From: Rhodopirellula europaea 6C
GTDB taxonomy: Bacteria > Planctomycetota > Planctomycetia > Pirellulales > Pirellulaceae
Assembly (NCBI RefSeq): GCF_000338295.1
Contig: NZ_ANMO01000120.1
Location: forward strand, 62,001-126,000
Direction: 5' to 3'
Length of the DNA stretch: 64,000 nt
Part shown: positions 1-64,000 of the stretch, in pieces
How positions within the stretch are numbered: the first letter of the stretch is position 1
How the letters are laid out: each line of letters begins with the position of its first letter
Notes under the pieces: model-generated
The model's input: the letters and a program-made list of their open reading frames with translations, nothing else
Databases searched by the model: none
What the model was told of the DNA's origin: nothing
Program-made: the position numbers and the translations under genes

Positions 1-1
1 C

Positions 2-1084
2 GTAACGGCGGGTATGGCGCTGCTGATGTACTTTTCAATGGTCATCAACGAAAGTCTCGTCGCGCGGACGTTCGGAACCTACTCGCTGCAATTGATGAAT
101 GTCGAAGACACCGCGTTTTGGACGCCGGCGTTGGGAGTTGGCCTACTGATTGTCGTGTTTCTAATCAACATCATGTCCACGAGTTTCATCGGCAAGTTCT
201 CGCTCGTGACGGCGGCCATCAAAATCGGTGGCATTCTGATTTTCGCTGGGGCCGGTTTGTACGTTTCTGGATTGTCGTTCGAGTCGATCGGCGTGAACGA
301 ACGAACGTCGGGTACGAGTTTTCTATCTGCGACGGCGTTGGCATTACTTGCCTACAAAGGCTTCACCACGATCACCAACAGCGGCTCGGAAATCAAAGAG
401 CCAACCAAGAACATTGGTCGCTCAATCATTTGGTCGCTGTCGATTTGTTTGATCATCTACCTTCTCGTCGCATTGGCCGTATCCGGCAATCTGAGCGTCT
501 CGCAGATCATCGAACACCGCGATTACGCTTTGTCGAAAGCCGCCGAACCCGCGTTCGGGCAGTGGGGCCGTTACTTCACGGTGGGTCTGGCCGTCATCGC
601 GACGATCTCGGGATTGCTCGCCAGCACGTTCGCTGTGTCGCGGATGCTGGCGATGCTGAGCGAAATGAAGCTTGTGCCGCACAAGCATTTCGGGATGCCC
701 GGCGATATGCAACAACACACGCTCGTTTACACCATCGTGATCGCCATCGCGCTAACGATCTTCTTTGACCTGGGACGCATCGCATCACTCGGAGCGATCT
801 TCTACCTCGTCATGGACGTTGCCATTCATTGGGGCGTGCTACGGCATTTGAAAGAAGATGTCAAAGCGAATACCGCCATCCTTGTCACTGCGATCGCGCT
901 CGACATTGTCATTCTCGGCGCGTTCGTATGGATGAAGGCGTCCAGCGACATGTTGGTGATCTGGGTTTCCATTGTCGGCTTCATCTTGATCTTCGCCGGT
1001 GAACGTTGGTTCCTGGCCCGCGTCGATGATTCCGATGATGAACATCAACACAACGACCAACAGAAAAAGCAACACGCAACATAG
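2..1084 (+). CDS. APC-family amino acid/polyamine permease (5' truncated by window edge)
   Basis: An inner-membrane secondary transporter of the amino acid-polyamine-organocation superfamily, probably an amino acid importer or antiporter. The frame is open from base 2, so the true start lies before the window; the ATG at base 14 is inside a membrane segment and is not the start. About nine hydrophobic segments are visible. The stretch GFTTITNSGSEIKEPTKN matches the family motif that follows TM6 (GFE-I-N-AEEIKNP-KN). The protein ends in a hydrophilic tail rich in Asp, His and Gln. The M50 protease gene follows after 9 bp, so the two are probably co-transcribed. The substrate cannot be told from sequence. 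Confidence 0.85.
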   Translation, partial: VTAGMALLMYFSMVINESLVARTFGTYSLQLMNVEDTAFWTPALGVGLLIVVFLINIMSTSFIGKFSLVTAAIKIGGILIFAGAGLYVSGLSFESIGVNERTSGTSFLSATALALLAYKGFTTITNSGSEIKEPTKNIGRSIIWSLSICLIIYLLVALAVSGNLSVSQIIEHRDYALSKAAEPAFGQWGRYFTVGLAVIATISGLLASTFAVSRMLAMLSEMKLVPHKHFGMPGDMQQHTLVYTIVIAIALTIFFDLGRIASLGAIFYLVMDVAIHWGVLRHLKEDVKANTAILVTAIALDIVILGAFVWMKASSDMLVIWVSIVGFILIFAGERWFLARVDDSDDEHQHNDQQKKQHAT

Positions 1085-1093
1085 GAGTACGCC

Positions 1094-2443
1094 ATGACCA
1101 CACGGACCAACCATTCACCCTGGCTTTCCATCCTCTGGATTCTTTGCCTTGCGATCCCGCTGGTGTTCCTGCTGACGGCCAGCGGCGGTGGCATGCACAG
1201 CGTGCTTTGGATGTGGATCATCCTGTTGCTGTGTTTTTACATGATCGCGAGCATGGCGGTTGCCGGCCGGACAGCGGGAAGGACCGACGAGGAATCCGTC
1301 GCCGACGACGGTGTGCGGTTGATTCCCAACGGCGAACACCCACCGGCCATCGCGTCGGTGATGGATGTCCGAGTCGCGACGCGGCAGCAGGGCGTCGGAT
1401 TGTTTCGCGGCCGGTTGAACATGCCAGCCGACGAAGCGTTAAAGAGACTCGAAAGCGAACTGGGCGAGAACGCGGTTCCGTTGATCCAGCAGGACGACGA
1501 ACTCGGTACGGCAATCGTATTGATGAATCGACCAACCGAAGAAGCGACGTTGGAGCGTCCGACGCGGCTTTGGCTGCATTGGTTGCTGTTCGCGTTGACG
1601 TTTTTGACGACGACCTACGCGGGAGCGTTGCATCAGGGCGTGAATCTATGGGAGCAACCGGGGGCTTTCGCCGTCGGTTTGCCGTACTCCATCGGTTTAC
1701 TACTAATCCTCGGCGTACACGAACTCGGTCATTACTTCACCGCGAAACATCACGGGCTGAATGTCACTCCGCCGTTCTTCATCCCGATTCCGTTTGCATT
1801 GGGGACGTTCGGGGCGTTCATTCAGATGAAGTCGCCAACGCGAAACCGTCGAGCATTGTTCGATGTCGCCGTGGCTGGTCCTTTGGCCGGTTTGGTTGTT
1901 GCGATACCGGCACTGCTGGTCGGTTTGCAAAGTTCGGAAGTTCTTCCGCCCGAAACCGAAGTCGTTGGCGGAATGCTCGGCCACGGCACATCCGCCGGAT
2001 CGTCAATCCTGTTCGCGCTGCTGTCGAAGATCGCATTGGGCGAACAACTGCAAGACGGCTATCTCGTTCAACTCAGCCCGCTGGCGTTTGCGGGATGGCT
2101 GGGCTTATTCATCACCGCGCTGAACTTGATGCCGATTGGGCAGCTCGACGGCGGCCACATGGCAAGAGCGATGTTCGGGCGGCGAGTCGGCGAGACGATC
2201 GGAAGTGTCGCAATGTGGTCGCTCTTTCTGCTTGCGATCTTTGTTTGGCCCGGACTGCTGTTCTTCGCCCTGTTCATCTTCTTCATCGCCGGACGCGGCA
2301 CACCGCCGTTGAACGACATCACGCCGATCAGCAGCGGCCGTCAATGGGTGGGTTACGCGACGTTCGTCATCCTGGCGATGATTTTGATTCCGCTGCCGCA
2401 CAAGTTTTGGCAGGCGGCGGATATTTATTGCCCGTACCTGTAA
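1094..2443 (+). CDS. Site-2-protease-like M50 membrane metalloprotease
   Basis: A 449-residue intramembrane zinc metalloprotease of the M50 family. The zinc motif HELGH is at residues 209-213, and the second motif, N-x2-P-x4-LDG at about 344-353, supplies the third ligand (Asp352). There are two N-terminal membrane helices, a soluble insert at about 60-150, then the catalytic membrane core. Such proteases cleave membrane-anchored substrates such as anti-sigma factors; the local substrate is unknown. The insert carries no PDZ signature that I can recognise. A GGAG Shine-Dalgarno lies 8 nt before the ATG. It sits 9 bp after the APC permease gene and 15 bp before the next gene. Confidence 0.9.
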   Translation: MTTRTNHSPWLSILWILCLAIPLVFLLTASGGGMHSVLWMWIILLLCFYMIASMAVAGRTAGRTDEESVADDGVRLIPNGEHPPAIASVMDVRVATRQQGVGLFRGRLNMPADEALKRLESELGENAVPLIQQDDELGTAIVLMNRPTEEATLERPTRLWLHWLLFALTFLTTTYAGALHQGVNLWEQPGAFAVGLPYSIGLLLILGVHELGHYFTAKHHGLNVTPPFFIPIPFALGTFGAFIQMKSPTRNRRALFDVAVAGPLAGLVVAIPALLVGLQSSEVLPPETEVVGGMLGHGTSAGSSILFALLSKIALGEQLQDGYLVQLSPLAFAGWLGLFITALNLMPIGQLDGGHMARAMFGRRVGETIGSVAMWSLFLLAIFVWPGLLFFALFIFFIAGRGTPPLNDITPISSGRQWVGYATFVILAMILIPLPHKFWQAADIYCPYL

Positions 2444-2477
2444 ATTGGAGATTGAAGAATGCCGACTGAAGATTCGT
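2444..2477 (+). repeat. Heptameric degenerate repeat across a gene start
   Basis: Successive 7-mers attggag, attgaag, aatgccg, actgaag and attcg keep a 7-bp phase. The ATG of the methyltransferase-like gene is inside the tract. Confidence 0.6.
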
Positions 2478-2917
2478 TTGTACGAGACTGCTTTGGAGGT
2501 GAAATGATTGCGTTACTGGATGTTGGCGGCGAAGGCCGATACGCGACGGCAATGAACCTTAATCCGAGTGCCGAGAAAACGCTCGGTCTTGACAAGGGAC
2601 AGCCGATCCCGAATCGAATCGACGGACGAGCGGAGGACATTCCGTTGCCGGATTCGTCGGTCAAAACGATCATCGTCGAACGCACACCACTTCGCAACGA
2701 GTCGATTCAAGAACTTGCAAGGGTTGCCACGGACGATGCAACCTTGGTCTTTCGCCATCCCGTTGATGAACACTCCGATCCGCACGCACGGGTGAAAGAG
2801 CAAATCAACGGCGAAGTCGATATTGACCAATTGGAACTCGATGGCCAGTTGGTTCAACAACTGACGATCCGACATGTGAAGCAAGCAGCACCGCCCAAAC
2901 GCTATTCGCATCGTTAG
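2459..2917 (+). CDS. Short class-I methyltransferase-like protein
   Basis: A 152-residue cytoplasmic protein with no membrane segment. The order LLDVGGEGRYA (about 20-30), AEDIPLPDSSVKTIIVER (about 60-77) and ESIQELARV resembles the nucleotide-binding core of class-I SAM methyltransferases (DxGxG motif, then the D-x-LPF-D-S-x-D region). It is shorter than the usual 200 or more residues and the GxGxG loop is imperfect, so it may not be catalytic. Its start codon and first codons lie inside a run of 7-bp repeats (2444-2477), so the N-terminus may be recent. Probably the last gene of the permease-protease run. Confidence 0.6.
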   Translation: MPTEDSFVRDCFGGEMIALLDVGGEGRYATAMNLNPSAEKTLGLDKGQPIPNRIDGRAEDIPLPDSSVKTIIVERTPLRNESIQELARVATDDATLVFRHPVDEHSDPHARVKEQINGEVDIDQLELDGQLVQQLTIRHVKQAAPPKRYSHR

Positions 2918-3216
2918 GTGCGTTTATGCAAGATGCCACCGCCCCAGTTTAGTCAATTCAGTAGCCCGCTTGAGCAATTGTCGCGGTCGTTTCAGGCATT
3001 GACAAACGTTCCAGTCTCGGGGCTTTCAGTGGCGAATCGCCATCAGCAAATTGTACCGTTCCCAGCAGGAATGCCGCAAAGCGATACAGTCTGCTGACCC
3101 TTGACTCACATTTTCACTACGTCCCAACTCGCATTGAGCCAGCGATGCGATTCGAATTGCAACGTTTTGCAACTTGACTGTTTGCATCCGTCGATGTCTT
3201 CCGGTTGGTGGAGATT
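2918..3216. other. Intergenic region between convergent genes
   Basis: 299 bp between the methyltransferase-like gene (+) and the CDF gene (-). I see no convincing ORF, RNA or strong hairpin. The palindrome TTGCAA occurs twice, 4 bp apart, near 3158-3173. Confidence 0.5.
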
Positions 3217-3900
3217 TCAATCTTCTGTTTGGTCGACATCGACTGCCCATGCGTCGCGACCGGCTTCGTAGGCTTCCCATGCGACGTAGGGGACGATCAA
3301 CAGTGCAGCGATCGGATCGGCCCACCACCATCCTTGCCACTGGACCAAGCCGATGCCGATTAGCACGACGATGGTTTGGTACTCGCAGATCATCGTATCG
3401 ATCGCGTCGTATTTCAGAGATGGTGAATCCGTTTTTTTGCCATAGTAGTGCTTACCCCATGCGAGCATCGGGTTGACGACCAGCGAGACCAACAAAATGC
3501 CGATGCCCCACCAAGACAGCGACGCGGATTCTTGGCCAATGAGCTTACTGATTGCTTCGTAGCAAATAAACAAGACGGCGATTGTGAATGCGGCGGAGAG
3601 GACGCTAAGGGCGATCTTCTTTCGCTTTCGCACTTCGCGATCACTGATGCCTTTCTCTTCGCCGTGAAGGCGCCAGATCATGAACGCGGCTGAATTGCAT
3701 TCGACAATGCTGTCGACACCCCAACTGACCAGCGCGGAACTGCCCGTGGCGAAACCGGCCGTCAGAGAAATCGCGACTTCGGTGATATTGTAAATCAGGC
3801 TCGTGATCTCAACGTATCGACCACGGCGGATGCCTTGAACGTTGTTCGTGTCGTTGGTTTGGTCGTCATTTGTGTTAGGTGTTTCGCGGTTGTTTTCCAT
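3217..3900 (-). CDS. Cation diffusion facilitator (CDF) transporter without C-terminal domain
   Basis: A 227-residue membrane protein of the cation efflux family. Six hydrophobic segments fill the protein. The TM2 metal site region reads GVDSIVE (D63, E67), and the TM5 region reads KYDAIDTMICE, in place of the classical HxxxD pairs. Known CDF proteins export Zn, Co, Cd, Fe or Mn against protons. The usual cytoplasmic C-terminal dimerisation domain is missing, so this is a membrane-only form. It starts 14 bp after the P1B-4 ATPase gene with a GGAG Shine-Dalgarno, so it is the last gene of that operon. Metal specificity is not predictable. Confidence 0.85.
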   Translation of the reverse strand: MENNRETPNTNDDQTNDTNNVQGIRRGRYVEITSLIYNITEVAISLTAGFATGSSALVSWGVDSIVECNSAAFMIWRLHGEEKGISDREVRKRKKIALSVLSAAFTIAVLFICYEAISKLIGQESASLSWWGIGILLVSLVVNPMLAWGKHYYGKKTDSPSLKYDAIDTMICEYQTIVVLIGIGLVQWQGWWWADPIAALLIVPYVAWEAYEAGRDAWAVDVDQTED

Positions 3901-3914
3901 GTTGAGCTCTCCGC

Positions 3915-6395
3915 TTAGAATTTCGGTTTGTAGGCTAGCAGACGCAGGGCATTGAAGACGACGACGAGCGTGCTGCCTTCGTGCAATGCAACTGCGGGGC
4001 CGATGTTGAGGCCGAGGATTGTCGCCGGGACGAGGAACGCGACCATGCCGAGACTCATCCAGAGGTTTTGGCGGATGATGCTTCGTGTTGCCCGACTGAG
4101 GCCGATCGCGAGCGGCAAGTGGTCGAGGTTGTCTGCCATCAAGGCAACGTCCGCTGTTTCGAGTGCGACATCGCTACCTGCGGCCCCCATCGCGATACCT
4201 ACCGACGCAGATGCCATTGCCGGTGCGTCGTTGACTCCGTCGCCCACCATCGCGACGCCACCTTCGCTTTGCAGTTTCTTGATCTCGTTGACTTTGTCGT
4301 CGGGCATCAAGTCGCCTCTTGCTTCGTCGAGGCCGACTTCTTTCGCGACTGCGTTGGCGACTTTCTGATTGTCGCCTGAGATCATAATCATTCGCTTGAT
4401 GCCGAGTTCGCGAAGCCTTGCGATGGTTCGCTTAGAGGCTTCTCGCGGCGTATCCATCAATCCGATGACGCCGAGGTAACGATCACCACGCCGGACGATC
4501 ATCGTTGTGCGACCGTTTTGTTCAAGGGATTCGACCATCTCGCGAACGCTGTCTGGCAGCGGTGGCCCGTCGACTTCGGCGAACAGATCGTCTTTGCCAA
4601 TATGAACGACGTCTCCTTCGACCGTCGCTTGGATGCCGCGTCCCGTGATGCTCTGGAGATTTGTTGCCTCTGGAATTTCTCCCCCACTCCCCGGCTCCCT
4701 ATCTCCCAACTTTTTCTTCCCGTCGCGGACGACCGCTTTGGCAAGCGGATGTTTGCTGAGGTCTTCGACGGCGATCGCGAACCGCAATAACTCCGTTTCG
4801 TCGACGCCGTCAGCCGTACGAACGTCAGTCATTTTCGGTTCGCCTTCGGTGAGCGTTCCGGTTTTGTCAAACGCGATCGAATCGAGACTACCGAGGCTTT
4901 CCAGTGGTCCGCCGCCTTTGATAAGAATCCCGCCGCGAGCAGCTCGGGCCACGCCGCTGAGCACTGCACTGGGTGTCGCAATCGCGAGCGCACATGGACT
5001 GGCGGCGACTAGCACAGCCATCGCTCGGTAGAACGATTCGCTAAATGTTTCTTTGACAACGAGCGGTGCGAACAGCAACAATACGACGCCGGCGATAACA
5101 GACGGCACGAAATAACGCTCGAACTTCTTGGTGAACTTTTGCGTTGGCGAAACCCGCGTTTCTGCTTCGCTGACCATCGTGACGACGCGCGCGAGCGTGT
5201 TCTCGGATGCGAGTTTGGTGACTTGGATTTCGAGCGATCCCGATTGGTTGATCGTTCCGGCGAATGCACGATGCTCGGGCGGAAGCGACTCGGGATCGGA
5301 TGCGGCAGCGGCAACGTCATCGACGGGCCGTTTGTCGACAGGCACGCTTTCGCCCGTGATCGGTGCTTGGTTGATGCTGGACTCACCGGCGGTCACGAAA
5401 CCGTCTGCCGGGACTCGCTCGTCCGGTTTGATGATGACGATGTCGCCAACGACCAGCTCTTCGACGGAGATTTCTGATTCGTTCCCATCACGTCGAACTC
5501 GCGCAGTTTTCGGGGCGAGTTCGGACAAGGCTTCGATGGCACGTTTGGCTCGCCCCATCGCGTAGCCTTCCAAGGCATGACCGATGCTGAACAGGAACAG
5601 CAGCAACGCACCCTCGGCCCACGCTCCCAGCGACGCAGCACCGGCGGCAGCCACAATCATTAGGAAGTCGATCTCAAACTTGCCGGCTCGGATTTTCTCG
5701 ATCGCTTCGGTGACGGTGTAGTAGCCACCGAACAGGTAAGCGGCGATGTAGCACCCCAGCGGAATCCATTCGTTCCATTCGGTGAACGTTTCGATTAGCC
5801 AACCGACCAACAGGAATGTGCCGCAGAGGATCGCAAAGATCAACTCTGACTTCGGCCCGAAGATGCCGCCGTGCGAGTGGCCATGCCCGGCATGGTCGTG
5901 ATCGTCCTCGTTACCTTCTTCGTCGTGCTTGTGATCCGCATGATCCTCGGCGACGACGCTCGAGTTTGCCGCCCACTGCCTGAACGCTGTTTCGATGGCT
6001 TCTTCGGACGTTTGCTGCCGATCGTATTCGACGCGGACGGCACCGTCCGGCGCAACGACCGCTTCGAGTACCCCGTGGATTCCGGAGAGTCGCGATTCAA
6101 CGGCCGATGCTCGGCGGGCGTGCATGGCATCCGACTTGCCAAGCCAATGTCCGTAGCGTTGGTCCAATTGCGCTCCGGTTCGCTTTGCCAGTGCCCTGAC
6201 GTCGCCGGTGGAAACGACATCGCTATCGTAGTGGATGCAAATGCTCTGCGGATTATCGCCGGTCGCCTGAGTCACGTGAGCCTCGTCGATCCCCGCTCTC
6301 GAGACAAGCAAATTGGTCAGTCGCTCGACACAGCGATCATTCGCGTCGGTCACCGATGGCAACAACACGCTCATTTCAATCTTTTGTTTATTCAT
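3915..6395 (-). CDS. P1B-4-type heavy-metal-exporting ATPase
   Basis: An 826-residue inner-membrane metal pump. The phosphorylation motif DKTGT is at Asp510, the TM metal site is S466-P467-C468, and HEGST is at 805-809. SPC together with HEGxT marks subgroup P1B-4 (CtpD, PfeT, CzcP: Co, Fe(II), Zn), not the CPC pumps. The N-terminus has two ferredoxin-like HMA-type stretches (about 8-80 and 95-140) that lack CxxC, then a His/Asp-rich linker (about 151-177) that could bind metal. An unusual Gly/Glu segment at about 563-573 is encoded by 7-bp repeats (4676-4710). The ATG overlaps the end of the HtrA gene by 8 nt, which indicates translational coupling. Confidence 0.92.
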   Translation of the reverse strand: MNKQKIEMSVLLPSVTDANDRCVERLTNLLVSRAGIDEAHVTQATGDNPQSICIHYDSDVVSTGDVRALAKRTGAQLDQRYGHWLGKSDAMHARRASAVESRLSGIHGVLEAVVAPDGAVRVEYDRQQTSEEAIETAFRQWAANSSVVAEDHADHKHDEEGNEDDHDHAGHGHSHGGIFGPKSELIFAILCGTFLLVGWLIETFTEWNEWIPLGCYIAAYLFGGYYTVTEAIEKIRAGKFEIDFLMIVAAAGAASLGAWAEGALLLFLFSIGHALEGYAMGRAKRAIEALSELAPKTARVRRDGNESEISVEELVVGDIVIIKPDERVPADGFVTAGESSINQAPITGESVPVDKRPVDDVAAAASDPESLPPEHRAFAGTINQSGSLEIQVTKLASENTLARVVTMVSEAETRVSPTQKFTKKFERYFVPSVIAGVVLLLFAPLVVKETFSESFYRAMAVLVAASPCALAIATPSAVLSGVARAARGGILIKGGGPLESLGSLDSIAFDKTGTLTEGEPKMTDVRTADGVDETELLRFAIAVEDLSKHPLAKAVVRDGKKKLGDREPGSGGEIPEATNLQSITGRGIQATVEGDVVHIGKDDLFAEVDGPPLPDSVREMVESLEQNGRTTMIVRRGDRYLGVIGLMDTPREASKRTIARLRELGIKRMIMISGDNQKVANAVAKEVGLDEARGDLMPDDKVNEIKKLQSEGGVAMVGDGVNDAPAMASASVGIAMGAAGSDVALETADVALMADNLDHLPLAIGLSRATRSIIRQNLWMSLGMVAFLVPATILGLNIGPAVALHEGSTLVVVFNALRLLAYKPKF
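4676..4710 (-). repeat. Heptameric G-rich repeat inside the P1B-4 ATPase gene
   Basis: On the minus strand five units with G-runs at 7-8 bp spacing (gttggga, gataggg, agccggg, gagtggg, ggagaaa) encode LGDREPGSGGE in the nucleotide-binding domain. They resemble the intergenic repeats elsewhere in the window. Confidence 0.6.
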
Positions 6396-7872
6396 CTTTT
6401 TCGTTGTTCAGGAGGACAAGGTGCGCGTCGGTGCCGGTTTGAATTAGGAACAACGCCCGGTTGGGAAGCCGAGGTTTGGACATGCGATCGCGGTATTCTT
6501 CGAGGTTGGTAATGGCATGATCGTTCACGCGGGCAATTCCCATGCCCGCCGCCAAGCCTTCACGGTAAGCAGCGCTTTCCATCGCAACGTAGGTGATTAA
6601 GACGCCATGGGTATTCGGCAGTAGATTTAATTCCTGAATCAGTTCTTCACTGAGGTTTGCCAGTCCAAGCCCGAATGCTTTGTCAAAGTGCTCAAATGTA
6701 TCCTCTGCCGCAGCGTCGATCGGGATTCTGGGTTCGTCGATAGAGGGCTGGTCCTGTTGCATCACCGCTTTGATTTCAATGGTTTCGTCATCACGAACGA
6801 CCTCAAAACGGTGTCGCTTACCGGGCGTGGAATCAGCGGTGAATGTCTGCGGGTCGAACGAATGGTCAATCTGTTTGTCATCAAAGCTGACAACGATATC
6901 GCCCACTCTCAATCCGGCGACGCTGGCCGGGGAACCGGGATAAACATGCTTTACATAGAGGCCAGTATCAGCCGGCAACCCGAGCAGCGTTGCCATGTCA
7001 GCGGACAAGGGCTGAGTATCAAAGCCGAAATGGCCTCGTTGGATAAAGCCAAGGCTTTTCAGTTCGTTGGCGATCTCTCTCGCAACGTTCACCGGCGTAG
7101 CGAGTCCAATTCCCTGGAACTCTCGGGTGTTACTCAGGCATCCTTCTATAATGCCGACGACTTCGCCGCGAAGATTCAACAAGGCACCGCCCGAGCTTCC
7201 CGGGTTTGTTGACGCATCATTTTGGATCATCGGTACTGGAGAACTCGATAGCCACCGGTTTGTTGAACTGACAATGCCCACACTCACTGACTTTTCAAGA
7301 TTATAAGGTGAAGCTAATGAGACGACCCAATCTCCGACTCGAAGTCGATCAGAGTCCCCGAAGCGAACGGGTGTCAAGTGATCGGTGTCGCTGAGCTGAA
7401 TCACGGCTAGATCGGTCACCGGATCGCCCACCACTTTCGTGGCGTGTATTTTGCGACCGTCTGCGGTTCGCACGAAGACCGCGTTGGCACCTTCGACAAC
7501 ATGGTTGCACGTCAACACATAGCCTTCGGTATCCATGACAAGGCCAGAGCCTTGATCGTCGGGTGACTCGAACGAGTCCGAAGCATGTTGGCGAGAATTT
7601 CCGTGATGTTCCCGGAGTTGCTTAGCGGCTTCTCGCAACCGCCATGCGGGCGTCATGCGTGGGCCGCGCAAAGCATAGACCGTTACAAATCCCTGTGACG
7701 CTTCAGTCGTCAAATCGTGAACAACACGCGAAAGTTGATCCGCAGATAGCTGCTCGGCGTCATGGCCCAGCGGTGTCGGTTCCACCGCAACCAGATCGCG
7801 TGTGAAAAGCAAACAAAGCATATAAAGAATCGTTGTGGTAAACGGTATGAGTGACTGGTTTATTGATTGCAT
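6388..7872 (-). CDS. HtrA/Deg-type periplasmic serine protease with PDZ domains
   Basis: A 494-residue exported protease-chaperone. A signal peptide covers about 1-30. The trypsin-like domain has a full triad: His124 (TCNHVV), Asp154 (DLAVIQL) and Ser227 (NPGSSGG). A first PDZ domain is at about 265-355, with GLRVGDIVVSFD, and a second, more diverged one at about 395-490. The family degrades or refolds misfolded envelope proteins. Here it sits between a BON protein and a metal ATPase and overlaps the latter by 8 nt, so it is probably made together with the metal exporters, for envelope protein damage caused by metal. The order HtrA-ATPase-CDF is not one I know as standard. Confidence 0.92.
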   Translation of the reverse strand: MQSINQSLIPFTTTILYMLCLLFTRDLVAVEPTPLGHDAEQLSADQLSRVVHDLTTEASQGFVTVYALRGPRMTPAWRLREAAKQLREHHGNSRQHASDSFESPDDQGSGLVMDTEGYVLTCNHVVEGANAVFVRTADGRKIHATKVVGDPVTDLAVIQLSDTDHLTPVRFGDSDRLRVGDWVVSLASPYNLEKSVSVGIVSSTNRWLSSSPVPMIQNDASTNPGSSGGALLNLRGEVVGIIEGCLSNTREFQGIGLATPVNVAREIANELKSLGFIQRGHFGFDTQPLSADMATLLGLPADTGLYVKHVYPGSPASVAGLRVGDIVVSFDDKQIDHSFDPQTFTADSTPGKRHRFEVVRDDETIEIKAVMQQDQPSIDEPRIPIDAAAEDTFEHFDKAFGLGLANLSEELIQELNLLPNTHGVLITYVAMESAAYREGLAAGMGIARVNDHAITNLEEYRDRMSKPRLPNRALFLIQTGTDAHLVLLNNEKDE

Positions 7873-7905
7873 CGTAAATAACTGGCCTATTTAGAAACGT
7901 CTTAG

Positions 7906-8109
7906 TTACTTGTTAACTGTTATCTCGCTATGGACTTCCTGAACGCCAGGCGTCGTGCGAGCGACCGCGACCAGCAGCGCGCGGTCGTTGATGTCGTCAA
8001 CATTACCGGACAACGTGATTTGTCTTGCCTTGCCGTTGGAAACGCAGACGTTTGCGAAACCAAACCGATGGACGATTCGTTCTACCTTTTGATGCAGTTG
8101 TTCCTTCAT
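7906..8109 (-). CDS. Small BON-domain protein
   Basis: A 67-residue protein that is essentially one BON domain (alpha-beta fold, lipid or partner binding), with the family pattern ITLSGNVDD-x-DRALLVAVARTTPGVQEV. The ORF is open further upstream, but I chose the ATG at 8109 because it overlaps the stop of the phosphatase gene in an ATGA arrangement. No signal peptide is visible from this start. It lies 33 bp before htrA. BON domains are often found in periplasmic stress proteins (OsmY), so export by another route or a cytoplasmic role are both open. Confidence 0.8.
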   Translation of the reverse strand: MKEQLHQKVERIVHRFGFANVCVSNGKARQITLSGNVDDINDRALLVAVARTTPGVQEVHSEITVNK

Positions 8110-9572
8110 GCCTGAGTCTTCTCCGGACAATGTTGCTGGCTTGCCTCGATGCGGCGGCATTCGGCGATCAGGAACGTGACATCGTCCTCGATCGGCGCAG
8201 TCGCTCGATGTGAGGCAATTTCTGTTTCCAAATGGGCGACAAATTCTTCGATGTCACGCGAGTAGCTGTTGCTAAACATTTCCGACAATCTTGATCGGCC
8301 GAACTGCTGTTCATTGGGATCATGTGTTTCCGCGACGCCGTCGGTGGCCAACAGCAACCGGTCGCCGGGCACCAAGTTGTGATGGCTCGTTGTCCAGCAA
8401 GCCGAAGGGTCGATGCCCAGCGGAATGCCAGTCGCGTCCAGTGTGACCAGACGCTGCTGCGTCATCAGCAAAATCGGTTCATGCCCCGCACTGGCGCAAG
8501 ACAGTTCAGCCTTGTCAGGATTCCAACGCAGGATTGCCGCCGTGGCAAACTCACTGTCGGACAGGTATCGCGGAAGTATCCGATTGACGCGATTCATGAT
8601 TTCGCCCGGCTCGGTCGTTCCACTGGCGGCCGAGTCGATCACCATCTTCAGAACCGCCGCGCTGATCGCAGCCGGAATGCCATGCCCGACCAAATCCGCG
8701 ATGTAGATCAACCACGACTTGTCGCGCATTTCCATGACACCGTAGATATCGCCGGCGACATCTTCGGCTGGCTGGAAGTGGGTTGCGAACGCTAGGCCGG
8801 GAACACAAATACGTTGCGGCAGCAGGTGATTCTGAATGTCACGAGCGCGTCGCATCGCGCCGCTTCGGTCGGCTTCCGCATGGCGCAGCGATTCCGCCAT
8901 CTGGGCAATCTGAAAACTTAGGTCGTTCAGTTCGCGACTGCGAAACGAAAGTGGTTCCATCTGGAATTGGTTTGACTGGAGTTGTTCAACCGTTGCGGTC
9001 AGTCGCTTTGTGGGGTTGGCGATCAAGCGGACCAAGACGACATCAACGATGATGGCCGCAAGTGATGCCAGCCCCAGGATTCCGCTGAGGTGCATGAATG
9101 TTTCCCCTCTCGCACTGCGTCGAATCTCGGCGGCCCGCTCGGTCACGGCGACTTGCAGGTCACCGGCTGAAAATCGACCGACGATCGCGTCTTGCACCCG
9201 ACCGATCTCCGGTTCAGTATTCTGTTCGCTGTCAGGTCCGGTGTGCGTGTGCAATCGCTTGCCGTTCCACCGCACGTCGATCCAGTGACCTGGCGTATCC
9301 GGTCCAGCGGTTTCTGCACAACTGCTCTCCAAAAACGTTGTGATGGCCGTGGCGTCATCGGGTTCACTTAAACGCAACAACGCGTTGCCAATCACGCTCG
9401 CTTCGTCGCTAAGCGTGATCCGCCGAGCGTCCGTCGCACGCCGCATCTCCCGCCGATAGTCGGTCACCAGTAGGAGTGCGACGAGAACGGCTAGCGGCAC
9501 GTTGACAGCAAACAGTAACAGCGTCACCGTCGGATAGGATCGGCGGCGAACCTTGATTGAGTTGTCAACCAT
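8106..9572 (-). CDS. Membrane-anchored PP2C/RsbU-type serine phosphatase with HAMP domain
   Basis: About 488 residues. A membrane helix lies at about 13-35, then an extracytoplasmic sensor region, a second helix near 170-190, a HAMP-like stretch, and a C-terminal SpoIIE/PP2C phosphatase domain (about 265-480). Metal-binding landmarks are AGD in EDVAGDIYG, GHG in LVGHGIPA, LLLATDG, and the terminal EDDVTFL. Such enzymes dephosphorylate anti-anti-sigma factors in partner-switching pathways. No STAS-only or anti-sigma gene is adjacent. The start at 9572 was chosen because the ATG overlaps the upstream CsrA-receiver stop as TGATG; its own stop overlaps the BON start as ATGA. Confidence 0.9.
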   Translation of the reverse strand: MVDNSIKVRRRSYPTVTLLLFAVNVPLAVLVALLLVTDYRREMRRATDARRITLSDEASVIGNALLRLSEPDDATAITTFLESSCAETAGPDTPGHWIDVRWNGKRLHTHTGPDSEQNTEPEIGRVQDAIVGRFSAGDLQVAVTERAAEIRRSARGETFMHLSGILGLASLAAIIVDVVLVRLIANPTKRLTATVEQLQSNQFQMEPLSFRSRELNDLSFQIAQMAESLRHAEADRSGAMRRARDIQNHLLPQRICVPGLAFATHFQPAEDVAGDIYGVMEMRDKSWLIYIADLVGHGIPAAISAAVLKMVIDSAASGTTEPGEIMNRVNRILPRYLSDSEFATAAILRWNPDKAELSCASAGHEPILLMTQQRLVTLDATGIPLGIDPSACWTTSHHNLVPGDRLLLATDGVAETHDPNEQQFGRSRLSEMFSNSYSRDIEEFVAHLETEIASHRATAPIEDDVTFLIAECRRIEASQQHCPEKTQA

Positions 9573-10183
9573 CAAACGCTTCCAGCAAGACGTCGTTGCA
9601 CGATGTAAACGATCTCGTCGCAACGCAACTCTCGCTTGCCGCTTGGGCCAAGTTCAGATGGTTCGTTTGGCGAAGGGAAATTTAGCAACACCACAGGGAC
9701 CTGCTCCATCAAAGGATCGTGGTGCATGACCTCGATGACTCCGTCTCCGCTGCCCCATATCAGGTGTTGGTCGATGACCAACATGTCGAACACATCCGAT
9801 CGAAGCGCCGACAGGCAGGACAATCCATCGGTGGCCTCGCTTGCACGGTAACCCGCCGAGCGAAAGGCGTCTGCGTAACGACGGCGCTCATCGGCATTGG
9901 TGATGGCCACCAAGATGTTCGCAGGTTCGGGTGTGCAGGCACGAGTTGAAACGGCCTGCGCTGCACGCGACTTGGGCTTTGGACGCCATAAGGTGGCGAT
10001 GTCTTCTTCGACGACCGTATCTTCATCGTCGGGCGACGAAAGCTCGCCTCGCGAAACCGCAATCTCGCGAGGGGCGTCGATCGCTAAACTCACGCGATTG
10101 CGAGTCGCTTTAGCGATGGTGATTGTTGTATCGGAACCGGGCAAACAGATCGACTGACCGACTTTTCTTGAAAGAACCAACAT
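9572..10183 (-). CDS. CsrA-receiver domain fusion regulator
   Basis: A 203-residue protein in two parts. Residues 1-50 are a CsrA domain (MLVLSRKVGQSICL, then VSLAIDAPREIAVSRGE), with the RNA-contact positions near Arg6 and Arg45 retained. CsrA binds GGA motifs in mRNA leaders and controls translation. After an acidic linker (about 51-85), residues 88-200 resemble a response-regulator receiver, with Asp138 in LVID as the likely phosphoacceptor; the usual acidic pair at the end of strand 1 is replaced by TNADE, so phosphorylation is uncertain. An AAGGAT Shine-Dalgarno lies about 9 nt from the ATG. It is the first gene of the phosphatase-BON-HtrA-ATPase-CDF run. Confidence 0.85.
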   Translation of the reverse strand: MLVLSRKVGQSICLPGSDTTITIAKATRNRVSLAIDAPREIAVSRGELSSPDDEDTVVEEDIATLWRPKPKSRAAQAVSTRACTPEPANILVAITNADERRRYADAFRSAGYRASEATDGLSCLSALRSDVFDMLVIDQHLIWGSGDGVIEVMHHDPLMEQVPVVLLNFPSPNEPSELGPSGKRELRCDEIVYIVQRRLAGSV

Positions 10184-10288
10184 GATTTGAATATCCTTGA
10201 AGGGATGGCGGAACTATTCCGCCGTGAATGTTGTGGTGCCGGAATCAATTCCGGGCGACGTGACGCGTTTCTCAATCGAGCGGGTGGC

Positions 10289-10738
10289 TCAGATCAGAAA
10301 ACGACACAGTCGCGAACACAGCTTCGGGGATGTTTCAAACCGGACCGCAACGATTTTCTCCGGCTGACTGGACAAGTCAGTTGTCACGCGTTGCCTGTGC
10401 GGCAAATGAAAACACTTCGTTGATGGCTCGATCGGTCTTGGCGATGCGACCGACTCGGCATACGCGGGCGAACTGTTGTGACAGCAGGAACATGGGACGC
10501 GGGGTGTCGAAGTCTCAACGTCCACCGTCGTCGGCGTCGGGCAGTGGCAACCGCAGCACGTCGCGGTCAAAGTGGATTGGCAACATTCTGCCGCGGCAAC
10601 TCGTGTGTCATCACACCGGCCATGACACACGGGACTGATCAGGGCCGTGGTGAAAACCATCACGGCGGTTAGACACACCATGATTTCACGGAGAATCCGC
10701 ACGCTTCGCGACCGCCGAACATTGCCTTTTCCGCTCAT
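10289..10738 (-). CDS. Cys-rich exported protein with RFLI tail
   Basis: About 149 residues and not a recognised family. A hydrophobic segment (MVCLTAVMVFTTALISPV) acts as signal peptide or anchor. It is followed by Cys clusters (AECCQSTLTATCCGCHC, then CSCCHN), and the protein ends CRFLI. The tail and Cys clusters resemble the proteins at 26885-27376 and, more loosely, those at 23295, 34321, 40726 and 58914. All lie beside metal-export genes, so periplasmic metal binding or sensing is my inference. A longer ORF begins at a TTG (10783); I chose the ATG at 10738. It ends 105 bp before the CsrA-receiver gene on the same strand. Confidence 0.6.
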   Translation of the reverse strand: MSGKGNVRRSRSVRILREIMVCLTAVMVFTTALISPVCHGRCDDTRVAAAECCQSTLTATCCGCHCPTPTTVDVETSTPRVPCSCCHNSSPAYAESVASPRPIEPSTKCFHLPHRQRVTTDLSSQPEKIVAVRFETSPKLCSRLCRFLI

Positions 10739-10941
10739 CGGAACACCACTCTCGGGCACGAAGGCGCGAAAGAATGACACCAAAATGAGATCACTCGGAG
10801 ATCAAATTGACTACACTTCGGCAGGTTGATTCTGCCGAAAAACGCATCAAGCCCGTGTTTTACGGAGGTTTCACGCTTTGGCACACCGCCTGCGTTATCA
10901 ATCAAGCGTTCCCTCCCCTCTCCTCCTAAAGGATTTGAACC

Positions 10942-11289
10942 ATGAAACGCTTTTTGATGATCGCCTTCGCTGGCACCGCCCTGACATTCCTGATTCCATC
11001 TGCCGAAACGAGCGCTGCCGACGTGCGTCACGGCGGTGGTCACGTTTACAACGGCGGCCACGGCTATGTCGGAAACTATTCCAGCTACGGCCACGGCTAC
11101 ACCAGTGGCCAAGGGTACTACGGTGGACACGGCATCACGCGCCGCCACAACGCGACTCCCTATTACGGTTCGGCATACGGCAGCCACTACGCACCGAGTT
11201 ATCGTTCGTACCGACCAGCCTACCGTGGTCACGGCGGTGTCCATCTTGATGTCGGACGCCTGCACCTCGGCGTCGGTGGACATCACTAA
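10942..11289 (+). CDS. Small Gly/His/Tyr-rich exported protein
   Basis: 115 residues. A clear signal peptide (MKRFLMIAFAGTALTFLIP, cleavage near SAETSAA) precedes a low-complexity mature part with repeated GGHG, GHGY and YGS units and a C-terminus in VGGHH. An AAAGGA Shine-Dalgarno lies 8 nt upstream. It belongs to the same compositional class as 43639-44001 and the N-terminal part of 30607-31737. A His-dense exported peptide next to metal efflux genes suggests metal sequestration, but low-complexity composition gives no proof of function. Confidence 0.75.
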   Translation: MKRFLMIAFAGTALTFLIPSAETSAADVRHGGGHVYNGGHGYVGNYSSYGHGYTSGQGYYGGHGITRRHNATPYYGSAYGSHYAPSYRSYRPAYRGHGGVHLDVGRLHLGVGGHH

Positions 11290-11338
11290 ACTGAAGATTG
11301 TCGATTGAAGATTGCAGATTGAGAATGTGAAAATGGGA
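11290..11338 (+). repeat. Heptameric degenerate repeat
   Basis: Seven consecutive 7-mers (actgaag, attgtcg, attgaag, attgcag, attgaga, atgtgaa, aatggga) start directly after the stop codon at 11289. Confidence 0.7.
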
Positions 11339-11368
11339 AGCGGGCGTCGTTCGTCTGCTTCCCAATTT
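11331..11368. terminator. Bidirectional hairpin terminator candidate
   Basis: GGGAAGC (11335-11341) pairs with GCTTCCC (11357-11363) across a 15-nt loop, flanked by AAAT and AATTT. It lies between convergent genes. Confidence 0.6.
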
Positions 11369-11387
11369 CTTTGGGATTGCATTTGAA

Positions 11388-12149
11388 TCACGTTATTGCC
11401 TCCTGGGGTCCGACCTTGCCCGAATCGCGCCGTCGATACCGGCGTTTCATGTAGCGGGCGATGCCGTACAGCACTACGCCTGCAGCCAAGATGAAATACC
11501 AGGAGGTTTCAACGGCGACTTTGCCCTGCTGGATACGGTGCATGAGCAGTTCAACGCCCGGAAAGGCGACGGCAATGACGGCAACGGCGGCTGATTCGGC
11601 GCGGATCACCTTGGACCAATTCATGGGCAGTTCCGCGCTCCGCCACCGCTTGAGTCGCGGAATGAATGCCGGTGTTCGGTTCGACCATCGAATGAACTCG
11701 CGTCCAAACTTCTGCCGAAGAAAAGCTTCTTCCGTGAACATGATCCGCTCGTAATACAACGCGAACGACATCACGTAGATTGCGACGAGCCAAGGTGCAA
11801 GAGAATGCAGGACAATCCCCAAGGCAATCAGGAAGTTGCCTAGATACAGCGGGTGTCGCAGCACCGAGTAGAATCCAGACGTATTGAGCGATTCAGCGAT
11901 CTGCTGCTTCGTGTTCCGGCCCGACGTGCCGTCGGCGGCATGTCCGACCGTATGACAGCGCACGAACAAACCAAGCAACGAAACTCCCACACTGAAAATG
12001 CCCCAAGCCAGATGCAGATTCGGATGGGCCTCGATCACTGGGTAGCGTACGGCAGCAACAAAAATTAGCGGTAGGAACACGAATGGAAGGTAGCTACGCC
12101 AGCGGAACAGCCAAATTCCTGATCGTTCAAATTCTTCAATGAGGGGCAT
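11388..12149 (-). CDS. CzcN-like membrane methyltransferase (isoprenylcysteine methyltransferase family)
   Basis: 253 residues with about five membrane helices. The C-terminal half carries the family signature SVLRHPLYLGNFL (near 115-127), and later EEAFLRQKFGREFIRW, which shape the SAM pocket in isoprenylcysteine carboxyl and phospholipid methyltransferases. Proteins of this family (CzcN, NccN) are encoded in cobalt-zinc-cadmium and nickel resistance operons of Cupriavidus, where their substrate is not settled. Here the gene begins 10 bp after the stop of the CzcA-like pump gene and ends the operon, which supports the CzcN-like reading. Confidence 0.8.
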   Translation of the reverse strand: MPLIEEFERSGIWLFRWRSYLPFVFLPLIFVAAVRYPVIEAHPNLHLAWGIFSVGVSLLGLFVRCHTVGHAADGTSGRNTKQQIAESLNTSGFYSVLRHPLYLGNFLIALGIVLHSLAPWLVAIYVMSFALYYERIMFTEEAFLRQKFGREFIRWSNRTPAFIPRLKRWRSAELPMNWSKVIRAESAAVAVIAVAFPGVELLMHRIQQGKVAVETSWYFILAAGVVLYGIARYMKRRYRRRDSGKVGPQEAIT

Positions 12150-12159
12150 GGATTGCGCT

Positions 12160-15100
12160 CTAGGAGGCTGTCTCTTTGGATTGGTCTGTGTTCGTCACTT
12201 CCTTGTCCACTTCGTTGCCATCGTCCTTCGGCTCAAACCAATGGTAGATCGATGGCAGCACGATCAACGTTAGTAGGCTGGACGTGATCACCCCGCCAAT
12301 CACGACCGTCGCGAGCGGTCGTTGCACTTCAGCACCGCTGCTGGTGGAAAATGCCATCGGCAAGAAACCAAGAGCGTCAGTGGTCGCGGTCATCAGGACG
12401 GGCCGCAGTCGATCGACGGCACCGGTGAATACAGAATCGTCGATTCCTTGGCCGCGCTCTCGAAGTGCGCGGATGTGTTCGATCAGAACGACACCGTTCA
12501 TCACCGCGATGCCGAACAAGGCAATAAAACCGACACCGGCAGATATGGAGAACGGCATGTCGCGAACCCACAACGCGAGAATGCCGCCGACGGTGGCAAT
12601 GGGAACGTTCAAGAAAATCAGCAATGCCAATTTGACAGAATTGAACGTCAGGTAGAGCAGTGAGCAAATCAGAAACAGTGCCAGAGGAACGGCGATAGAC
12701 AATCGTCCGACTGCGTCCTGCAAGTTCTTGAATTGTCCGCCCCAAGTGACTCGGTAACCCGGTGGCAGTTCCACTTGTGATTCAACCGCCGCCTGGGCTT
12801 CGCCCACAAAACTGGCTAGGTCGCGACCACGCACATTGACTTGAACGAGGAACCGTCGTCGGATTTCATCGCGACTGATTTGGGCGACCCCGGGACCGAC
12901 CGTGATTTCGGCAAGTTGCTCCAACGGGATTTGCCGGCCGCTCGTGTCGGCGATGCGTATCTTCTTGAGCGACTCTAAATCCTCGCGATACCTGGGTGCC
13001 AGTCGGACCATCAGCGGGAACCGCTTTTGACCTTCAAACACTTCACCGGCACCTTTGCCACCAATCGTCGCGACCGCGTCGAGCACGTCGCCGGCATTGA
13101 TGCCGTAGCGAGCGATTTGGTCACGCAGAATCTTCACTTGAATGTACGGCAAGCCTCCTGTTTGCTCGGGCTGCACATCGGCCGCACCGGGTACCTGGGA
13201 AACAACCCCCGCGATCTCGTTGCCGATTTTCTTGAGCGTTTCAAGGTCGTCGCCATACAGACTGATGCCGATGTCACTGCGGACGCCCGAGAGTAATTCC
13301 TGAACACGCAGTTCAATGGGCTGAGTAAAACTGAAGTTGTTTCCGGGGATGCGTTTGTTGAGCGCTTCGCTCATCGCAGAAATCAATTCCTGCTTGTCTT
13401 CGTACCGCCACTCCTCCCGCGGTTTCATGATCACAAAAATGTCGCTCGCTTCAACGCCCATCGGATCGGTCGCAATCTCGGGACGCCCGGTTTTTGACAC
13501 GACCGATTTAACCTCCTCGCCGAATTCATCCAGCAACGTTTGTTCGATGTCCGTGGTCATCTCGATCGAACGTTCCAGTGAGACGCTAGGAAGCCTGACG
13601 GCCTGAATCGCCATGTCACCTTCGTCTAGCTTCGGAACGAACTCAGCGCCAAAGCGGCTCGCGATAAAGATGCCGATTGCCAGCGACGCGGTTGCGATAC
13701 AGACAATGGCCACCGGATGCTTCATGCTGCGACGTAGCAGTGGTTCGTATCCACGTTTGGCCCAACGAATCAAGAACGGGTCTTTTTGCGTGAACTTGCG
13801 AGCCAAGAACAGCGAGGCCAACACCGGCATCACGGTCAGTGAGACGATCAACGCACCGACCAACGCCGACATGAAGCTGAATGCCATCGGGCCGAACATC
13901 TTCCCCTCGATGCCCTGCAGCGACAGGATCGGAATGAACACGATAATCACGATCGCACCGGCGAACAGGATCGGTCGGGCAACCTCATGGCTGGCCTCGC
14001 GGAAGACTTTCAACGGTGCCTTTTGCAGATCGGGATTGCGTTGCTTTGCTAATCCGACCTGTCGAATCACGTTCTCGACCATCACCACGGACCCATCGAC
14101 AATGATGCCAAAGTCCAAAGCGCCCAAGCTGAGCAGGTTGGCCGATACACCGAAGTATTTCATCGCCATGAAGGTGAACAACGCTGATAACGGAATTGCC
14201 GAGGCCACGATCAAACCGGCCCGCCAGTCGCCGACGAGCAAGAACAACATGATGATGACCAGGATCGCTCCGCCGCTGACGTTTTCGATCACCGTATCGA
14301 CCGCACGTTGGACCAACTCCGTGCGGTCGTAGAATGGGTCGATGTAGACGCCTTCGGGAAGAGACTTCTGAATCTCGGCGACTTCCGCCTTGACGTCCTC
14401 GACGACGACCCGCGAGTTCTCGCCGATTAACATCATGACAATTCCGACAACGGCTTCGCCACGTCCATCCCGCGTGACGTAACCTTGTCGCAGCAGCGGT
14501 GCGAACTTCACTTCTCCAATGTCGCGAATGAGGATTGGTGTGCCATCCTCACGGCTATCCAAAACGATGTTGGCGATATCATCGAGTGATTCGACCAAGC
14601 CCTCGGCGCGGATCAATCGTTGTTCTTCGTAGTGCTGGATGTACCCTCCACCGGCGTTGGCATTGTTGCGGTCCAGGGCATCGAAGACCTGCTGCAATGC
14701 GATGCCGTAGTTGAGCATTGCGTTGGGGTCGATTTGGACCTCGTAGGTCTTCAGTTCACCACCGAACGTGTTGACTTCGATGACGCCCGGAACACCCCGT
14801 AATTGAAACGCAACGTTCCAGTCGAGTATCGTTCGCAAATCCTGTAGGCTGTAGTCGTAACCCTCTTCGGCACGGACCTCGAATTGGTAAATTTCACCCA
14901 TGCCCGTGGCGATCGGTCCCATGGTCGGCACGCCGATGTCGGAAGGGATTTCAGCACGCGCCTGGGTCAACCTTTCACCGACGAGTTGTCTGGCCCAATA
15001 GATATCGGTGCCTTCCTCGAAGACCACCGTAACGTTGGAAAGTCCGAATCGCGTAACGCTGCGAATCTCGGTGACCTTGGGAATACCACTCATCGCGGTT

Positions 15101-15309
15101 TCGACCGGGAAGGTCACAAACTGTTCCATCTCAACCGGCCCGAGCGCCGGCGAAGTGGTCAGCACTTGGACTTGCACATTCGTCAAGTCAGGCACCGCGT
15201 CAACTGGCAGCCGAAGCATCGAATAGATGCCTGCAACGACCAGCAGTACGACGCCCAGCAGGACGACGATGCGATTATTCAGAGAGATGTCAATGATGCG
15301 ATTTATCAT
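12160..15309 (-). CDS. czcA: CzcA-like heavy-metal RND efflux pump
   Basis: 1049 residues, the normal length for the HME-RND family. An N-terminal helix (MINRIIDISLNNRIVV) is followed by a periplasmic loop, TM2-6, a second large loop and TM7-12. The TM4 signature D399FGIIVDGSVVMVEN has both Asp (399, 405) and Glu412, the proton-relay pattern of divalent-cation pumps such as CzcA and CnrA, not of the Cu/Ag pumps (AIGAMVDAAIVMIEN). It would export Zn, Co, Cd or Ni with its CzcB-like adaptor, encoded 6 bp upstream. No outer-membrane channel gene is adjacent; the nearest is at 23943. The C-terminal tail is acidic. Confidence 0.93.
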   Translation of the reverse strand: MINRIIDISLNNRIVVLLGVVLLVVAGIYSMLRLPVDAVPDLTNVQVQVLTTSPALGPVEMEQFVTFPVETAMSGIPKVTEIRSVTRFGLSNVTVVFEEGTDIYWARQLVGERLTQARAEIPSDIGVPTMGPIATGMGEIYQFEVRAEEGYDYSLQDLRTILDWNVAFQLRGVPGVIEVNTFGGELKTYEVQIDPNAMLNYGIALQQVFDALDRNNANAGGGYIQHYEEQRLIRAEGLVESLDDIANIVLDSREDGTPILIRDIGEVKFAPLLRQGYVTRDGRGEAVVGIVMMLIGENSRVVVEDVKAEVAEIQKSLPEGVYIDPFYDRTELVQRAVDTVIENVSGGAILVIIMLFLLVGDWRAGLIVASAIPLSALFTFMAMKYFGVSANLLSLGALDFGIIVDGSVVMVENVIRQVGLAKQRNPDLQKAPLKVFREASHEVARPILFAGAIVIIVFIPILSLQGIEGKMFGPMAFSFMSALVGALIVSLTVMPVLASLFLARKFTQKDPFLIRWAKRGYEPLLRRSMKHPVAIVCIATASLAIGIFIASRFGAEFVPKLDEGDMAIQAVRLPSVSLERSIEMTTDIEQTLLDEFGEEVKSVVSKTGRPEIATDPMGVEASDIFVIMKPREEWRYEDKQELISAMSEALNKRIPGNNFSFTQPIELRVQELLSGVRSDIGISLYGDDLETLKKIGNEIAGVVSQVPGAADVQPEQTGGLPYIQVKILRDQIARYGINAGDVLDAVATIGGKGAGEVFEGQKRFPLMVRLAPRYREDLESLKKIRIADTSGRQIPLEQLAEITVGPGVAQISRDEIRRRFLVQVNVRGRDLASFVGEAQAAVESQVELPPGYRVTWGGQFKNLQDAVGRLSIAVPLALFLICSLLYLTFNSVKLALLIFLNVPIATVGGILALWVRDMPFSISAGVGFIALFGIAVMNGVVLIEHIRALRERGQGIDDSVFTGAVDRLRPVLMTATTDALGFLPMAFSTSSGAEVQRPLATVVIGGVITSSLLTLIVLPSIYHWFEPKDDGNEVDKEVTNTDQSKETAS

Positions 15310-15315
15310 GATGAA

Positions 15316-16845
15316 TTAGTGACCGTGGCCGATCTCTCCTTTCATCAATTCCGACTTCAATGCGAATCCGCCTGAGGTGACAACTTTGTCGCCAACCTTC
15401 AATCCTTGGCGAATCTCGATGATGCCGTCGGACAATGTACCCGTGACAACCGGGACTTTACGAAACTCAGTTTCACTCTGCTGAACAAAAACAACTTTCG
15501 TGTCCTCAACTTCCTGGATGGCCGACTCGGGTATCGCCAGGATGTTCTGCGAATCCTGAGACGGGATTTCAATCTCGACAAACATTCCCGGCTTCAGGTG
15601 CCGATCTTCGTTGTCGGCAACCGCCTGCAGACGCAGCGTCCGCGTATCGGGATCAAGGACGTCGCCTCGGTAAAAAATCTTCGCGGTGTGCGTGTGCAGT
15701 GAACCATCACTGGCCGTCGGTGCACGAAACGTCAACGTGTCACTAAGCTGCGCGATCGCGGGCAAGTCTTTTTGATAGATGTCAGCTTGCACCCACACGG
15801 TCGACAAGTCGGCCAGCCGGAACATCTCGGTGTCAATTCCAACGCGTTCGGCCAGCACCACATTCTTGGCAATGATGGTTCCCGCGAAGGGGGCGACGAC
15901 TTCGTAGTGCGAGATGTGCCCTCCCTTTTTGTTCGGCTGAATATCCTCAAGCTCAGCATCGTCATAACCGAGGATATTCAGTTTTGCCTTTGCGACTTCA
16001 ACCGTTTGTTGAGCTTGTTGGACAGCCTGCTCTGCCTCCAGCGCATCTTGCGGAACAGCAAATCGCAGTTGTTCGAGAACCGCATTGAAACTTGCTCTCG
16101 CGGTGTTCAGATTCGCCCTTGCTTCGATCAGTTGTTTACCAGCGATTGCACCGGTGTTGGCAATGGGTTCGATCCGATCGAAATCCGTTTGTGCCTGCAC
16201 AAGGGCAGTGTAGGCACCGAGTAATTGCTCTCGGTATTTCCCAATCGGCTTGTCACCAAGTGTCTTTTCGATTTCCTCCGCCGATGCGTTGCGGTCGAGC
16301 GCCTCAATCAACTGCAGGGCATTCGTTTTCACCCGTTGGGAAAAATCATTGGCTTGTTTGGCAAACTTTTGCTGCAACCGAGCTTGGTACAGTTCGAGTT
16401 TTGCCGTGCCCACTTCGCGGCTGTCGATGATTGCCAGTGTTTGGCCTTCGTCGACGCGATCACCTAGATTGACCGACACCTCGTGTGCCCGTCCTTCGGT
16501 GATGGAATAGATGTTGGCACTGCGGTCTTCGTTGAGCGTTAACTTGCCCGTTGCCCACGTCTGGATATTGACGGTTTGTCGAGTGACAGGCTCAACCTTT
16601 AGTTTGGAGGCCTCCCACATTTCCTTTGGCAGCGTGACAACGGCTTCTTGGCCTTCCTCTTCGTGGCCTTCTTCCTCCTCTCCCTCATGGCCGTGGCCAT
16701 CGCCTTCACCGGCGGAGTCCTGCCCCTGAGCCACCGAAGCACTGGACCAATAGGGGACGCTAAAATAGACGGCACCACCGGCTAACGCCGCAGATGCGAG
16801 ACAGGCTCCGATGAGGGTCCAATTTGGAGACGCTTTCTTGTTCAT
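15316..16845 (-). CDS. czcB: CzcB-like RND periplasmic adaptor
   Basis: 509 residues from the ATG at 16845 (MNKKASPNW); a longer frame opens at 16923, but the region before the Met does not look like a signal. A membrane-anchoring N-terminus is followed by a Gly/Glu/His-rich segment (about 40-65), a lipoyl-barrel half, a long helical hairpin (about 150-300), the second barrel half, and beta-barrel and proximal domains. Adaptors of this family join the inner-membrane RND pump to the outer-membrane channel and may hand metal to the pump. The His/Glu-rich insert fits metal binding. It stops 6 bp before czcA. Confidence 0.9.
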   Translation of the reverse strand: MNKKASPNWTLIGACLASAALAGGAVYFSVPYWSSASVAQGQDSAGEGDGHGHEGEEEEGHEEEGQEAVVTLPKEMWEASKLKVEPVTRQTVNIQTWATGKLTLNEDRSANIYSITEGRAHEVSVNLGDRVDEGQTLAIIDSREVGTAKLELYQARLQQKFAKQANDFSQRVKTNALQLIEALDRNASAEEIEKTLGDKPIGKYREQLLGAYTALVQAQTDFDRIEPIANTGAIAGKQLIEARANLNTARASFNAVLEQLRFAVPQDALEAEQAVQQAQQTVEVAKAKLNILGYDDAELEDIQPNKKGGHISHYEVVAPFAGTIIAKNVVLAERVGIDTEMFRLADLSTVWVQADIYQKDLPAIAQLSDTLTFRAPTASDGSLHTHTAKIFYRGDVLDPDTRTLRLQAVADNEDRHLKPGMFVEIEIPSQDSQNILAIPESAIQEVEDTKVVFVQQSETEFRKVPVVTGTLSDGIIEIRQGLKVGDKVVTSGGFALKSELMKGEIGHGH

Positions 16846-17016
16846 GATGGCAAACGATTCGGGCAACGGATGATTTCGTGTCGATCGAAGTCCTTTTCGT
16901 CGAAAATAGTAGAAGCAATTCAAAAAGCGGTTCCCGGCCTCACGAGGCTAGTCGTAAACAAGGCCGGGAACCTTGCCGATCACGGTGACACACCGCGAGC
17001 GACTGGGGCACTCTCA

Positions 17017-17559
17017 TTAGTGGTTGTGTCCTTCATGGCTACCATGGTCATGTCCTTCGTGGTCATGGTCGTGCGAAATCTTCCCGGTGAACGACTTGCC
17101 ATCAATCTGCAAGATGACGGCTCCCTCGGCTCCGGATTCCATCCACTGGTCCATCTCGATGCTGGTGGACGTGAAACGCGAGGACTTGCCTGATTCGTCT
17201 TCGGCCTGTGGGTTGGCAGGAAGCTCGAACGACTTCACTTCGCCATCATGCTTCAGACTGACGGTAAGTTTTTCGGCTTCGATCGCGACCGGTTTGGTTG
17301 CAGACCCATCCAGCACATAGAGTGCTACTGCACCGCTGCCGTGCATCATTTCGATGTGAAACGCTTCTTTACCGAGTTCGACCAGCTCGCCGCCGTGTGG
17401 TCCATGTTCGGGATGTCCACCCATGTCCATCATCGGCGGCAACTCATCCATCACGATCGGTTCGGATGATTCCGGTGCTTCAGAGACTTGAACGTCTTTT
17501 TCCGAGCAGCCGACGAAGGTAGTGCAAGCAAGGGCCAGCGTGAGTAGATGAGTTTTCAT
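17017..17559 (-). CDS. His-rich lipoprotein
   Basis: 180 residues. A short signal ends in FVGC at about Cys18, a probable lipidation site. The mature part contains a PEHGPHGGELVELG stretch, a beta-rich middle (EKLTVSLKHDGEVKSFELP) and a C-terminus dense in His and Asp (SHDHDHEGHDHGSHEGHNH). The PHGG-x-LVELG-x-E pattern resembles proteins encoded next to CzcB-type adaptors in other bacteria. A periplasmic metal-binding accessory for the RND pump is likely from context, but not shown. It is 171 bp upstream of czcB and downstream of the gene at 17652, with a heptamer-repeat hairpin in between. Confidence 0.75.
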   Translation of the reverse strand: MKTHLLTLALACTTFVGCSEKDVQVSEAPESSEPIVMDELPPMMDMGGHPEHGPHGGELVELGKEAFHIEMMHGSGAVALYVLDGSATKPVAIEAEKLTVSLKHDGEVKSFELPANPQAEDESGKSSRFTSTSIEMDQWMESGAEGAVILQIDGKSFTGKISHDHDHEGHDHGSHEGHNH

Positions 17560-17567
17560 TTTTTCTT

Positions 17568-17660
17568 AATTGGGAATGAGGAATTGGGAATGAGGAATGG
17601 AACGGGGGATAGGACGAAGTTTCCTGTCCCCCATTCCCGGTTCCCCATTTCTTAATGAGC
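17568..17660. repeat. Heptameric repeats forming an imperfect hairpin
   Basis: aattggg, aatgagg, aattggg, aatgagg and aatggaa run from 17568 to 17602. Inverse copies (cccccattcccggttcccc) at about 17627-17647 can pair with them around a short centre. Confidence 0.65.
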
Positions 17661-17996
17661 GTGCTTGGTCTCGAAGCCGTGCTTCTTCAACCAGCTCTCC
17701 CATTGGTGGGCTTCGTTGTGACTCTTGAGAGCCAACTGCTGCCACTTCGGGCAGCGGTAATTGACGTCGGTGTGACCGCCGTGCGAGCCGACCTTCACTT
17801 CGCAGCGAAGCGTCTTCAGCGTTTTGACCAGTTTGTCGCCCTGGTCACCTTCGGCATGCGTGGTTTTCCACTTTTCCAAGCGGTATTCGACCAGTTCTTT
17901 TGCCGCCGCGTTTGGCTCGTTAGCGTGAACCAACATGCTGCCCATCGCGACCGATGCGACCAGAGCTGCGACTGCGAGTATCCGTACATTCAACAT
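17652..17996 (-). CDS. Small exported protein with a single WK/H domain
   Basis: 114 residues. The start at 17996 is chosen because GGAGG is 7 nt upstream; another ATG lies only 2 nt after it. A signal peptide (MLNVRILAVAALVASVAMG) precedes one copy of a domain also present twice in the protein at 33435-34115. Shared features, in order, are EKWKTTH, LVKTLKTLRCEVKVGSHGGH, DVNYRCPKW, H-x3-HQWESWLKKHGFE and a terminal KHAH. It is not a family I can name. Conserved His, Cys and Trp and its place between two RND systems suggest periplasmic metal handling. Confidence 0.7.
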   Translation of the reverse strand: MLNVRILAVAALVASVAMGSMLVHANEPNAAAKELVEYRLEKWKTTHAEGDQGDKLVKTLKTLRCEVKVGSHGGHTDVNYRCPKWQQLALKSHNEAHQWESWLKKHGFETKHAH

Positions 17997-18127
17997 TGAC
18001 ATTCCTCCGTGGGAGTCTTCTCGAAACAAACAACCATCGTTTCGGCAACGCACCGAAACGGCAAACTAATTTGCCCATTGAAGCGGGCAATCACGAGGAA
18101 CCGTTCCTCGTACCAGTGTTTCATCTT

Positions 18128-21100
18128 TCACGTCGCGACCACTGGTTCGGCAGGCGTGTGGACGGTGCCGCTGGATTCCGTACTCTCCAACCCTTCCAAA
18201 TGGTCTCGCACGATTTGCTTTCCGGCACCCTGACCGATCGTCCAAAACAACGCCGGTCGGACGAAGAATTCCGCCAGCGTGCTCGTTAGCAATCCGCCGA
18301 CAATCACAGTCGCGATCGGGTACAGAATCTCTTTACCGGGTTCGCCCGCCGCGAGTGCCAGCGGCAACAATCCGATGCCAGACGTCAGTGCGGTCATCAA
18401 CACCGGAGCCATCCGTTCTTGGCCCGCTCGGCGCACCATTTCGCGAGTCCATGATTCGCCCTCGTGCTCGACCAAATGGATGTAGTGATTGAGCAGCAAG
18501 ATGCCGTTGCGACTAGCAATCCCGCATAACGAGATAAAGCCGACCATTGCCGCTACAGTCAGGTTTTGATCCGTGATGACCAGCGCCGCGACTGCTCCGA
18601 TGAAAGCGGTTGGCAGCGCAACCAAGACTTGCATGGAGAAATTGATGTTACCAAATAGCGTGTATAACACCAGGAACATACCCAGCAGCGCAACGCTCGA
18701 AAGAATCAACAAACGACGCGAAGCTGATTGTTGGCTCTCAAACTGTCCGCCGTATTCGAGAAAATAACCAGGCGGCAATTCCATATCGGCGAGTTCGGTT
18801 TTAATGTCTCCCACAGCGTCGACGACTCCGCGTTCGGAAACGTTGGCTTGCAGCACGATCCGGCGACGAACCTGTTCTCGCTTGATCATGTTTGGACCGC
18901 CGCTTTCATAGATATTGGCGACCGAATCGAGCGGCACCATCCCGCCGTCGGGAAGCGGGACCGCGAGACGTTTGAGCTTGCTGACATCTTCGCGGTACGG
19001 TTCGTCCATGCGGACCATCAGGTCAAAGGTTCGCTGACCCAGCAGCACTTGGCTGACGACCGTCCCGTTCATCGCTGTTTCGACCAACTCCATTACGTCA
19101 GCAGGCTGCAAACCGTTCTGGTTCAGCGCCGCACGATTGAGTTCGATACGAAGCTGCGGAATATTGGTCTGTTGTTCAATGACGACGTCGGTCAATCCCT
19201 CGACACCGGCGATGCGTTGCTTCATCTCTTCGGCTTTGTTCCGTAACACGTCCAAATCGTCACCGAAGAGTTTGATGCCGATCTGAGCTTTGACACCCGA
19301 GATCATGTGGCTGATCAAGTGCGCGAGCGGTTGCTCGGTGCTGGAGACAACGCCGGGAATGTCCTCCATCGTCTCGCGAATTGTTTCGAGCGTCTTCTCG
19401 CGATCGGCATCGTCTTCCATTTCCAGGAACAACTCGGTCACGTTGACACCTTCGGCATGCTCGTCTAGCTCGGCTCGGCCCGTTCGGCGAGCGACCGACT
19501 TGACCGACTCAATTTCCATCAATCGTTCTTGCACGGTGACGCCGATCTTGTTGCTGGTGGCCAACGATGTTCCCGGCGCGAGCAGAGCGTTCACCTGAAC
19601 GGCACCCTCGTTGAACGGCGGCAGAAAATCACTCTCCAGTTGTGTCACCGCAAACACCGCGAACGCGACCATCACAGCAGCCACACCAAGAACAGGGCCG
19701 GCGAATCGCGTGCTGAATCCGATAGCGAGTCCCGCCAGTCCCTTCAGGCCCTCAAGCAATCGGCCCTCTTCGGCCTCCTCGCCGCCGAGCATCCATTCCG
19801 TTACCAGCAGCAGCACCCAAACCGTGGGCGTCAAAGCGATCGTCCACCAAAACGGATCACCGGGCATTTCAAATGGCAAATGCAAAATGTGAATCGCTCG
19901 CGGCACGACCCAGTACATGGTGAGTGCGGCGATGCCTAACGCCAAAACTGGAACGACAAACCGCCAGACCTTTTTGCCGACAAGCAACAACGACGCCAGC
20001 ACGGGTGTGACCGTCAATGAAACGCCCAGTGAGGCGACTAGCGAAACCACATAGCCCATCGCAAGCGGCACGAACAGCTTGCCTTCCATTCCTTCGAGTG
20101 CGAAAAGTGGAATGAAGACGAGCACCACGATTGCCGTTCCGTACACCACGCTACTTCGTACTTCGATGCTGGCTTCGTAGACGACTCGCAGCACCGGTCG
20201 CGGATATTCCGCATGGCGATTCTCTTTTAACCGCCGGAAGATGTTCTCAACGTCAACGATCGCATCATCAACCAATTCTCCGATTGCGACCGCAAGGCCA
20301 CCAAGCGTCATCGTGTTGATTGACAATCCGAACGCAGCGAATACGCAAGCAGTGGAAATGATCGAAAGCGGAATCGCCGTCAGCGTGATGAACGTGGTGC
20401 GGAAGTTCAGCAAGAACAGGAACAAAATGACCAGAACCAGCACACCCCCATCGGCGAGAGCTTCAATGACGTTTTCGATTGCTCTGTCGATGAACGAACG
20501 CTGCGAGTAAACGTTGGCGATCCGAATATCGTCTGGCAACGAAACTTTCAGTTCTTCCAATGCTGCGGCGATCGCGGTGTCGACCGCACGTGTGTCACTG
20601 CCAGGCTGTTTGTTGATGGTCAAAACGACGGCTGGCCCACCTTCGACCGTACCATCTTCGGTTCGCAGGAAGGTCGACGAGTCACCTCGCATGACTTGCG
20701 GGCCTTCGATGACTTTCGCGATATCGGCCAGGGTGATCGGACGACCTTCGCGCATCGTGATCGTGACCTGACGCAGGTCTTCAAGGCTGCTGATTCGCCC
20801 CAACCCTCGGACCAACAACTCGTTCGCACCGCGTTCGTCAAGATATCCGCCGGTCGCGTTCAAGTTTGACCGCGAGACGGCTCGGTGGACTTCATCCATC
20901 GAAATGCCAAAGTTTCGCAGTGCATCCGGATCAACCAGCACTTGATACTGCATCCGCCCACCGCCCATCGTGAAGACTTGCGAGACACCAGGAATCGTCA
21001 GCAAGCGTTGACGCACAGCCCAGTCCGCGAGCGTGCGAACTTCCATCGGTTCGGTCACATCGCCTTCACTCCACATGCCGTACATCAGAATCTGGCCCAT

Positions 21101-21505
21101 GATCGACGAGATCGGCGCGAGCGTCGGCTTCACACCATCAGGCAGATTCTCCGAGGCAAGCTGTAACCGTTCATTGACGATCTGACGATCGTTGTAGATG
21201 TCGGTATTCCAAGCGAACTCCACGTAGATCACGGACAATCCGATACCGCTACTGCTACGCACCGCTTCGACGCCGCTAGCTCCATTGAAAGCGGTCTCCA
21301 GAGGAAAGGTGATCAGCGCCTCGACCTCCTCAGGAGCCATTCCAGGCGCTTCGGTCATCACCACCACGCGCGGACGGTTCAAGTTCGGGAACACGTCAAT
21401 CGGCAACTGCAACGACTGCCACGCCCCCACACCGAGCATGATGGCCGCGACCGCGAGAACAATCAGGCGATTGTTCAACGAAAATTGAATGATTCTGTCT
21501 AACAT
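18128..21505 (-). CDS. HME-type RND efflux pump with enlarged central loop
   Basis: 1125 residues, about 80 longer than the CzcA-like pump in this window. The TM4 signature is AIGELVDDAIVDVEN (Glu410, Asp413, Asp414, Asp418, Glu420), different from the DFG type and from the CusA type, so this is a third HME subgroup whose metal I cannot assign. The extra length lies after TM6: two added hydrophobic stretches (VVPVLALGIAALTMYWVV and WWTIALTPTVWVLLLV) separated by about 25 residues, then an acidic GGEEAEEG. Its adaptor gene lies 40 bp upstream. Confidence 0.9.
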   Translation of the reverse strand: MLDRIIQFSLNNRLIVLAVAAIMLGVGAWQSLQLPIDVFPNLNRPRVVVMTEAPGMAPEEVEALITFPLETAFNGASGVEAVRSSSGIGLSVIYVEFAWNTDIYNDRQIVNERLQLASENLPDGVKPTLAPISSIMGQILMYGMWSEGDVTEPMEVRTLADWAVRQRLLTIPGVSQVFTMGGGRMQYQVLVDPDALRNFGISMDEVHRAVSRSNLNATGGYLDERGANELLVRGLGRISSLEDLRQVTITMREGRPITLADIAKVIEGPQVMRGDSSTFLRTEDGTVEGGPAVVLTINKQPGSDTRAVDTAIAAALEELKVSLPDDIRIANVYSQRSFIDRAIENVIEALADGGVLVLVILFLFLLNFRTTFITLTAIPLSIISTACVFAAFGLSINTMTLGGLAVAIGELVDDAIVDVENIFRRLKENRHAEYPRPVLRVVYEASIEVRSSVVYGTAIVVLVFIPLFALEGMEGKLFVPLAMGYVVSLVASLGVSLTVTPVLASLLLVGKKVWRFVVPVLALGIAALTMYWVVPRAIHILHLPFEMPGDPFWWTIALTPTVWVLLLVTEWMLGGEEAEEGRLLEGLKGLAGLAIGFSTRFAGPVLGVAAVMVAFAVFAVTQLESDFLPPFNEGAVQVNALLAPGTSLATSNKIGVTVQERLMEIESVKSVARRTGRAELDEHAEGVNVTELFLEMEDDADREKTLETIRETMEDIPGVVSSTEQPLAHLISHMISGVKAQIGIKLFGDDLDVLRNKAEEMKQRIAGVEGLTDVVIEQQTNIPQLRIELNRAALNQNGLQPADVMELVETAMNGTVVSQVLLGQRTFDLMVRMDEPYREDVSKLKRLAVPLPDGGMVPLDSVANIYESGGPNMIKREQVRRRIVLQANVSERGVVDAVGDIKTELADMELPPGYFLEYGGQFESQQSASRRLLILSSVALLGMFLVLYTLFGNINFSMQVLVALPTAFIGAVAALVITDQNLTVAAMVGFISLCGIASRNGILLLNHYIHLVEHEGESWTREMVRRAGQERMAPVLMTALTSGIGLLPLALAAGEPGKEILYPIATVIVGGLLTSTLAEFFVRPALFWTIGQGAGKQIVRDHLEGLESTESSGTVHTPAEPVVAT

Positions 21506-21545
21506 TTTGATCCCTCAGTAGTTTTGGTTTGGCAAAGCGAACAAC

Positions 21546-23099
21546 TCAGTGGTTGTGCCCTGCGTGGGGATCAATGGCACCGCCAGACTTATTCTTCAGC
21601 GCCATTTGCAACTGGTGCGCGCCGCTGACGGCGATCGACTGTCCCGGCCAAACTTGGCCATCGTTTTTGATCGCGACGTTAAGGGAGTCCGACGCTAAAA
21701 CCTCAACCGCGACACGGTCGAAGTGATCATTGTTTTCAACGAACACAAATCGCTCGGGACCTTCCTCGGCGACCGCTTCCTTAGGGACAACAATTGCATT
21801 GTCAAAACCAGCGACCGGAACACGAACCTGCAACCGTTGGCCAGGTTTGTAACGCCAACTGACATACTGTTGCTCACCAATCTTTTCTGACCGCTCGATC
21901 TCATTGGTTAACGAAACGTAGAACGGTAAAGCCCGCGAAACGCGATCGACCTCGTTGCCGATGTAGACGATCTTCAAACCTTTGATGAGTTCGGGCTTAC
22001 CTTCTCGCGATTCGATGACGGCTTGCAGCTCCGCTCCGCTTTGCGAAGCTTCCTGCAGGGCGAGACCGTCTCGTTGGTAGGCGTGTCCTTCGATTAAAAT
22101 CTGGCTGTAGTCAGAAAGCTGGCCGAGCTTCTGGCCCGCTTGGACCGATTCACCTCGGCTGACATCCAATTGGGTTACCAGGAATTCTGCGTCGATATGT
22201 GCCGGATGCGGTATCGGCGGCGGCTGCATGGAAGCAAACCTCGCACTCGTCGATACAGTCCGATTCTGTGCTTGGGAGTTTGCCGACGGCCATTGCGGCG
22301 AAGACTCATGCAGCGATTCATGATGCAGTGAACGATCGGCATGGAGCGTCGGAGCGAAAATCGTGACCTCGCGAATCAGCTCTCGCGTTTGCTCGATACT
22401 CTGAACTTGGCTTTGAGTTAAACCGTGCAGCAGCATGGATTGTTTCGCCGCACCCAAGTTGGCCATCAACTTGTCACGCTCGTATTCACGTGTGAGCAGG
22501 GTCTTTCCGGCGATGGCCCCCGTCCCGGAAAGGGAAGTCAGCCGAGTGATCTCGCGTTTTTCAACATCCAGTTCGCCTAGTGAGGCTAAGAATTGTTCTT
22601 GCGTTTCGACAAGGTCTTGATGGGTCAACCGCAGGGTAAACATCGGCCGGCCGCTTTTGAGCAACTCACCTCGCGACACGTTGATCGCGTTGATCACGCC
22701 AGTCAGGGGTGAAGTGATCGCGACGTGTGTTCGCCCGGGCCAGTCGGCTACCGCGGCGGGAACCTCGATGTATTCATTGAACTGACCGACCGAAACGGCT
22801 TGCGTCGTGAGCTTCAAGTTGGCACGAGCTTGAGCACTCAGTTCGATCGAATTTGATTCGTCGTGGCCTTCGTGCCCATGGTCATGTCCCTCGTGGTCAT
22901 CATGCCCCTCGTGATCGTCGTGACCGCCTTCGCCGTGGTCGTGTCCTTCATGACCGGCTTCTTCGGCCGCAGCCACCAGCCCCAACTTTTGCGGAAAGTC
23001 GGTGAAGGCAAACCCACCAACGACGATCGCGATCGCAATCGCGAAGACCGTCAACACAGGGCCAAGCAAACGCTGTAGCCAATTTTTCAATTTGGACAT
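21546..23099 (-). CDS. RND periplasmic adaptor with His-rich N-terminal segment
   Basis: 517 residues from the ATG at 23099 (MSKLKNWLQ); the upstream open frame runs through heptamer repeats and is not credible as protein. An N-terminal anchor (about 10-30) is followed by a dense His/Asp/Gly stretch (about 45-75), a likely metal-binding site, and then barrel-sandwich, hairpin and beta-barrel domains as in CusB/CzcB proteins. An internal segment (about 265-310) rich in Ser, His, Pro and Gln interrupts the fold and looks low-complexity. It ends in HAGHNH. The pump gene follows. Confidence 0.88.
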   Translation of the reverse strand: MSKLKNWLQRLLGPVLTVFAIAIAIVVGGFAFTDFPQKLGLVAAAEEAGHEGHDHGEGGHDDHEGHDDHEGHDHGHEGHDESNSIELSAQARANLKLTTQAVSVGQFNEYIEVPAAVADWPGRTHVAITSPLTGVINAINVSRGELLKSGRPMFTLRLTHQDLVETQEQFLASLGELDVEKREITRLTSLSGTGAIAGKTLLTREYERDKLMANLGAAKQSMLLHGLTQSQVQSIEQTRELIREVTIFAPTLHADRSLHHESLHESSPQWPSANSQAQNRTVSTSARFASMQPPPIPHPAHIDAEFLVTQLDVSRGESVQAGQKLGQLSDYSQILIEGHAYQRDGLALQEASQSGAELQAVIESREGKPELIKGLKIVYIGNEVDRVSRALPFYVSLTNEIERSEKIGEQQYVSWRYKPGQRLQVRVPVAGFDNAIVVPKEAVAEEGPERFVFVENNDHFDRVAVEVLASDSLNVAIKNDGQVWPGQSIAVSGAHQLQMALKNKSGGAIDPHAGHNH

Positions 23100-23112
23100 G
23101 GGGAAACCCTGC

Positions 23113-23147
23113 AATGGGGAATGAGGAATTGGGAATGAGGAATGGAG
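23113..23147 (+). repeat. Heptameric degenerate repeat
   Basis: Five 7-mers: aatgggg, aatgagg, aattggg, aatgagg, aatggag. Confidence 0.7.
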
Positions 23148-23262
23148 AACTTGCAACGCGAGTGCGAGTTGCAATGCGCGCAGCGAGGTCCTCGATTCAT
23201 TCATTCAAAAGGATGATCGGGGTAAAAAGATGGAACGAGTTGAGTTCGAGAACGGTTTCCCT

Positions 23263-23292
23263 ATTCCCTATTTCTCATTCCCTACTTCCCCA
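23263..23292 (-). repeat. Heptameric repeat, inverse orientation
   Basis: On the minus strand ggaagta, gggaatg, agaaata, gggaata and gggaaac repeat the same motif inverted to 23113-23147, so the two tracts could pair across about 115 bp. Confidence 0.55.
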
Positions 23293-23294
23293 AC

Positions 23295-23849
23295 TCAAAT
23301 GATCCACGTGCAGAGAGAAGCACAGTGGGAGAGCGAGTCCGTCGCGACATTTACCGATCGCTGTTGCAACCGACGGGCCGCGAGCGAACTGACGAAACTC
23401 ATCATCGGATCGTGCTCGTAGCACACAAACGCAACCACAGGAGCGTCGATGATGAAGACGACGTCACTCGAAGGCACAAAGCTGCATTCTACTTCGCCGT
23501 GGCACCCCGGATGGTTTCCATCACAAGGCTGTGACTCGCAAGCACAACACGGAGCCACCAATTGGCTAACATTGTCGTACGCTTCGACCGTCTCGTCCTC
23601 GCCCGAGCAATCGTGGTCGTGACTACAACAATGGTCGGATTGGACACTTGGTAAATCGGTGCTCACACGAGCATGATCGCACCCGCCATGGCCATGGCTC
23701 CCACAAGCAGCAGCGTGATGCAGCGAACACCCGAAAATCAGGTGCAGCAGCAATGCGGCGACGGTGGTGAGACGACAAACGGCGGACACAAAAAGCCTTT
23801 CTATAGTGAGATTCCTGGTATTATCGGATCTTACAGCGAAAAGGTCCAT
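23295..23849 (-). CDS. Cys/His-rich exported protein with CTWII tail
   Basis: 184 residues, family not recognised. A hydrophobic segment (TVAALLLHLIFGCSL, about 29-43) follows a short basic N-terminus. The mature part has HH, CGSHGHGGCDHA, DHCCSHDHDC, CCACESQPCDGNHPGCHGEVEC and other Cys/His groups, and ends SLCTWII. It aligns along its length with the protein at 34321, including the leader (DLFAV versus DLFAL). It lies between the TolC-like gene and the adaptor gene, all on the same strand, so a metal-binding or sensing role for the export system is my inference. Confidence 0.65.
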   Translation of the reverse strand: MDLFAVRSDNTRNLTIERLFVSAVCRLTTVAALLLHLIFGCSLHHAAACGSHGHGGCDHARVSTDLPSVQSDHCCSHDHDCSGEDETVEAYDNVSQLVAPCCACESQPCDGNHPGCHGEVECSFVPSSDVVFIIDAPVVAFVCYEHDPMMSFVSSLAARRLQQRSVNVATDSLSHCASLCTWII

Positions 23850-23942
23850 ACCGATCAGGTGACGGCGGAAAATTTTCGCTGAACTTCCCAGACCTCCGGA
23901 TTAGCGAACGCATTCGCTCGTCGAAGCAGACGGGCCAACGGG

Positions 23943-25580
23943 CTACTGTTGACTGAACGTTAGGCCCCGTAGGCTGTCATCGCCGCTGTTGTCGACGACT
24001 GGGTCCAATGATCCCGTCAGGACATAGCCGTCAATGCGGGCACGGGCTTGGCCGAGCAATGCTTGGGCGGCGATGTATTGCAGGTTGGTCTCGAAGTACG
24101 TCCGCTGAGCGATCAGCACTTGCACATAGTTGGTTTCGCCAGCCTTATAGGCGATCTCCGACAGATCGAGCCCTTCTTGTGCGTTGGGCAGAATATCATT
24201 CGCATATTGATCGACGGCGGCCAGAGAGGCGTCAAAATCGCCGGCGGCGGTCGCTAACCGTGCCTTGATCGCGTTTTCAATCCGCTCGACTTCACGCGAC
24301 GCGCGAACATATTCTGCTCGGGCCGCAGAGATGTTCCCCTGGTTCTTGTTGAACACCGGGATCGGTGCACCAATCTGAAAATTGATCAAACCGTTGTCGG
24401 TTGCGTTGTCATAACCACTACCCAACGAGACATCCAGGTTGGGAATCGGCTGAACTTCGTGACGACAGATCAACGCTCTGGCCCGAGTCACTCGCGACTG
24501 GGCCGCTTGGTACTCGGGATTAGCAACGACAATGTTCGCCGCGACGCTATTCCAATCCATCGGCACTTCGTTTCGCGGCAACTCACCTTGCAGGTCGGTT
24601 GGTGCCATCTGGGGTGTTCCGGCGAATGCTACCAACTCACGCCAAGCGGCGTTAAAGCGGACTTTGGCTTGACGCAGTTGCAGGTCAATCTCGTTCTTCA
24701 GCACTTTGGCTTGCACGACATCCAGTTGTGACCCTTCCTCCGCTCGCTTCCGCAATTCAGCGAATTCAAGCCCCTGGTCCGATACTAATTGAAACTCTTG
24801 GATCAATTGCACGCGACGCTGTGCCGCCAAAGCGTCGTAGAATTTAACGCGAATATCTGTGGCAACTCGGTATTTCTGGGCTTCCAGATAAAACAGTTGA
24901 GCACGCATGGATTCATTCAACACGCTGCGATTGAGTGCCAACTTGTTGGCCGTGACGATTGTTTGTGAAATGAAAAACGTGTGCTGGTCGGTTCCCTGAT
25001 CGGCGAGTTGATTCGCTTGGTATCCGATGCTCGGATTGGCTCGCAGGCTCACTTGCGTGCGATATCCGGCCGCTTTCTGCGTGGTCGCAACCAACTCAGC
25101 AATGGTCGGGTTGTTCTGAAGGGCCAGCGACTCGAATTGCTCCAGCGTCATGCCGGTAGATTGGCCGAAATCTACAACCGGGCTGTCCAAAAAGATGGGT
25201 TCAGCCACTGTTGCCGTCCCGGAGTCTTCAAGCGACATCGCATCACGCAGAGACATCGGCGTGTCGTCCTCGTTGCTGTCGTCTCCTTCACCGTCCATGC
25301 TTTCGGTGTCGATTTCGGTATAAGCGACGGTTTGCACGCGGGGCTTTTGAGATGGAGAATGTGGTACCGGAGGCTGCAGCTCGCTGGTTGCAACTGCCAC
25401 TGCGGTCACATCGGTCGCTTGCCGCAAACTCGGCGTCGAAGCGACATGTTGCCCAAGAGTCTGACAGCCGGTCGTGAAACCCAATGCGGACAACAACAGC
25501 AGACGCCTAGCCCGCTTCGCCGTGGCAGAAATTGTCCTGCCGCGGGTTGTCTTGATACAGAATGGTCGTGTATTGGTCAC
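23943..25580 (-). CDS. TolC/CzcC-family outer-membrane efflux protein
   Basis: 545 residues. The start is a GTG at 25580 with AAGGAGG 8 nt upstream; the frame is open further but without a better site. The N-terminus has a likely lipoprotein signal ending in FTTGC. A low-complexity linker (to about 130) precedes two outer-membrane efflux repeats: LEQFESLALQNNPTIAEL opens the first, and the second runs from about 330 to 520 with GAPIPVFNKNQGNI. Such trimers form the outer-membrane duct for RND and ABC exporters. It is the only channel gene in the window, so it may serve several pumps. Confidence 0.9.
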   Translation of the reverse strand: MTNTRPFCIKTTRGRTISATAKRARRLLLLSALGFTTGCQTLGQHVASTPSLRQATDVTAVAVATSELQPPVPHSPSQKPRVQTVAYTEIDTESMDGEGDDSNEDDTPMSLRDAMSLEDSGTATVAEPIFLDSPVVDFGQSTGMTLEQFESLALQNNPTIAELVATTQKAAGYRTQVSLRANPSIGYQANQLADQGTDQHTFFISQTIVTANKLALNRSVLNESMRAQLFYLEAQKYRVATDIRVKFYDALAAQRRVQLIQEFQLVSDQGLEFAELRKRAEEGSQLDVVQAKVLKNEIDLQLRQAKVRFNAAWRELVAFAGTPQMAPTDLQGELPRNEVPMDWNSVAANIVVANPEYQAAQSRVTRARALICRHEVQPIPNLDVSLGSGYDNATDNGLINFQIGAPIPVFNKNQGNISAARAEYVRASREVERIENAIKARLATAAGDFDASLAAVDQYANDILPNAQEGLDLSEIAYKAGETNYVQVLIAQRTYFETNLQYIAAQALLGQARARIDGYVLTGSLDPVVDNSGDDSLRGLTFSQQ

Positions 25581-25815
25581 CGAGTATTCCTCCTTGAAAT
25601 AGATAAAACGACCAGCCTGCGGTACCCATCGGTTCCGCAACTACCGAATTTCAAGCAGAATCGTCCCAATCCGACATCGGACGCTATAACCAAGTACCGG
25701 TCATGAGGATTGCATCAGTCGCAAGACCGGATGGAGGGGCGCAGGACAGATTCTGTTCCAATCCCTTGCAATCGCCCAACAGCAAGCAGTCGGCGAACCG
25801 CTGCCGTCGACCGGC

Positions 25816-26572
25816 TCAGTGATGGCCGCCGTGGACGTGAGTCGTCGCGTGAGGGACGGCATCAACATGCGTCGTCGTATGAGGTACCGCGTCGACGTGT
25901 CCACCGCGTTGCCGATAATCGGTGTGCGTTGTGGTGTGCGGCAAGTAATCGGTGTGGGTTTGAGTATGCAGGTGCGGCTGCGGATAACTGGGGCGGAAAG
26001 ACTGATAAGGTTGAGCGTATCCAGACTGCTGCACGCCGTTGTGAATGTGGGTTTGGCCCTGACTGGGATAGGCAGTTTGCTGCTGTGGATAACCCTGCTG
26101 GACATAGCCTTTCTGCTGAATGTAATGACCTCGAGGGTAGCTCGGTTGCACATAGCCTTGCTGAACAACCGTGCCCGGCTGAATTACCGTGCCCGGCTGA
26201 ATTACCGTGCCCGGCTGAATTACCGTGCCCGGCTGAATTACCGTGCCCGGCTGAATTACCGTGCCCGGCTGAATTACCGGTCGTGCCGCGCGACAAACGC
26301 TGGGTCTGGTACGGCTGCGTAGCAATCGGGTGACTGCCGTGCGGTGTGACATGATCGAAAAGTGTTTGAGTGTGCGGAACACGATCGACGTGCGTCGTCG
26401 TGTGAGGAACCACGTCGACGTGCCCCTGGTGTCGAACGTAGTCGTTATGAGTGGTGGTTTGTTAAACGTTGTGCCCATGCGTCGTCGTGTGAGGAACAAC
26501 CCACTGAGCGCTAACTTGGGAAGTTCCCAAGAACGCCATCACCAATCCCACTGCCGTTGAGAAACATTTCAT
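25816..26572 (-). pseudogene. Broken gene for a His/Gln/Pro-rich exported protein
   Basis: From an ATG at 26572 there is a good signal peptide (MKCFSTAVGLVMAFLGTS, cleavage near VSAQ) followed by WVVPHTTTHGHNV and then TAA at 26462-26464. In the same frame, after the stop, the sequence continues in the same style (QTTTHNDYVRHQGHVDVV). A single C-to-T change of CAA would explain the stop. At about 26283-26300 the coding style moves to another frame, just before six 18-bp repeats reading VIQPGT, and continues as QQGYVQPSYPRGHYI and HTTTHVDAVPHATTHVHGGHH. So one nonsense and one frameshift break a protein of about 250 residues. Sequencing error cannot be excluded for the frameshift. Confidence 0.65.
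26171..26278 (-). repeat. Six perfect tandem 18-bp repeats
   Basis: Unit gtgcccggctgaattacc, six copies with no mismatch, preceded by a diverged copy. It encodes VIQPGT repeats in the broken gene. Slippage here is a plausible source of the frame change. Confidence 0.9.
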
Positions 26573-26884
26573 CTGATCGATTCCCTGAAAAGTGTAAATG
26601 GGGTTGGGTGATACAGTGCCGCCGTGGAACACGCCCCCGCGAGTCCTACTATGCCCTCGCGGGGGGAATGTCGCTACCAGCCCACAATCTAAGATGCATT
26701 GGATTCGTCCGCTGTACGAGTGTTGCTGGGAGGCAGTTGCTCAAGACTTGACGCGGGATTCGTCGATTGAGTAATTAAACAAATTCTGCGTTGGCATCGC
26801 GAAAAAAGATTGTTCCGGCGTGCCATCCATGCCGATTCATCCCTAAAACGCTTCCTATCCGATGAAACAACAAGAAGCTTCTTC
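26573..26884. promoter_or_regulatory. Divergent promoter region with a strong hairpin
   Basis: 312 bp without a gene, between the broken His-rich gene (-) and the Cys-rich gene (+). CCCCCGCGAG (26634-26643) and CTCGCGGGGG (26656-26665) form a perfect 10-bp stem with a 12-nt loop. It could be a transcription block between the divergent units or an RNA element. Confidence 0.45.
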
Positions 26885-27376
26885 ATGTTGAAAAGGTCTC
26901 ACAAACGAGTCGCTCGCACAGCCATGATGTGGCTGATGGTGGCGATGTTTGCGATGCCGACATCGTTAGTCCCAATCTGCCCCTGCACAACGGTCGCCGG
27001 CGAAAGCCAGTGTGGATGCGGTGCACTGGTCACCCAGTGCGACTCGACACAGGGAGCAGGTTGCTGTCACAACAGTCGCGCAAAGCAATCAAGTGAGATC
27101 GCCGCCGAGCGTGAATGTGGGATTGCTCTTTTCGGTTGTCACTGCGACGAACATTCCCCATGTCAGTGCCAGTGCGATCAGCGGAATGAGCAAGCCATCA
27201 ACAGCGGCGATCGAATCGTCGTTCGCCAAGCGGCTGAGCGTGTCATGGCGGTATCAGCGACGCTGCTTCCGTCATCAAATTTCAATGGTTCGTCCATGCG
27301 GACGCAGCCTTCGCCTTTGACGCACGCCAAAACGGCGCAGCAACGCTGCGCCACTCTCTCGCGTTTTCTGATTTGA
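26885..27376 (+). CDS. Cys-rich exported protein with RFLI tail
   Basis: 163 residues from the ATG at 26885 (MLKRSHKRVART); the frame also opens at a TTG at 26810. A hydrophobic segment (AMMWLMVAMFAMPTSLVPI) is followed by CPC, CGCG, CCHN and a dense CHCDEHSPCQCQCDQ region (about 95-110), then a linker and LSRFLI at the end. The tail and layout match the protein at 10289-10738 (CCHN, CRFLI). Function is unknown; exported metal binding is suggested by composition and by related proteins beside metal pumps. Here the downstream neighbours are a tiny lipoprotein and an anion transporter. Confidence 0.6.
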   Translation: MLKRSHKRVARTAMMWLMVAMFAMPTSLVPICPCTTVAGESQCGCGALVTQCDSTQGAGCCHNSRAKQSSEIAAERECGIALFGCHCDEHSPCQCQCDQRNEQAINSGDRIVVRQAAERVMAVSATLLPSSNFNGSSMRTQPSPLTHAKTAQQRCATLSRFLI

Positions 27377-27473
27377 ACGCCGCTCTCTGAGCTTTCTGTC
27401 GCGTCAATCAATCAGTGGTCAATAAGACCGCTGATTCATGCGCTTCGATAATTGAACCTGCCCGCCCCGGCAT

Positions 27474-27521
27474 CGGTTCACACGAAGCGAGCGTATCGTG
27501 AACCGCATATTGCGTATCGTG
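27474..27521. promoter_or_regulatory. Inverted repeat plus 21-bp-spaced direct repeats
   Basis: CGGTTCAC (27474-27481) pairs with GTGAACCG (27498-27505). GCGTATCGTG occurs at 27491-27500 and again at 27512-27521, exactly 21 bp (two helical turns) apart, upstream of the lipoprotein-SulP-carbonic anhydrase run. This is a candidate binding site for an unknown regulator. Confidence 0.35.
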
Positions 27522-27541
27522 CTGCGTTCCAAGCAATCACC

Positions 27542-27571
27542 GATAGCGTGGCAACTCTGCCACGGACTATC
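27542..27571 (+). terminator. Hairpin between Cys-rich gene and lipoprotein gene
   Basis: CGTGGCA (27547-27553) pairs with TGCCACG (27558-27564) around ACTC, extended by GATAG/CTATC with a 2-nt bulge. A T-rich stretch follows. Terminator or leader hairpin. Confidence 0.45.
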
Positions 27572-27618
27572 ACCGTTTCAGTTTTGTAATTCCAAAATCG
27601 AAGGAAAGGATTCTCGAT

Positions 27619-27741
27619 ATGACCAAGTTACTTTTTAGTTTGATGTTGGTGGCCGCCTTGGCCGTTGTCACGTCCGTCGGCTGCGCATCAACCGCCGGAG
27701 GAGGTGGTGGCGGTGGAAGCCACGCTGGACATAGTCACTAG
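27619..27741 (+). CDS. Very small Gly/His lipoprotein
   Basis: A 40-residue protein: signal MTKLLFSLMLVAALAVVTS, lipobox SVGC with Cys23, then a mature peptide of only 18 residues, ASTAGG followed by a Gly run and SHAGHSH. A good Shine-Dalgarno (AAGGAAAGGA) lies 9 nt upstream. With so few residues after the Cys, it can only be a membrane-tethered peptide, possibly a weak metal ligand through its three His. It precedes the SulP gene by 217 bp; whether they share a transcript is unclear. Confidence 0.7.
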   Translation: MTKLLFSLMLVAALAVVTSVGCASTAGGGGGGGSHAGHSH

Positions 27742-27958
27742 CGGTTGCATCACGAACGAGTCGGGTTTGTCCATCGAACGACGCGCCCAATCTCGATTCC
27801 CCGGCAGCTCAATTCGCCAGTGGCTCGATTCCCCAGTGGACCAGCCGATCGTTGGCGGCCAGGACGCCGTGTGCTCCAAGCAACGGAGTGCTGGCGGTCG
27901 GTTGGTCCCTTTACCTCTTTAACAAATCGCCAAGCTCTTCTCTCACAAAACAAATCAC

Positions 27959-29527
27959 ATGACCAATTTTCATCGGGCGACCTATTGGTCATCCATCATC
28001 AAGTCACCGAAGCAGGACTTCCTGGCTTCGATCGTTGTCTTCCTGGTCGCCTTGCCGCTGTGCATGGGAATCGCGATCGCCTCGGGGGTTCCCGTCGCTG
28101 CTGGATTGATCACCGGCATCGTCGGCGGTCTTGTCGTCGGCTGGTTCGCGGGCGCTCCGCTGCAAGTCAGTGGCCCGGCGGCGGGGCTTACCGTGATCGT
28201 CTATCAAGTGGTCAATGAACACGGCCTGCTTGCCCTCGGCGCGGTTGTGTTGATTGCGGGGACGTTGCAGTTGATCGCCGGAACACTACGGCTCGGGCGA
28301 TGGTTCCGAGCAGTTTCACCGGCGGTGATTCATGGCATGCTCGCCGGCGTTGGTGTGCTGATCGTTTCGAGCCAATTCCACGTCATGTTAGATGATTCGC
28401 CCAAACAAAACGGGCTAGCCAATCTCGCCTCGATCCCCGCCGCCGCTTACGAAGCCCTGGTCCATCGAGATCCGGCTGCGGGCATTGGTGTGATCGCGAT
28501 CGCTTGTCTGATGGCATGGAAAACGCTTGCCAAAGGACGTTTCGCATTGGTTCCCGCACCGCTGATTGCCATCGTGGTCGCGGCGGTGATGGCTGGAACG
28601 ATGGGACTGCCCGTCGCTCGTGTGCAAATGCCAGATTCACTGAGCAGCGCGATTCATCTTCCATCGCTCGAACTGCTTCAATCTGTACCGCTCAACGTAT
28701 TGCTGCAAGCGGGTGTTTTAATCGCCATTGTTGCCAGCGCCGAAACGTTGTTGTGTGCAGCGGCCGTGGAGAAAATGAAACCGGAAGTGAAGACCGATTA
28801 CGACCGTGAACTCGTCGCTCAAGGGATAGGCAACATTGTCTGTGGCGCACTGGGTGCATTGCCGATGACGGGCGTCATCGTTCGCAGCAGTGCCAACGTC
28901 GAATCCGGTGGACAAACTCGATCGTCGGCGATTTTGCACGGAGCATGGTTGCTCGTCTTTGTCGTCGCGTTGGGTTCCATGGTTCGCTTGATTCCCACCG
29001 CCGGGCTTGCCGCAATCTTGGTCTACACCGGATTCAAACTGATCAACGTGCAAGAGATCAAGCGACTGAAAAGTTACGGATGGAGTGAAGTCGGCGTCTA
29101 TGCCGCCACGCTGTGCACGATCATTGCGACTGATCTGTTGACAGGTGTGATCGTCGGAATTGCGTTGTCCGTCGCAAAGTTACTGATCCGCTTTTCGCAC
29201 TTGAATGCATTGATTGTTCATGGCGAAGGTGATTACTGCCTTTTGCACCTCAGTGGAGCGGCAACGTTTCTTCGCCTACCCGTCCTGGCGTCCTCTCTCG
29301 ATCGCATCATGCCCGGTCAAGAAGTCCATGTGGATTTCGAGCAACTCGATCACATTGACCACGCCTGCATGGACCTGCTGATGTCGTTTGCACAGCGACA
29401 CGAGCAAACCGGCGGCACGTTGATCATCGACTGGGGAACCCTGCACGCTCAGGTCCATGGTATTAGTCAATCAACCAAGGTCGATTCCGAAAGCGACCAC
29501 CATTTGCGTCGTCGCATCGCGGCGTAA
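27959..29527 (+). CDS. SulP-family anion transporter, probable bicarbonate importer
   Basis: 522 residues. The membrane domain (about 20-410) begins with the SulP pattern DFLASIVVFLVALPLCMGIAIASG and contains GPAAGLTVIVYQ, GALGALPMTGVIVRSSANV and about 12 hydrophobic segments. A STAS-like domain follows (about 425-505, EVHVDFEQLDHIDHACMDLL). SulP proteins move sulfate, bicarbonate or other anions. The beta-carbonic anhydrase gene begins 36 bp later, and this pairing points to sodium-dependent bicarbonate uptake, as in BicA-type transporters. That substrate is inferred from context. Confidence 0.9.
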   Translation: MTNFHRATYWSSIIKSPKQDFLASIVVFLVALPLCMGIAIASGVPVAAGLITGIVGGLVVGWFAGAPLQVSGPAAGLTVIVYQVVNEHGLLALGAVVLIAGTLQLIAGTLRLGRWFRAVSPAVIHGMLAGVGVLIVSSQFHVMLDDSPKQNGLANLASIPAAAYEALVHRDPAAGIGVIAIACLMAWKTLAKGRFALVPAPLIAIVVAAVMAGTMGLPVARVQMPDSLSSAIHLPSLELLQSVPLNVLLQAGVLIAIVASAETLLCAAAVEKMKPEVKTDYDRELVAQGIGNIVCGALGALPMTGVIVRSSANVESGGQTRSSAILHGAWLLVFVVALGSMVRLIPTAGLAAILVYTGFKLINVQEIKRLKSYGWSEVGVYAATLCTIIATDLLTGVIVGIALSVAKLLIRFSHLNALIVHGEGDYCLLHLSGAATFLRLPVLASSLDRIMPGQEVHVDFEQLDHIDHACMDLLMSFAQRHEQTGGTLIIDWGTLHAQVHGISQSTKVDSESDHHLRRRIAA

Positions 29528-29563
29528 CCGACCTGCTTACCAACCTACCTATAGGAGACTCTG

Positions 29564-30235
29564 ATGCAAAAGATCAACGAAGGCGTGTACCGATTTCAAG
29601 ACGAGATATTTCCAAGCCATCGAATCCTTTTCGGGCGGCTTCGTTCCGGTCAACAGCCTCGGACGCTTTTGATCACCTGTTCGGACTCCCGCGTCGTCCC
29701 GAGTCTCGTGACTCAGTCCGATCCTGGCGACCTGTTCGTTCTACGCAATGCCGGCAACCTAGTTCCCCACCACGGTGTCGACGGAACAAGCGATGATCGT
29801 GCCGCAGCGGCAACCATCGAGTACGCCATAGACGTACTGAAGGTCCGCAATGCGATCATCTGTGGCCACTCGCACTGCGGAGCCATGCAAGCGGCCATGC
29901 AACCAAGCCAATTACACCGGTTGCCTGCAATGCGGCGTCATTTGGCAACACTAAATATCGAATACTGCCTCGCGGAACTGGATCGGGACGGAATCGAAGA
30001 TCCCACGCAACGCCTTCAGGCAGTCGTCGAAGAAAACGTGCTTGTGCAAATGGCCAACCTAGCGACACACCCTACGGTCGCGCTCGCGGTGAAGGAACGA
30101 CGACTTGCCATCCACGGCTGGGTCTATCACTTCGAGAGTGGCCGTGTCGAAACTTACAGTCCCCAACATGCCGCTTTCATCCCCATCACTCGCGCCGAAG
30201 GCGATCATTCAGCAACAGTAAAAGCAGCGGCTTGA
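29564..30235 (+). CDS. Beta-class carbonic anhydrase
   Basis: 223 residues, the usual length. It interconverts CO2 and bicarbonate. Zinc ligands are in place: Cys39 (TCSDSR, with the Asp41-Arg43 dyad), His102 and Cys105 (CGHSHCGAM). RNAGN at 61-65 is the conserved substrate-side loop. There is no signal peptide, so it acts in the cytoplasm. AGGAG lies 8 nt before the ATG. It is co-directional with and 36 bp after the SulP gene, which suggests an inorganic-carbon uptake pair. Confidence 0.93.
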   Translation: MQKINEGVYRFQDEIFPSHRILFGRLRSGQQPRTLLITCSDSRVVPSLVTQSDPGDLFVLRNAGNLVPHHGVDGTSDDRAAAATIEYAIDVLKVRNAIICGHSHCGAMQAAMQPSQLHRLPAMRRHLATLNIEYCLAELDRDGIEDPTQRLQAVVEENVLVQMANLATHPTVALAVKERRLAIHGWVYHFESGRVETYSPQHAAFIPITRAEGDHSATVKAAA

Positions 30236-30295
30236 CCACAAGCCTTTTCATTCATCTATCCAGAACTCAATTTTCAACGGCCAACGGAATCCAAA

Positions 30296-30577
30296 ATGAA
30301 CTACACACCAAAACTGATCAGAACCACGCCGCTGTTGTTGGCCGTCGCGATGCTTGCATCCAGCGCCGGTTGCTCGACCTTGCCGTGGCGTTCCAAGAAG
30401 CCTGTCGAGACCGCCGACTACCAAGCCTACCTGGATCAGTCGGTTTCTAACGCATCCTATGAACCTTCCTATCAAACCACCGCCGTCGACGGCTCAACAC
30501 TGCCGCCGCCGGTCATCAGCCCTTCGGATCGCGTCGCTGACGCGGGCGGTGGTTGCAATGACGGTTGCTGCCACTAA
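30296..30577 (+). CDS. Small lipoprotein with CNDGCCH tail
   Basis: 93 residues. The signal peptide ends in SSAGC (Cys26), a likely lipidation site. The mature part is polar (Tyr, Ser, Pro) and ends in GGGCNDGCCH, four potential metal ligands within seven residues. The function is unknown. It lies 60 bp after the carbonic anhydrase gene on the same strand and converges on the gene at 30607. The C-terminal Cys/His cluster is in keeping with the other metal-ligand-rich exported proteins in the window. Confidence 0.75.
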   Translation: MNYTPKLIRTTPLLLAVAMLASSAGCSTLPWRSKKPVETADYQAYLDQSVSNASYEPSYQTTAVDGSTLPPPVISPSDRVADAGGGCNDGCCH

Positions 30578-30606
30578 CACCCGGTAACCCTGATCGCATA
30601 GTCAGA

Positions 30607-31737
30607 TCACACGCCCGATGACAGAGATGGTGGCGGTCCATCCATCTGGATTGGCTCATTTCGCGATCCTGCAGGCTCAGGAGCAATTGTGATCGGTGTG
30701 CCGCCGAATCGGCTGACGAGTTCGGCAGCCAATTGGTCGCGGCTCTCTAGTTCCAAAGCACGATTCAGATCGCGGATGGCGACATCCGTTTGCCCAAGGT
30801 AACCGAATTGGTAACCGCGCAAGAAGCGTGCGTAACCGGCTTCCGGGTTTGATTTAAGAAAACTCTCCAGCCGTTTCATCTGGTCAACGAATCCGTTCCC
30901 CTGATAGTACTTACCATAGTTCTTGACGACATAGCCCCAGTCCTCTGGATTCAGCAGCGACGCCGCTCGATGAATCGCACCGGCCGCGCCCTGATAGTCC
31001 CCGACTGCGAACAATCCCTGAGCATACAGCAGCATCAGTTTCCCATCGTTTGGTGATTCAACCAACGCATGATTTGCTAATCGCACCGCTTCACCGTAGT
31101 TGGAATTTCGGAACGCTTCTTCGGCCTGCCCACGGTACGCGTTATCCCGACTTTCAGCGGAACCGACTCTTGTAACCGCATCATTGGAATCAAGTGAGAT
31201 GGCGGGCTTCGCCGCCGAATAATTTGTCGTGCTGGGCGTGCTTGTCACAGCACTTGGCGGAGCGATGACCGACGGGACAACGCTCGATGGCGTTTGGGTG
31301 TAATAGTCGTAATAAGGAGTGTGGAGATGCGTCGAACCAACGGATGAATAGCCGAAACCGGAATAGTAAGGCGAAGCATAGACGTCGATGTGCGGATGGA
31401 AGGAATGCCCGATCCCATAGTGCTCATGACCGATCCCGTGATGGCCGGAGTAGTGGTTGACATGTCCACCGTGATGCACGCTTCCATGTCCGATGCCGTG
31501 ACCGATGCTGTGTCCGATTCCGTGACCAATGCTATGACCGATTCCGTGGCCAATGCCATGACCGGCATGTCCGAAACCGTGGCCACCGTGACCAATGCTG
31601 TGGCCGCCGTGGCCGAAACCATGCCCTCCGCCGTGATGACCATGCTGGGCTTGCACGCTCCCGAATCCGGCAATCGACACCACGAGCGACGCAATGATCG
31701 CAAGAGAACTTCGGCTCAATAGATGAATCGTTGTCAT
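30607..31737 (-). CDS. Exported protein: Gly/His repeat region plus TPR-like domain
   Basis: 376 residues. A signal peptide (about 1-30, ending SVQAQ) is followed by a GHG/GIGHS repeat region (about 31-110) with some 30 His, then a Tyr/Ser/Pro linker, and a helical C-terminal part (about 200-345) that reads as three or four TPR-like helical pairs (AEEAFRNSNYGEAVRLANHAL, LLYAQGLFAVGDYQGAAGAI, GYQFGYLGQTDVAIRDLNRAL). TPRs bind protein partners. The His region could chelate metal. The DNA under the repeat region (about 31440-31640) is internally repetitive. Confidence 0.8.
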   Translation of the reverse strand: MTTIHLLSRSSLAIIASLVVSIAGFGSVQAQHGHHGGGHGFGHGGHSIGHGGHGFGHAGHGIGHGIGHSIGHGIGHSIGHGIGHGSVHHGGHVNHYSGHHGIGHEHYGIGHSFHPHIDVYASPYYSGFGYSSVGSTHLHTPYYDYYTQTPSSVVPSVIAPPSAVTSTPSTTNYSAAKPAISLDSNDAVTRVGSAESRDNAYRGQAEEAFRNSNYGEAVRLANHALVESPNDGKLMLLYAQGLFAVGDYQGAAGAIHRAASLLNPEDWGYVVKNYGKYYQGNGFVDQMKRLESFLKSNPEAGYARFLRGYQFGYLGQTDVAIRDLNRALELESRDQLAAELVSRFGGTPITIAPEPAGSRNEPIQMDGPPPSLSSGV

Positions 31738-32103
31738 GGTGGTGTTCCTTATGCTTGCAGAATGGCGGCTGGCTGAATCGGGCCACCAGCGTGATGTTGT
31801 CTCGCGTTCATCCGAAGTGGCACAACTTCCAGTATACCGACATCAACGTTTAGCGTGGTGGATTTTGCCAAGCGATTGACAGCCAATCACTTTATCTAAC
31901 CGGCAAATCACGGACTGTTCGCACAGCGATGTGTGACTGTGTGGCAACCGACTGATTTCGACAGGTACGCAACTTGCTCCGCTTCCTTGGTGCAATTGGC
32001 GTCTGAACAGATTCCGCCGCCCGTCAAACCAACCAATCACGTCGTCAACTAAGCACTGCTTCTCAAACCGCGATTCCTGCAACGCCAAGACATTGAACTG
32101 CGT
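31738..32103. other. Intergenic region
   Basis: 366 bp between two minus-strand genes. One 81-codon frame lies here (31843-32088), but its composition is not protein-like. Presumably it holds the promoter of the His-repeat/TPR gene; I see no clear element. Confidence 0.4.
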
Positions 32104-33117
32104 TCATTGATCGGACGGAATCACTTCGTGGCCACCTCGGGTGCCCAATGCGTGCCAGATCGTTAGGTCGATTGAATCTGTATAAAATTGAACCGATCCG
32201 TCCACCAAGCTGGCCGGCACCCCGCCGGGGTGATAGCTTCGCGCCGTTACTGAGGCGTAAGTCGGTTCCGTAATCGTCTTGCCCTCGCGGGAAGAGTTGA
32301 AATCAACGTCGTACTCTGCCCCTCCCGAGTTATAGAGCAGCTTGGTGTTGGGACCGAAAGTGGTGGTGAACCCGCTCTGGTGGATACGCGAATCGATCCA
32401 TTCAGTGTGTCCCGAGTTCATTTTGAAGTTACCGCCATAGGCGACGACCGCTTGGGGCAGCGTGGGTGTCGCTTCGCCAAGCGCCGACGGAGTTAAGCCA
32501 TCACGAAGGTAAGGATTGAACGCCTTGACTTCCGCCAGGGCAAGCGTGTTGCTGGTGCCGTCAAGCACATCTCGAAAACCCGTTTTACTGTTGGGAAAAA
32601 CCAGCCCGGTTCCCGAACGCTTGCTGACCGGATCATAGATGAACCACTCGCCCATGTTGACGACGTAATTCATTGGATAATAGGCGAAGTCCGGGTCGGT
32701 GGCCGAAGGCGACGGCCGGGACTGGTCGTTGACTTCGCTGGGACAAAGGTAGGTGGGAACCCTAACGCCCGCGACCTCGCCTTGCGCGCCATAAGGCACT
32801 GTCCAGTCGATCAAGTCAGTCAGGCCAGATTGTTCCAGGTAGGGCAAAAGGCGTGCTTGGAACGACCACGAACTACTCGGTTGATCCGTTCGGTACAGAC
32901 CACCAGAAGGAAACTGATTGAAAGCGCCGTGATAATTGTGCATGGCCAAGCTGACTTGCCTCAAATTGTTGGAGCAACTCATCCTACGGGCCGCCTCGCG
33001 AGCAGCCTGGACGGCCGGCAACAGCAATCCGACCAAGATACCAATGATCGCGATGACAACAAGTAATTCAACCAGGGTAAAGCCGCTTCGGCGGCGTGAG
33101 ACTTGGGCGAGTTTCAT
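32104..33117 (-). CDS. DUF1559 prepilin-like protein
   Basis: 337 residues. The N-terminus has a type IV prepilin leader: basic RRRSG, then FTLVELLVVIAIIGILVGLLLP, cleaved after Gly. The DUF1559 domain follows, with QAAREAARRMSCSNNLRQVSLAMHNY and a late H-x-GG-x-PASLVDGSV region (H-X9-DG motif). These proteins are expanded by the hundred in planctomycetes and are thought to form pseudopilin-like envelope fibres or secretion components. I chose the ATG at 33117, because the frame's upstream opening is a TTG. The gene stands alone within the island. Confidence 0.92.
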   Translation of the reverse strand: MKLAQVSRRRSGFTLVELLVVIAIIGILVGLLLPAVQAAREAARRMSCSNNLRQVSLAMHNYHGAFNQFPSGGLYRTDQPSSSWSFQARLLPYLEQSGLTDLIDWTVPYGAQGEVAGVRVPTYLCPSEVNDQSRPSPSATDPDFAYYPMNYVVNMGEWFIYDPVSKRSGTGLVFPNSKTGFRDVLDGTSNTLALAEVKAFNPYLRDGLTPSALGEATPTLPQAVVAYGGNFKMNSGHTEWIDSRIHQSGFTTTFGPNTKLLYNSGGAEYDVDFNSSREGKTITEPTYASVTARSYHPGGVPASLVDGSVQFYTDSIDLTIWHALGTRGGHEVIPSDQ

Positions 33118-33434
33118 TTTGAGGAAGTCCAGCAAACGTGAGGGTACAGACGGTTAGTTTCCGGCGACACAACGTCTTTGCTGGCTGGGATCAGACTGCC
33201 TTCAGTGAGACTCGACCTGGCTGGCTACGGTTTAGTTGTTATTGAGAATCAATCTCAGTAAGTTAAGTTGTACTGATATGAGTGGTTGTCGCAAGGGCGA
33301 CAGGAACGAATCTGCCAAATTTCCGATCAGGGAGACCCGCTCTGCTTCAGCAATGCCGGCATCATGATGCTCCAGAAACGAGGGAGACGACTTTTTGCCG
33401 TCTCCCTCGTTTCGTCGGCCCACAAAACTCGCGT
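33118..33434. other. Intergenic region with a terminator
   Basis: 317 bp. Apart from the hairpin at 33374-33410 I see only a 5-bp inverted repeat (TGAGA/TCTCA, 33243-33257), possibly near the promoter of the DUF1559 gene. Confidence 0.4.
33374..33410 (-). terminator. Strong hairpin terminator
   Basis: A perfect 14-bp stem, AAACGAGGGAGACG (33374-33387) with CGTCTCCCTCGTTT (33397-33410) and a 9-nt loop, lies just after the stop of the gene at 33435. The A/T ends make it active on both strands. Confidence 0.75.
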
Positions 33435-34115
33435 TTAGTGATCTTCATGCTGGGTTTCAAAGCCTTGTTGCTTCAGCCAACCCATCAACTGATCGGCCGC
33501 GGCGTGGTCGGCCAAGTGGACGTCACGCCAGGTCGGTGCTCGGAACGCGATATCCGAATGACCGTCGTGTTGGTCCACTCGAACTTCCGCGCCGAGCTTC
33601 TTCAACGTGTCAATCATTTGCTTCTCGTTGGCTGAGCCATTGCCGTGCATCCGCTTCCACTTGACCATGCGAAACTCGACCGCTTCGGGGCCCTTGGCGT
33701 AGGCCGGATCGGGATGGGCATGTGAAACGTCGAAGCCAGATTTCGCAAGGAAACCGGCCCACTGCTCGGCCATCTTGTGATCCTTGACCTTCATTTCCGT
33801 CCATTTGGGTTGACGGTATGAAACGTCGTTGTGACCGGAGTGACTGTCCTGCTTGACTTCGCAACCGAGCTTTTTCAGCGTCGCGGCCAATTGCGCGGCT
33901 TTATTCGCGTCGTCCACATGCTGTGACTTCCACTCCGGTAAATAGAACGCGAGCGTTTCACCGCCGTGCGAGTGGTCGCCGTGATCGTGTCCGGCATGAT
34001 CATGCCCCGCATGGTCGTGGCCTTCGTGACCGGCTTCCTGTGCGGAGAGGGATCCACTGCCAAAGGTAAGTGCAGCGCAAGCGGTCAAAGCAAACATCGT
34101 TTTTGTCAACTTCAT
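33435..34115 (-). CDS. Exported His-rich protein with two WK/H domains
   Basis: 226 residues. A signal peptide (about 1-25) is followed by a His/Asp/Gly segment (about 28-55), then two copies of the domain that occurs once at 17652-17996: about 57-133 (YLPEWKSQH, LKKLGCEVKQDSHSGH, DVSYRQPKW, HKMAEQWAGFLAKSGFDVSHAH) and about 143-226 (RMVKWKRMH, LKKLGAEVRVDQHDGH, DIAFRAPTW, ADQLMGWLKQQGFETQHEDH). The second copy has lost the central Cys. The family has no name that I know. A periplasmic metal binder is the simplest reading. It is followed by a strong terminator and appears to be a single-gene unit. Confidence 0.75.
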   Translation of the reverse strand: MKLTKTMFALTACAALTFGSGSLSAQEAGHEGHDHAGHDHAGHDHGDHSHGGETLAFYLPEWKSQHVDDANKAAQLAATLKKLGCEVKQDSHSGHNDVSYRQPKWTEMKVKDHKMAEQWAGFLAKSGFDVSHAHPDPAYAKGPEAVEFRMVKWKRMHGNGSANEKQMIDTLKKLGAEVRVDQHDGHSDIAFRAPTWRDVHLADHAAADQLMGWLKQQGFETQHEDH

Positions 34116-34216
34116 CTTTCAATCCTACATCATTGGGTTTGGTAAACAATTTTTTCAAAGAGCACGCCTCCGCTCGATTGCGAAAGCAATGCCTATTGCA
34201 CGACGGTCTTGGCAGG

Positions 34217-34233
34217 GCGCAGAACGTCTGCGC
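34217..34233 (-). promoter_or_regulatory. 7-bp hairpin downstream of Cys/His-rich gene
   Basis: GCGCAGA (34217-34223) and TCTGCGC (34227-34233) with a 3-nt loop. It lacks a T-tract, so terminator or operator is open. It is 88 nt after the stop of the gene at 34321. Confidence 0.35.
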
Positions 34234-34320
34234 AGAAACCTGACCATGGGTCGGCGATCCGAAAGAACGACGCGCAACAGCAATCAACCGTCACGCATCA
34301 AAGGGCGGAGAGACTCGCCG

Positions 34321-34866
34321 TTAAATTTGCCAGGATTGAAATAGCGCGCAGCGCTGCCCAGCGGGCAAGAATTGAAACTTGAATCTGACGCGGGGGTCGG
34401 TTGCTAGAGCGACTCGCGGCTGGATGACCGGGGTCGGGGTTCCAAACGCGACCGAAGCGTTCGTCTGCACGTCAAGCTGCAATGAAACCAGTCTTGCATC
34501 AACAAAAACACAACGGCCTTCGTCACATGGCTGCGAATGATCGCAGGGATTGCCATCGTGGTGCTCGTGATCCAAAGCCAAATCGCCAATCGGATGATCG
34601 TCATTTGCGTTTTCGTCGTGACCCGCCGAGCGATCGTGATCAGAATCCAACGAGCTGTGGCAACCGATCTCGTCATGCCCGCCCAGCGGAGACGTATGAT
34701 TGTGATGCGCGCAACATCCCACCAACGCATGCACATTGAATGCGATCAGTGTTAGTAGATGGATGCAGGACGAAAACAAATCAGCGTTCTTGGTGGAAGT
34801 ACGAAATGGGTGGGACTTGGACGAGCGATTGTTCGTTTTCAAGGCGAATAAGTCAATACCGATCAA
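34321..34866 (-). CDS. Cys/His-rich exported protein with QSWQI tail
   Basis: About 181 residues if it starts at the TTG that overlaps the FtsX stop (TTGA, 34863-34866). Comparison with the protein at 23295 places the homologous start three codons later, at an ATT, where the other gene has ATG (both contain TGATCGGTAT then GACTTATTC or GACCTTTTC). A hydrophobic stretch ([15 protein letters not shown]) is followed by His/Asp/Cys-rich sequence ([30 protein letters not shown]), and the protein ends ALFQSWQI. It is the last gene of the ABC exporter operon. An exported metal-binding role is inferred. Confidence 0.6.
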
Positions 34867-35996
34867 GCTTGGCGAAGCGCATTGACGATCGGGACCGTAG
34901 CGGCTTGAACAGCGGGAGCCAATCCGGCGGCTACGCCCACGACCAATGACACAGCCGTTCCTGTCGCCGCCAAGCCAATGGAAGGGCGAAAGGCAATGGT
35001 GGCCCCCTCGGCTCCGATTGCGAACCCTCCGATGGCCAATGCTGTCATCGCTAACCCCGTGCCCGCGATGCCGCCGACGAGACACAAAATCGTGCTCTCG
35101 GCGAGTACCAGACGCATCGCCCGCAGTGGTCGAACTCCAATGGTTTGCAATACCGCGTATTCCTTAATGCGGTCCTGGACACTCATGACGGTGGTGGTAG
35201 CGACGAGGGACAAAACGAGTCCCACGCAGGCGTAGCCGAGCCAGTGAGCGAAACCGATCAGGTCGACGAGGTCCGAAAGCGTGCTAGCCTGAAAGGCGCC
35301 TTTGCGTCGTGTTTTGGTTGCGACCGATCCAGCTCGCAACGTGGCGTCGATTTCGCTTGCGACTTGATCGGGATCAGCATCGTCGGTCAGCAAGACTTCG
35401 TGTTGCGTTACCAGCCCGGCTGCATCCAGGCCGCGGGTGTATTGAAGAAACGCGAGACTCGTATAAATCAAATTTTCTTCCGAGGGTACGGTCGAAGAGA
35501 AAACGCCAGCAACCTTCACAGAAATGTCGCCGATGGAGAATTGGTCACCTGTTTTCAGTCCTCGCCGCTGAGCGACATTGCGACCGACAATCGCCGCGTC
35601 TCGTTGCTTGGCGAAGGTTTCCCAATTGCCGTTGGTTAACGTCAAGGGCCGCGTTGATTTGATCTGCTGTGGATCGGCACCGTTGAAGACGACAATGTCC
35701 AAACTCGCGCGGCAGTTGTTGGTCCAAACCTGAATCGGCATCACGTCGCGAACGCCGGAAACCTCCTTGATCTTGCGGGAGTAATCCTCGGGCAATCGGC
35801 TGGTCGTCGGGCAGAAACGGTTTTCTTGAAACACGATCAAACTTCGGTCGGCATCCGATCCGGTTGTCAGCCGATGCAATCCTTCCTGGACCGAGCCGAC
35901 GAAACAGAACACGAACATCGCGACCGCCGCACCGGTGACGGTAAGAAGCGTTCGCGTGCGATGACGCCAGAGTGTTTTGAGGACGTAAGTGAACAT
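34863..35996 (-). CDS. FtsX/MacB-type ABC transporter permease (second permease of the operon)
   Basis: 377 residues with the MacB layout: TM1 at about 15-38, a periplasmic domain (about 40-250), then three helices (about 255-370, including [29 protein letters not shown]). These mechanotransmission permeases do not move substrate through the membrane themselves but drive extraction or periplasmic expulsion. It differs from the other permease at 38948, so the two may form a heterodimer with the ATPase at 36042. Downstream, the Cys/His-rich gene overlaps its stop; upstream are 7-bp repeats (36001-36035). Confidence 0.88.
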
Positions 35997-36000
35997 TTTT

Positions 36001-36035
36001 GATTGACGATTGAAGATTGAAAATTGCTGGTTGTA
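36001..36035 (+). repeat. Heptameric degenerate repeat
   Basis: gattgac, gattgaa, gattgaa, aattgct and ggttgta in 7-bp phase, between the ATPase gene and the second permease gene. Confidence 0.7.
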
Positions 36036-36041
36036 AAACTG

Positions 36042-36794
36042 CTAAGCGGCACCCGACTCCTTCACTCCCACCTGCATAATTCCTCCTCTCCCAATCTCCC
36101 CCTCTCCTATACTCCCACTCTCTCTTTCCAAAAACTTCCCTCTGTCCAAAACCATCTGCCTTGATGCGATCCTAGCCACATCGCTGTCGTGCGTGACCAT
36201 CAACATCGTGATGTCGAGTTCCTTGTTGAGACGCTGTAGTAAGCCCTGGACTTGCTCACTGGTTTCCGTATCCAAGCTACCGGTCGGTTCATCCGCAACG
36301 ACGACTTTGGGATGCGCCACGATCGCGCGGGCGATACCAACACGCTGTTCTTGCCCACCGGAAAGTTGACGCGGATAGTGATCGGCTCGATCGCTGAGGC
36401 CCACCGCTTCCAGCGCCAATTCGACTCGCTGCCGACGTTGCGTCGAGGACAATTTCAGCAACAGCGTCGGAAGCTCCACGTTCTCATAAGCGGTCAGTAC
36501 GGGAATCAAGTTGTGAGTTTGGAAGATGTAGCCGAGGTTAGCGGCTCGCCAGTCAGCCAGTTTGCTTCGCGACAACCCGGTCACTTCGGTTCCAGCAACC
36601 GTGATCGTTCCCGAATCGGGCCGGTCGATGCCGCTGACCAGATTCAAGAGCGTGCTTTTGCCTGTGCCACTCGGCCCCATCAACGATACAAACTCGCCCG
36701 CTTCGATGTCCAAATCAATGTTATCGAGAGGAGTAATTGTTTCGTCACCTTTGCGGAAGCTTTTGCTAACGCCACGTAGTTCTACCAATGCCAT
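36042..36794 (-). CDS. LolD/MacB-type ABC transporter ATPase
   Basis: 250 residues. Walker [10 protein letters not shown] is near 40-48, the signature [14 protein letters not shown] near 143-156, Walker [13 protein letters not shown] near 162-173 and the switch His in VTHDSD near 200. It powers the FtsX-type permeases encoded on both sides. The last 25 or so residues ([22 protein letters not shown]) are atypical and are encoded by ten 7-bp repeats (36047-36116), so the C-terminus seems to have been extended by the repeat element. It starts directly after the adaptor stop (36795). Confidence 0.93.
36047..36116 (-). repeat. Heptameric repeat forming the 3' end of the ABC ATPase gene
   Basis: Minus-strand 7-mers gggagta, taggaga, gggggag, attggga, gaggagg, aattatg, caggtgg, gagtgaa, ggagtcg, ggtgccg; the last coding residues come from them. 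Confidence 0.6.
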
Positions 36795-38351
36795 TTATTT
36801 TATCCCGATTGTTTGATCGTCGCCGGTGACATGCACCGGACTTCCTTGTGTTAATCCATCCGACCCGCTGGCAATCAATTTGTCCGTGACCCGCAGCCCT
36901 GACTTGATCTCGACCAAGCCATCGGGGCCATCGTTGCCGACTTCCACTGATCGTTGGCGGGCTGTTTCGTCCGCGTCGACCACCCAAGCGAATGAACCGG
37001 ACTCGGTCGATTGAATCAGTTGCTTCGGTGCAAACATCCGCTCCGCTTCCGTCGCCTCACTGGCCGATCGTTCGACTTGCGGAGCCAGGAACGTTGCCGT
37101 GACCAACATTTCGGGACTGACACTGGGCGGCGGATCAATCAGTTCGACCTTCACTTCCAATGTGTTCTTTTGAATGTTTGCCGAACTGGTCGATTGCAGA
37201 ACTCGTCCTCGGATAGGTGCGGATGAAGAAGCCGTTTCGATTTCGACCGGCTGCCCCGGCGTGACCATTGGCACATCTTCCAATCGAACATCAGCCCGGA
37301 CTTGCAAGCGATCGGGGTCGTACATTTCAATCACCGTGCCCGAGCTTTGTCCCGCCATGGCATCCAGTCCCATCACGCGAGTGCCCGGCGCTGCGACCAG
37401 TCGCAAGACTCGTCCGTCCATGGGTGCGCGAACTACGTTTCGCTCAAGCGCCAATTCAGCCTGTCGCACTCGCAGTTTCGCTTCGTCTCGCAGCGCGATA
37501 GCGGATTCAACCTTTGCTTCGGCTTCCTGAAACTGTCGATTCTCTTCGACCAACAACTCGCGTTGTCGTTGCAAGGCGTCCACTTTCCGTTTCAGCGTAT
37601 CGACCTCCGACTGCAAGTTAGGTTGTCGCTGCCGCAACTCTTGCATGTTCGCATGTGCGGCGGCATGTTCACTTTCCGCCTGTCGGACGATCCGTCCTGC
37701 AATGGCGTTTTCAGCCGCCTGCTTCCCTTCCATGCTACTGTGCGCGAAGTTAACATTCGCTTCGGCGGCTTCGATCAAAAATGGCAACTTTGCCACTTCC
37801 GTCTTCGCTCTCGCGAGTGTGCTTTGGGCATCCGCCAGCGGAACCTCCAGATGCACCGGATTGTCAATCCGAATCTTGGCCGCGTTTCGTTCAGCGATCG
37901 CACGGTTCAATTCTCCTTCGCGAATCGCCAGCGAGTTTTTGGCCTGCTGGACATCCAACTCCGCGTCAATGGCGATCAGCTTAGCGATCGCTTCGTCTTT
38001 TTCGACACGCTGTCCTTCGACAACAAGCAATTCTTCAATGACCCCGGGAGCCAACGCCGCCACACTGATCGCCGTCGGTCGCGGTTCGATCCAACCCGGC
38101 GATTGAAACAGAGTGGTTCCCGCCTGCTGCACCTCCGCTCGCTTGACAATCACAGGCACGACCGTGACCGACCGCTGCGGCATCAACTGTCGTCCCGCCG
38201 CCGCTGCCAGCAGGCCGACAAAGCCAACGATGATCGCTAGCGGCAGCACATAACGAGTGCCCCAACGCTTGCGACGCGGCTTCGTCGCTACCGACTCGCT
38301 CGCGGGCGAGCGATCGAGAGCCAGTTGACTGAGATCGAGGGGAGCAGCCAT
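36795..38351 (-). CDS. HlyD/MacA-type periplasmic adaptor of the ABC exporter
   Basis: 518 residues. A basic N-terminus (KPRRKRWG) and one membrane anchor (about 33-53) are followed by a lipoyl half (GVIEELLVVEGQRVEKDEAIAKL), a long coiled-coil hairpin (about 125-310, rich in Ala, Glu, Gln and Arg), the second lipoyl half (VVRAPMDGRVLRLVAAPGTRV) and a beta-barrel domain. It joins an inner-membrane transporter to an outer-membrane channel. It is encoded between the lipoprotein and the ATPase with spacings of 2 and 0 bp, so these are one operon. No channel gene is present here. Confidence 0.9.
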   Translation of the reverse strand: MAAPLDLSQLALDRSPASESVATKPRRKRWGTRYVLPLAIIVGFVGLLAAAAGRQLMPQRSVTVVPVIVKRAEVQQAGTTLFQSPGWIEPRPTAISVAALAPGVIEELLVVEGQRVEKDEAIAKLIAIDAELDVQQAKNSLAIREGELNRAIAERNAAKIRIDNPVHLEVPLADAQSTLARAKTEVAKLPFLIEAAEANVNFAHSSMEGKQAAENAIAGRIVRQAESEHAAAHANMQELRQRQPNLQSEVDTLKRKVDALQRQRELLVEENRQFQEAEAKVESAIALRDEAKLRVRQAELALERNVVRAPMDGRVLRLVAAPGTRVMGLDAMAGQSSGTVIEMYDPDRLQVRADVRLEDVPMVTPGQPVEIETASSSAPIRGRVLQSTSSANIQKNTLEVKVELIDPPPSVSPEMLVTATFLAPQVERSASEATEAERMFAPKQLIQSTESGSFAWVVDADETARQRSVEVGNDGPDGLVEIKSGLRVTDKLIASGSDGLTQGSPVHVTGDDQTIGIK

Positions 38352-38353
38352 GG

Positions 38354-38884
38354 CTAGTCCTTCTTTAAGAAAATCTTACTAGCCGCAACAGTCAGATTGC
38401 CTTGGTCGTCGCGCCGAGCTTTGCCTTTGACAACGACCTTCGACAGTTCTTTGACATTCAAAAATTCACGAGCGTCCTGGGTCACTGGTTTGCCGGAATC
38501 ATCGACAATCTTCACCGTCGCGATGTTCTGCTTGACCGCGTCGGTTTCGCAGCAGTAATCCCACGGCGTCGGGCATCCTTCCTCGTCCGCACAGTACGGA
38601 ACTTTGGGATCGACAATTGTGAACGCGGCAAGACCTTTGACGAACGGTTCGCTCGAACCGCCGATCAAGCCCACGAGCGTGACGTCCTGGCCGTCCTCGG
38701 TTTTCTCTCGAGCTTCACCAACCGGCATCGCACCAGCGGGTTCCGTTTCAGCTTCATACTGCGTCTTTCCAGAATCCAGGTCATAGCGATTGTGACTCGG
38801 CCCCTCCGCAACGCCGGTTCCGTCTTTGCAGCCAACCGCCAGTAGGGCCACCAACGAGAGGCTCAAACAAACAATCATCTTCAT
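38354..38884 (-). CDS. Cys-containing lipoprotein of the ABC exporter operon
   Basis: 176 residues. The signal peptide ends in LLAVGC (Cys19). The mature part has a small beta-rich domain (about 65-176) in the OB-fold size range, with a Cys cluster in the middle: [19 protein letters not shown] (about 107-125), four Cys that could bind metal. It ends KIFLKKD. I do not recognise the family. Position between an FtsX permease and the adaptor, 2 bp from the latter, makes it a candidate substrate-binding or accessory part of the exporter. Confidence 0.75.
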
Positions 38885-38909
38885 TTCAATTCTCCAAAAA
38901 AGGATAGTG

Positions 38910-38944
38910 CTAAATCTTCAATCTCAAATCAACAATTTGCAATC
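38910..38944 (-). repeat. Heptameric degenerate repeat
   Basis: Minus-strand gattgca, aattgtt, gatttga, gattgaa and gatttag, between the first permease gene and the lipoprotein gene. Confidence 0.65.
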
Positions 38945-38947
38945 ATC

Positions 38948-40102
38948 TCAAACTGCTTTCAAACTCGTTGCGACTTCGGCTCGCAACGCTTTGAGCGCCG
39001 GGGGTAACGCACCCAAGACGCCTAACAACAATCCAACGCCGCAACCGATCAAGATGGCGACGCTGTCGATGCGTATCGTGAACGCACCCATTGTGAATCG
39101 GACCGCCATGCCATTGAGCATCGTCAGAGCGATCACACCGGACAGCAATGATCCCGCTGCCGCCAACAAAACACCTTCTTGCACTAGGCTGATCAAGATC
39201 GCTCGACGGCGATATCCGACCGCTTGCAACGTCGCGATTTCTCGAATTCGACCAGCCACCGCGCCGTACATCATGTTCAGTCCGGCAAAAATTCCCGCGC
39301 CGGATACCAGTACCACCACGAACCATGCCAACAGGCGGACCGGTTTGTAGTGCTGTTGAAGCGACGCGTAGTAATCCGTTTCGCGAATCGCTCGCAGTTC
39401 AAGGTCGGTGCGTTCCTTGCAAAACAACTCGACCTCGGCTGCCGAACTTTGTGGCGACAACAACATCGCCACCAGACTTAAATCTTGTCTTTTGGTAGCC
39501 GTCTGGAAGTCGCCAAGCTTGCACCAGATCTCAGATTCGTACGCCGCACCACCTGCGGCAAACCGTCCGCTGATCTGCCACCGACGACCTTCAAATTCAA
39601 CGCTCTGGCCGATGGCCATCGCATCGTCCGAGCTACCAAGCTTGGCCGCCGCGAGCCTTCCCACGATGACTTCGCCATCGCCGGGCCAGTCGCCTTCAGT
39701 CAATTTGACGCGGCGGCGAACCAGCGGAGTGGACAACGTTACGCCGCGAACCAACCCCAAACCTCCGTCGCCTTCATCGGTCTTCACTCGCGTTCCCAGA
39801 TACAACTCCGGCGAAACGTTCGTGATGCCGAATCGCTTCACGGCTCCGTCCAAACTGGCGGTCAACAAAGACGGAGTCCGTGCGGCGATCGACGAGTTCT
39901 CAATGTTTTCTTCCGAGTTCACGGAATACACCAAGACGACATCTTCATCTCCGCTCACTGTCAACGATTGCTCCAAACCACGGATGAACCCGACGACGAC
40001 AAAGACCAGCATCACCACCGTTGCCAAGGCAACGAGTGTCAATGCCGTCCGCATCGGCCGCCGAGCCAGATTACGAACACCGTATTCCCAGGGGAGAAGC
40101 AT
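38948..40102 (-). CDS. FtsX/MacB-type ABC transporter permease (first permease of the operon)
   Basis: 384 residues from the ATG at 40102 ([16 protein letters not shown]); the longer frame to 40171 runs through 7-bp repeats. TM1 at about 20-42 ([20 protein letters not shown]), a periplasmic domain of about 210 residues, then three helices with [27 protein letters not shown], the conserved FtsX coupling region. Only low similarity to the second permease at 34863 is visible outside the membrane parts. With the ATPase, adaptor and lipoprotein it forms a MacAB-like tripartite exporter. Confidence 0.88.
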
Positions 40103-40106
40103 TTTT

Positions 40107-40210
40107 AATTGAAGATTTGAGATTGGAGAATGAACATTTGGAATGAGGAATGAGGAATGTCGTTTTCTCAACTGCCATTCCTCATTCCCTATTCTCTATT
40201 CCTCATTCCT
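40107..40210. repeat. Heptameric repeats in inverted arrangement
   Basis: Direct 7-mers (aattgaa, gatttga, gattgga, gaatgaa, catttgg, aatgagg, aatgagg, aatgtcg) at 40107-40162 face inverse copies (gccattc, ctcattc, cctattc, tctattc, ctcattc) at 40173-40207. The stop codon of the HMA gene (TGA in gaatgagg) lies inside the second tract. Confidence 0.7.
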
Positions 40211-40553
40211 TCGGCTTGGAAGTGAAAGTGCCGTTAGGAGTGACCATCTTCGTCGGCGTTTTGCCAATGCTCTCCATGATTTCCCAGATACCTTTCGGGC
40301 TGAGCCGAACGCGGTCTTTGGGGATCAACGTGACGGATTGCTTTTCGATGCTGCACTGCACCTTGGCGATTCCTTCTACGCCATCAAAACGCTTGGTGAT
40401 CTTCTTCACACAACCGCCACACATCTCGCCCACCGTCATCACGGTGTTCGTTTTTTCTCGCTCGGCACTCGACGCGACCGAGGCCGTCAAAACGGAAGCG
40501 ACCATCAATACAACCCCGGCGACGAGGCCAGTTCTTCGGGACAAACTCAACAT
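40203..40553 (-). CDS. Exported heavy-metal-associated (HMA) domain protein
   Basis: 116 residues from the ATG at 40553, with AAGGAG 8 nt upstream. A signal peptide (LVAGVVLMVASVLTASVASSA) is followed by one HMA domain with the metal motif EMCGGCVKK (CxxC) and a conserved tail PNGTFTSKPKE. HMA domains bind Cu(I), Zn(II) or Hg(II). Export is unusual for an HMA chaperone and suggests a CusF- or MerP-like role. A paralogue at 52586 shares layout and tail. It lies between the Cys-rich protein gene and the first ABC permease gene, so the exporter may handle a soft metal. Confidence 0.85.
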   Translation of the reverse strand: MLSLSRRTGLVAGVVLMVASVLTASVASSAEREKTNTVMTVGEMCGGCVKKITKRFDGVEGIAKVQCSIEKQSVTLIPKDRVRLSPKGIWEIMESIGKTPTKMVTPNGTFTSKPKE

Positions 40554-40725
40554 GCCAAAACTCCTTTTGGAAAGGCACACACGGACAACATGACTCAATC
40601 ACGCGCGAACGTCGCGCGCAGACTGTGAGCCATGAAAGATTCAAGACAGAGAGACGGAGAAAGGGTCGATCTTCGTCAGCAACCAAGTGCGTACACTCAG
40701 CTCGCCTGCGAAGAGAATGATCCGT

Positions 40726-41115
40726 CTAGATCAGCCAGGATTGGTACGCAATGCGCGCACTTCGGCCACAGAAAAATGGACTCGGTGACTTCCGCCACTG
40801 ATGTTCAGCAGCAGAACGCATCGACGACAGACAACCTGCCGGTTGAAGTGACGCGGGAATGAATCCCACGAAAACTGCTGTTAGACTTGGCGATTGGTCG
40901 CCAGCTTCAACGACTGCACCATCACACAGGCAATCTTGACAATCGCATTCTCCCGACGGAGGCGATTCGGGTGAAGGTGCGTCGTGCGAACAGCATTCGC
41001 ACGACGTGGACTTATGCACGTCACCACCGCCGTTGTTCGCCTGACAGGCGAAACAACGAATCGGGCAAGCCAGCAAGCTGACAAGCAAGACGATGGTGAG
41101 GGTTAAGCGGAACAT
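40726..41115 (-). CDS. Cys-rich exported protein with QSWLI tail
   Basis: 129 residues. A signal-like start (MFRLTLTIVLLVSLLACPIRCFAC) is followed by CECCSHDA and ECDCQDCLCDG clusters (about 38-65), a non-charged stretch (SLTAVFVGFIPASLQP), and the end RIAYQSWLI. It aligns with the protein at 58914 (MFRLLLLSFIALRVVACPVFC, end RVAHSSWLL), which also heads a metal-export operon. The function is unknown; I infer extracytoplasmic metal binding or sensing. It is the first gene of the HMA-ABC operon, 172 bp before the HMA start. Confidence 0.7.
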   Translation of the reverse strand: MFRLTLTIVLLVSLLACPIRCFACQANNGGGDVHKSTSCECCSHDAPSPESPPSGECDCQDCLCDGAVVEAGDQSPSLTAVFVGFIPASLQPAGCLSSMRSAAEHQWRKSPSPFFCGRSARIAYQSWLI

Positions 41116-41191
41116 TGCTGGAGTTTACTTAGAACAAAAGTCTGCGACTAGGCTGATTATCGGTCATCGCACTAATCAAACTTGGGCGTTG

Positions 41192-43588
41192 CTACTGTCC
41201 AAACAGCAAAAATCCCAGGGTTTGTCGGGTTTCTTGGACTTCGGCAGCGTCCCCTAGAAAACTTTCCGAATCACTGGAAATGTCGGACGCCGGTAGCTTG
41301 GTGAGCACCTCGTCGTAGAACTTCGCGAACCAAGCTCCCCGAAGTAGTTTGCCTGTCATCAACGATTGCGGCGTCCAGAACTCGACCCTCGGATGTTCGT
41401 CCAAGTTCAGTAAGTCTGCGTTTTGAACCCGCCAATCGCCAATGGCGGCGAGTCGCAGATCTTGAGCTTCCGCAAGTTGCGGATCATTGCCTCCGACGAT
41501 TTCCTTGAGTTGACTTAACCGCGCCTTCAATTTGCTTTCATCCAATTCAATCGGCTGCATCGCACCGACCAACCCAATGATCGGTTTGCTCGGGTCTATC
41601 TTTCCCCACCACAAACTGGTTTCGGGGAAGACGGTCGCAAATGTGTCGGCAATCATGGTGAACTCACGCTGCCCCATCTGATAAACCGGCAGCCACTGGC
41701 AAAACAATCCATCGTCGTTCAATCGCTCGGCCGCAGCAACGTAGTGCTCGCGAGTGTAGAGGTATCCGGTTTCACTTTCCCACGGCACGAACAAATCCGA
41801 AACGATCACATCAAACCGCTGGTCCGTTCCCAACAGAAAATGCCTTGCATCATCCGTCGTCACATGCACGCGATCATTGTCCAAGACGTGGTCGTTTCGA
41901 CGGCCGAGTTCCCGTGCCGCGGCGGTCACGTCGGCTATCAATTCGACAATTTCAATCCGCTCGGTTTCTTGATGATGAACCGCGCCAGCGGCCGTGACTC
42001 CGGTGCCCATGCCGAGAAACAGGACCTCCTGCGGATAGGCATGCAACAACATCGGCAACCTCGCTTGTCGCCGCTCCCGCATCGCATCTGCACCGGTGCC
42101 ACCGAGTCGGTAGTGTAGATTCTGGCGGATGTACCAAGCATCGCTCTCCTTGCTGCGAGTCACGTCAATCCAACCATAGGCCGACTCTCGCCGCGTCAAG
42201 AACACTTCGTTGGCATCGCGCCCCAGCGTTGACCAAGACGGCATCGCCACCGCAGTCACCGCGATGCACAACACGCCGAACGTTACCGCGGCCACGCTTG
42301 GATATCGTCGCTGCCGAGGCCAAACCAAGATCGGCACGGCCATCAACAGCACCGACGCGGTCAAAAAGCCGCCCCACAGCCCAATCGTGGGCAGCATGAT
42401 GAAGCTGGCCGAAAGCGATCCCAACGCCGCTCCGATCGCGTTGACCATCGCCAAAGTTCCGATCACTCGCCCCGTGGCATTTCGATCACTCAAGACTTGC
42501 CACGTCGCCGGAAAGATCATTCCGCAAACGGTCACGGGGACAATGATGAAACCGAGCACCAATGCAAAACCGCGAAGCAAATGTTCGACGAACGAATCAC
42601 CGACCGTGAAATAACCAAGCCTCGTCACATTGACGAACAACGCCAGGGTGATGCAGCAGGTGATCGCACCGGAGACACCGCACCAGAACAGAATCAACTC
42701 CGCCCGTGTTCGCTTGACCAGCCATGCGACGATCGCCGAACCCAACGCCAGCGACAACAGGAACACGGCGACGACATTGCCGAAGGTGTAAGTGCTGTTG
42801 TGAAAGACCAGTGAAAAAAGCCGCGTGTAGAGAATCTCGAGCGCCAACGTGATGAAGCCGCTCAGCCCCGCAATCGTCATCATCGCAATGGGACTCGCCG
42901 ATCCGCTCACGTTCACCGAGCCGCCGATCGGGTTTGGTGCTCGCATGGCATCACGTCGCGAAAGACCGATCGCAAGCACACCGATTCCCATCCCGACGCC
43001 CGCCGCCCAGAAGCTACTATGGCTAACGCCAACTCGAACCAGCAACAGATAGGTGCAGATCAGCGTTCCCGCCATCGCTCCGGCGGTGTTCCAAGCGTAA
43101 CCAATCGCTGCGCCACGCGACGGATTGCCAGAACCCAGCGACAGTGCCTGCGACATCAACGGCAACGTCGCACCGAGGGCAATGGTGGCGGGCAAGAAAA
43201 TCGCGATCCCAATGCCGGCGCGGCTGAACCATTGCCACGCTTGACTCTCGTCGCTCATCCACCGAATCACCACCGGCGACTGCAATGCGTCGAACAACGA
43301 TGGCACGAGCAACGCCCAAGACGCCGCCAGAATTTCACACCCGCCGAACCATCGCAGTGGGCGTCCGAATTGACAAAGCCGACTACCGACGCCGTATCCG
43401 GTCGCAAGCCCAAAGAACAAACTCGCCAACACCACGCTGCCAGCCAACACCGTGTGACCGAACAATAACCCCGCCTGCCGCGTCCAGGAAATTTCGTAGA
43501 CCAGCGTCGTCGCTCCCGAAATCAGGAACAACCCATGCAACAATGTCGTCGTGCGACGACTCGCGATGAATCGACTTGTTTGCTCCAT
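41192..43588 (-). CDS. Membrane protein fused to a spermidine-synthase-like domain
   Basis: 798 residues. About 12 hydrophobic segments occupy the first 490 residues, in an MFS-like arrangement (GHTVLAGSVVLASLFFGLATGYG, later PVTVCGMIFPATWQVL). The soluble C-terminal half (about 505-740) has the aminopropyltransferase/methyltransferase fold: LFLGMGTGVTAAGAV, IVELIADV, TTDDARHFLL and DVIVSDLFVPW. Such fusions are common in planctomycetes; their reaction is not established, and polyamine synthesis should not be assumed. It ends 76 bp upstream of the Cys-rich gene on the same strand and has its own role, as far as can be told. Confidence 0.88.
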   Translation of the reverse strand: MEQTSRFIASRRTTTLLHGLFLISGATTLVYEISWTRQAGLLFGHTVLAGSVVLASLFFGLATGYGVGSRLCQFGRPLRWFGGCEILAASWALLVPSLFDALQSPVVIRWMSDESQAWQWFSRAGIGIAIFLPATIALGATLPLMSQALSLGSGNPSRGAAIGYAWNTAGAMAGTLICTYLLLVRVGVSHSSFWAAGVGMGIGVLAIGLSRRDAMRAPNPIGGSVNVSGSASPIAMMTIAGLSGFITLALEILYTRLFSLVFHNSTYTFGNVVAVFLLSLALGSAIVAWLVKRTRAELILFWCGVSGAITCCITLALFVNVTRLGYFTVGDSFVEHLLRGFALVLGFIIVPVTVCGMIFPATWQVLSDRNATGRVIGTLAMVNAIGAALGSLSASFIMLPTIGLWGGFLTASVLLMAVPILVWPRQRRYPSVAAVTFGVLCIAVTAVAMPSWSTLGRDANEVFLTRRESAYGWIDVTRSKESDAWYIRQNLHYRLGGTGADAMRERRQARLPMLLHAYPQEVLFLGMGTGVTAAGAVHHQETERIEIVELIADVTAAARELGRRNDHVLDNDRVHVTTDDARHFLLGTDQRFDVIVSDLFVPWESETGYLYTREHYVAAAERLNDDGLFCQWLPVYQMGQREFTMIADTFATVFPETSLWWGKIDPSKPIIGLVGAMQPIELDESKLKARLSQLKEIVGGNDPQLAEAQDLRLAAIGDWRVQNADLLNLDEHPRVEFWTPQSLMTGKLLRGAWFAKFYDEVLTKLPASDISSDSESFLGDAAEVQETRQTLGFLLFGQ

Positions 43589-43638
43589 GCTTCATCCTTG
43601 ATCAGTCGTCGCGACGCGCGTCGAAATACGTCCTGTTA

Positions 43639-44001
43639 TTAATGATGGAATAGGTAGTGCCCCGGGTGCCAGCGATGATGTCGCACCTGAGGTTGAACCA
43701 CTCGATAGCTTCGCTGTAACGGGACTCCGTACGTGCCAACACCGCCATAATAGCCACCGCCGTAACCGTAGTAACCCGACGAATACGATGGCAACGCCGG
43801 ACGCAGAGCTTGCACGCCTCCGTGGTGCCCGAATCCACCGTGATGACCGACATGATGACCGCCGAAATGCCCATGATGTCCGCCCACATGTCCGTGGCCA
43901 CCGAAATGCCCATGGTGGTCGGCGCGAGCCGTTGAAGGACCAACGAATGTGAACGCAGCAATCGCCACCAAAGCGATCGCCCAACTCTTCAAATTTCTCA
44001 T
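43639..44001 (-). CDS. Small Gly/His/Tyr-rich exported protein
   Basis: 120 residues from MRNLKSW (44001); an in-frame ATG two codons earlier is also possible. The signal peptide AIALVAIAAFTFVGPSTARA is followed by a HHGHFGGHGHVGGHHGHF-type region with over 20 His, then Tyr/Gly stretches (SSGYYGYGGGYYGG) and a C-terminus with HHRWHPGHYLFHH. It is of the same class as 10942-11289. Metal sequestration outside the cytoplasm is plausible. It is 50 bp upstream of the membrane/spermidine-synthase fusion gene. Confidence 0.75.
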   Translation of the reverse strand: MRNLKSWAIALVAIAAFTFVGPSTARADHHGHFGGHGHVGGHHGHFGGHHVGHHGGFGHHGGVQALRPALPSYSSGYYGYGGGYYGGVGTYGVPLQRSYRVVQPQVRHHRWHPGHYLFHH

Positions 44002-44364
44002 TTTCAATTTCTACAGGGAGGAAGTTCGCTTTCGCAAACCGAACGATTAATTTGCTCAAACAAGAGCAGGCGAAGTCCGTGCCAAACGCCTCAAATTGGC
44101 GTTTTCCCAATGTTCTGTCGCATTCTCACAGCTCGCACATGGGCAGGCAGGTCAACTTGACGACACTCCGGTGTTGATTTGGTGACACCCAAGACTCCGT
44201 CCTCGATGGCCCCATCGCAGACGCCGAATATTTTCAAGATGGAGTTTCACCATGCCTTTTCTGTACTTTACCCCTCGCCGCTGGCTACAAACACGTCGAC
44301 TCCATGACGCTGGCATAATGGTTGCATTGCCCTAAGGAGTCTCCGATTCTCCCAACCTGAAGGA
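44002..44364. promoter_or_regulatory. Divergent promoter region
   Basis: 363 bp between two divergent His-rich protein genes. AAACGCC (44084-44090) and GGCGTTT (44098-44104) form an inverted repeat upstream of the minus-strand gene, a candidate operator. GGCATAAT near 44310-44317 could be an extended -10 for the plus-strand gene. No ORF is supported. Confidence 0.35.
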
Positions 44365-45117
44365 ATGATGATGCCCCGACGTTTCAACCCAACAATGTTC
44401 TTGAGCCTGATCATTCTCTTGGTGTCAATCACATCGGTCGTGCAGGCACAATTCCATGATTCACCAGCCTTGTACGGAGACTATCGCCCTCCACATTCTC
44501 ATCATGTCGACCCGAATCATTATCCGCATCACTTCCACAGCCATTCGCAATGGGACCACGGGTTCTTAATCGACGAACCCGCGGTCATTCGTCGCTCCAT
44601 CGAGCCGATCGGCAACAATTACGCGTTTCAGAAATCACTCGCCTGCGAACATGCCGCCACCGATGCGACTTTCGGCGGGTGCCCGAATGCCATGCGCTGC
44701 CCGCACGACGCTCGAAACTTCGCTAGCCTTCACGAACCACCGCTCGGCTACGTTCACGCTCACGGTTCAACATCGCCTGCAACGCGTCATCCCCAGTGGC
44801 AGACCCCACTGCGGTCGACCGTCCCCAACGCAAACGCTGTCGACAACCACTATCACGATGACCACAACCATTCGGGTCACGATCATGGGAGCCATGAGCA
44901 TGACGGTCACTCGCATACCGGCGACGCAGCAACGCATCTACCATCCGATCGTGATCCAATCACTTCACCCTCGCTTTCCGATGCAGCAAACGCACCAAGC
45001 ACGATTCGATCACCGAGCATTTGGTCCACTGGGCCTCGGCAACCCGGCACAAGCGACAAGGAAACACAAATCGCCGAGCCCCCGATCGTAATGGACGACC
45101 CGCCGCCCCGTATTTGA
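44365..45117 (+). CDS. His-rich exported protein
   Basis: 250 residues. Signal peptide about 1-28 (FLSLIILLVSITSVVQAQ); GAAGGA lies a few nt before the ATG, and three ATG triplets are stacked, so the exact start is uncertain by one or two codons. The mature part has His throughout, four Cys in the middle (AFQKSLACEHAATD, GGCPNAMRCPHDAR) and a dense HYHDDHNHSGHDHGSHEHDG run at about 170-190, then a Ser/Pro-rich tail. No family recognised. The composition fits extracytoplasmic metal binding. It converges on the ars operon. Confidence 0.7.
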   Translation: MMMPRRFNPTMFLSLIILLVSITSVVQAQFHDSPALYGDYRPPHSHHVDPNHYPHHFHSHSQWDHGFLIDEPAVIRRSIEPIGNNYAFQKSLACEHAATDATFGGCPNAMRCPHDARNFASLHEPPLGYVHAHGSTSPATRHPQWQTPLRSTVPNANAVDNHYHDDHNHSGHDHGSHEHDGHSHTGDAATHLPSDRDPITSPSLSDAANAPSTIRSPSIWSTGPRQPGTSDKETQIAEPPIVMDDPPPRI

Positions 45118-45176
45118 TTTGCGTATTCCGGTATTCACGCATCGCAAGGTAATTTAGTTCGTTACTGTTCGACTTG

Positions 45177-45260
45177 TCATTTCGACAAGTTAAGCAACTC
45201 TCGTTCGACGAACTCACGAATCTCATCCCGCACGCGACGGTAACAATCCAATGCCGCCTC
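45177..45260 (-). pseudogene. arsC: In-frame 3' remnant of arsC beyond an amber codon
   Basis: After the TAG at 45261-45263 the same frame continues for 27 codons as EAALDCYRRVRDEIREFVER and a short Leu/Asn end before TGA at 45177-45179. This is the normal C-terminal helix of LMW-phosphatase-type arsenate reductases, so the gene was about 142 codons long. A single G-to-T change (GAG to TAG) would explain it. Confidence 0.8.
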
Positions 45261-45608
45261 CTAGCTGGCAGCTTCCTTGGCGAGTTTGGGCGGATCGTCG
45301 AAGCCGATGTGGACAAGCTTGGCTTTCGTCAAGAACGTCGGACAGTTCTCATCTGCATGACCGCAAACGGTGATGACTAGATCAAGGGGGACGTCCGTGA
45401 GCGAACCCGCCAGTTTCGACGATTGGTCCGAGATGTCCACGCCGACCTCTTTCATTACTTGCATCGCATTAGAATTCATTCCGTGAGCCTCGATGCCGGC
45501 TGAGTACGCTTCGATGGTGTCGCCGTGAAAGTGTCTCACCCAACCTTCGGCCATCTGACTGCGGCATGAGTTTCCGGTGCATAAAAACAGCACATTCTTT
45601 TTCGTCAT
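45261..45608 (-). CDS. arsC: Arsenate reductase (thioredoxin-coupled, LMW-PTP fold), amber-truncated
   Basis: 115 residues up to an in-frame TAG. The P-loop LCTGNSCRS carries the nucleophilic Cys, and VCGHADENC carries the second and third redox Cys (spacing 6, as in S. aureus ArsC Cys82/Cys89). The Asp of DDPPK is the general acid. It reduces arsenate to arsenite for Acr3/ArsA export. Family members are about 130-145 residues; the missing C-terminal helix is encoded in frame after the stop (45177-45260). So the product is either truncated, perhaps still active, or completed by readthrough. It is the last gene of the ars operon, 33 bp after arsA. Confidence 0.88.
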   Translation of the reverse strand: MTKKNVLFLCTGNSCRSQMAEGWVRHFHGDTIEAYSAGIEAHGMNSNAMQVMKEVGVDISDQSSKLAGSLTDVPLDLVITVCGHADENCPTFLTKAKLVHIGFDDPPKLAKEAAS

Positions 45609-45641
45609 GTGTTTTGGCCCTTTGGGTAAATCGACGATTGT

Positions 45642-47417
45642 TTATCGAGTGAGAGAAGAATCCGCCGCGACGATGCGACGCAATCCAGCGAGACCGGTTG
45701 GTGGTTCGCTTTGCCAGGGAACCAGTGCAACACGAGTCGCCAGCGTCGATTTGACTTCCTCGATGAACGGCAGCTCGTGATGTTGCCGCCGACGCAACGT
45801 CGGGTCCGATACCCCAAGCGGAACCAGACTCTGATTGATGACCCAGGCGAACGGTTCGATCTCCGCACGACGCAAATCTTGCTGCAACTTCGCCGCTTCA
45901 TGGACCGGTGTTGCTTCGGGCAAGGTGACGACCAGAACGCGAGTCAGCGCCGGGTCACGCAAACGCGGCAACAGGTTTTCAACGGACTCGGGCATCCCGC
46001 TCGCTTGCCGAGTTACTTCGCGATGATACGCGAGCGCCGAATCGAGCAACAAAATCGTGTGCCCGGTCGGGGCGGTGTCCAAAACAACGAAGCGGTTGGT
46101 GCCTTCCGAGACGGCCTTCGCGAAAGCACGGAAGACCGCGATCTCTTCGGTACATGGCGAACGTAGATCCTCTTCCAAAAGAGCCTTGCCTTCCGCATCC
46201 AGATCGCCGCCGGCGGTTCGCATGACTTCCGCGGTGTATGCGGCCGTTTCCTCGGCGGGGTCGATGCGACCAACCGAAAGCCCCGTCAATTCTTCCGCCG
46301 CGATGGTCGTTGCAAGGTGGGCGGCGGGATCGGTCGTCGACAAGTGCACGTCGAAACCACACTCGGCCAAGGCAACCGCGACGGCCGCCGCGACCGTGGT
46401 CTTGCCGACACCGCCTTTTCCCATCGCCAGAATCACGCCATGTCCCGTCGCCGCCAGTTCGTCGATCAACGAACCGAGCCCGTCAGGATATGAATCAATC
46501 GACGCCAAATCATCGACACCACAATCGCCGATCGACGACGGACGACCCACTTCGCGAAGAGAACCCACACCCATCAAACCGTTCCATGTTAGCGGTACCA
46601 TCGTCCGCTCGAGCTTGGCTATCGAATCGGGTATTTCGGCAATCGCTTGATCGCCGCGCTGCTGCATCGCTTTTGCGATTTTGTCGTCCTCGGAATCGGT
46701 CGTGAACACTCCGTTGACGATCAGGTGTTGATTGTTTACGCCAAGGTTCTGCAGTTCGTCGCTCGTTCGTGCCGCCTCGCGAAACGCCGATGTTTCCGGC
46801 CGAGTGACCAGGACCAACGTCGTCAAACTCGCATCCGCCAACGCATCGACGGTCTGTTTGTAGATCAACGTCTGTGCTTGCAAGCCAGCCAGCGGTCCGA
46901 GACAAGACGTGCCGGTCGTGTTGTTTTCGATGTATCCCGACCAAGCCGACGGCAATGTCAGCAGACGCAACGTGTGGCCGGTTGGCGCGGTGTCGAAGAT
47001 GACGTGGTCGAAGTCGGTGGTAGATTGTTTGTCACCCAGCAACTTCGCAAACTCATCGAACGCCGCAATCTCCAGCGTGCAAGAACCCGAGAACTGTTCT
47101 TCTATGCTTCGCACCGCCGCGTCAGGCAACACTCCGCGATAAGGGCCGACCATTCGTTCGCGATACTGTGTGGCTGCGGCTTCGGGGTCAAGGTTTAACG
47201 CAAACAAGTTCGGCACCGATTCGATCGGCGTCGGTTCACTGCCAAGAGTCGTCCCAAGAACCTCATCCAGATTGGATGCCGGGTCGGTCGAAACCAATAA
47301 CACCCGCAATCCTCGATCCGCCAACTGAACCGCTGAAGCGCACGCCATGGACGTTTTGCCAACGCCACCTTTGCCGGTGAAGAACAAGTTCCTCGTTGGC
47401 GTTTCTAAGAATTTCAT
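45642..47417 (-). CDS. arsA: Arsenite-transporting ATPase ArsA
   Basis: 591 residues from the ATG at 47417; a GTG four codons upstream is possible. Two homologous halves each have a P-loop: GKGGVGKT at 15-22 and again at about 333-340, with DTAPTGHTLRLL-type switch II sequences in both. Cys in SGSCTLEIAAF and SPCTEEIAVF correspond to the metalloid-binding Cys113 and Cys422 of E. coli ArsA. It energises arsenite export. Normally it docks on ArsB, whereas here the pump is Acr3; ArsA-Acr3 pairs are known in other bacteria. arsD lies 46 bp upstream, in keeping with ArsD delivering As(III) to ArsA. Confidence 0.95.
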   Translation of the reverse strand: MKFLETPTRNLFFTGKGGVGKTSMACASAVQLADRGLRVLLVSTDPASNLDEVLGTTLGSEPTPIESVPNLFALNLDPEAAATQYRERMVGPYRGVLPDAAVRSIEEQFSGSCTLEIAAFDEFAKLLGDKQSTTDFDHVIFDTAPTGHTLRLLTLPSAWSGYIENNTTGTSCLGPLAGLQAQTLIYKQTVDALADASLTTLVLVTRPETSAFREAARTSDELQNLGVNNQHLIVNGVFTTDSEDDKIAKAMQQRGDQAIAEIPDSIAKLERTMVPLTWNGLMGVGSLREVGRPSSIGDCGVDDLASIDSYPDGLGSLIDELAATGHGVILAMGKGGVGKTTVAAAVAVALAECGFDVHLSTTDPAAHLATTIAAEELTGLSVGRIDPAEETAAYTAEVMRTAGGDLDAEGKALLEEDLRSPCTEEIAVFRAFAKAVSEGTNRFVVLDTAPTGHTILLLDSALAYHREVTRQASGMPESVENLLPRLRDPALTRVLVVTLPEATPVHEAAKLQQDLRRAEIEPFAWVINQSLVPLGVSDPTLRRRQHHELPFIEEVKSTLATRVALVPWQSEPPTGLAGLRRIVAADSSLTR

Positions 47418-47463
47418 CGCAAGTCTCACTGTGTGTCAACGAATGGAGCGTCTACAAATCGAA

Positions 47464-47838
47464 TCAGCAGCAACCTGTGTCGCCGCCACAGCATCCCGAG
47501 TCTGACGCCACCGGCAGCGTCGCTTTGGGTTTGACCGACGTGCCCGTCCACATCGCCAAATTTTCACGCGAAGGGTACTCTCTACGACTGACCACACGAT
47601 CGTCGACGATCACCAACGGCAGGCATTCGACGCCTTCGTCAGTAAGCATCTTTTGCACCGTCGCGTTCTTGACGAACTCGGTCGGGTCTTGAGCCAAGTT
47701 GAAGCGAACGACGTCGTGGCCTTGCGCTTTCAGCCAATCGAGATCAGCGGAAAACTTTGGCAAAGCGGGATCGACTTGCGGTCCGCAAACACCTGTCGAG
47801 CAGCACATAGCTTTGTCGTAAATTTGAACTTTGGTCAT
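47464..47838 (-). CDS. arsD: Arsenite metallochaperone ArsD
   Basis: 124 residues from the ATG at 47838 (MTKVQIYDKAMCC), with CGGAG 9 nt upstream. The metalloid site Cys12-Cys13-Cys18 (AMCCSTGVCGP) is present, and the C-terminus carries two vicinal Cys pairs (GCCGGDTGCC). It hands As(III) or Sb(III) to ArsA and can act as a weak repressor. The thioredoxin-like fold region reads DLDWLKAQGHDVVRFNLAQDP. It lies between a small Cys-rich ORF and arsA. Confidence 0.95.
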   Translation of the reverse strand: MTKVQIYDKAMCCSTGVCGPQVDPALPKFSADLDWLKAQGHDVVRFNLAQDPTEFVKNATVQKMLTDEGVECLPLVIVDDRVVSRREYPSRENLAMWTGTSVKPKATLPVASDSGCCGGDTGCC

Positions 47839-47863
47839 TTCGATTTCTCCGAATGGAAGAGGC

Positions 47864-48112
47864 TTAATAGTTGGTTGAGACAGCGGTTTCGAGTGCGATC
47901 CTTGCCATGCAGAGGCGGTAGCAACTTTCAAACTCGGGGCACTCCCGGCAATCGTCCCACTGCGGAACGTCCTTCTCGATCTGTGGACGGGCACGCATCA
48001 TTCCGGCTGGTGCGTCGATACGCAGCGAAAACACCTTTCCTTGATGCTCGCCTACCTGAATACGATTCGGGAAAATCGTTCCGAAGCAATCTTTGTGTTC
48101 GGTGTTGTTCAT
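47864..48112 (-). CDS. Small Cys-motif protein in the ars operon
   Basis: 82 residues with a good Shine-Dalgarno (TTAGGAGAG, 8 nt). No signal peptide or membrane helix, so cytoplasmic. The N-terminal half is beta-like (GTIFPNRIQVGEHQGKVFSLRID). The C-terminal half carries DDCRECPEFESCYRLCMAR (about 53-71), four Cys that could bind As(III), Zn or an Fe-S centre. I do not know the family. It lies 11 bp after acr3 and 25 bp before arsD, so it is part of the operon, and a metalloid-related role is inferred from that alone. Confidence 0.75.
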   Translation of the reverse strand: MNNTEHKDCFGTIFPNRIQVGEHQGKVFSLRIDAPAGMMRARPQIEKDVPQWDDCRECPEFESCYRLCMARIALETAVSTNY

Positions 48113-48123
48113 CAGAAACTCTC

Positions 48124-49356
48124 CTAATTAGCTACCAAATCCGGTTTTCTCGATTCACTTTCGTCGGCAGTCTCAGCGGGAAACCAATCCTTTGTTCGTA
48201 CGCAGAAGTTGACCAAGCCCAACATTAGCGGCACCTCGATCAACACTCCGACGACGGTCGCCAGCGCCGCACCCGACGACAATCCGTACAACATCGTGGC
48301 CGTTGCGATCGCGACTTCAAAATGGTTCGACGCGCCGATCATGGCTGTGGGAGCGGCGGATTCGTAAGTGAACCCCATTGCTTTGCTGATGCCGTAACCG
48401 AGTGCAAAGATCACCAGCGTTTGAATCGTCAATGGAATCGCGATCCACAAAATGGTCAGCGGGTTTTTGACAATGGTTTCACCTTTGAATGAAAACAGCA
48501 GCACAAGTGTTGCCAGCAGCGCGGTGATCGTGATGGGCGTCAGGAAATGCAAGAACTTGTCGCGAAACCAAACTTCGCCTTTGGTGGCAATCAGCCATTT
48601 GCGAGACACGTAGCCGGCCACCAGAGGCAACGCGACATAGACGCCGATCGAAAACAAGAGTGCTTGCCAAGGAACGGGAAGCTGGCCGACGCCAAGCAGA
48701 AATCCCCCCAAGACACCGTACAGAACCAGCATCGTCAGCGAATTGATGGCGACCATGACCAGCGTGTGGCCGTCGTTGCCCTTCGCCAAGAATCCCCACA
48801 CCAAAACCATTGCGGTGCAAGGAGCGATGCCGAGCAGGATGCAGCCCGCCAAGTAACTTCGCCAAAGTGGGACTTGCAGCATCTTTACGCCTTCAACCAA
48901 TACCACTTCGCCAGCACCGTAGGATGCTCCGACTTCGAGATTGCTGCCCAGCGGCGCTTTTACATAGTCAACCGCATCGGGACCGATGAAGCCCAGAAAC
49001 AATGTGCCGAGGAAGAAGCTTGCGATCGCGTACATCGTGAACGGCTTGATCGCCCAGTTGAGAAACAGCGTTAACCCAACAGGCTTGATCGACTTGCCCG
49101 CCTTCACCACTTCGCCAAAGTCGATCTTGACCATGATCGGGTACATCATGAAGAACAAGCAAATCGCGATGGGGATCGAGATCACCGGAGCGTCGTTCAC
49201 GTGAATCGCCATGCCATCGAGCGACTTGGCAACGCCGGGGGCGATCTTACCGAGCAGGATTCCGGCGACGATGCAAAGCCCGACCCAGACGGTCAGGTAG
49301 CGTTCAAAAAAGCCGATGCCCTTCTCTTCGGTCGGGCAGGTCTCGGGTTGGTTCAA
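48124..49356 (-). CDS. acr3: Arsenite efflux transporter Acr3
   Basis: About 410 residues, ten membrane helices. It exports arsenite. The conserved Cys of Acr3 is in [12 protein letters not shown], and later [27 protein letters not shown] matches the family. No ATG lies near the N-terminus. I chose a TTG at 49356 with GGAG 8 nt upstream; another TTG at 49383 would also be in frame but directly abuts the putative operator. It follows arsR, and an ArsR-like site lies in the gap between them. Confidence 0.92.
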
Positions 49357-49389
49357 TTCGATGTCTCCGATGCTATTTCTCAAAATCGT

Positions 49390-49409
49390 CTATCGCCGCT
49401 AAACGATAG
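49390..49409. promoter_or_regulatory. Putative ArsR operator before acr3
   Basis: CTATCG (49390-49395) and CGATAG (49404-49409), 8 nt apart. The right arm and flank (CTAAACGATAG) resemble the arsR upstream site (TTAACGATAG). Confidence 0.5.
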
Positions 49410-49431
49410 CGGGCGTCAAAAAAACACTCCG

Positions 49432-49758
49432 TCACAATCCAGCGACGAAGTCTTTGAGCCGTTCAAGCCGGTCAGGGTTGATGCAGTAGCAAACCTTCGG
49501 CCCGTCAACTTCGCCCTGAATCAGCCCCGACTCTTTCAGAATCTTCAAGTGCTGGGATACGGTCGATTGTGCCAACGGCAACTGATCGACGATCTCGCCG
49601 CAAACGCAGGCTTCACGACCGATCAGCAACCGAACGATTTGCACCCGTGCCGGATGGGCAATCGCCCAAGCGAGCTTGGCGAAATCGTCGGCCGTCGGAT
49701 CCGCCTTGAGTTTCACCGGGGTCGAGTCGCAACGTTTTTGGGTGGATTTCTTTGCCAT
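49432..49758 (-). CDS. arsR: ArsR-family metalloregulator
   Basis: 108 residues, winged helix. The recognition region LPLAQSTVSQHLKILKESGLI is typical. Metalloid-sensing Cys candidates are CVCGE (about 49-53), which matches the ELCVC motif of As(III) sensors, plus a pair in KVCYCIN. The basic N-terminus is short. ArsR represses its own operon and releases DNA on binding As(III). Inverted repeats with GATAG arms lie both upstream of this gene and in the gap before acr3. It is the only classical metal regulator in the window. Confidence 0.93.
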   Translation of the reverse strand: MAKKSTQKRCDSTPVKLKADPTADDFAKLAWAIAHPARVQIVRLLIGREACVCGEIVDQLPLAQSTVSQHLKILKESGLIQGEVDGPKVCYCINPDRLERLKDFVAGL

Positions 49759-49772
49759 CGGATTACTTTATC

Positions 49773-49796
49773 GCCTATCTACGATTAACGATAGGC
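49773..49796. promoter_or_regulatory. Putative ArsR operator before arsR
   Basis: Perfect 7-bp inverted repeat GCCTATC (49773-49779) and GATAGGC (49790-49796), spacing 10, 15 bp upstream of the arsR ATG. Confidence 0.6.
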
Positions 49797-49891
49797 AGGG
49801 TGAAGCTTCGCGTCAAGTGAAGAGGGCAGTCGCAAACTCCGGGCAACCAGGAATCGCGAATGAAATCCTCGCTGTTTCAAAGACGCAACTG

Positions 49892-52039
49892 CTAACTGCG
49901 CAGAAGCCGTAATCCGTTGGCGATCACCAACAGGGACGCTCCCATGTCGGCGGCGATGGCGGCCCACAGCGATGCCACGCCCATCAAGGTCAGCACCACG
50001 AACAACGCTTTGAGCGCCAGTGAGAACCAGATGTTTTGTCGAATGATCGACAATGTTCGTCGCGAGTGCCGGATCAACCAAGGCAGCTTCGATAAGTCAT
50101 CCGACATCAGCGCGATGTCCGCCGTTTCGATCGCCGCATCGCTGCCTGCCGCGCCCATCGCGAGTCCCAACGACGCGCGAGCAAGCGCGGGTGCATCGTT
50201 GACGCCATCGCCGATCATCGCAACATGCTCGTAACGCGCAACGAGATCCTCGACAGCCGCGACTTTGTCTTCGGGCAACAACTCCGCGTGAACTTCGTCG
50301 ATACCGGCTTCTTTGCCGATCGCCTTGGCCGTGCCTGCGTTGTCGCCCGTTAGCATCACGATTTGTTTGATACCAACTGCGTGCAGTGCCTTGATCGCGT
50401 CGCGGGTCTCTTCGCGGATCGCATCAGCCAGCGTGATGAAGCCGCAAACGTGTTCGTCATTGCCGATTACCACGACGGTTCGCCCGGCGTCCTGCATCGC
50501 CCCAAGCTGCTGATGAACTTCCGGGGTTTCCTGTCCGCGTTGTTCCAGATAGCGATGCGAACCCAGCCAATAAGTTTTCCCGTCCATGACTCCCGTCGCT
50601 CCTTTGCCTTGGATCGTCTCGAACGATTCGGCTGGCGGCATCGTCATGCCACGCTTCTTGATTTCATCAACGATGGCTCGCGCTAGCGGGTGATTGCTGT
50701 TGAGTTCGAGCGCTCCGGCCCGCGATAGTAATTCTTCCTCGTCGTGCCCGTTCATCGGAACGACGTCAATCACTTCGGGAGCCCCCTTGGTCAGCGTCCC
50801 AGTCTTGTCCATCGCGATCGCGACGAGTTTTCCCGGAAGTTCAATGAACACGCCCCCTTTGACCAAAACTCCTTGGCGAGCCGCAGCGGCCAACGCAGCA
50901 ACAACCGAGACGGGCGTTGAGATGACCAGAGCACACGGGCAAGCGATGACCAATAACACGAGCGACCGATAGATCCAAACCGACCAAGGCTGTCCGAGTA
51001 GCAAAGTCGGAATCAGAAGCATCAAGAGGGCAACTGCCATCACCACCGGGGTGTAGATCGCGGCAAATTTCTCGACCCACTTCTCCGACGGTGCCCGCTT
51101 TGATCCGGCATCGCCGACCATCTGAATGATGCGGGCCAGCGTTGTGTCCTCCGCCGCTTTGGTGCTCCGCATTTCCAGCAAACCGTCGCCGTTGATCGTG
51201 CCTGCGAACAACTCGTCGCCGGCTTGCTTCTCCACCGGCACGCTTTCACCGGTGATCGGTGCTTGATTGACATCGCTGTTGCCAACGACGACTTCGCCAT
51301 CAAGAGGAATCTTCTCGCCGGGACGAACCACGAGCGTCGATCCGACCGGAACATCAGCGGGCGGAACGTCACGAACTTCACCGGATTCGTCGCGCAGGTG
51401 AGCGACCGGCGGCGTCAGGTCCATCAGCGAAGCGATCGCCCGTCTCGCCCGACCGATGCTCCATGATTCCAATAGAAGCGACAACGAGAACAGGAATGCG
51501 ACCGCCGCCCCCTCAAACCATTCGCCGATCGCGATCGCACCGACCACCGCGATCGACATCAACAAATTCATGTCGGGTCGCAATGTAATCAGCGACCGCC
51601 AAGCTTTCGGCAGCACCAAATACAGACCGGCCAAAATACCAACGAGATAGCAAGCAATCGCGGGCGTCGCGACAGCATCATCGAAGCCTCCCGAGAGCAG
51701 ATGAATCACTAGCCCGATCCCACCGGACACACCGCTGATCGCGGTCATGATCGCGCGTTGATGGTTTGACCAGAACGATTGTTCGTCGGATGACTGCCGA
51801 GCGTTCTCCCATGTCTCGGCCTCCAACCCCGTCCGCTCGATCGCGGCGACCACGTCACCGGCGGTAACGTCAACGCCATCGAGATCAACCGTCAGGCGGG
51901 CGTTGAGCAGGTCGAAACCCAACCGCTCATCACCGCCGAGCAGCGGCACCAATTCACGTTTGATCAGCGAGACTTCCTCGGCACAGTCCATGCCGTGAAT
52001 CTTTAGTTGCATGTTGTTTTCATCACTCATCGTTGTCAT
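49892..52039 (-). CDS. ZntA/CadA-like P1B-2 metal-exporting ATPase
   Basis: 715 residues. The N-terminal HMA-type domain has GMDCAEEVSLIK, the DCxxEE variant seen in ZntA-like pumps, with one Cys plus acidic ligands. The TM metal site is CPC (ACPCALVIS), the phosphorylation motif DKTGTLTKG has Asp411, and GDGVNDAPAL is the hinge. TM8 has DMGASLLVIANGLRLL, whose Asp is typical of P1B-2. Expected substrates are Zn, Cd and Pb. Its ATG overlaps the thioredoxin-like gene stop as ATGA, so the two are coupled. It is distinct in subtype from the SPC pump at 3915. Confidence 0.94.
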   Translation of the reverse strand: MTTMSDENNMQLKIHGMDCAEEVSLIKRELVPLLGGDERLGFDLLNARLTVDLDGVDVTAGDVVAAIERTGLEAETWENARQSSDEQSFWSNHQRAIMTAISGVSGGIGLVIHLLSGGFDDAVATPAIACYLVGILAGLYLVLPKAWRSLITLRPDMNLLMSIAVVGAIAIGEWFEGAAVAFLFSLSLLLESWSIGRARRAIASLMDLTPPVAHLRDESGEVRDVPPADVPVGSTLVVRPGEKIPLDGEVVVGNSDVNQAPITGESVPVEKQAGDELFAGTINGDGLLEMRSTKAAEDTTLARIIQMVGDAGSKRAPSEKWVEKFAAIYTPVVMAVALLMLLIPTLLLGQPWSVWIYRSLVLLVIACPCALVISTPVSVVAALAAAARQGVLVKGGVFIELPGKLVAIAMDKTGTLTKGAPEVIDVVPMNGHDEEELLSRAGALELNSNHPLARAIVDEIKKRGMTMPPAESFETIQGKGATGVMDGKTYWLGSHRYLEQRGQETPEVHQQLGAMQDAGRTVVVIGNDEHVCGFITLADAIREETRDAIKALHAVGIKQIVMLTGDNAGTAKAIGKEAGIDEVHAELLPEDKVAAVEDLVARYEHVAMIGDGVNDAPALARASLGLAMGAAGSDAAIETADIALMSDDLSKLPWLIRHSRRTLSIIRQNIWFSLALKALFVVLTLMGVASLWAAIAADMGASLLVIANGLRLLRS

Positions 52040-52491
52040 CCTCGTCGATTTGAACTTGCTAAATGACTCGATAAAGCTTCCAACAGCTCTTCACGGCTTT
52101 GCGTTCCAATCAGTCTTTGGACCTCAATTCCATCAACGAACACAAGCAGCATTGGGTATTTGTCGATGTTGTATTTCTCTTTGATGAACGGGTTTTGTTC
52201 GATATTCAGTTCTGCAACTTTGACTCTATCTGACAACTCCGATGCAAGTTCACGAATCGTCGGCTTCATGGCGATGCAGGGCTGGCACCAAGGCGCCCAC
52301 ATGTCGACCAAAACAGGAAGCTCGCTGTCGAGGACCTCGCTTTGAAAAGTCTCGTCGCTCAATTGAATGGGATCAGCACCATTCAAGGATGCCGTGTCGC
52401 TCACCGGTGACGAATCGCGACCGCATCCGGCGGCGAGCAGAACAAGAACGAAAAGAGTCCCCGTGGAGTAATGATGATTCGTAAATGGCAT
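52036..52491 (-). CDS. Thioredoxin-fold lipoprotein
   Basis: 151 residues from the ATG at 52491 (MPFTNHH); the frame is open to 52554. The signal ends in LLAAGC, so it is probably lipid-anchored outside the cytoplasm. A thioredoxin domain follows, with the active site WAPWCQPC (CxPC) and a cis-Pro in DKYPMLLVF. It would reduce or exchange disulfides in the periplasm. It is translationally coupled to the ZntA-like pump (ATGA) and follows an exported HMA protein, so keeping the Cys of metal-binding proteins reduced is a plausible role. Confidence 0.88.
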   Translation of the reverse strand: MPFTNHHYSTGTLFVLVLLAAGCGRDSSPVSDTASLNGADPIQLSDETFQSEVLDSELPVLVDMWAPWCQPCIAMKPTIRELASELSDRVKVAELNIEQNPFIKEKYNIDKYPMLLVFVDGIEVQRLIGTQSREELLEALSSHLASSNRRG

Positions 52492-52585
52492 GAGGCGGTA
52501 TTCGCTTCGGACAATGATTCGCCAACGACCGCCGATGCGAGGGATTCCTCGCATCGACGGCAGATGAACAATCAGTCGCTGTCGA

Positions 52586-52936
52586 CTATTGCTTCGGTTT
52601 AGACGTGAACGTTCCGCTCGGGCCTTCGAGCTTCACCGGTTCCTTGCCAGCTTTTTCGATCGCTTCCCACAATTGCAGGGGCGACAGGGACACGTTGCCC
52701 TTGGGGACCACGATCGCGGTCTTGGACTTGACGTCCGTCTTGACGCTGCCGACGCCGGATACTTCGGTCAACTTCGCCGCCACCTTCTTTGCACAGCTCT
52801 CACAGGTGAGAACCTTCAAGGTGATGGTGGTTTTGGTCGTCGATGCGTTAACCGCATCAGCGGCAACGCGGCTTTGAGCCGTCATGCAAAGGGCAACGGC
52901 GAACGTCAGGGCAAGGCAAAGGGAGGTACGGTACAT
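52586..52936 (-). CDS. Exported heavy-metal-associated (HMA) domain protein
   Basis: 116 residues from the ATG at 52936, AAGGA about 10 nt upstream. A signal peptide (YRTSLCLALTFAVALCMTAQS) is followed by an HMA domain with TCESCAKK (CxxC) and a conserved tail PSGTFTSKPKQ. It is the paralogue of 40203-40553, with the same length and tail. It may carry Cu(I) or Zn(II) in the periplasm and pass it to an exporter. It begins its own transcript after the terminator at 53069-53140 and precedes the thioredoxin and ZntA-like genes. Confidence 0.87.
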   Translation of the reverse strand: MYRTSLCLALTFAVALCMTAQSRVAADAVNASTTKTTITLKVLTCESCAKKVAAKLTEVSGVGSVKTDVKSKTAIVVPKGNVSLSPLQLWEAIEKAGKEPVKLEGPSGTFTSKPKQ

Positions 52937-53068
52937 TTTCAGATTCCTTTCAGGTAACAAACATTAACTTTCGGTTGGTCGGTCCTTTCGGATGGTGGGC
53001 TAGGTGTCACATGGCGATCTCCCTTGGTTTGGAGGACGAAATGGGTGAACGGGAATAAGGTCAAATTG

Positions 53069-53140
53069 AAAAACGTGGCTGGGGGCGAGCGACCTAGCGG
53101 GCTGGCCAAATGCGCTACCGTTTTTCCCCCAGCCACTACG
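53069..53140 (-). terminator. Rho-independent terminator (minus strand)
   Basis: An 11-bp perfect stem, GTGGCTGGGGG (53075-53085) with CCCCCAGCCAC (53126-53136), is followed on the minus strand by CGTTTTTC. The 40-nt loop may fold further. It ends the RND operon before the HMA gene. Confidence 0.6.
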
Positions 53141-53149
53141 ATCAAATGG

Positions 53150-53398
53150 CTATCGCCGTGGATGGGTCGAGGTTTCAACTTTCGCCAAGGGCACGGCTGA
53201 ATCCTCACTGTTCTCTGTCGGGGAAACGTTCAAACAATCGCCCTCGCAGCAGGCTTGCGAAATGCAAGCCGTCCGGTGGGGCACAGAACATCCACACATG
53301 CAGCCGGGCTGAACGAGCAGAAACGTAGCGAACGACATGGTGGTGACGCGTCGCAATCCCCGACTCCAGGCGTTTCTTTTTGGCGACTGCCTTGACAT
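53150..53398 (-). CDS. Small Cys-rich exported protein (tentative)
   Basis: 82 residues if it starts at the ATG 2 nt after the stop of the WCxEH lipoprotein gene. A basic N-terminus (KRNAWSRGLRRV) and a short hydrophobic stretch (MSFATFLLV) are followed by CMCGCS, ACISQACCEGDC, then a polar tail. Tight spacing and a terminator directly after it support a real gene, but the hydrophobic segment is short. It is not a recognised family and lacks the aromatic-aliphatic tail of the other Cys-rich proteins here. Confidence 0.5.
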   Translation of the reverse strand: MSRQSPKRNAWSRGLRRVTTMSFATFLLVQPGCMCGCSVPHRTACISQACCEGDCLNVSPTENSEDSAVPLAKVETSTHPRR

Positions 53399-53400
53399 GC

Positions 53401-53763
53401 TTACTCTGTTGGTTGGGGTGGTTTGTGACCCGTCTTGGCTTCGTAAGTCGCTGCAAACTTGTCGAAACGTTTGGGGCTGCAAATGAAACACTGCGACTCG
53501 GGGCGGTCGTGTTCATCACACCAGTCGCCATCCTCTTTGAACTTCGACACCAGCGTTTTGTCACACAGGGCACAATCGCCTTCGGGAACACCATGCTCGA
53601 CGCACCACCAACCGCCGTGGCTGTGATCCACATTGGTTGCCGCGACCGGTTCGGAACTACCGGGTTCAGTGACGACATCGCTCTTGCTGCAACCGGCAAA
53701 CACCACGGCGGCAGCGGCCAATCCGGCCAGCGATAGCCCACGAAAGTCTTTCATCCAATTCAT
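53401..53763 (-). CDS. Lipoprotein with two WCxEHxxPExxCxxC motifs
   Basis: 120 residues from the ATG at 53763. The signal ends in FAGC (Cys25). After a Ser/Thr/Pro linker there are two tandem copies of one motif: WCVEHGVPEGDCALC (Cys54, His57, Cys64, Cys67) and WCDEHDRPESQCFIC (Cys82, His85, Cys92, Cys95). Each gives three Cys and one His, a likely metal site. The same motif is in the N-terminal part of the RND adaptor encoded two genes upstream (57052). So this looks like a dedicated metal carrier for that pump. The pump gene stop is 39 bp upstream. Confidence 0.8.
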   Translation of the reverse strand: MNWMKDFRGLSLAGLAAAAVVFAGCSKSDVVTEPGSSEPVAATNVDHSHGGWWCVEHGVPEGDCALCDKTLVSKFKEDGDWCDEHDRPESQCFICSPKRFDKFAATYEAKTGHKPPQPTE

Positions 53764-53802
53764 TTTCACAATCAATCTCCTTCGGCTTGGCCGAATCAAG
53801 GG

Positions 53803-56800
53803 TTAGACCGTCAGCCGTTCGGGCAACTTCTCTGATTCAAGAACTTCGTTTGAATCCGATGACTGCTCCGACTCTGGGTCGGTCGGGTCGTTGGGTTCGA
53901 GTTGATGACCATCATCATCTCCACCATCTCCGTCAAACTTTTCAACCGGCAGGTTGAAGACCACATAGAGCACTCGCAAAACGAGCAAGCTCATAATCAT
54001 TGCGCTACACACGCCGCCGATCACAACCGTTGCCAACGGTCGCTGCACCTCGGCACCCATGCCGGTACTGAACGCCATCGGCACGAAACCAAGGCTGGCG
54101 ACGAGCGTCGTCATTAGGATCGGACGTAATCGCGTCATCGCGGCTTCTTCGACAGCTTCATCGAGCGAACGACCACGCCGTCGCAGTTGCCGGATCGTTG
54201 AAACCAGCAACATGTCGTCCAGCACCGCAACGCCTGACAAAGCGATGAATCCAACGGCAGCCGAAATGGAAAACGGCATGTCGCGAACCCATAGTGCCAG
54301 CACTCCCCCGATCCAAGCGAACGGAACGCCGGTGAACACTCGTAACGAGTCCACCCAGTTGCGATAGGTCGCGTAGAGCAACGACAGGATCATCAACAAC
54401 GCGATGGGAACGACGATCATCAACCGCAGTTGGGCACGTTGCAGGTTTTCAAATTGGCCACCCCATTCGACACGGTAGCGTCCCGGTGGCAGTTGGACCT
54501 TTTCGTCAATTGTGCGTTGGGCTTCAGCGACAAAACTACCCAGATCGCGTCCACGGACATTCGCTTCGATCGTGATTCGCCGTTGATACCAATCACGCTT
54601 GATTGTGTTCGGCCCCTCGACCTTCTCGATCGTGGCTAAGCGAGACAAAGGGATGCGTTCACCCGAAGGCGTCGCCACCAAGATTTGACGAATCGCGTCG
54701 GGATTGGCTCTCGCCTTTTCCGGCAAGCGAATGATCAGCGGGAAACGCAATTGCCCTTCGTACACTTCGCCGACGTGATGGCTGCCTAACGAACGCACAA
54801 GATTCATGATCGTGCTGGCCGACACCCCGTAGCGTGCGATCTCGTCTTGTTTGACACGAATCTGCAAAACGGGTTGGCCAGACACCTGTTCGACCTTGAC
54901 GTCTTCGCTGCCGGGAATGGCATTGAGCGCCCGTTCGATCTCGCTCGCCTTCTCGACCATCAGATCGAGGTCATCGCCATAGAGGATTGCCGCGACATCC
55001 GACCGAACGCCCGAAATCATTTCATTCATTCGCATCTCAATCGGCTGTGACATCGCCAATCGAGGGCCGGGCAAGTCTCGAAGTTCTTCCTGAACCTTGA
55101 TGACCAATTCTTCCTGCGTCTCCGCCCTCGTCCATTGTTCGCGTGGATGCAGCGTCAGAAACAAGTCGGTCAGTTCAGTTCCCATCGGATCGGTCGCGAC
55201 TTCCGCCGTACCGATGCGGCTCCAGACCTGCGATACCTCATCAGGAAACTTATCCAGCAGAACCTGCTCCATTTGCGTGTTGTATCGCATGGATTCTTCC
55301 AGCGTTGTCCCCGCCAGACGCACGACGTTGATCGTGATCGCACCTTCGGAAAGTCGCGGTACGAACTCGCTGCCAAGGTTCGGTGCAACCAAACCAAACA
55401 CGCTGACCAACAACAATAGTGCTGCACCAATCACAAAGGTCTTATGGTGCATCGTGAACCGAAGGACCGGTGCATAGAGTCGCTTGAGCACACGGATCAA
55501 CAGCGGCTCTTTCTCTTGAACGTTCTTGGGCAAGAACAGACTGGCCAAGACCGGCATCAGGGTGAGTGATAGGACCATCGAACCGGCCAGCGCCATGATG
55601 ACAGTGATCGCCATCGGTCGAAACAGTTTGCCTTCGATCCCTTCGAGCGTCAAAATCGGCAGATAGACGATCATGATGATTAATTCGCCAAACATCGTCG
55701 GCTTGCGAACCTCGATGGCCGCCTCGCGAATGATCTCCAGTCGACTTTTGCCGTCCCGGTTGTGTGCCAAATGCCGCACGCAGTTCTCGATCATCACGAC
55801 GCTGCTATCGACGACCAACCCAAAGTCGATCGCACCCAGGCTCAGCAGACTGGCGGCGATGCCGAACTTCAGCATCCCCGAAAATGCAAACAGCATCGAC
55901 AACGGAATCGCTGCCGCGACGATCAAACCCGCTCGCAGATTCCCCAGGAAAATGAACAGCACTGCGATTACCAGCAGGCCACCTTCAAAGAGATTCTTTT
56001 GAACGGTGTGAATCACGTGGTCGATCAATTCGGTGCGGTCGTAAACCGTTTGAATCCGAACGCCTGCTGGCAACGTTTCTTGAATGCTGGCGATCTTTTC
56101 CTTGATGGACCAAGTCACGTCGTGACTGTTCTCGCCCATCAGCATGAACCCCAGCCCCAAGACCGCCTCCCCTCGTCCGTTCGCCGTGACCGCCCCGCGT
56201 CGGATTTCGTGTCCGATTTCCACCTCCGCTACGTCACGAATGCGAACTGGAACGCCCTCTTTGGCGGTGATGACAACATCCTTGATCTCTTCCAGATTGA
56301 CCGTTCGACCAACGCCGTGGACCAACAACATTTCGCTGCCGTCGGTAACCGTTCCGCCGCCGACGTTCTCGTTGTTCGCTTCGATGGCTTCACTAACTTG
56401 CTCGAACGTCAGTCCATACTTCACCAACAAATCCGGTTGCAGTCGAACCTGATATTGCTTCTCGTACCCACCCCAACTGTTCACTTCGGCCACACCTCGA
56501 ACCGATCGCAATTGTGGCTTGACCACCCAGTCGTGAATCGTTCGCAACTCGGTCATGCGTTTGACACGCTCGGCCTGAGAGGCTTCCGAGAAGTCAACAC
56601 CGTCGTAAACCAGAACGTAGTGAAAAACTTCGCCCAAACCGGTCGAGACCGGACCCATCTGCGGTCGGCTGATACCGTCGGGTAGCTCGACTGTGGATAA
56701 CCGTTCGTTAATCAACTGACGAGCAAAATAGATGTCGATGCCATCATCAAAAATGACCACGACCTGTGACAGACCGAACTTGGAGATCGAACGTAGTTCG

Positions 56801-57039
56801 TGGAGTCCCGGCAATCCGCTGATTGCCTGCTCGACGGGAAAGGTGATCTGCCGTTCGATTTCCTCAGACGCCAATGACGGGGCGACCGTGTTGATCTGAA
56901 TTTGAACCGGAGTGGTGTCCGGGAATGCGTCGATATCGAGCCGCTGGAGCGAGAGTACTCCAACGCCAGCGAACAACAACGCGGCCAAGATGACCAAGGC
57001 GCGGTGCTTGAGCGAGAAATCAATGAGGTAGTTAAGCAT
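53803..57039 (-). CDS. CzcA-like heavy-metal RND efflux pump
   Basis: 1078 residues with the HME-RND layout. The TM4 signature D405FGLVVDSSVVMIEN has Asp405, Asp411 and Glu418, the divalent-cation type, with Ser-Ser where the pump at 12160 has Gly-Ser. It ends in an acidic, Asp/Ser/Glu-rich tail of about 55 residues. Expected cargo is Zn, Co, Ni or Cd. The adaptor gene is 12 bp upstream and no channel gene is in this operon. Confidence 0.93.
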   Translation of the reverse strand: MLNYLIDFSLKHRALVILAALLFAGVGVLSLQRLDIDAFPDTTPVQIQINTVAPSLASEEIERQITFPVEQAISGLPGLHELRSISKFGLSQVVVIFDDGIDIYFARQLINERLSTVELPDGISRPQMGPVSTGLGEVFHYVLVYDGVDFSEASQAERVKRMTELRTIHDWVVKPQLRSVRGVAEVNSWGGYEKQYQVRLQPDLLVKYGLTFEQVSEAIEANNENVGGGTVTDGSEMLLVHGVGRTVNLEEIKDVVITAKEGVPVRIRDVAEVEIGHEIRRGAVTANGRGEAVLGLGFMLMGENSHDVTWSIKEKIASIQETLPAGVRIQTVYDRTELIDHVIHTVQKNLFEGGLLVIAVLFIFLGNLRAGLIVAAAIPLSMLFAFSGMLKFGIAASLLSLGAIDFGLVVDSSVVMIENCVRHLAHNRDGKSRLEIIREAAIEVRKPTMFGELIIMIVYLPILTLEGIEGKLFRPMAITVIMALAGSMVLSLTLMPVLASLFLPKNVQEKEPLLIRVLKRLYAPVLRFTMHHKTFVIGAALLLLVSVFGLVAPNLGSEFVPRLSEGAITINVVRLAGTTLEESMRYNTQMEQVLLDKFPDEVSQVWSRIGTAEVATDPMGTELTDLFLTLHPREQWTRAETQEELVIKVQEELRDLPGPRLAMSQPIEMRMNEMISGVRSDVAAILYGDDLDLMVEKASEIERALNAIPGSEDVKVEQVSGQPVLQIRVKQDEIARYGVSASTIMNLVRSLGSHHVGEVYEGQLRFPLIIRLPEKARANPDAIRQILVATPSGERIPLSRLATIEKVEGPNTIKRDWYQRRITIEANVRGRDLGSFVAEAQRTIDEKVQLPPGRYRVEWGGQFENLQRAQLRLMIVVPIALLMILSLLYATYRNWVDSLRVFTGVPFAWIGGVLALWVRDMPFSISAAVGFIALSGVAVLDDMLLVSTIRQLRRRGRSLDEAVEEAAMTRLRPILMTTLVASLGFVPMAFSTGMGAEVQRPLATVVIGGVCSAMIMSLLVLRVLYVVFNLPVEKFDGDGGDDDGHQLEPNDPTDPESEQSSDSNEVLESEKLPERLTV

Positions 57040-57051
57040 CCGTGCAATCCT

Positions 57052-58743
57052 TTATTCGGCGACGCAGTCGCAGCCTGCACCAAGGTTGTTCTTGAGAAGT
57101 TGTGCCCGCAGCACGTCGCTGCCGTCGGTCGCGATCACTTCGCCCGGTAACACACCCGAAATGATTTCTGTCACATCGCCATTGACCGCTCCCAATCGAA
57201 CCGAGCGGACATGGAAAACCTTGTAGCTGTCGGGGCTGGCGAAGTAGTCCTTGTCGCGGACGAAGACGACTTGGCAACAACCTTCCCAGTGAGAGGAGCC
57301 GGTTGGGATCACGATCGCTTCGGACTCTTGTCGCAGGATCACTTCGCCCATCCCAAAGGTTTCGTTGCGAAGACGTCCGTCCGAGTTATCCAACACGGCT
57401 CGAACCTGCAACATCCGCGTCGTGTTGTCTGCCGAAGTGCTAATCCAATCCAAGGTTCCGCTGACGACTTCGCGGCTCCCGTCGGCGCGAAACTCGACAG
57501 GCTGACCGATCGCCAACTGCTCGGAGCTTTCCAGCGGAATGTTCAACGTCAACCACATTTGTCGAACGTCGGCGACCTGAAAAAGAATCCGCGTCGGATC
57601 AACGACCTCGCCCGCGGAAACACTCCGCTGAACCACGACACCTTGGATCGGCGATCGAATCGGCAGCAGGTTTGACGTGACGGTTCGACTGTTCAACTGC
57701 GCCCGAAGTTCGTCCGGAATCCCCAGCAATCGCAAGCGATCGAGCACCTGTTGTTCCGACAGGCCCTGCAACTCACCGACTTCTGCGGGCAGTCCCAAAT
57801 TCCGCAGCGATTGCTCCGCCGCCAAGACGTCCGCCTGAGCTTTCGCCAACGCCGCGTTCGCATCCAAGATTCGGGAACCGGCAATCGCGGCGCGAGCGCT
57901 GCTCAATCGCGAAACGTTTTGCTGTTGAAGTTTTTGTTCCGCCAACGCCCGCAGTAAGTCCGTTTTGATGTCACCAACTCCCGCCGCGTCAATCACCGCC
58001 AGAACTTCACCAACCTCCACCGGATCGCCCACATTCTTGGTGACCTTCCAAACGCTTCCCGGCACCCGCGACGCCATGCTCGCCTGTCGCGTTGGATCGT
58101 AGATAATTTCTCCGTTACCAACGATCGACTCGGTGATCGGGGCACGCTCGACCAGTTCAACATCGACGCCAGCCTGTTGAACCGACTCGATCGAAGCGAA
58201 CTGAATTCGTGACTGGTAGACCTCGCAAGCACTGTTGTTTTCTTTGCGAGGCGCAATCGCCAACGCACGAGCGGCACGTTCCAAATCTTCGACCGGAACC
58301 GTTGGCGTTTCCTTGAGCTGAGCAACATCGGGATGGTCGAGCGTGCAATTGTGAACACCATGAACGCTGCACCAACCGTAGTCAGGCCCCTTGGCCATCA
58401 ACGTCGGATCACACTCGACGCAAATGGACTCCGGAACCGCATGTTCTTCACACCAATCATCGACAACCGGCTCGACATCACCGGTCAACGCGGCGAACTT
58501 AGGAATCCGCCAATCGTTGTGATGCCCATACCAAAACACGGCAGCGAACCCAGCCAATACGAGTGTCGGCCCGATACTTCCTAGCACCAACGAGATGCCG
58601 CGGCGAATGGGACCACGAGGTTTTGATTCGGCGTCCTGAGTAATTTTAGTTTCGGCGGCGGGAACCTTGTGTCCGTTGACGGACGGCTTCACGGGTTCTT
58701 GCCGAGGACTTTTTCTCGGCGCATCGGCAATCGGATGACTCAT
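57052..58743 (-). CDS. RND adaptor with N-terminal Cys/His metal motif
   Basis: 563 residues from the ATG at 58743. After a cytoplasmic tail of about 45 residues there is one membrane helix (ISLVLGSIGPTLVLAGFAAVFWY), then a metal-binding segment at about 97-135: WCEEHAVPESICVEC (Cys98, His101, Cys108, Cys111) and a partial second copy WCSVHGVHNC. The barrel-sandwich, hairpin (about 230-360) and beta-barrel domains of CzcB/CusB follow, and the protein ends CDCVAE. The fused motif matches the one in the lipoprotein at 53401, which suggests metal hand-over within one periplasmic complex. It is 12 bp before the pump gene. Confidence 0.88.
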   Translation of the reverse strand: MSHPIADAPRKSPRQEPVKPSVNGHKVPAAETKITQDAESKPRGPIRRGISLVLGSIGPTLVLAGFAAVFWYGHHNDWRIPKFAALTGDVEPVVDDWCEEHAVPESICVECDPTLMAKGPDYGWCSVHGVHNCTLDHPDVAQLKETPTVPVEDLERAARALAIAPRKENNSACEVYQSRIQFASIESVQQAGVDVELVERAPITESIVGNGEIIYDPTRQASMASRVPGSVWKVTKNVGDPVEVGEVLAVIDAAGVGDIKTDLLRALAEQKLQQQNVSRLSSARAAIAGSRILDANAALAKAQADVLAAEQSLRNLGLPAEVGELQGLSEQQVLDRLRLLGIPDELRAQLNSRTVTSNLLPIRSPIQGVVVQRSVSAGEVVDPTRILFQVADVRQMWLTLNIPLESSEQLAIGQPVEFRADGSREVVSGTLDWISTSADNTTRMLQVRAVLDNSDGRLRNETFGMGEVILRQESEAIVIPTGSSHWEGCCQVVFVRDKDYFASPDSYKVFHVRSVRLGAVNGDVTEIISGVLPGEVIATDGSDVLRAQLLKNNLGAGCDCVAE

Positions 58744-58913
58744 TGGAAAACCTTGCTGGCTAGAGACGGTGCAAGCAGCGCACGCAACCACTGCGAACGC
58801 ATACCAAGATCAAAATCGCAGCCGACCAGAAGGGAGAAACCAAGCGTGCACATCCGTAGCCGGAGTTACAAACCGAGTTCGCCAGTCAGCAAACGAAGAG
58901 ACCTAGTCGCGGC

Positions 58914-59312
58914 TTAGAGCAGCCAAGAAGAGTGCGCAACGCGCACCGAGCGACCCGTCAAGAGATCCAGTGGACGCGGCTGATGCTCGAATCGAGAAAC
59001 CAAGACCTCTGAGAGATTAAGTGTTTCCAAACTCAGCGGAGCTAGCTCCACGGCGAGCTGAAAATCAACAATCGTCCGATGGTTCAGCTCAGGCGTGACC
59101 TGACACTCGCATCCCGTTTCGCAGGGGCAAGGTGAATCGGCCGGTGGAACGCCATCGTCATCGCAAGGCGAGTTCTGTTCACCAGAACAGCCGCAAGAAT
59201 GACGCACAACTGCCACATCGCTTGCAAAACGATCGTCAAACGCACCCAGGCAAAACACCGGGCACGCGACAACTCGCAATGCGATAAACGATAATAAAAG
59301 CAGCCGAAACAT
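58914..59312 (-). CDS. Cys-rich exported protein with SSWLL tail
   Basis: 132 residues. A signal-like start (MFRLLLLSFIALRVVACPVFC) is followed by SCGCSGEQNSPCDDD and CPCETGCECQV (about 39-70), a beta-like stretch (TIVDFQLAVELAPLSLETLNL), and the end RVAHSSWLL. It aligns with the protein at 40726. It is the first gene of an RND operon (171 bp before the adaptor). A palindrome (AGGCTA-N4-TAGCCT) lies 47 bp upstream. Function unknown; I infer an exported metal binder or sensor. Confidence 0.7.
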   Translation of the reverse strand: MFRLLLLSFIALRVVACPVFCLGAFDDRFASDVAVVRHSCGCSGEQNSPCDDDGVPPADSPCPCETGCECQVTPELNHRTIVDFQLAVELAPLSLETLNLSEVLVSRFEHQPRPLDLLTGRSVRVAHSSWLL

Positions 59313-59746
59313 TGTGTCAGTTGGTTTTTCTTAATCTGGAAGAAATCAAATATATTGTAGGCTAGAGTTAGCCTGACGACCAGTCCAGTTTATCGACATA
59401 TGCTTAACGCATTGTCCTGTCATTCTTGCATAGCCAGCCGCAAAACAGGCAATTAGCATACCAACACGCCCACGACTTGACGATCCGCTCGTCAAACGAG
59501 TGTGAAAGTCGGCTGCTAGATCAGCAGCGTGCAGAGAGTCGCCAATCGCTCGCCAGTCGTCGTCGGCCACTGACTAACATCGAGCCGAGCAGACGCCCGG
59601 TGCAAAGAGGCAAGCGTCAGAAGCCGGCGTTATGCATTCCGTAGCTCTCGACGTTGAGGTTGCCGTAAGTATCAAACGGTTAATTGCGTAGGCCCCCTGC
59701 GACAGTCACTTTCAAGCTGCCATCAAAGGGTACTTACGCTTGGCTT
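59313..59746. other. Intergenic region with three inverted repeats
   Basis: 434 bp with no convincing gene. AGGCTA/TAGCCT at 59359-59374 is a likely operator for the Cys-rich gene. TTGACG (59477-59482) with CGTCAA (59490-59495), and GCTGCT (59512-59517) with AGCAGC (59523-59528), could form two neighbouring hairpins, possibly a terminator for the genes at 59747 and beyond. Confidence 0.4.
59359..59374. promoter_or_regulatory. Palindrome upstream of Cys-rich gene
   Basis: AGGCTA-GAGT-TAGCCT, perfect 6-bp arms, 47 bp before the ATG of 58914-59312. Confidence 0.45.
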
Positions 59747-60661
59747 TCAATTCCTCCTTGGCACAACTCGCATTGGGCCGACGACGTAGTTCGGATTTTG
59801 ATGCTTTGCGATTTGGGCAGCTTGAATGTTGTTGCGAGCCGGAACGACGACACTCAGTGTCATGCCGTAGACGCCCGGCGGTGGCTCCATGGTGACTTCC
59901 CAGAGATCGAACACGCCCGCGTCGTAGGCTTGCAGGTTGAGTTGCAACTGCTGTATTTGCCCTGCTCGCATTTGTTGGCGTTGATAGGCTTCGGCCTGGG
60001 CGTGCGCGAGGAATGATTCCTGCTCTTTCGCTTCATAGTCCTCTTTGGCCGCCAGCCAACGCTCCCAGCCTGGCTTGAGCACGCTGACGACCTTATCAGT
60101 GAACAGGAAGAACGGCGCGCAATACAAATCGCCATCCTCTAGCTCAATCATCACTCCGGCACATTCAAACGTGCGAGGCTCGCCTTTGAGTTTCTTCGCC
60201 CATTGCTCAAGCTCTTTCTCACCAGCGATTTCTTCGCCTGTGAAGTGCTCCACTATCTTGGGGATAATGGCTCGGTAAACACCAGGCATCTTGTCGAACC
60301 GGCGGTTGTTGACGTAGACGCGCCCGAGTCGTCGTTGGATCACGACCGGATGCTTGTCAAAGCCAACGATTCGGCCCGGCATTTTCAAGCCAGACTTCAG
60401 CGTCCAAACTTGCGTGCTTCCGGTCGATTGGCCTAGCTTTGATGCTTCCGTATCAACGTATTCCTGGTCCTGCTTTGACAGCTTTTCCAAGGGCACGGCC
60501 ACCAGATCGCTGTTGGCCTTCTTAAGCACCACAGTCGAGTCACTAAAAGCGATCATTTCACCGGTGATGCTGTAATGTCCGGTCGAGTCGGACCAATCTT
60601 TTGCGGCGGCATTGGTTGCAGACGCGACAACCATTGTCAGCCAAAGTAGATAAGTTTTCAT
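59747..60661 (-). CDS. Exported SHD1-domain protein
   Basis: 304 residues from the ATG at 60661, which overlaps the glgX stop as ATGA; the open frame extends much further but inside glgX. A signal peptide (KTYLLWLTMVVASATNAAA) is followed by an SHD1 domain (about 20-70): DWSDSTGHYSITGEMIAFSDSTVVL, then VPLEKLSKQDQEYV. A second beta-rich part follows, then a Glu/Gln/Ala-rich helix (about 210-250) and a C-terminal domain. SHD1 proteins are expanded in planctomycetes, and their role is thought to be protein or peptide binding at the envelope. Confidence 0.82.
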   Translation of the reverse strand: MKTYLLWLTMVVASATNAAAKDWSDSTGHYSITGEMIAFSDSTVVLKKANSDLVAVPLEKLSKQDQEYVDTEASKLGQSTGSTQVWTLKSGLKMPGRIVGFDKHPVVIQRRLGRVYVNNRRFDKMPGVYRAIIPKIVEHFTGEEIAGEKELEQWAKKLKGEPRTFECAGVMIELEDGDLYCAPFFLFTDKVVSVLKPGWERWLAAKEDYEAKEQESFLAHAQAEAYQRQQMRAGQIQQLQLNLQAYDAGVFDLWEVTMEPPPGVYGMTLSVVVPARNNIQAAQIAKHQNPNYVVGPMRVVPRRN

Positions 60662-62823
60662 CGTTGTGTATCTCCTGTGTGTGACGTGAATTGCTGCAAG
60701 ACAACGACGCTGCGTGGATTGACGCGGTAGGCGTGCTGGTTGAGGACCGGGCTGGATTCTTCGCACTGGATATCGAGTGGACTGGGCAGCGAAGTGTCGA
60801 TCACCCTTTGCCAATCGCGATCTCGTGGATGCACAACAAAGTGACGTGAATCTTTCGAGCCGTTGACCATCACGTAAAGATCGCAGCCCGAGTTCCGTGA
60901 ATCTCGCAAGTGATATGCCAACCCATGCGACTGAGCCGACATGTCGATGTTCGGATCTTCGGCACCAAACCATCGGATATCTTCTCGCCAAAACGTCGAT
61001 CGTCCGATGGACGGATGCTTTTTCCGGAAGGCGATCATCTGCTTGAAGAAGCGAAACACTTCTTGGTTGGATTCGAGTCGATGCCAGTCAAGCCAACTCG
61101 TTTCGTTGTCTTGGTTGTAGGGATTGTTGTTGCCGCCCTGCGTTTGCATGAATTCGTCGCCCATGCGGAACATCGGCGTCCCAGCCGAAAGCATTAACAG
61201 ACAACAGAAGTTCTTGACTTGACGTTTGCGTAAGTCTCGCACGGATTGGGGAGCGTCAGCGTCGCCTTCCCAGCCGTTGTTGGAGCTGTATTCATTCGGA
61301 CCATCGTGGTTGTTTTGGCCATTGGCTTCGTTGTGCTTGTCGTTGTAGGCGACGACGTCATAAAGCGTGAAGCCATCGTGCGATGTGACGTAGTTGATGC
61401 TCTGGAATGGCCGGAATGACTGTGAAGGGTGATCAGGAAATAAGTCACTGCTTCCATACAACCTGGTCATCAGGTCCGGCACCATGCCATCATCGCCTCG
61501 AACGAAGCGTTGCAACGTGTCACAATAGCGACCGTTCCACTGCATCCAAGTCTGACCGGGGAACGAGCTGCCCAATTGGTACAGCCCGGCGGCATCCCAG
61601 GGTTCAGCAATCAGGCGGACGTTGGCCAAATCGGGATCACTCGCAATCTGATCGAAAAGTGGTGGCTGTTGCAGATTGATGTTGCCTTCCGAGTCCCTTG
61701 AAAAGACCGACGCGAGATCGAAACGAAATCCGTCGACATGCATTTCCTTTGCCCAGTATCGCAGGCTATCGACGATGAGCGACCGGACGGTGGGATGCGA
61801 CGTGTCGAGGGTGTTGCCGGTGCCGCTGAAATTTGCATAGGGCGAGGCGGGATCACTTGAGGCTACGTAATAGACGTCGTTGTCGATTCCACGGTAACTG
61901 TAGGTCGGCCCGCGATGATCGCCTTCGCATGTGTGGTTGTAGACGACGTCCAAGATGACTTCGATTTTGGCCGCGTGCAGCTCACGAACCATCTCGCGAA
62001 ACTGGCTGTGTTGCTCGCAAGACGAGTGGTGAGACGAGTAGGCGTGATGGGGCGAGAAGAAGTTGAGCGGCATGTAGCCCCAATAGTTGTTGTCTTCCGG
62101 ATCGAATTGAAAGACCGGCATCAGTTCAACCGCGGTGACGCCAAGCTCCTTGAGGTACGGAATTTTTTCCACGACGCCAGCGAACGTGCCGCGGTTGCTC
62201 GGATCAACATCTGAAGAGGGATCGCGTGTGAATCCACGCACGTGCATCTCGTAGATCACCAAATCCGAACCATGCCGAATCCTCGGCTCATCACCCCAGT
62301 CAAACGGACAACGGCACACATCCAGCCGCCCCAGCGGAGAACGCCCCGCATTGGAACCGGGCGAGCGAGCTGCTTCGCGGTTGAAGCAATCCGGGAAGAA
62401 AATGCTGCGTGAGTACGGGTCGAGCAAAACCTTTTCAGGGTCAAAGGCGTGCCAGGGCAGAGCGGAATCCTCGACGGGGCCATCGACTTGGTAAGCGTAG
62501 TATTCCGCATCGCCCGCTTCAGAGATGGGGACACGGCAGTGCCAAATCGGCCCCGACTTGTTCTTCAGCGGATCAAGTTCGACGGAGTGCCATGGAACGC
62601 GCAATTCGTCTTTGAGGTACATCAACAGCGTGACGCTGCGAGCATTGCCTGCATGGATGGCGAAGTTGTACGCTTGTTCCGGCTCCAGCCATGCAACGCC
62701 TAGCGGCCGTGGCTTGCCATCGTCCTGCTCCCAACTTGGTCCCTGCAATGGGCGTCCGCGCGGTATTGACCTCACATCCGTACCACAGTGACGGCAATGC
62801 GACTGGATTGTCTTCTGTATCAT
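60658..62823 (-). CDS. glgX: Glycogen debranching enzyme GlgX (GH13 isoamylase type)
   Basis: 721 residues. It hydrolyses alpha-1,6 branches in glycogen. A CBM48-type N-terminal domain (about 35-150) precedes the barrel, with the GH13 motifs DVVYNHT, GFRFDLASV (nucleophile Asp), LIAEPWDA (acid/base Glu) and YVTSHDGFT. The extreme N-terminus, HCRHCGTDVR, has a CxxC not usual for GlgX and could be half of a zinc site. The SHD1 gene is coupled by an ATGA overlap. A free-standing CBM48-like protein is encoded nearby at 63432. Confidence 0.93.
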   Translation of the reverse strand: MIQKTIQSHCRHCGTDVRSIPRGRPLQGPSWEQDDGKPRPLGVAWLEPEQAYNFAIHAGNARSVTLLMYLKDELRVPWHSVELDPLKNKSGPIWHCRVPISEAGDAEYYAYQVDGPVEDSALPWHAFDPEKVLLDPYSRSIFFPDCFNREAARSPGSNAGRSPLGRLDVCRCPFDWGDEPRIRHGSDLVIYEMHVRGFTRDPSSDVDPSNRGTFAGVVEKIPYLKELGVTAVELMPVFQFDPEDNNYWGYMPLNFFSPHHAYSSHHSSCEQHSQFREMVRELHAAKIEVILDVVYNHTCEGDHRGPTYSYRGIDNDVYYVASSDPASPYANFSGTGNTLDTSHPTVRSLIVDSLRYWAKEMHVDGFRFDLASVFSRDSEGNINLQQPPLFDQIASDPDLANVRLIAEPWDAAGLYQLGSSFPGQTWMQWNGRYCDTLQRFVRGDDGMVPDLMTRLYGSSDLFPDHPSQSFRPFQSINYVTSHDGFTLYDVVAYNDKHNEANGQNNHDGPNEYSSNNGWEGDADAPQSVRDLRKRQVKNFCCLLMLSAGTPMFRMGDEFMQTQGGNNNPYNQDNETSWLDWHRLESNQEVFRFFKQMIAFRKKHPSIGRSTFWREDIRWFGAEDPNIDMSAQSHGLAYHLRDSRNSGCDLYVMVNGSKDSRHFVVHPRDRDWQRVIDTSLPSPLDIQCEESSPVLNQHAYRVNPRSVVVLQQFTSHTGDTQR

Positions 62824-62837
62824 TGGATTGCCAGTTT

Positions 62838-63398
62838 CTAGTGTCCCGACCGTGTGCGTTCAAACTCGACCTGCAAGCTCAGCAATTCAGATCGCAATCG
62901 GTCGATCTGCCATTGCAAGTGCTGCATCGGATCGGCTGTGATTTCGGGCTGTTCAGCCCTTTCCAACGCCAGTCTCGCGAACTGGGCGTTGAGTTCCAAC
63001 CGCTTCAGTTCGTCTTCACGAAGATAGCCCGTTACCTTCTTTGCCCAAGCGAGTTGTTGCTCGGCGAGGACAACGTCATTTTTGACTGATTGCAAATGAC
63101 TCTTGTGCAGGTCGTGATCCGTCTGCTTTCCCGCCTGCTGAAGCAACTTCGTCGCGTAGGCCACCTGGTTCTCAAGCCTTAGCATCGACAGCTTTGAGTT
63201 CATATTGGGGATACGGCGGTTGGCTTTCAGCGCCGTATCCAGATCGTGTTTCGCCAGCTCCAGCTTCTTTTGAAAGTACCGCACATCAACGTCATCGGTT
63301 GCGGCATTCGGTTCCTGGGTCATCGCTATGGAGGTCAGTGGCAAACCAATGAGAACCGCGATCACGACGCGGACGAGTCGGTTTCGTTGGTAGTTCAT
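62838..63398 (-). CDS. Exported coiled-coil protein
   Basis: 186 residues. A signal peptide (about 1-27, VVIAVLIGLPLTSIAMTQ) is followed by an almost wholly helical mature part with heptad-like Leu/Ala/Lys/Glu patterns (YFQKKLELAKHDLDTALKA, AEQQLAWAKKVTGYLREDELKRLELNAQFA, LRSELLSLQVEFERTRSG). No catalytic motif. Probably a periplasmic structural or partner-binding protein. It ends 14 bp before glgX on the same strand. Confidence 0.75.
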   Translation of the reverse strand: MNYQRNRLVRVVIAVLIGLPLTSIAMTQEPNAATDDVDVRYFQKKLELAKHDLDTALKANRRIPNMNSKLSMLRLENQVAYATKLLQQAGKQTDHDLHKSHLQSVKNDVVLAEQQLAWAKKVTGYLREDELKRLELNAQFARLALERAEQPEITADPMQHLQWQIDRLRSELLSLQVEFERTRSGH

Positions 63399-63431
63399 CG
63401 TATTCTCGATCGTAAATGTGGTGAGACTTGA

Positions 63432-63743
63432 TCAGGCGACTTCGCAAACGCGATTCATGGTTCCAAAGTCATTGGGTACACATTGCGGGCATTCTCCGCT
63501 CGCATGGCAGTTGGCTTCGCAGCACCAATCGCCATCGACGACAAACTTGAATTCGTAGTGTCCCGGCTCCAGTTTGAGCTTGGCCGTCCATTTCCCGTTG
63601 TTGGTCTTGTCCATCGGTGTCGCCTCGGGATTCCACTCATTGAAGGAACCAGCCAAAAAGACCTTTTGAGCCTCGGGGGCATGGCATTCAAATTCTGTCG
63701 CCCGCTCCGTGTCCGCTTTGGGTGGAGTCTTTTGTTCAGACAT
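63432..63743 (-). CDS. Stand-alone CBM48/AMPK-type glycogen-binding domain protein
   Basis: 103 residues. The core matches the AMPK-beta/isoamylase-N carbohydrate-binding module: VFLAGSFNEWNPEATPM, KWTAKLKLEPGHYEFKFVVDGDW. Trp and Lys positions that contact alpha-glucan are present. It differs from the family in a Cys-rich C-terminus (CCEANCHASGECPQC), which could bind metal. There is no catalytic domain. Beside glgX it may target or regulate glycogen enzymes. No signal peptide, so cytoplasmic. Confidence 0.85.
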   Translation of the reverse strand: MSEQKTPPKADTERATEFECHAPEAQKVFLAGSFNEWNPEATPMDKTNNGKWTAKLKLEPGHYEFKFVVDGDWCCEANCHASGECPQCVPNDFGTMNRVCEVA

Positions 63744-63881
63744 TGGTTTTTCCGGGAGTTTGAGATTGGTTGTTGAACTACGAATTGGATGCTAAATCAC
63801 GTCCAGGTATTCAGCCGGTTTGGAATGTTTTGCGAATAAACCAGGTAAACACTGCGTTCACTATGGATGGAGATTTGGTTC

Positions 63882-64000
63882 TTACTCCCCATGCCATTCC
63901 ACGGGGACCGCAAGGATCGGGCATGATGCTTTCTGCACGACTTGGTCTGACGTGCTACCGCGAAGGGCATCGAGAAAGCCGTGGTGACCTTGTGTCGATA
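63882..64000 (-). CDS. Universal stress protein, C-terminal fragment (cut by window edge)
   Basis: The last 39 codons of a minus-strand gene that continues beyond 64000. The sequence TQGHHGFLDALRGSTSDQV followed by ASCPILAVPVEW is the C-terminal nucleotide-binding signature of UspA-type proteins (G-x2-G-x9-GS-x-S/T and CPVLVV). USPs bind ATP and are induced in starvation or metal stress. It ends 139 bp before the CBM48-like gene on the same strand. Confidence 0.85.
   Translation of the reverse strand, partial: STQGHHGFLDALRGSTSDQVVQKASCPILAVPVEWHGE

Follow-up and report, generated by a model that had tools for sequence, protein, structure and literature searches.

Judged from their sequences, copies of one uncatalogued Cys/His unit make up the periplasmic component of a heavy-metal pump in many environmental bacteria, and often also a small lipoprotein encoded beside it. 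On balance, we favour the reading that this small, repeated module binds metal in the service of a divalent heavy-metal RND exporter and belongs to a Zn/Cd/Pb relay resembling that of CusF and CusB. The unit was studied in a 64,000-nucleotide stretch of DNA from Rhodopirellula europaea 6C (the window), where the genes concerned are arranged as follows.

49892..52039, minus strand: ATPase that we take, by eye, to be of the ZntA/CadA-like P1B type; probable partner
52036..52554, minus strand: thioredoxin-like lipoprotein, named by eye; probable partner
53150..53398, minus strand: 82-aa Cys-rich probable lipoprotein (LLVQPGCMCGCSVPHRTACISQACCEGDC), directly downstream of the two-unit lipoprotein
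53401..53769, minus strand: lipoprotein with two units, starting at GTG 53769 or ATG 53763
53479..53523, minus strand: lipoprotein unit 2, WCDEHDRPESQCFIC, by pattern match
53563..53607, minus strand: lipoprotein unit 1, WCVEHGVPEGDCALC, by pattern match
53689-53703, minus strand: lipobox VFAGC of the lipoprotein, from the sequence
53803..57039, minus strand: CusA/CzcA-family RND pump (TIGR00914, 1244.3 bits; cut-off 701.45)
55783-55827, minus strand: TM4 motif of the pump, DFGLVVDSSVVMIEN, with DFGLVVD matching DFGxxxD
57052..58743, minus strand: RND periplasmic adaptor (CzcB/CusB type) with the metal module, from its translation and HlyD_D23 and RND_mfp matches
57055..57084, minus strand: C-terminal tail of the adaptor, LGAGCDCVAE, from the sequence
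57262..57291, minus strand: vicinal cysteines of the adaptor body, HWEGCCQVVF (GCC site), from the sequence
58330..58374, minus strand: adaptor unit 2, WCSVHGVHNCTLDHP, C-x2-H-x4-C-x3-H, from the translation
58411..58455, minus strand: adaptor unit 1, WCEEHAVPESICVEC, with C3H ligands, by pattern match and adaptor alignment
58519-58578, minus strand: N-terminal hydrophobic anchor of the adaptor, read by eye
58914..59312, minus strand: 132-aa protein, rich in Cys and probably secreted, encoded upstream of the adaptor

An earlier note on this DNA had described one metal motif common to the RND adaptor and the lipoprotein, with two copies in the latter, and a DNA pattern search and the coordinates bear this out. 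The window contains three full WC-x2-H-x6-C-x2-C motifs, all on the minus strand (53563-53607 and 53479-53523 in the lipoprotein, 58411-58455 in the adaptor); a DNA pattern allowing up to 3 mismatches gave 3 matches, each with 0 mismatches, and 0 matches in 100 dinucleotide shuffles. The end of the lipoprotein at 53401 was given correctly, as were the adaptor ligands Cys98, His101, Cys108 and Cys111, provided that translation starts at the ATG at 58743. The supposedly diverged second copy in the adaptor (58330-58374) has not decayed: 13/13 aligned adaptors, that of the window among them, keep the C, H, C and H of this copy unchanged. The GCC site and the Cys tail were absent from that note. 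The adaptor belongs to both HlyD_D23 (PF16576; 128.4 bits, cut-off 30) and RND_mfp (TIGR01730; 118.7 bits, cut-off 94.9). The lipoprotein matched 0 Pfam families at E ≤ 1 and did not qualify as a CusF-type chaperone; its single NCBIfam match, lipo_YgdI_YgdR, scored 12.6 bits, below the cut-off of 42. Two further adaptors in the window (15316-16923 and 21546-23204) are of the CzcB/ZneB type.

The two-unit segment is conserved across 16 aligned lipoproteins, the window's included, and among 24 diverse two-unit segments exactly eight columns are invariant, reading C, H, C and C twice. The H-x6-C spacing is kept in 527 of 535 units, which mostly repeat every 24 to 28 residues. Adaptors carry 1 to 7 units by strict count and, at locus L103, 9 by a looser count; one separate protein, at locus L223, has eight (7 by strict count). 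A domain-only profile search found matches in 59 of 294 genomes of the phylum, own genome counted, and the proteins reached by two domain-only searches were adaptors of the CzcB/CusB type and small proteins encoded next to CusA/CzcA pumps. The loci read include the best 79 loci of 405 relatives; the carriers in them were mostly Planctomycetota, joined by Myxococcota (Sorangium, Polyangium) and a small number of other MAGs.

A pump was seen at 144 of the 157 loci read; 11 loci were incomplete, and 2 (L182 and L193) had room for a pump yet showed none. The proposed link between the shared module and HME-RND genes thus stands. Unit-bearing frames comprised 74 adaptors, 43 small frames and 0 others in the first set of loci read, and 75 adaptors, 37 small frames and 2 long frames in the second, the small frames of both sets including a few stray frames or cut adaptors. 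Residence of the motif mainly in unrelated cytoplasmic zinc proteins, named beforehand as the outcome that would count against this link, was not seen in these loci. For 131 of 149 module adaptors the pump lies next door on the same strand, at a distance of at most 150 nt in 120 of those 131. DFGxxxD in TM4 is a mark of divalent-type CusA/CzcA pumps, and it was matched in 107 of the 131 neighbouring pumps; 4 matched the TM4 expression with another motif, and among the 20 unmatched by it, three are pieces of 324-393 aa, and those of L195 and L207 do show DFGxxxD. No separate small protein is seen at many loci, and there the system may do without the donor. Constant exchange of modules between a lipoprotein and its own adaptor was mostly rejected, the modules of small proteins being nearer to those of other small proteins (exceptions: L079, L086 and one of two pairs at L215).

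The neighbouring genes recur less widely. Relatives of the ATPase (E ≤ 1e-3) were found at 37 of 165 loci, some of which may be of another kind because P-type ATPases are a large family, and relatives of the thioredoxin-like lipoprotein, at the same threshold, at 15 of 165. The 132-aa protein has relatives at 8 of 165 loci, every one immediately upstream of a module adaptor, and the 82-aa protein has partial relatives at 3 of 165 (L137, L064 and L065). Genes adjoining a plasmid copy of the module system are annotated cadA, trxA and czcD. A plasmid search also returned a weak match (E 0.6) to a Magnetospirillum protein with an EAL domain.

Module adaptors also differ from their module-free counterparts at the other end of the protein. 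A G-x-G-C C-terminal tail was present in 122 of 133 module adaptors versus 1 of 34 other adaptors of the same loci, 26 of which end in HxH; GCC occurs in the body of 74 of the 133 and 1 of the 34. The association of module and Cys tail stems mostly from shared descent. Independent coupling of the two was not upheld: a quick tree, which carries a long-branch warning, gave 5 changes of module label, and its supported branches yielded just 3 independent pairs, an insufficient number for such a claim.

From the invariant ligands, the gene linkage and the analogy with CusF and CusB, we infer metal binding, the identity of the metal, and the direction and route of its transfer; the probable task of the module is to capture metal and deliver it to the pump. 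According to this model, the two units of the lipoprotein would capture Zn/Cd/Pb-type ions in the periplasm, followed by exchange of the ion onto the like units at the adaptor N-terminus. The ion would then move along the thiol sites of the adaptor, from the body GCC to the C-terminal GxGC, and enter the CzcA-type pump, with a periplasmic thioredoxin presumably maintaining the thiols in reduced form. Such a route would parallel that from CusF through the CusB N-terminus to CusA, except that divalent ions would be bound by Cys/His where the Cus route uses Met for Cu/Ag.

The wide range of copy number and the eight-unit protein at L223 would also suit a sponge, in which the units buffer toxic periplasmic metal and the adaptor arrays retain it close to the pump but do not direct its transfer. 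However, in the loci read the module lies on or adjoins an RND adaptor and goes together with particular Cys sites, both in the body and in the tail of the adaptor, and we consider pure buffering unlikely. The variable copy number, together with the heavy-metal gene neighbours, speaks against a structural role, in which the units would be small zinc folds joining oligomers or partners, with a different binding site for the exported metal. In favour of it, structural zinc sites commonly have the arrangement C-x2-H/C-x2-C, and in a predicted model (mean pLDDT 77.6, pTM 0.55) each unit is followed by a helix, with short strands or bridges also present; the extracytoplasmic location indicated by the lipobox and anchor argues the other way, and this role appears improbable.

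We give very little credence to a redox module, whose thiols would cycle with the neighbouring thioredoxin to sense or regulate rather than to carry metal. Disulfide chemistry does not require an invariant His, and although thioredoxin-like relatives at some loci and the plasmid trxA annotation agree with the idea, 150 of 165 loci have no relative of the window thioredoxin at E ≤ 1e-3; because the loci are short, a thioredoxin may lie outside some of them.

Outside the window, two orthologous loci (L085 and L123; one planctomycete genus, two species, one genome each) carry an in-frame TGA at a ligand Cys position of a six-unit adaptor, and both qualify as candidate selenoproteins. Other stop codons at ligand Cys positions numbered 0 for TAA and 0 for TAG, and one further TGA match (L140) looks chance-like. 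A selenoprotein review gives bSECIS-like limits of loop 3-9, stem 4-16, G within the first two loop bases, spacing 16-37 and MFE ≤ -7.5 (PMC13188914). Both predicted hairpins fall within these limits, with six pairs in common and a spacing of 21-22 nt: that of L085 has a 7-bp stem, loop GUU and -7.5 kcal/mol, exactly at the limit, and that of L123 a 7-bp stem, loop AGUUC and -8.7 kcal/mol. The hairpin is retained in folds of 36-44 nt; over a 55-nt stretch L085 adopts another fold (z -0.11) and L123 gives z -2.12. SelB scored above cut-off in both genomes, yet also in 4 of 6 other genomes searched, and tRNA-Sec (anticodon tca) was found in genome G257, with none above cut-off in G231, which is 77% complete. 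Frame, hairpin and SelB suggest that the TGA specifies selenocysteine, and it seems quite likely that the six-unit adaptor is a selenoprotein with selenocysteine as ligand four of unit 3, in which case an RND efflux adaptor would contain a seleno-thiol site for metal. The closest likeness is to metal-related selenoproteins such as the Cu/Zn efflux transporter SO_0444; for some metal resistance proteins it has been proposed that Sec serves as a ligand of the metal. The main text of the review (PMC13188914) uses none of the words RND, HlyD, adaptor and membrane fusion. If true, the variant would place Sec as a ligand within a transport complex.

The system defines a putative metal module that can be repeated and has no name as yet, together with a two-part adaptor code, Cys module with Cys tail versus His-rich tails. 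Metal handover from adaptor to RND pump becomes testable with small peptides, module copy number provides a natural dial, and adaptors currently named merely 'CzcB' or 'efflux adaptor' could be sorted by module and tail.

The module is covered by 0 Pfam or PDB families, and titles and the starts of abstracts in open-licence PMC yielded no literature on it. Solved relatives sought by profile search gave 7 matches up to E 10, chance-like with a best E of 0.28; Foldseek with the predicted model gave 2 up to E 10 and 0 at E ≤ 0.001, and VIA-align against 3 chains in a zinc-fold comparison gave 0 with Z ≥ 2. The earlier note had likened the module in role, and not in sequence, to the heavy-metal-binding domain HMBD (PF19335; YTCPMHPE...CPxCGMDL), which occurs on RND adaptors. 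Both have the ligand order C-x2-H ... C-x2-C and a Leu four residues past the last Cys, and HMBD is likewise repeated within one frame of this same genome. However, its loop is about 10 residues versus 6 in the module, which has a Trp before the first Cys and lacks CPMHP and CGM. The difference in sequence is borne out by hhalign (probability 7.1%, 13 columns, E 0.005 as a single comparison), which aligned only the C-x2-C end and does not support homology, and by 0 HMBD matches in 11 module proteins (the window lipoprotein and adaptor at E ≤ 1, nine others at E ≤ 10).

The CzcB/ZneB-type adaptors with His-rich ends have the same body as the module adaptors, and differ in carrying HxH tails without units rather than GxGC tails with units. 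CusCBAF, like the module system, combines a small periplasmic donor and a metal-binding adaptor N-terminus in one system, and transfer from CusF to the CusB N-terminal region, where Met residues are the ligands of Cu(I)/Ag(I), is described in a published account (PMC6235853). In the module system, by contrast, the candidate ligands are Cys and His, and donor and adaptor bear the same repeated module.

The earlier note had described a Cys/His metal motif common to an RND adaptor and a lipoprotein of one operon. The genes concerned are:

start ATG at 58743, minus strand: RND adaptor, passing PF16576 and TIGR01730
53803-57039, minus strand: CusA/CzcA pump (TIGR00914, 1244.3 bits against a cut-off of 701.45)
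53401-53769, minus strand: lipoprotein

Three copies of the motif were found in the window DNA, each with 0 mismatches, and none in 100 shuffles, confirming that it is present as claimed. The second copy in the adaptor reads C-x2-H-x4-C-x3-H; its C/H/C/H residues and all four ligands of unit 1 are invariant in 13/13 aligned adaptors, and the eight lipoprotein ligands are invariant in 16 aligned lipoproteins, except for one Cys that is Tyr in L015 (window proteins counted in both alignments). The module is common to adaptor and lipoprotein, as proposed.

Upstream of the adaptor lies a Cys-rich, probably secreted protein (58914-59312) with relatives at the same place in 8 loci and no match in Pfam and NCBIfam scans, and a short, probable lipoprotein rich in Cys (53150-53398), in which CC and CxC motifs occur, has relatives in 3/165 loci. 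A metal-resistance island (45642-52554) encodes an ArsA-like ATPase (PF02374), a P1B-type ATPase and a thioredoxin, together with ArsD-like and Acr3-like genes read by eye. Two more CusA/CzcA-type RND systems (12160-25640) have adaptors with His-rich stretches and HxH tails, without Cys units.

To describe the unit, 469 distinct matches were compared, giving the consensus WCxEHGVPESxCxxC[NH]PxL (Trp before the first Cys 82%, Pro +6 86%, Glu +7 90%, Leu +17 61%). Six residues separate the His from the second Cys in 527/535 unit matches, and successive units are spaced by 28 residues in 60/115 pairs and by 24 to 27 in 47/115. Adaptors carry 1 to 7 units by strict count, and a looser count gives 9 in L103. 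A diverse 24-row alignment has exactly eight invariant columns, which are the ligands of two units. An AlphaFold model of the module (32 rows; mean pLDDT 77.6) predicts short strands or bridges, with each unit followed by a helix, and it matched no PDB structure. Across the module of 11 proteins that carry it, no Pfam model scored above cut-off; L223 gave DUF7607 below it (E 0.0012, 19.3 bits, cut-off 27). Among the module proteins, the NCBIfam scan covered the two from the window.

Searched against its own genome, the lipoprotein matched itself at E 3e-93 and the adaptor at E 2e-4; three weaker matches (E 0.04 to 0.33) align to the signal part (query residues 16-74). Within the family it matched 13/60 genomes (own counted), as lipoproteins, adaptor frames (one ended by a contig end) and one broken frame. 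A domain-only profile (A3) matched 59/294 genomes of the phylum (own counted); loci were read from 57 of the 58 other genomes (G293 left out), plus the family matches. The pattern DWCx[EGK]Hx[LVM]PE, scanned once over 84,980 species genomes, returned 417 stretches, 405 of them relatives, of which the best 80 (79 loci) were analysed. Among these best 80 of 405, Planctomycetota are the majority; outside this phylum the module is carried by Sorangium cellulosum So0157-2, by Polyangium sp. y55x31, by Myxococcota and Deltaproteobacteria MAGs, and by one MAG each of Ignavibacterium, Nevskiales, an alpha- and a gammaproteobacterium, where carriers known from a single MAG may be binning errors. Two planctomycete plasmids also bear the module. 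On the mobilizable pK2D_1, matched at E 4e-26, the adaptor bears the annotation czcB and its neighbours are czcC, czcA, a two-unit 'hypothetical protein', cadA, trxA and czcD; on pPL62-1 the match is weak (E 0.6), but a CusA/CzcA pump adjoins the adaptor, which carries two units and ends in a GAGCC tail.

Which proteins carry units was read from set 1 (80 loci, L064-L143) and set 2 (79 loci, L150-L228), whose genomes overlap. L122, an adaptor with a variant unit, and L142, a weak match from the own-genome lipoprotein search, were dropped from set 1 because the strict expression detected no unit in either. In set 1, units lay in 74 adaptors and 43 small frames and nowhere else; in set 2, 75 adaptors and 37 small frames bore them, as did two long frames (L166 and L214, overlapping adaptor or small-protein genes); the small-frame counts include a few stray frames (e.g. 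antisense in L070) or adaptor fragments. A pump was missing from 5/78 set 1 loci, all interrupted by contig ends, and from 8/79 set 2 loci, six of them short or cut. In L182 and L193 several kilobases downstream of the module adaptor leave room for a pump, and no RND pump was detectable there. A same-strand pump adjoins 131/149 module adaptors, within 150 nt in 120 of them, which bears out the suggested RND link; the other 18 are L182, L193 and, by eye, adaptors that either sit at a contig end or neighbour a pump frame failing the criterion. The TM4 motif DFGxxxD occurs in 107/131 adjoining pumps, with another motif in 4 and 20 unmatched by the expression, among which the L195 and L207 pumps do show DFGxxxD.

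In L223 (5794-6717) a separate eight-unit protein, made of two near-identical four-unit blocks, lies upstream of the adaptor and pump. In L079 (5977-8256 and 12751-13116) and L086 (7515-7970) the small-protein units are nearer to the adaptor of their own operon than to other small proteins, those of L079 being closer still to the L087 adaptor; the pattern suggests recent copying between the small-protein and adaptor genes of one operon.

Module adaptors are also marked at their tails. Of the adaptors with an intact 3' end, a Cys-type G-x-G-C tail occurs in 122/133 with the module versus 1/34 without, a His-type HxH tail in 0/133 versus 26/34, and GCC in the adaptor body in 74/133 versus 1/34; the lone GxGC adaptor without the module (L100) has three units in a separate gene immediately upstream. 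The GxGC difference persists in a thinned set (47/54 versus 1/23). A quick tree was built from 88 adaptor bodies stripped of units and tails; it requires 5 changes of the module label and 10 of the tail label, and has 5 independent pairs across all branches. Because only 3 such pairs fall on supported branches, the association is mostly shared descent.

Two six-unit RND adaptors from one planctomycete genus (L085:7439-9553, plus strand, genome G257; L123:1-2049, minus strand, genome G231) have an in-frame TGA at a ligand Cys. Here, the third unit runs WC..H..PESQCPL and then TGA at the exact position of the fourth ligand, and the frame continues unbroken through a 16-residue linker, and three more units into the adaptor body; by eye, the stretch beyond the TGA has no separate membrane anchor or signal. 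The adaptors are 72% identical over 152 residues, and third positions differ in 39/66 codons before the TGA, 11/16 in the linker and 46/69 after it. Since so many differ on both sides, the TGA has outlasted extensive change. Across the loci scanned, which hold 507 all-Cys units, a ligand-position TGA was otherwise seen only in one chance-like frame (L140), and TAA or TAG at none. A predicted hairpin starts 15 nt after the TGA, with six base pairs common to both loci; it satisfies the bSECIS limits quoted in PMC13188914, L085 just at the energy limit, and persists in folds of 36-44 nt. A 55-nt stretch of L085 folds differently, no better than shuffles, and an Rfam scan reported nothing. SelB is above cut-off in both genomes and in 4/6 others searched, tRNA-Sec was found in G257 only of the two, and the gene is present in only 2/12 genomes of the order (G257 and G231). 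Selenocysteine use in planctomycetes has precedent, as outlined in PMC4807772. The fourth ligand of unit 3 is put forward as a candidate selenocysteine.

As to mechanism, we infer metal transfer, metal identity and thiol reduction. The DFGxxxD signature, which we take to be of the divalent-metal type, together with P1B-ATPase relatives in 37/165 loci and cadA on the plasmid, points to Zn/Cd/Pb as the exported metal. Thioredoxin-like lipoprotein relatives, present in 15/165 loci, may keep the thiols reduced. In work by others on Cu/Ag, CusF was shown to pass the metal to the N-terminus of CusB, which bears Met residues (PMC6235853), and copper to travel via CusB into CusA (PMC8277102). Here donor and acceptor alike bear one Cys/His module, which would allow metal to be exchanged between them through shared ligands.
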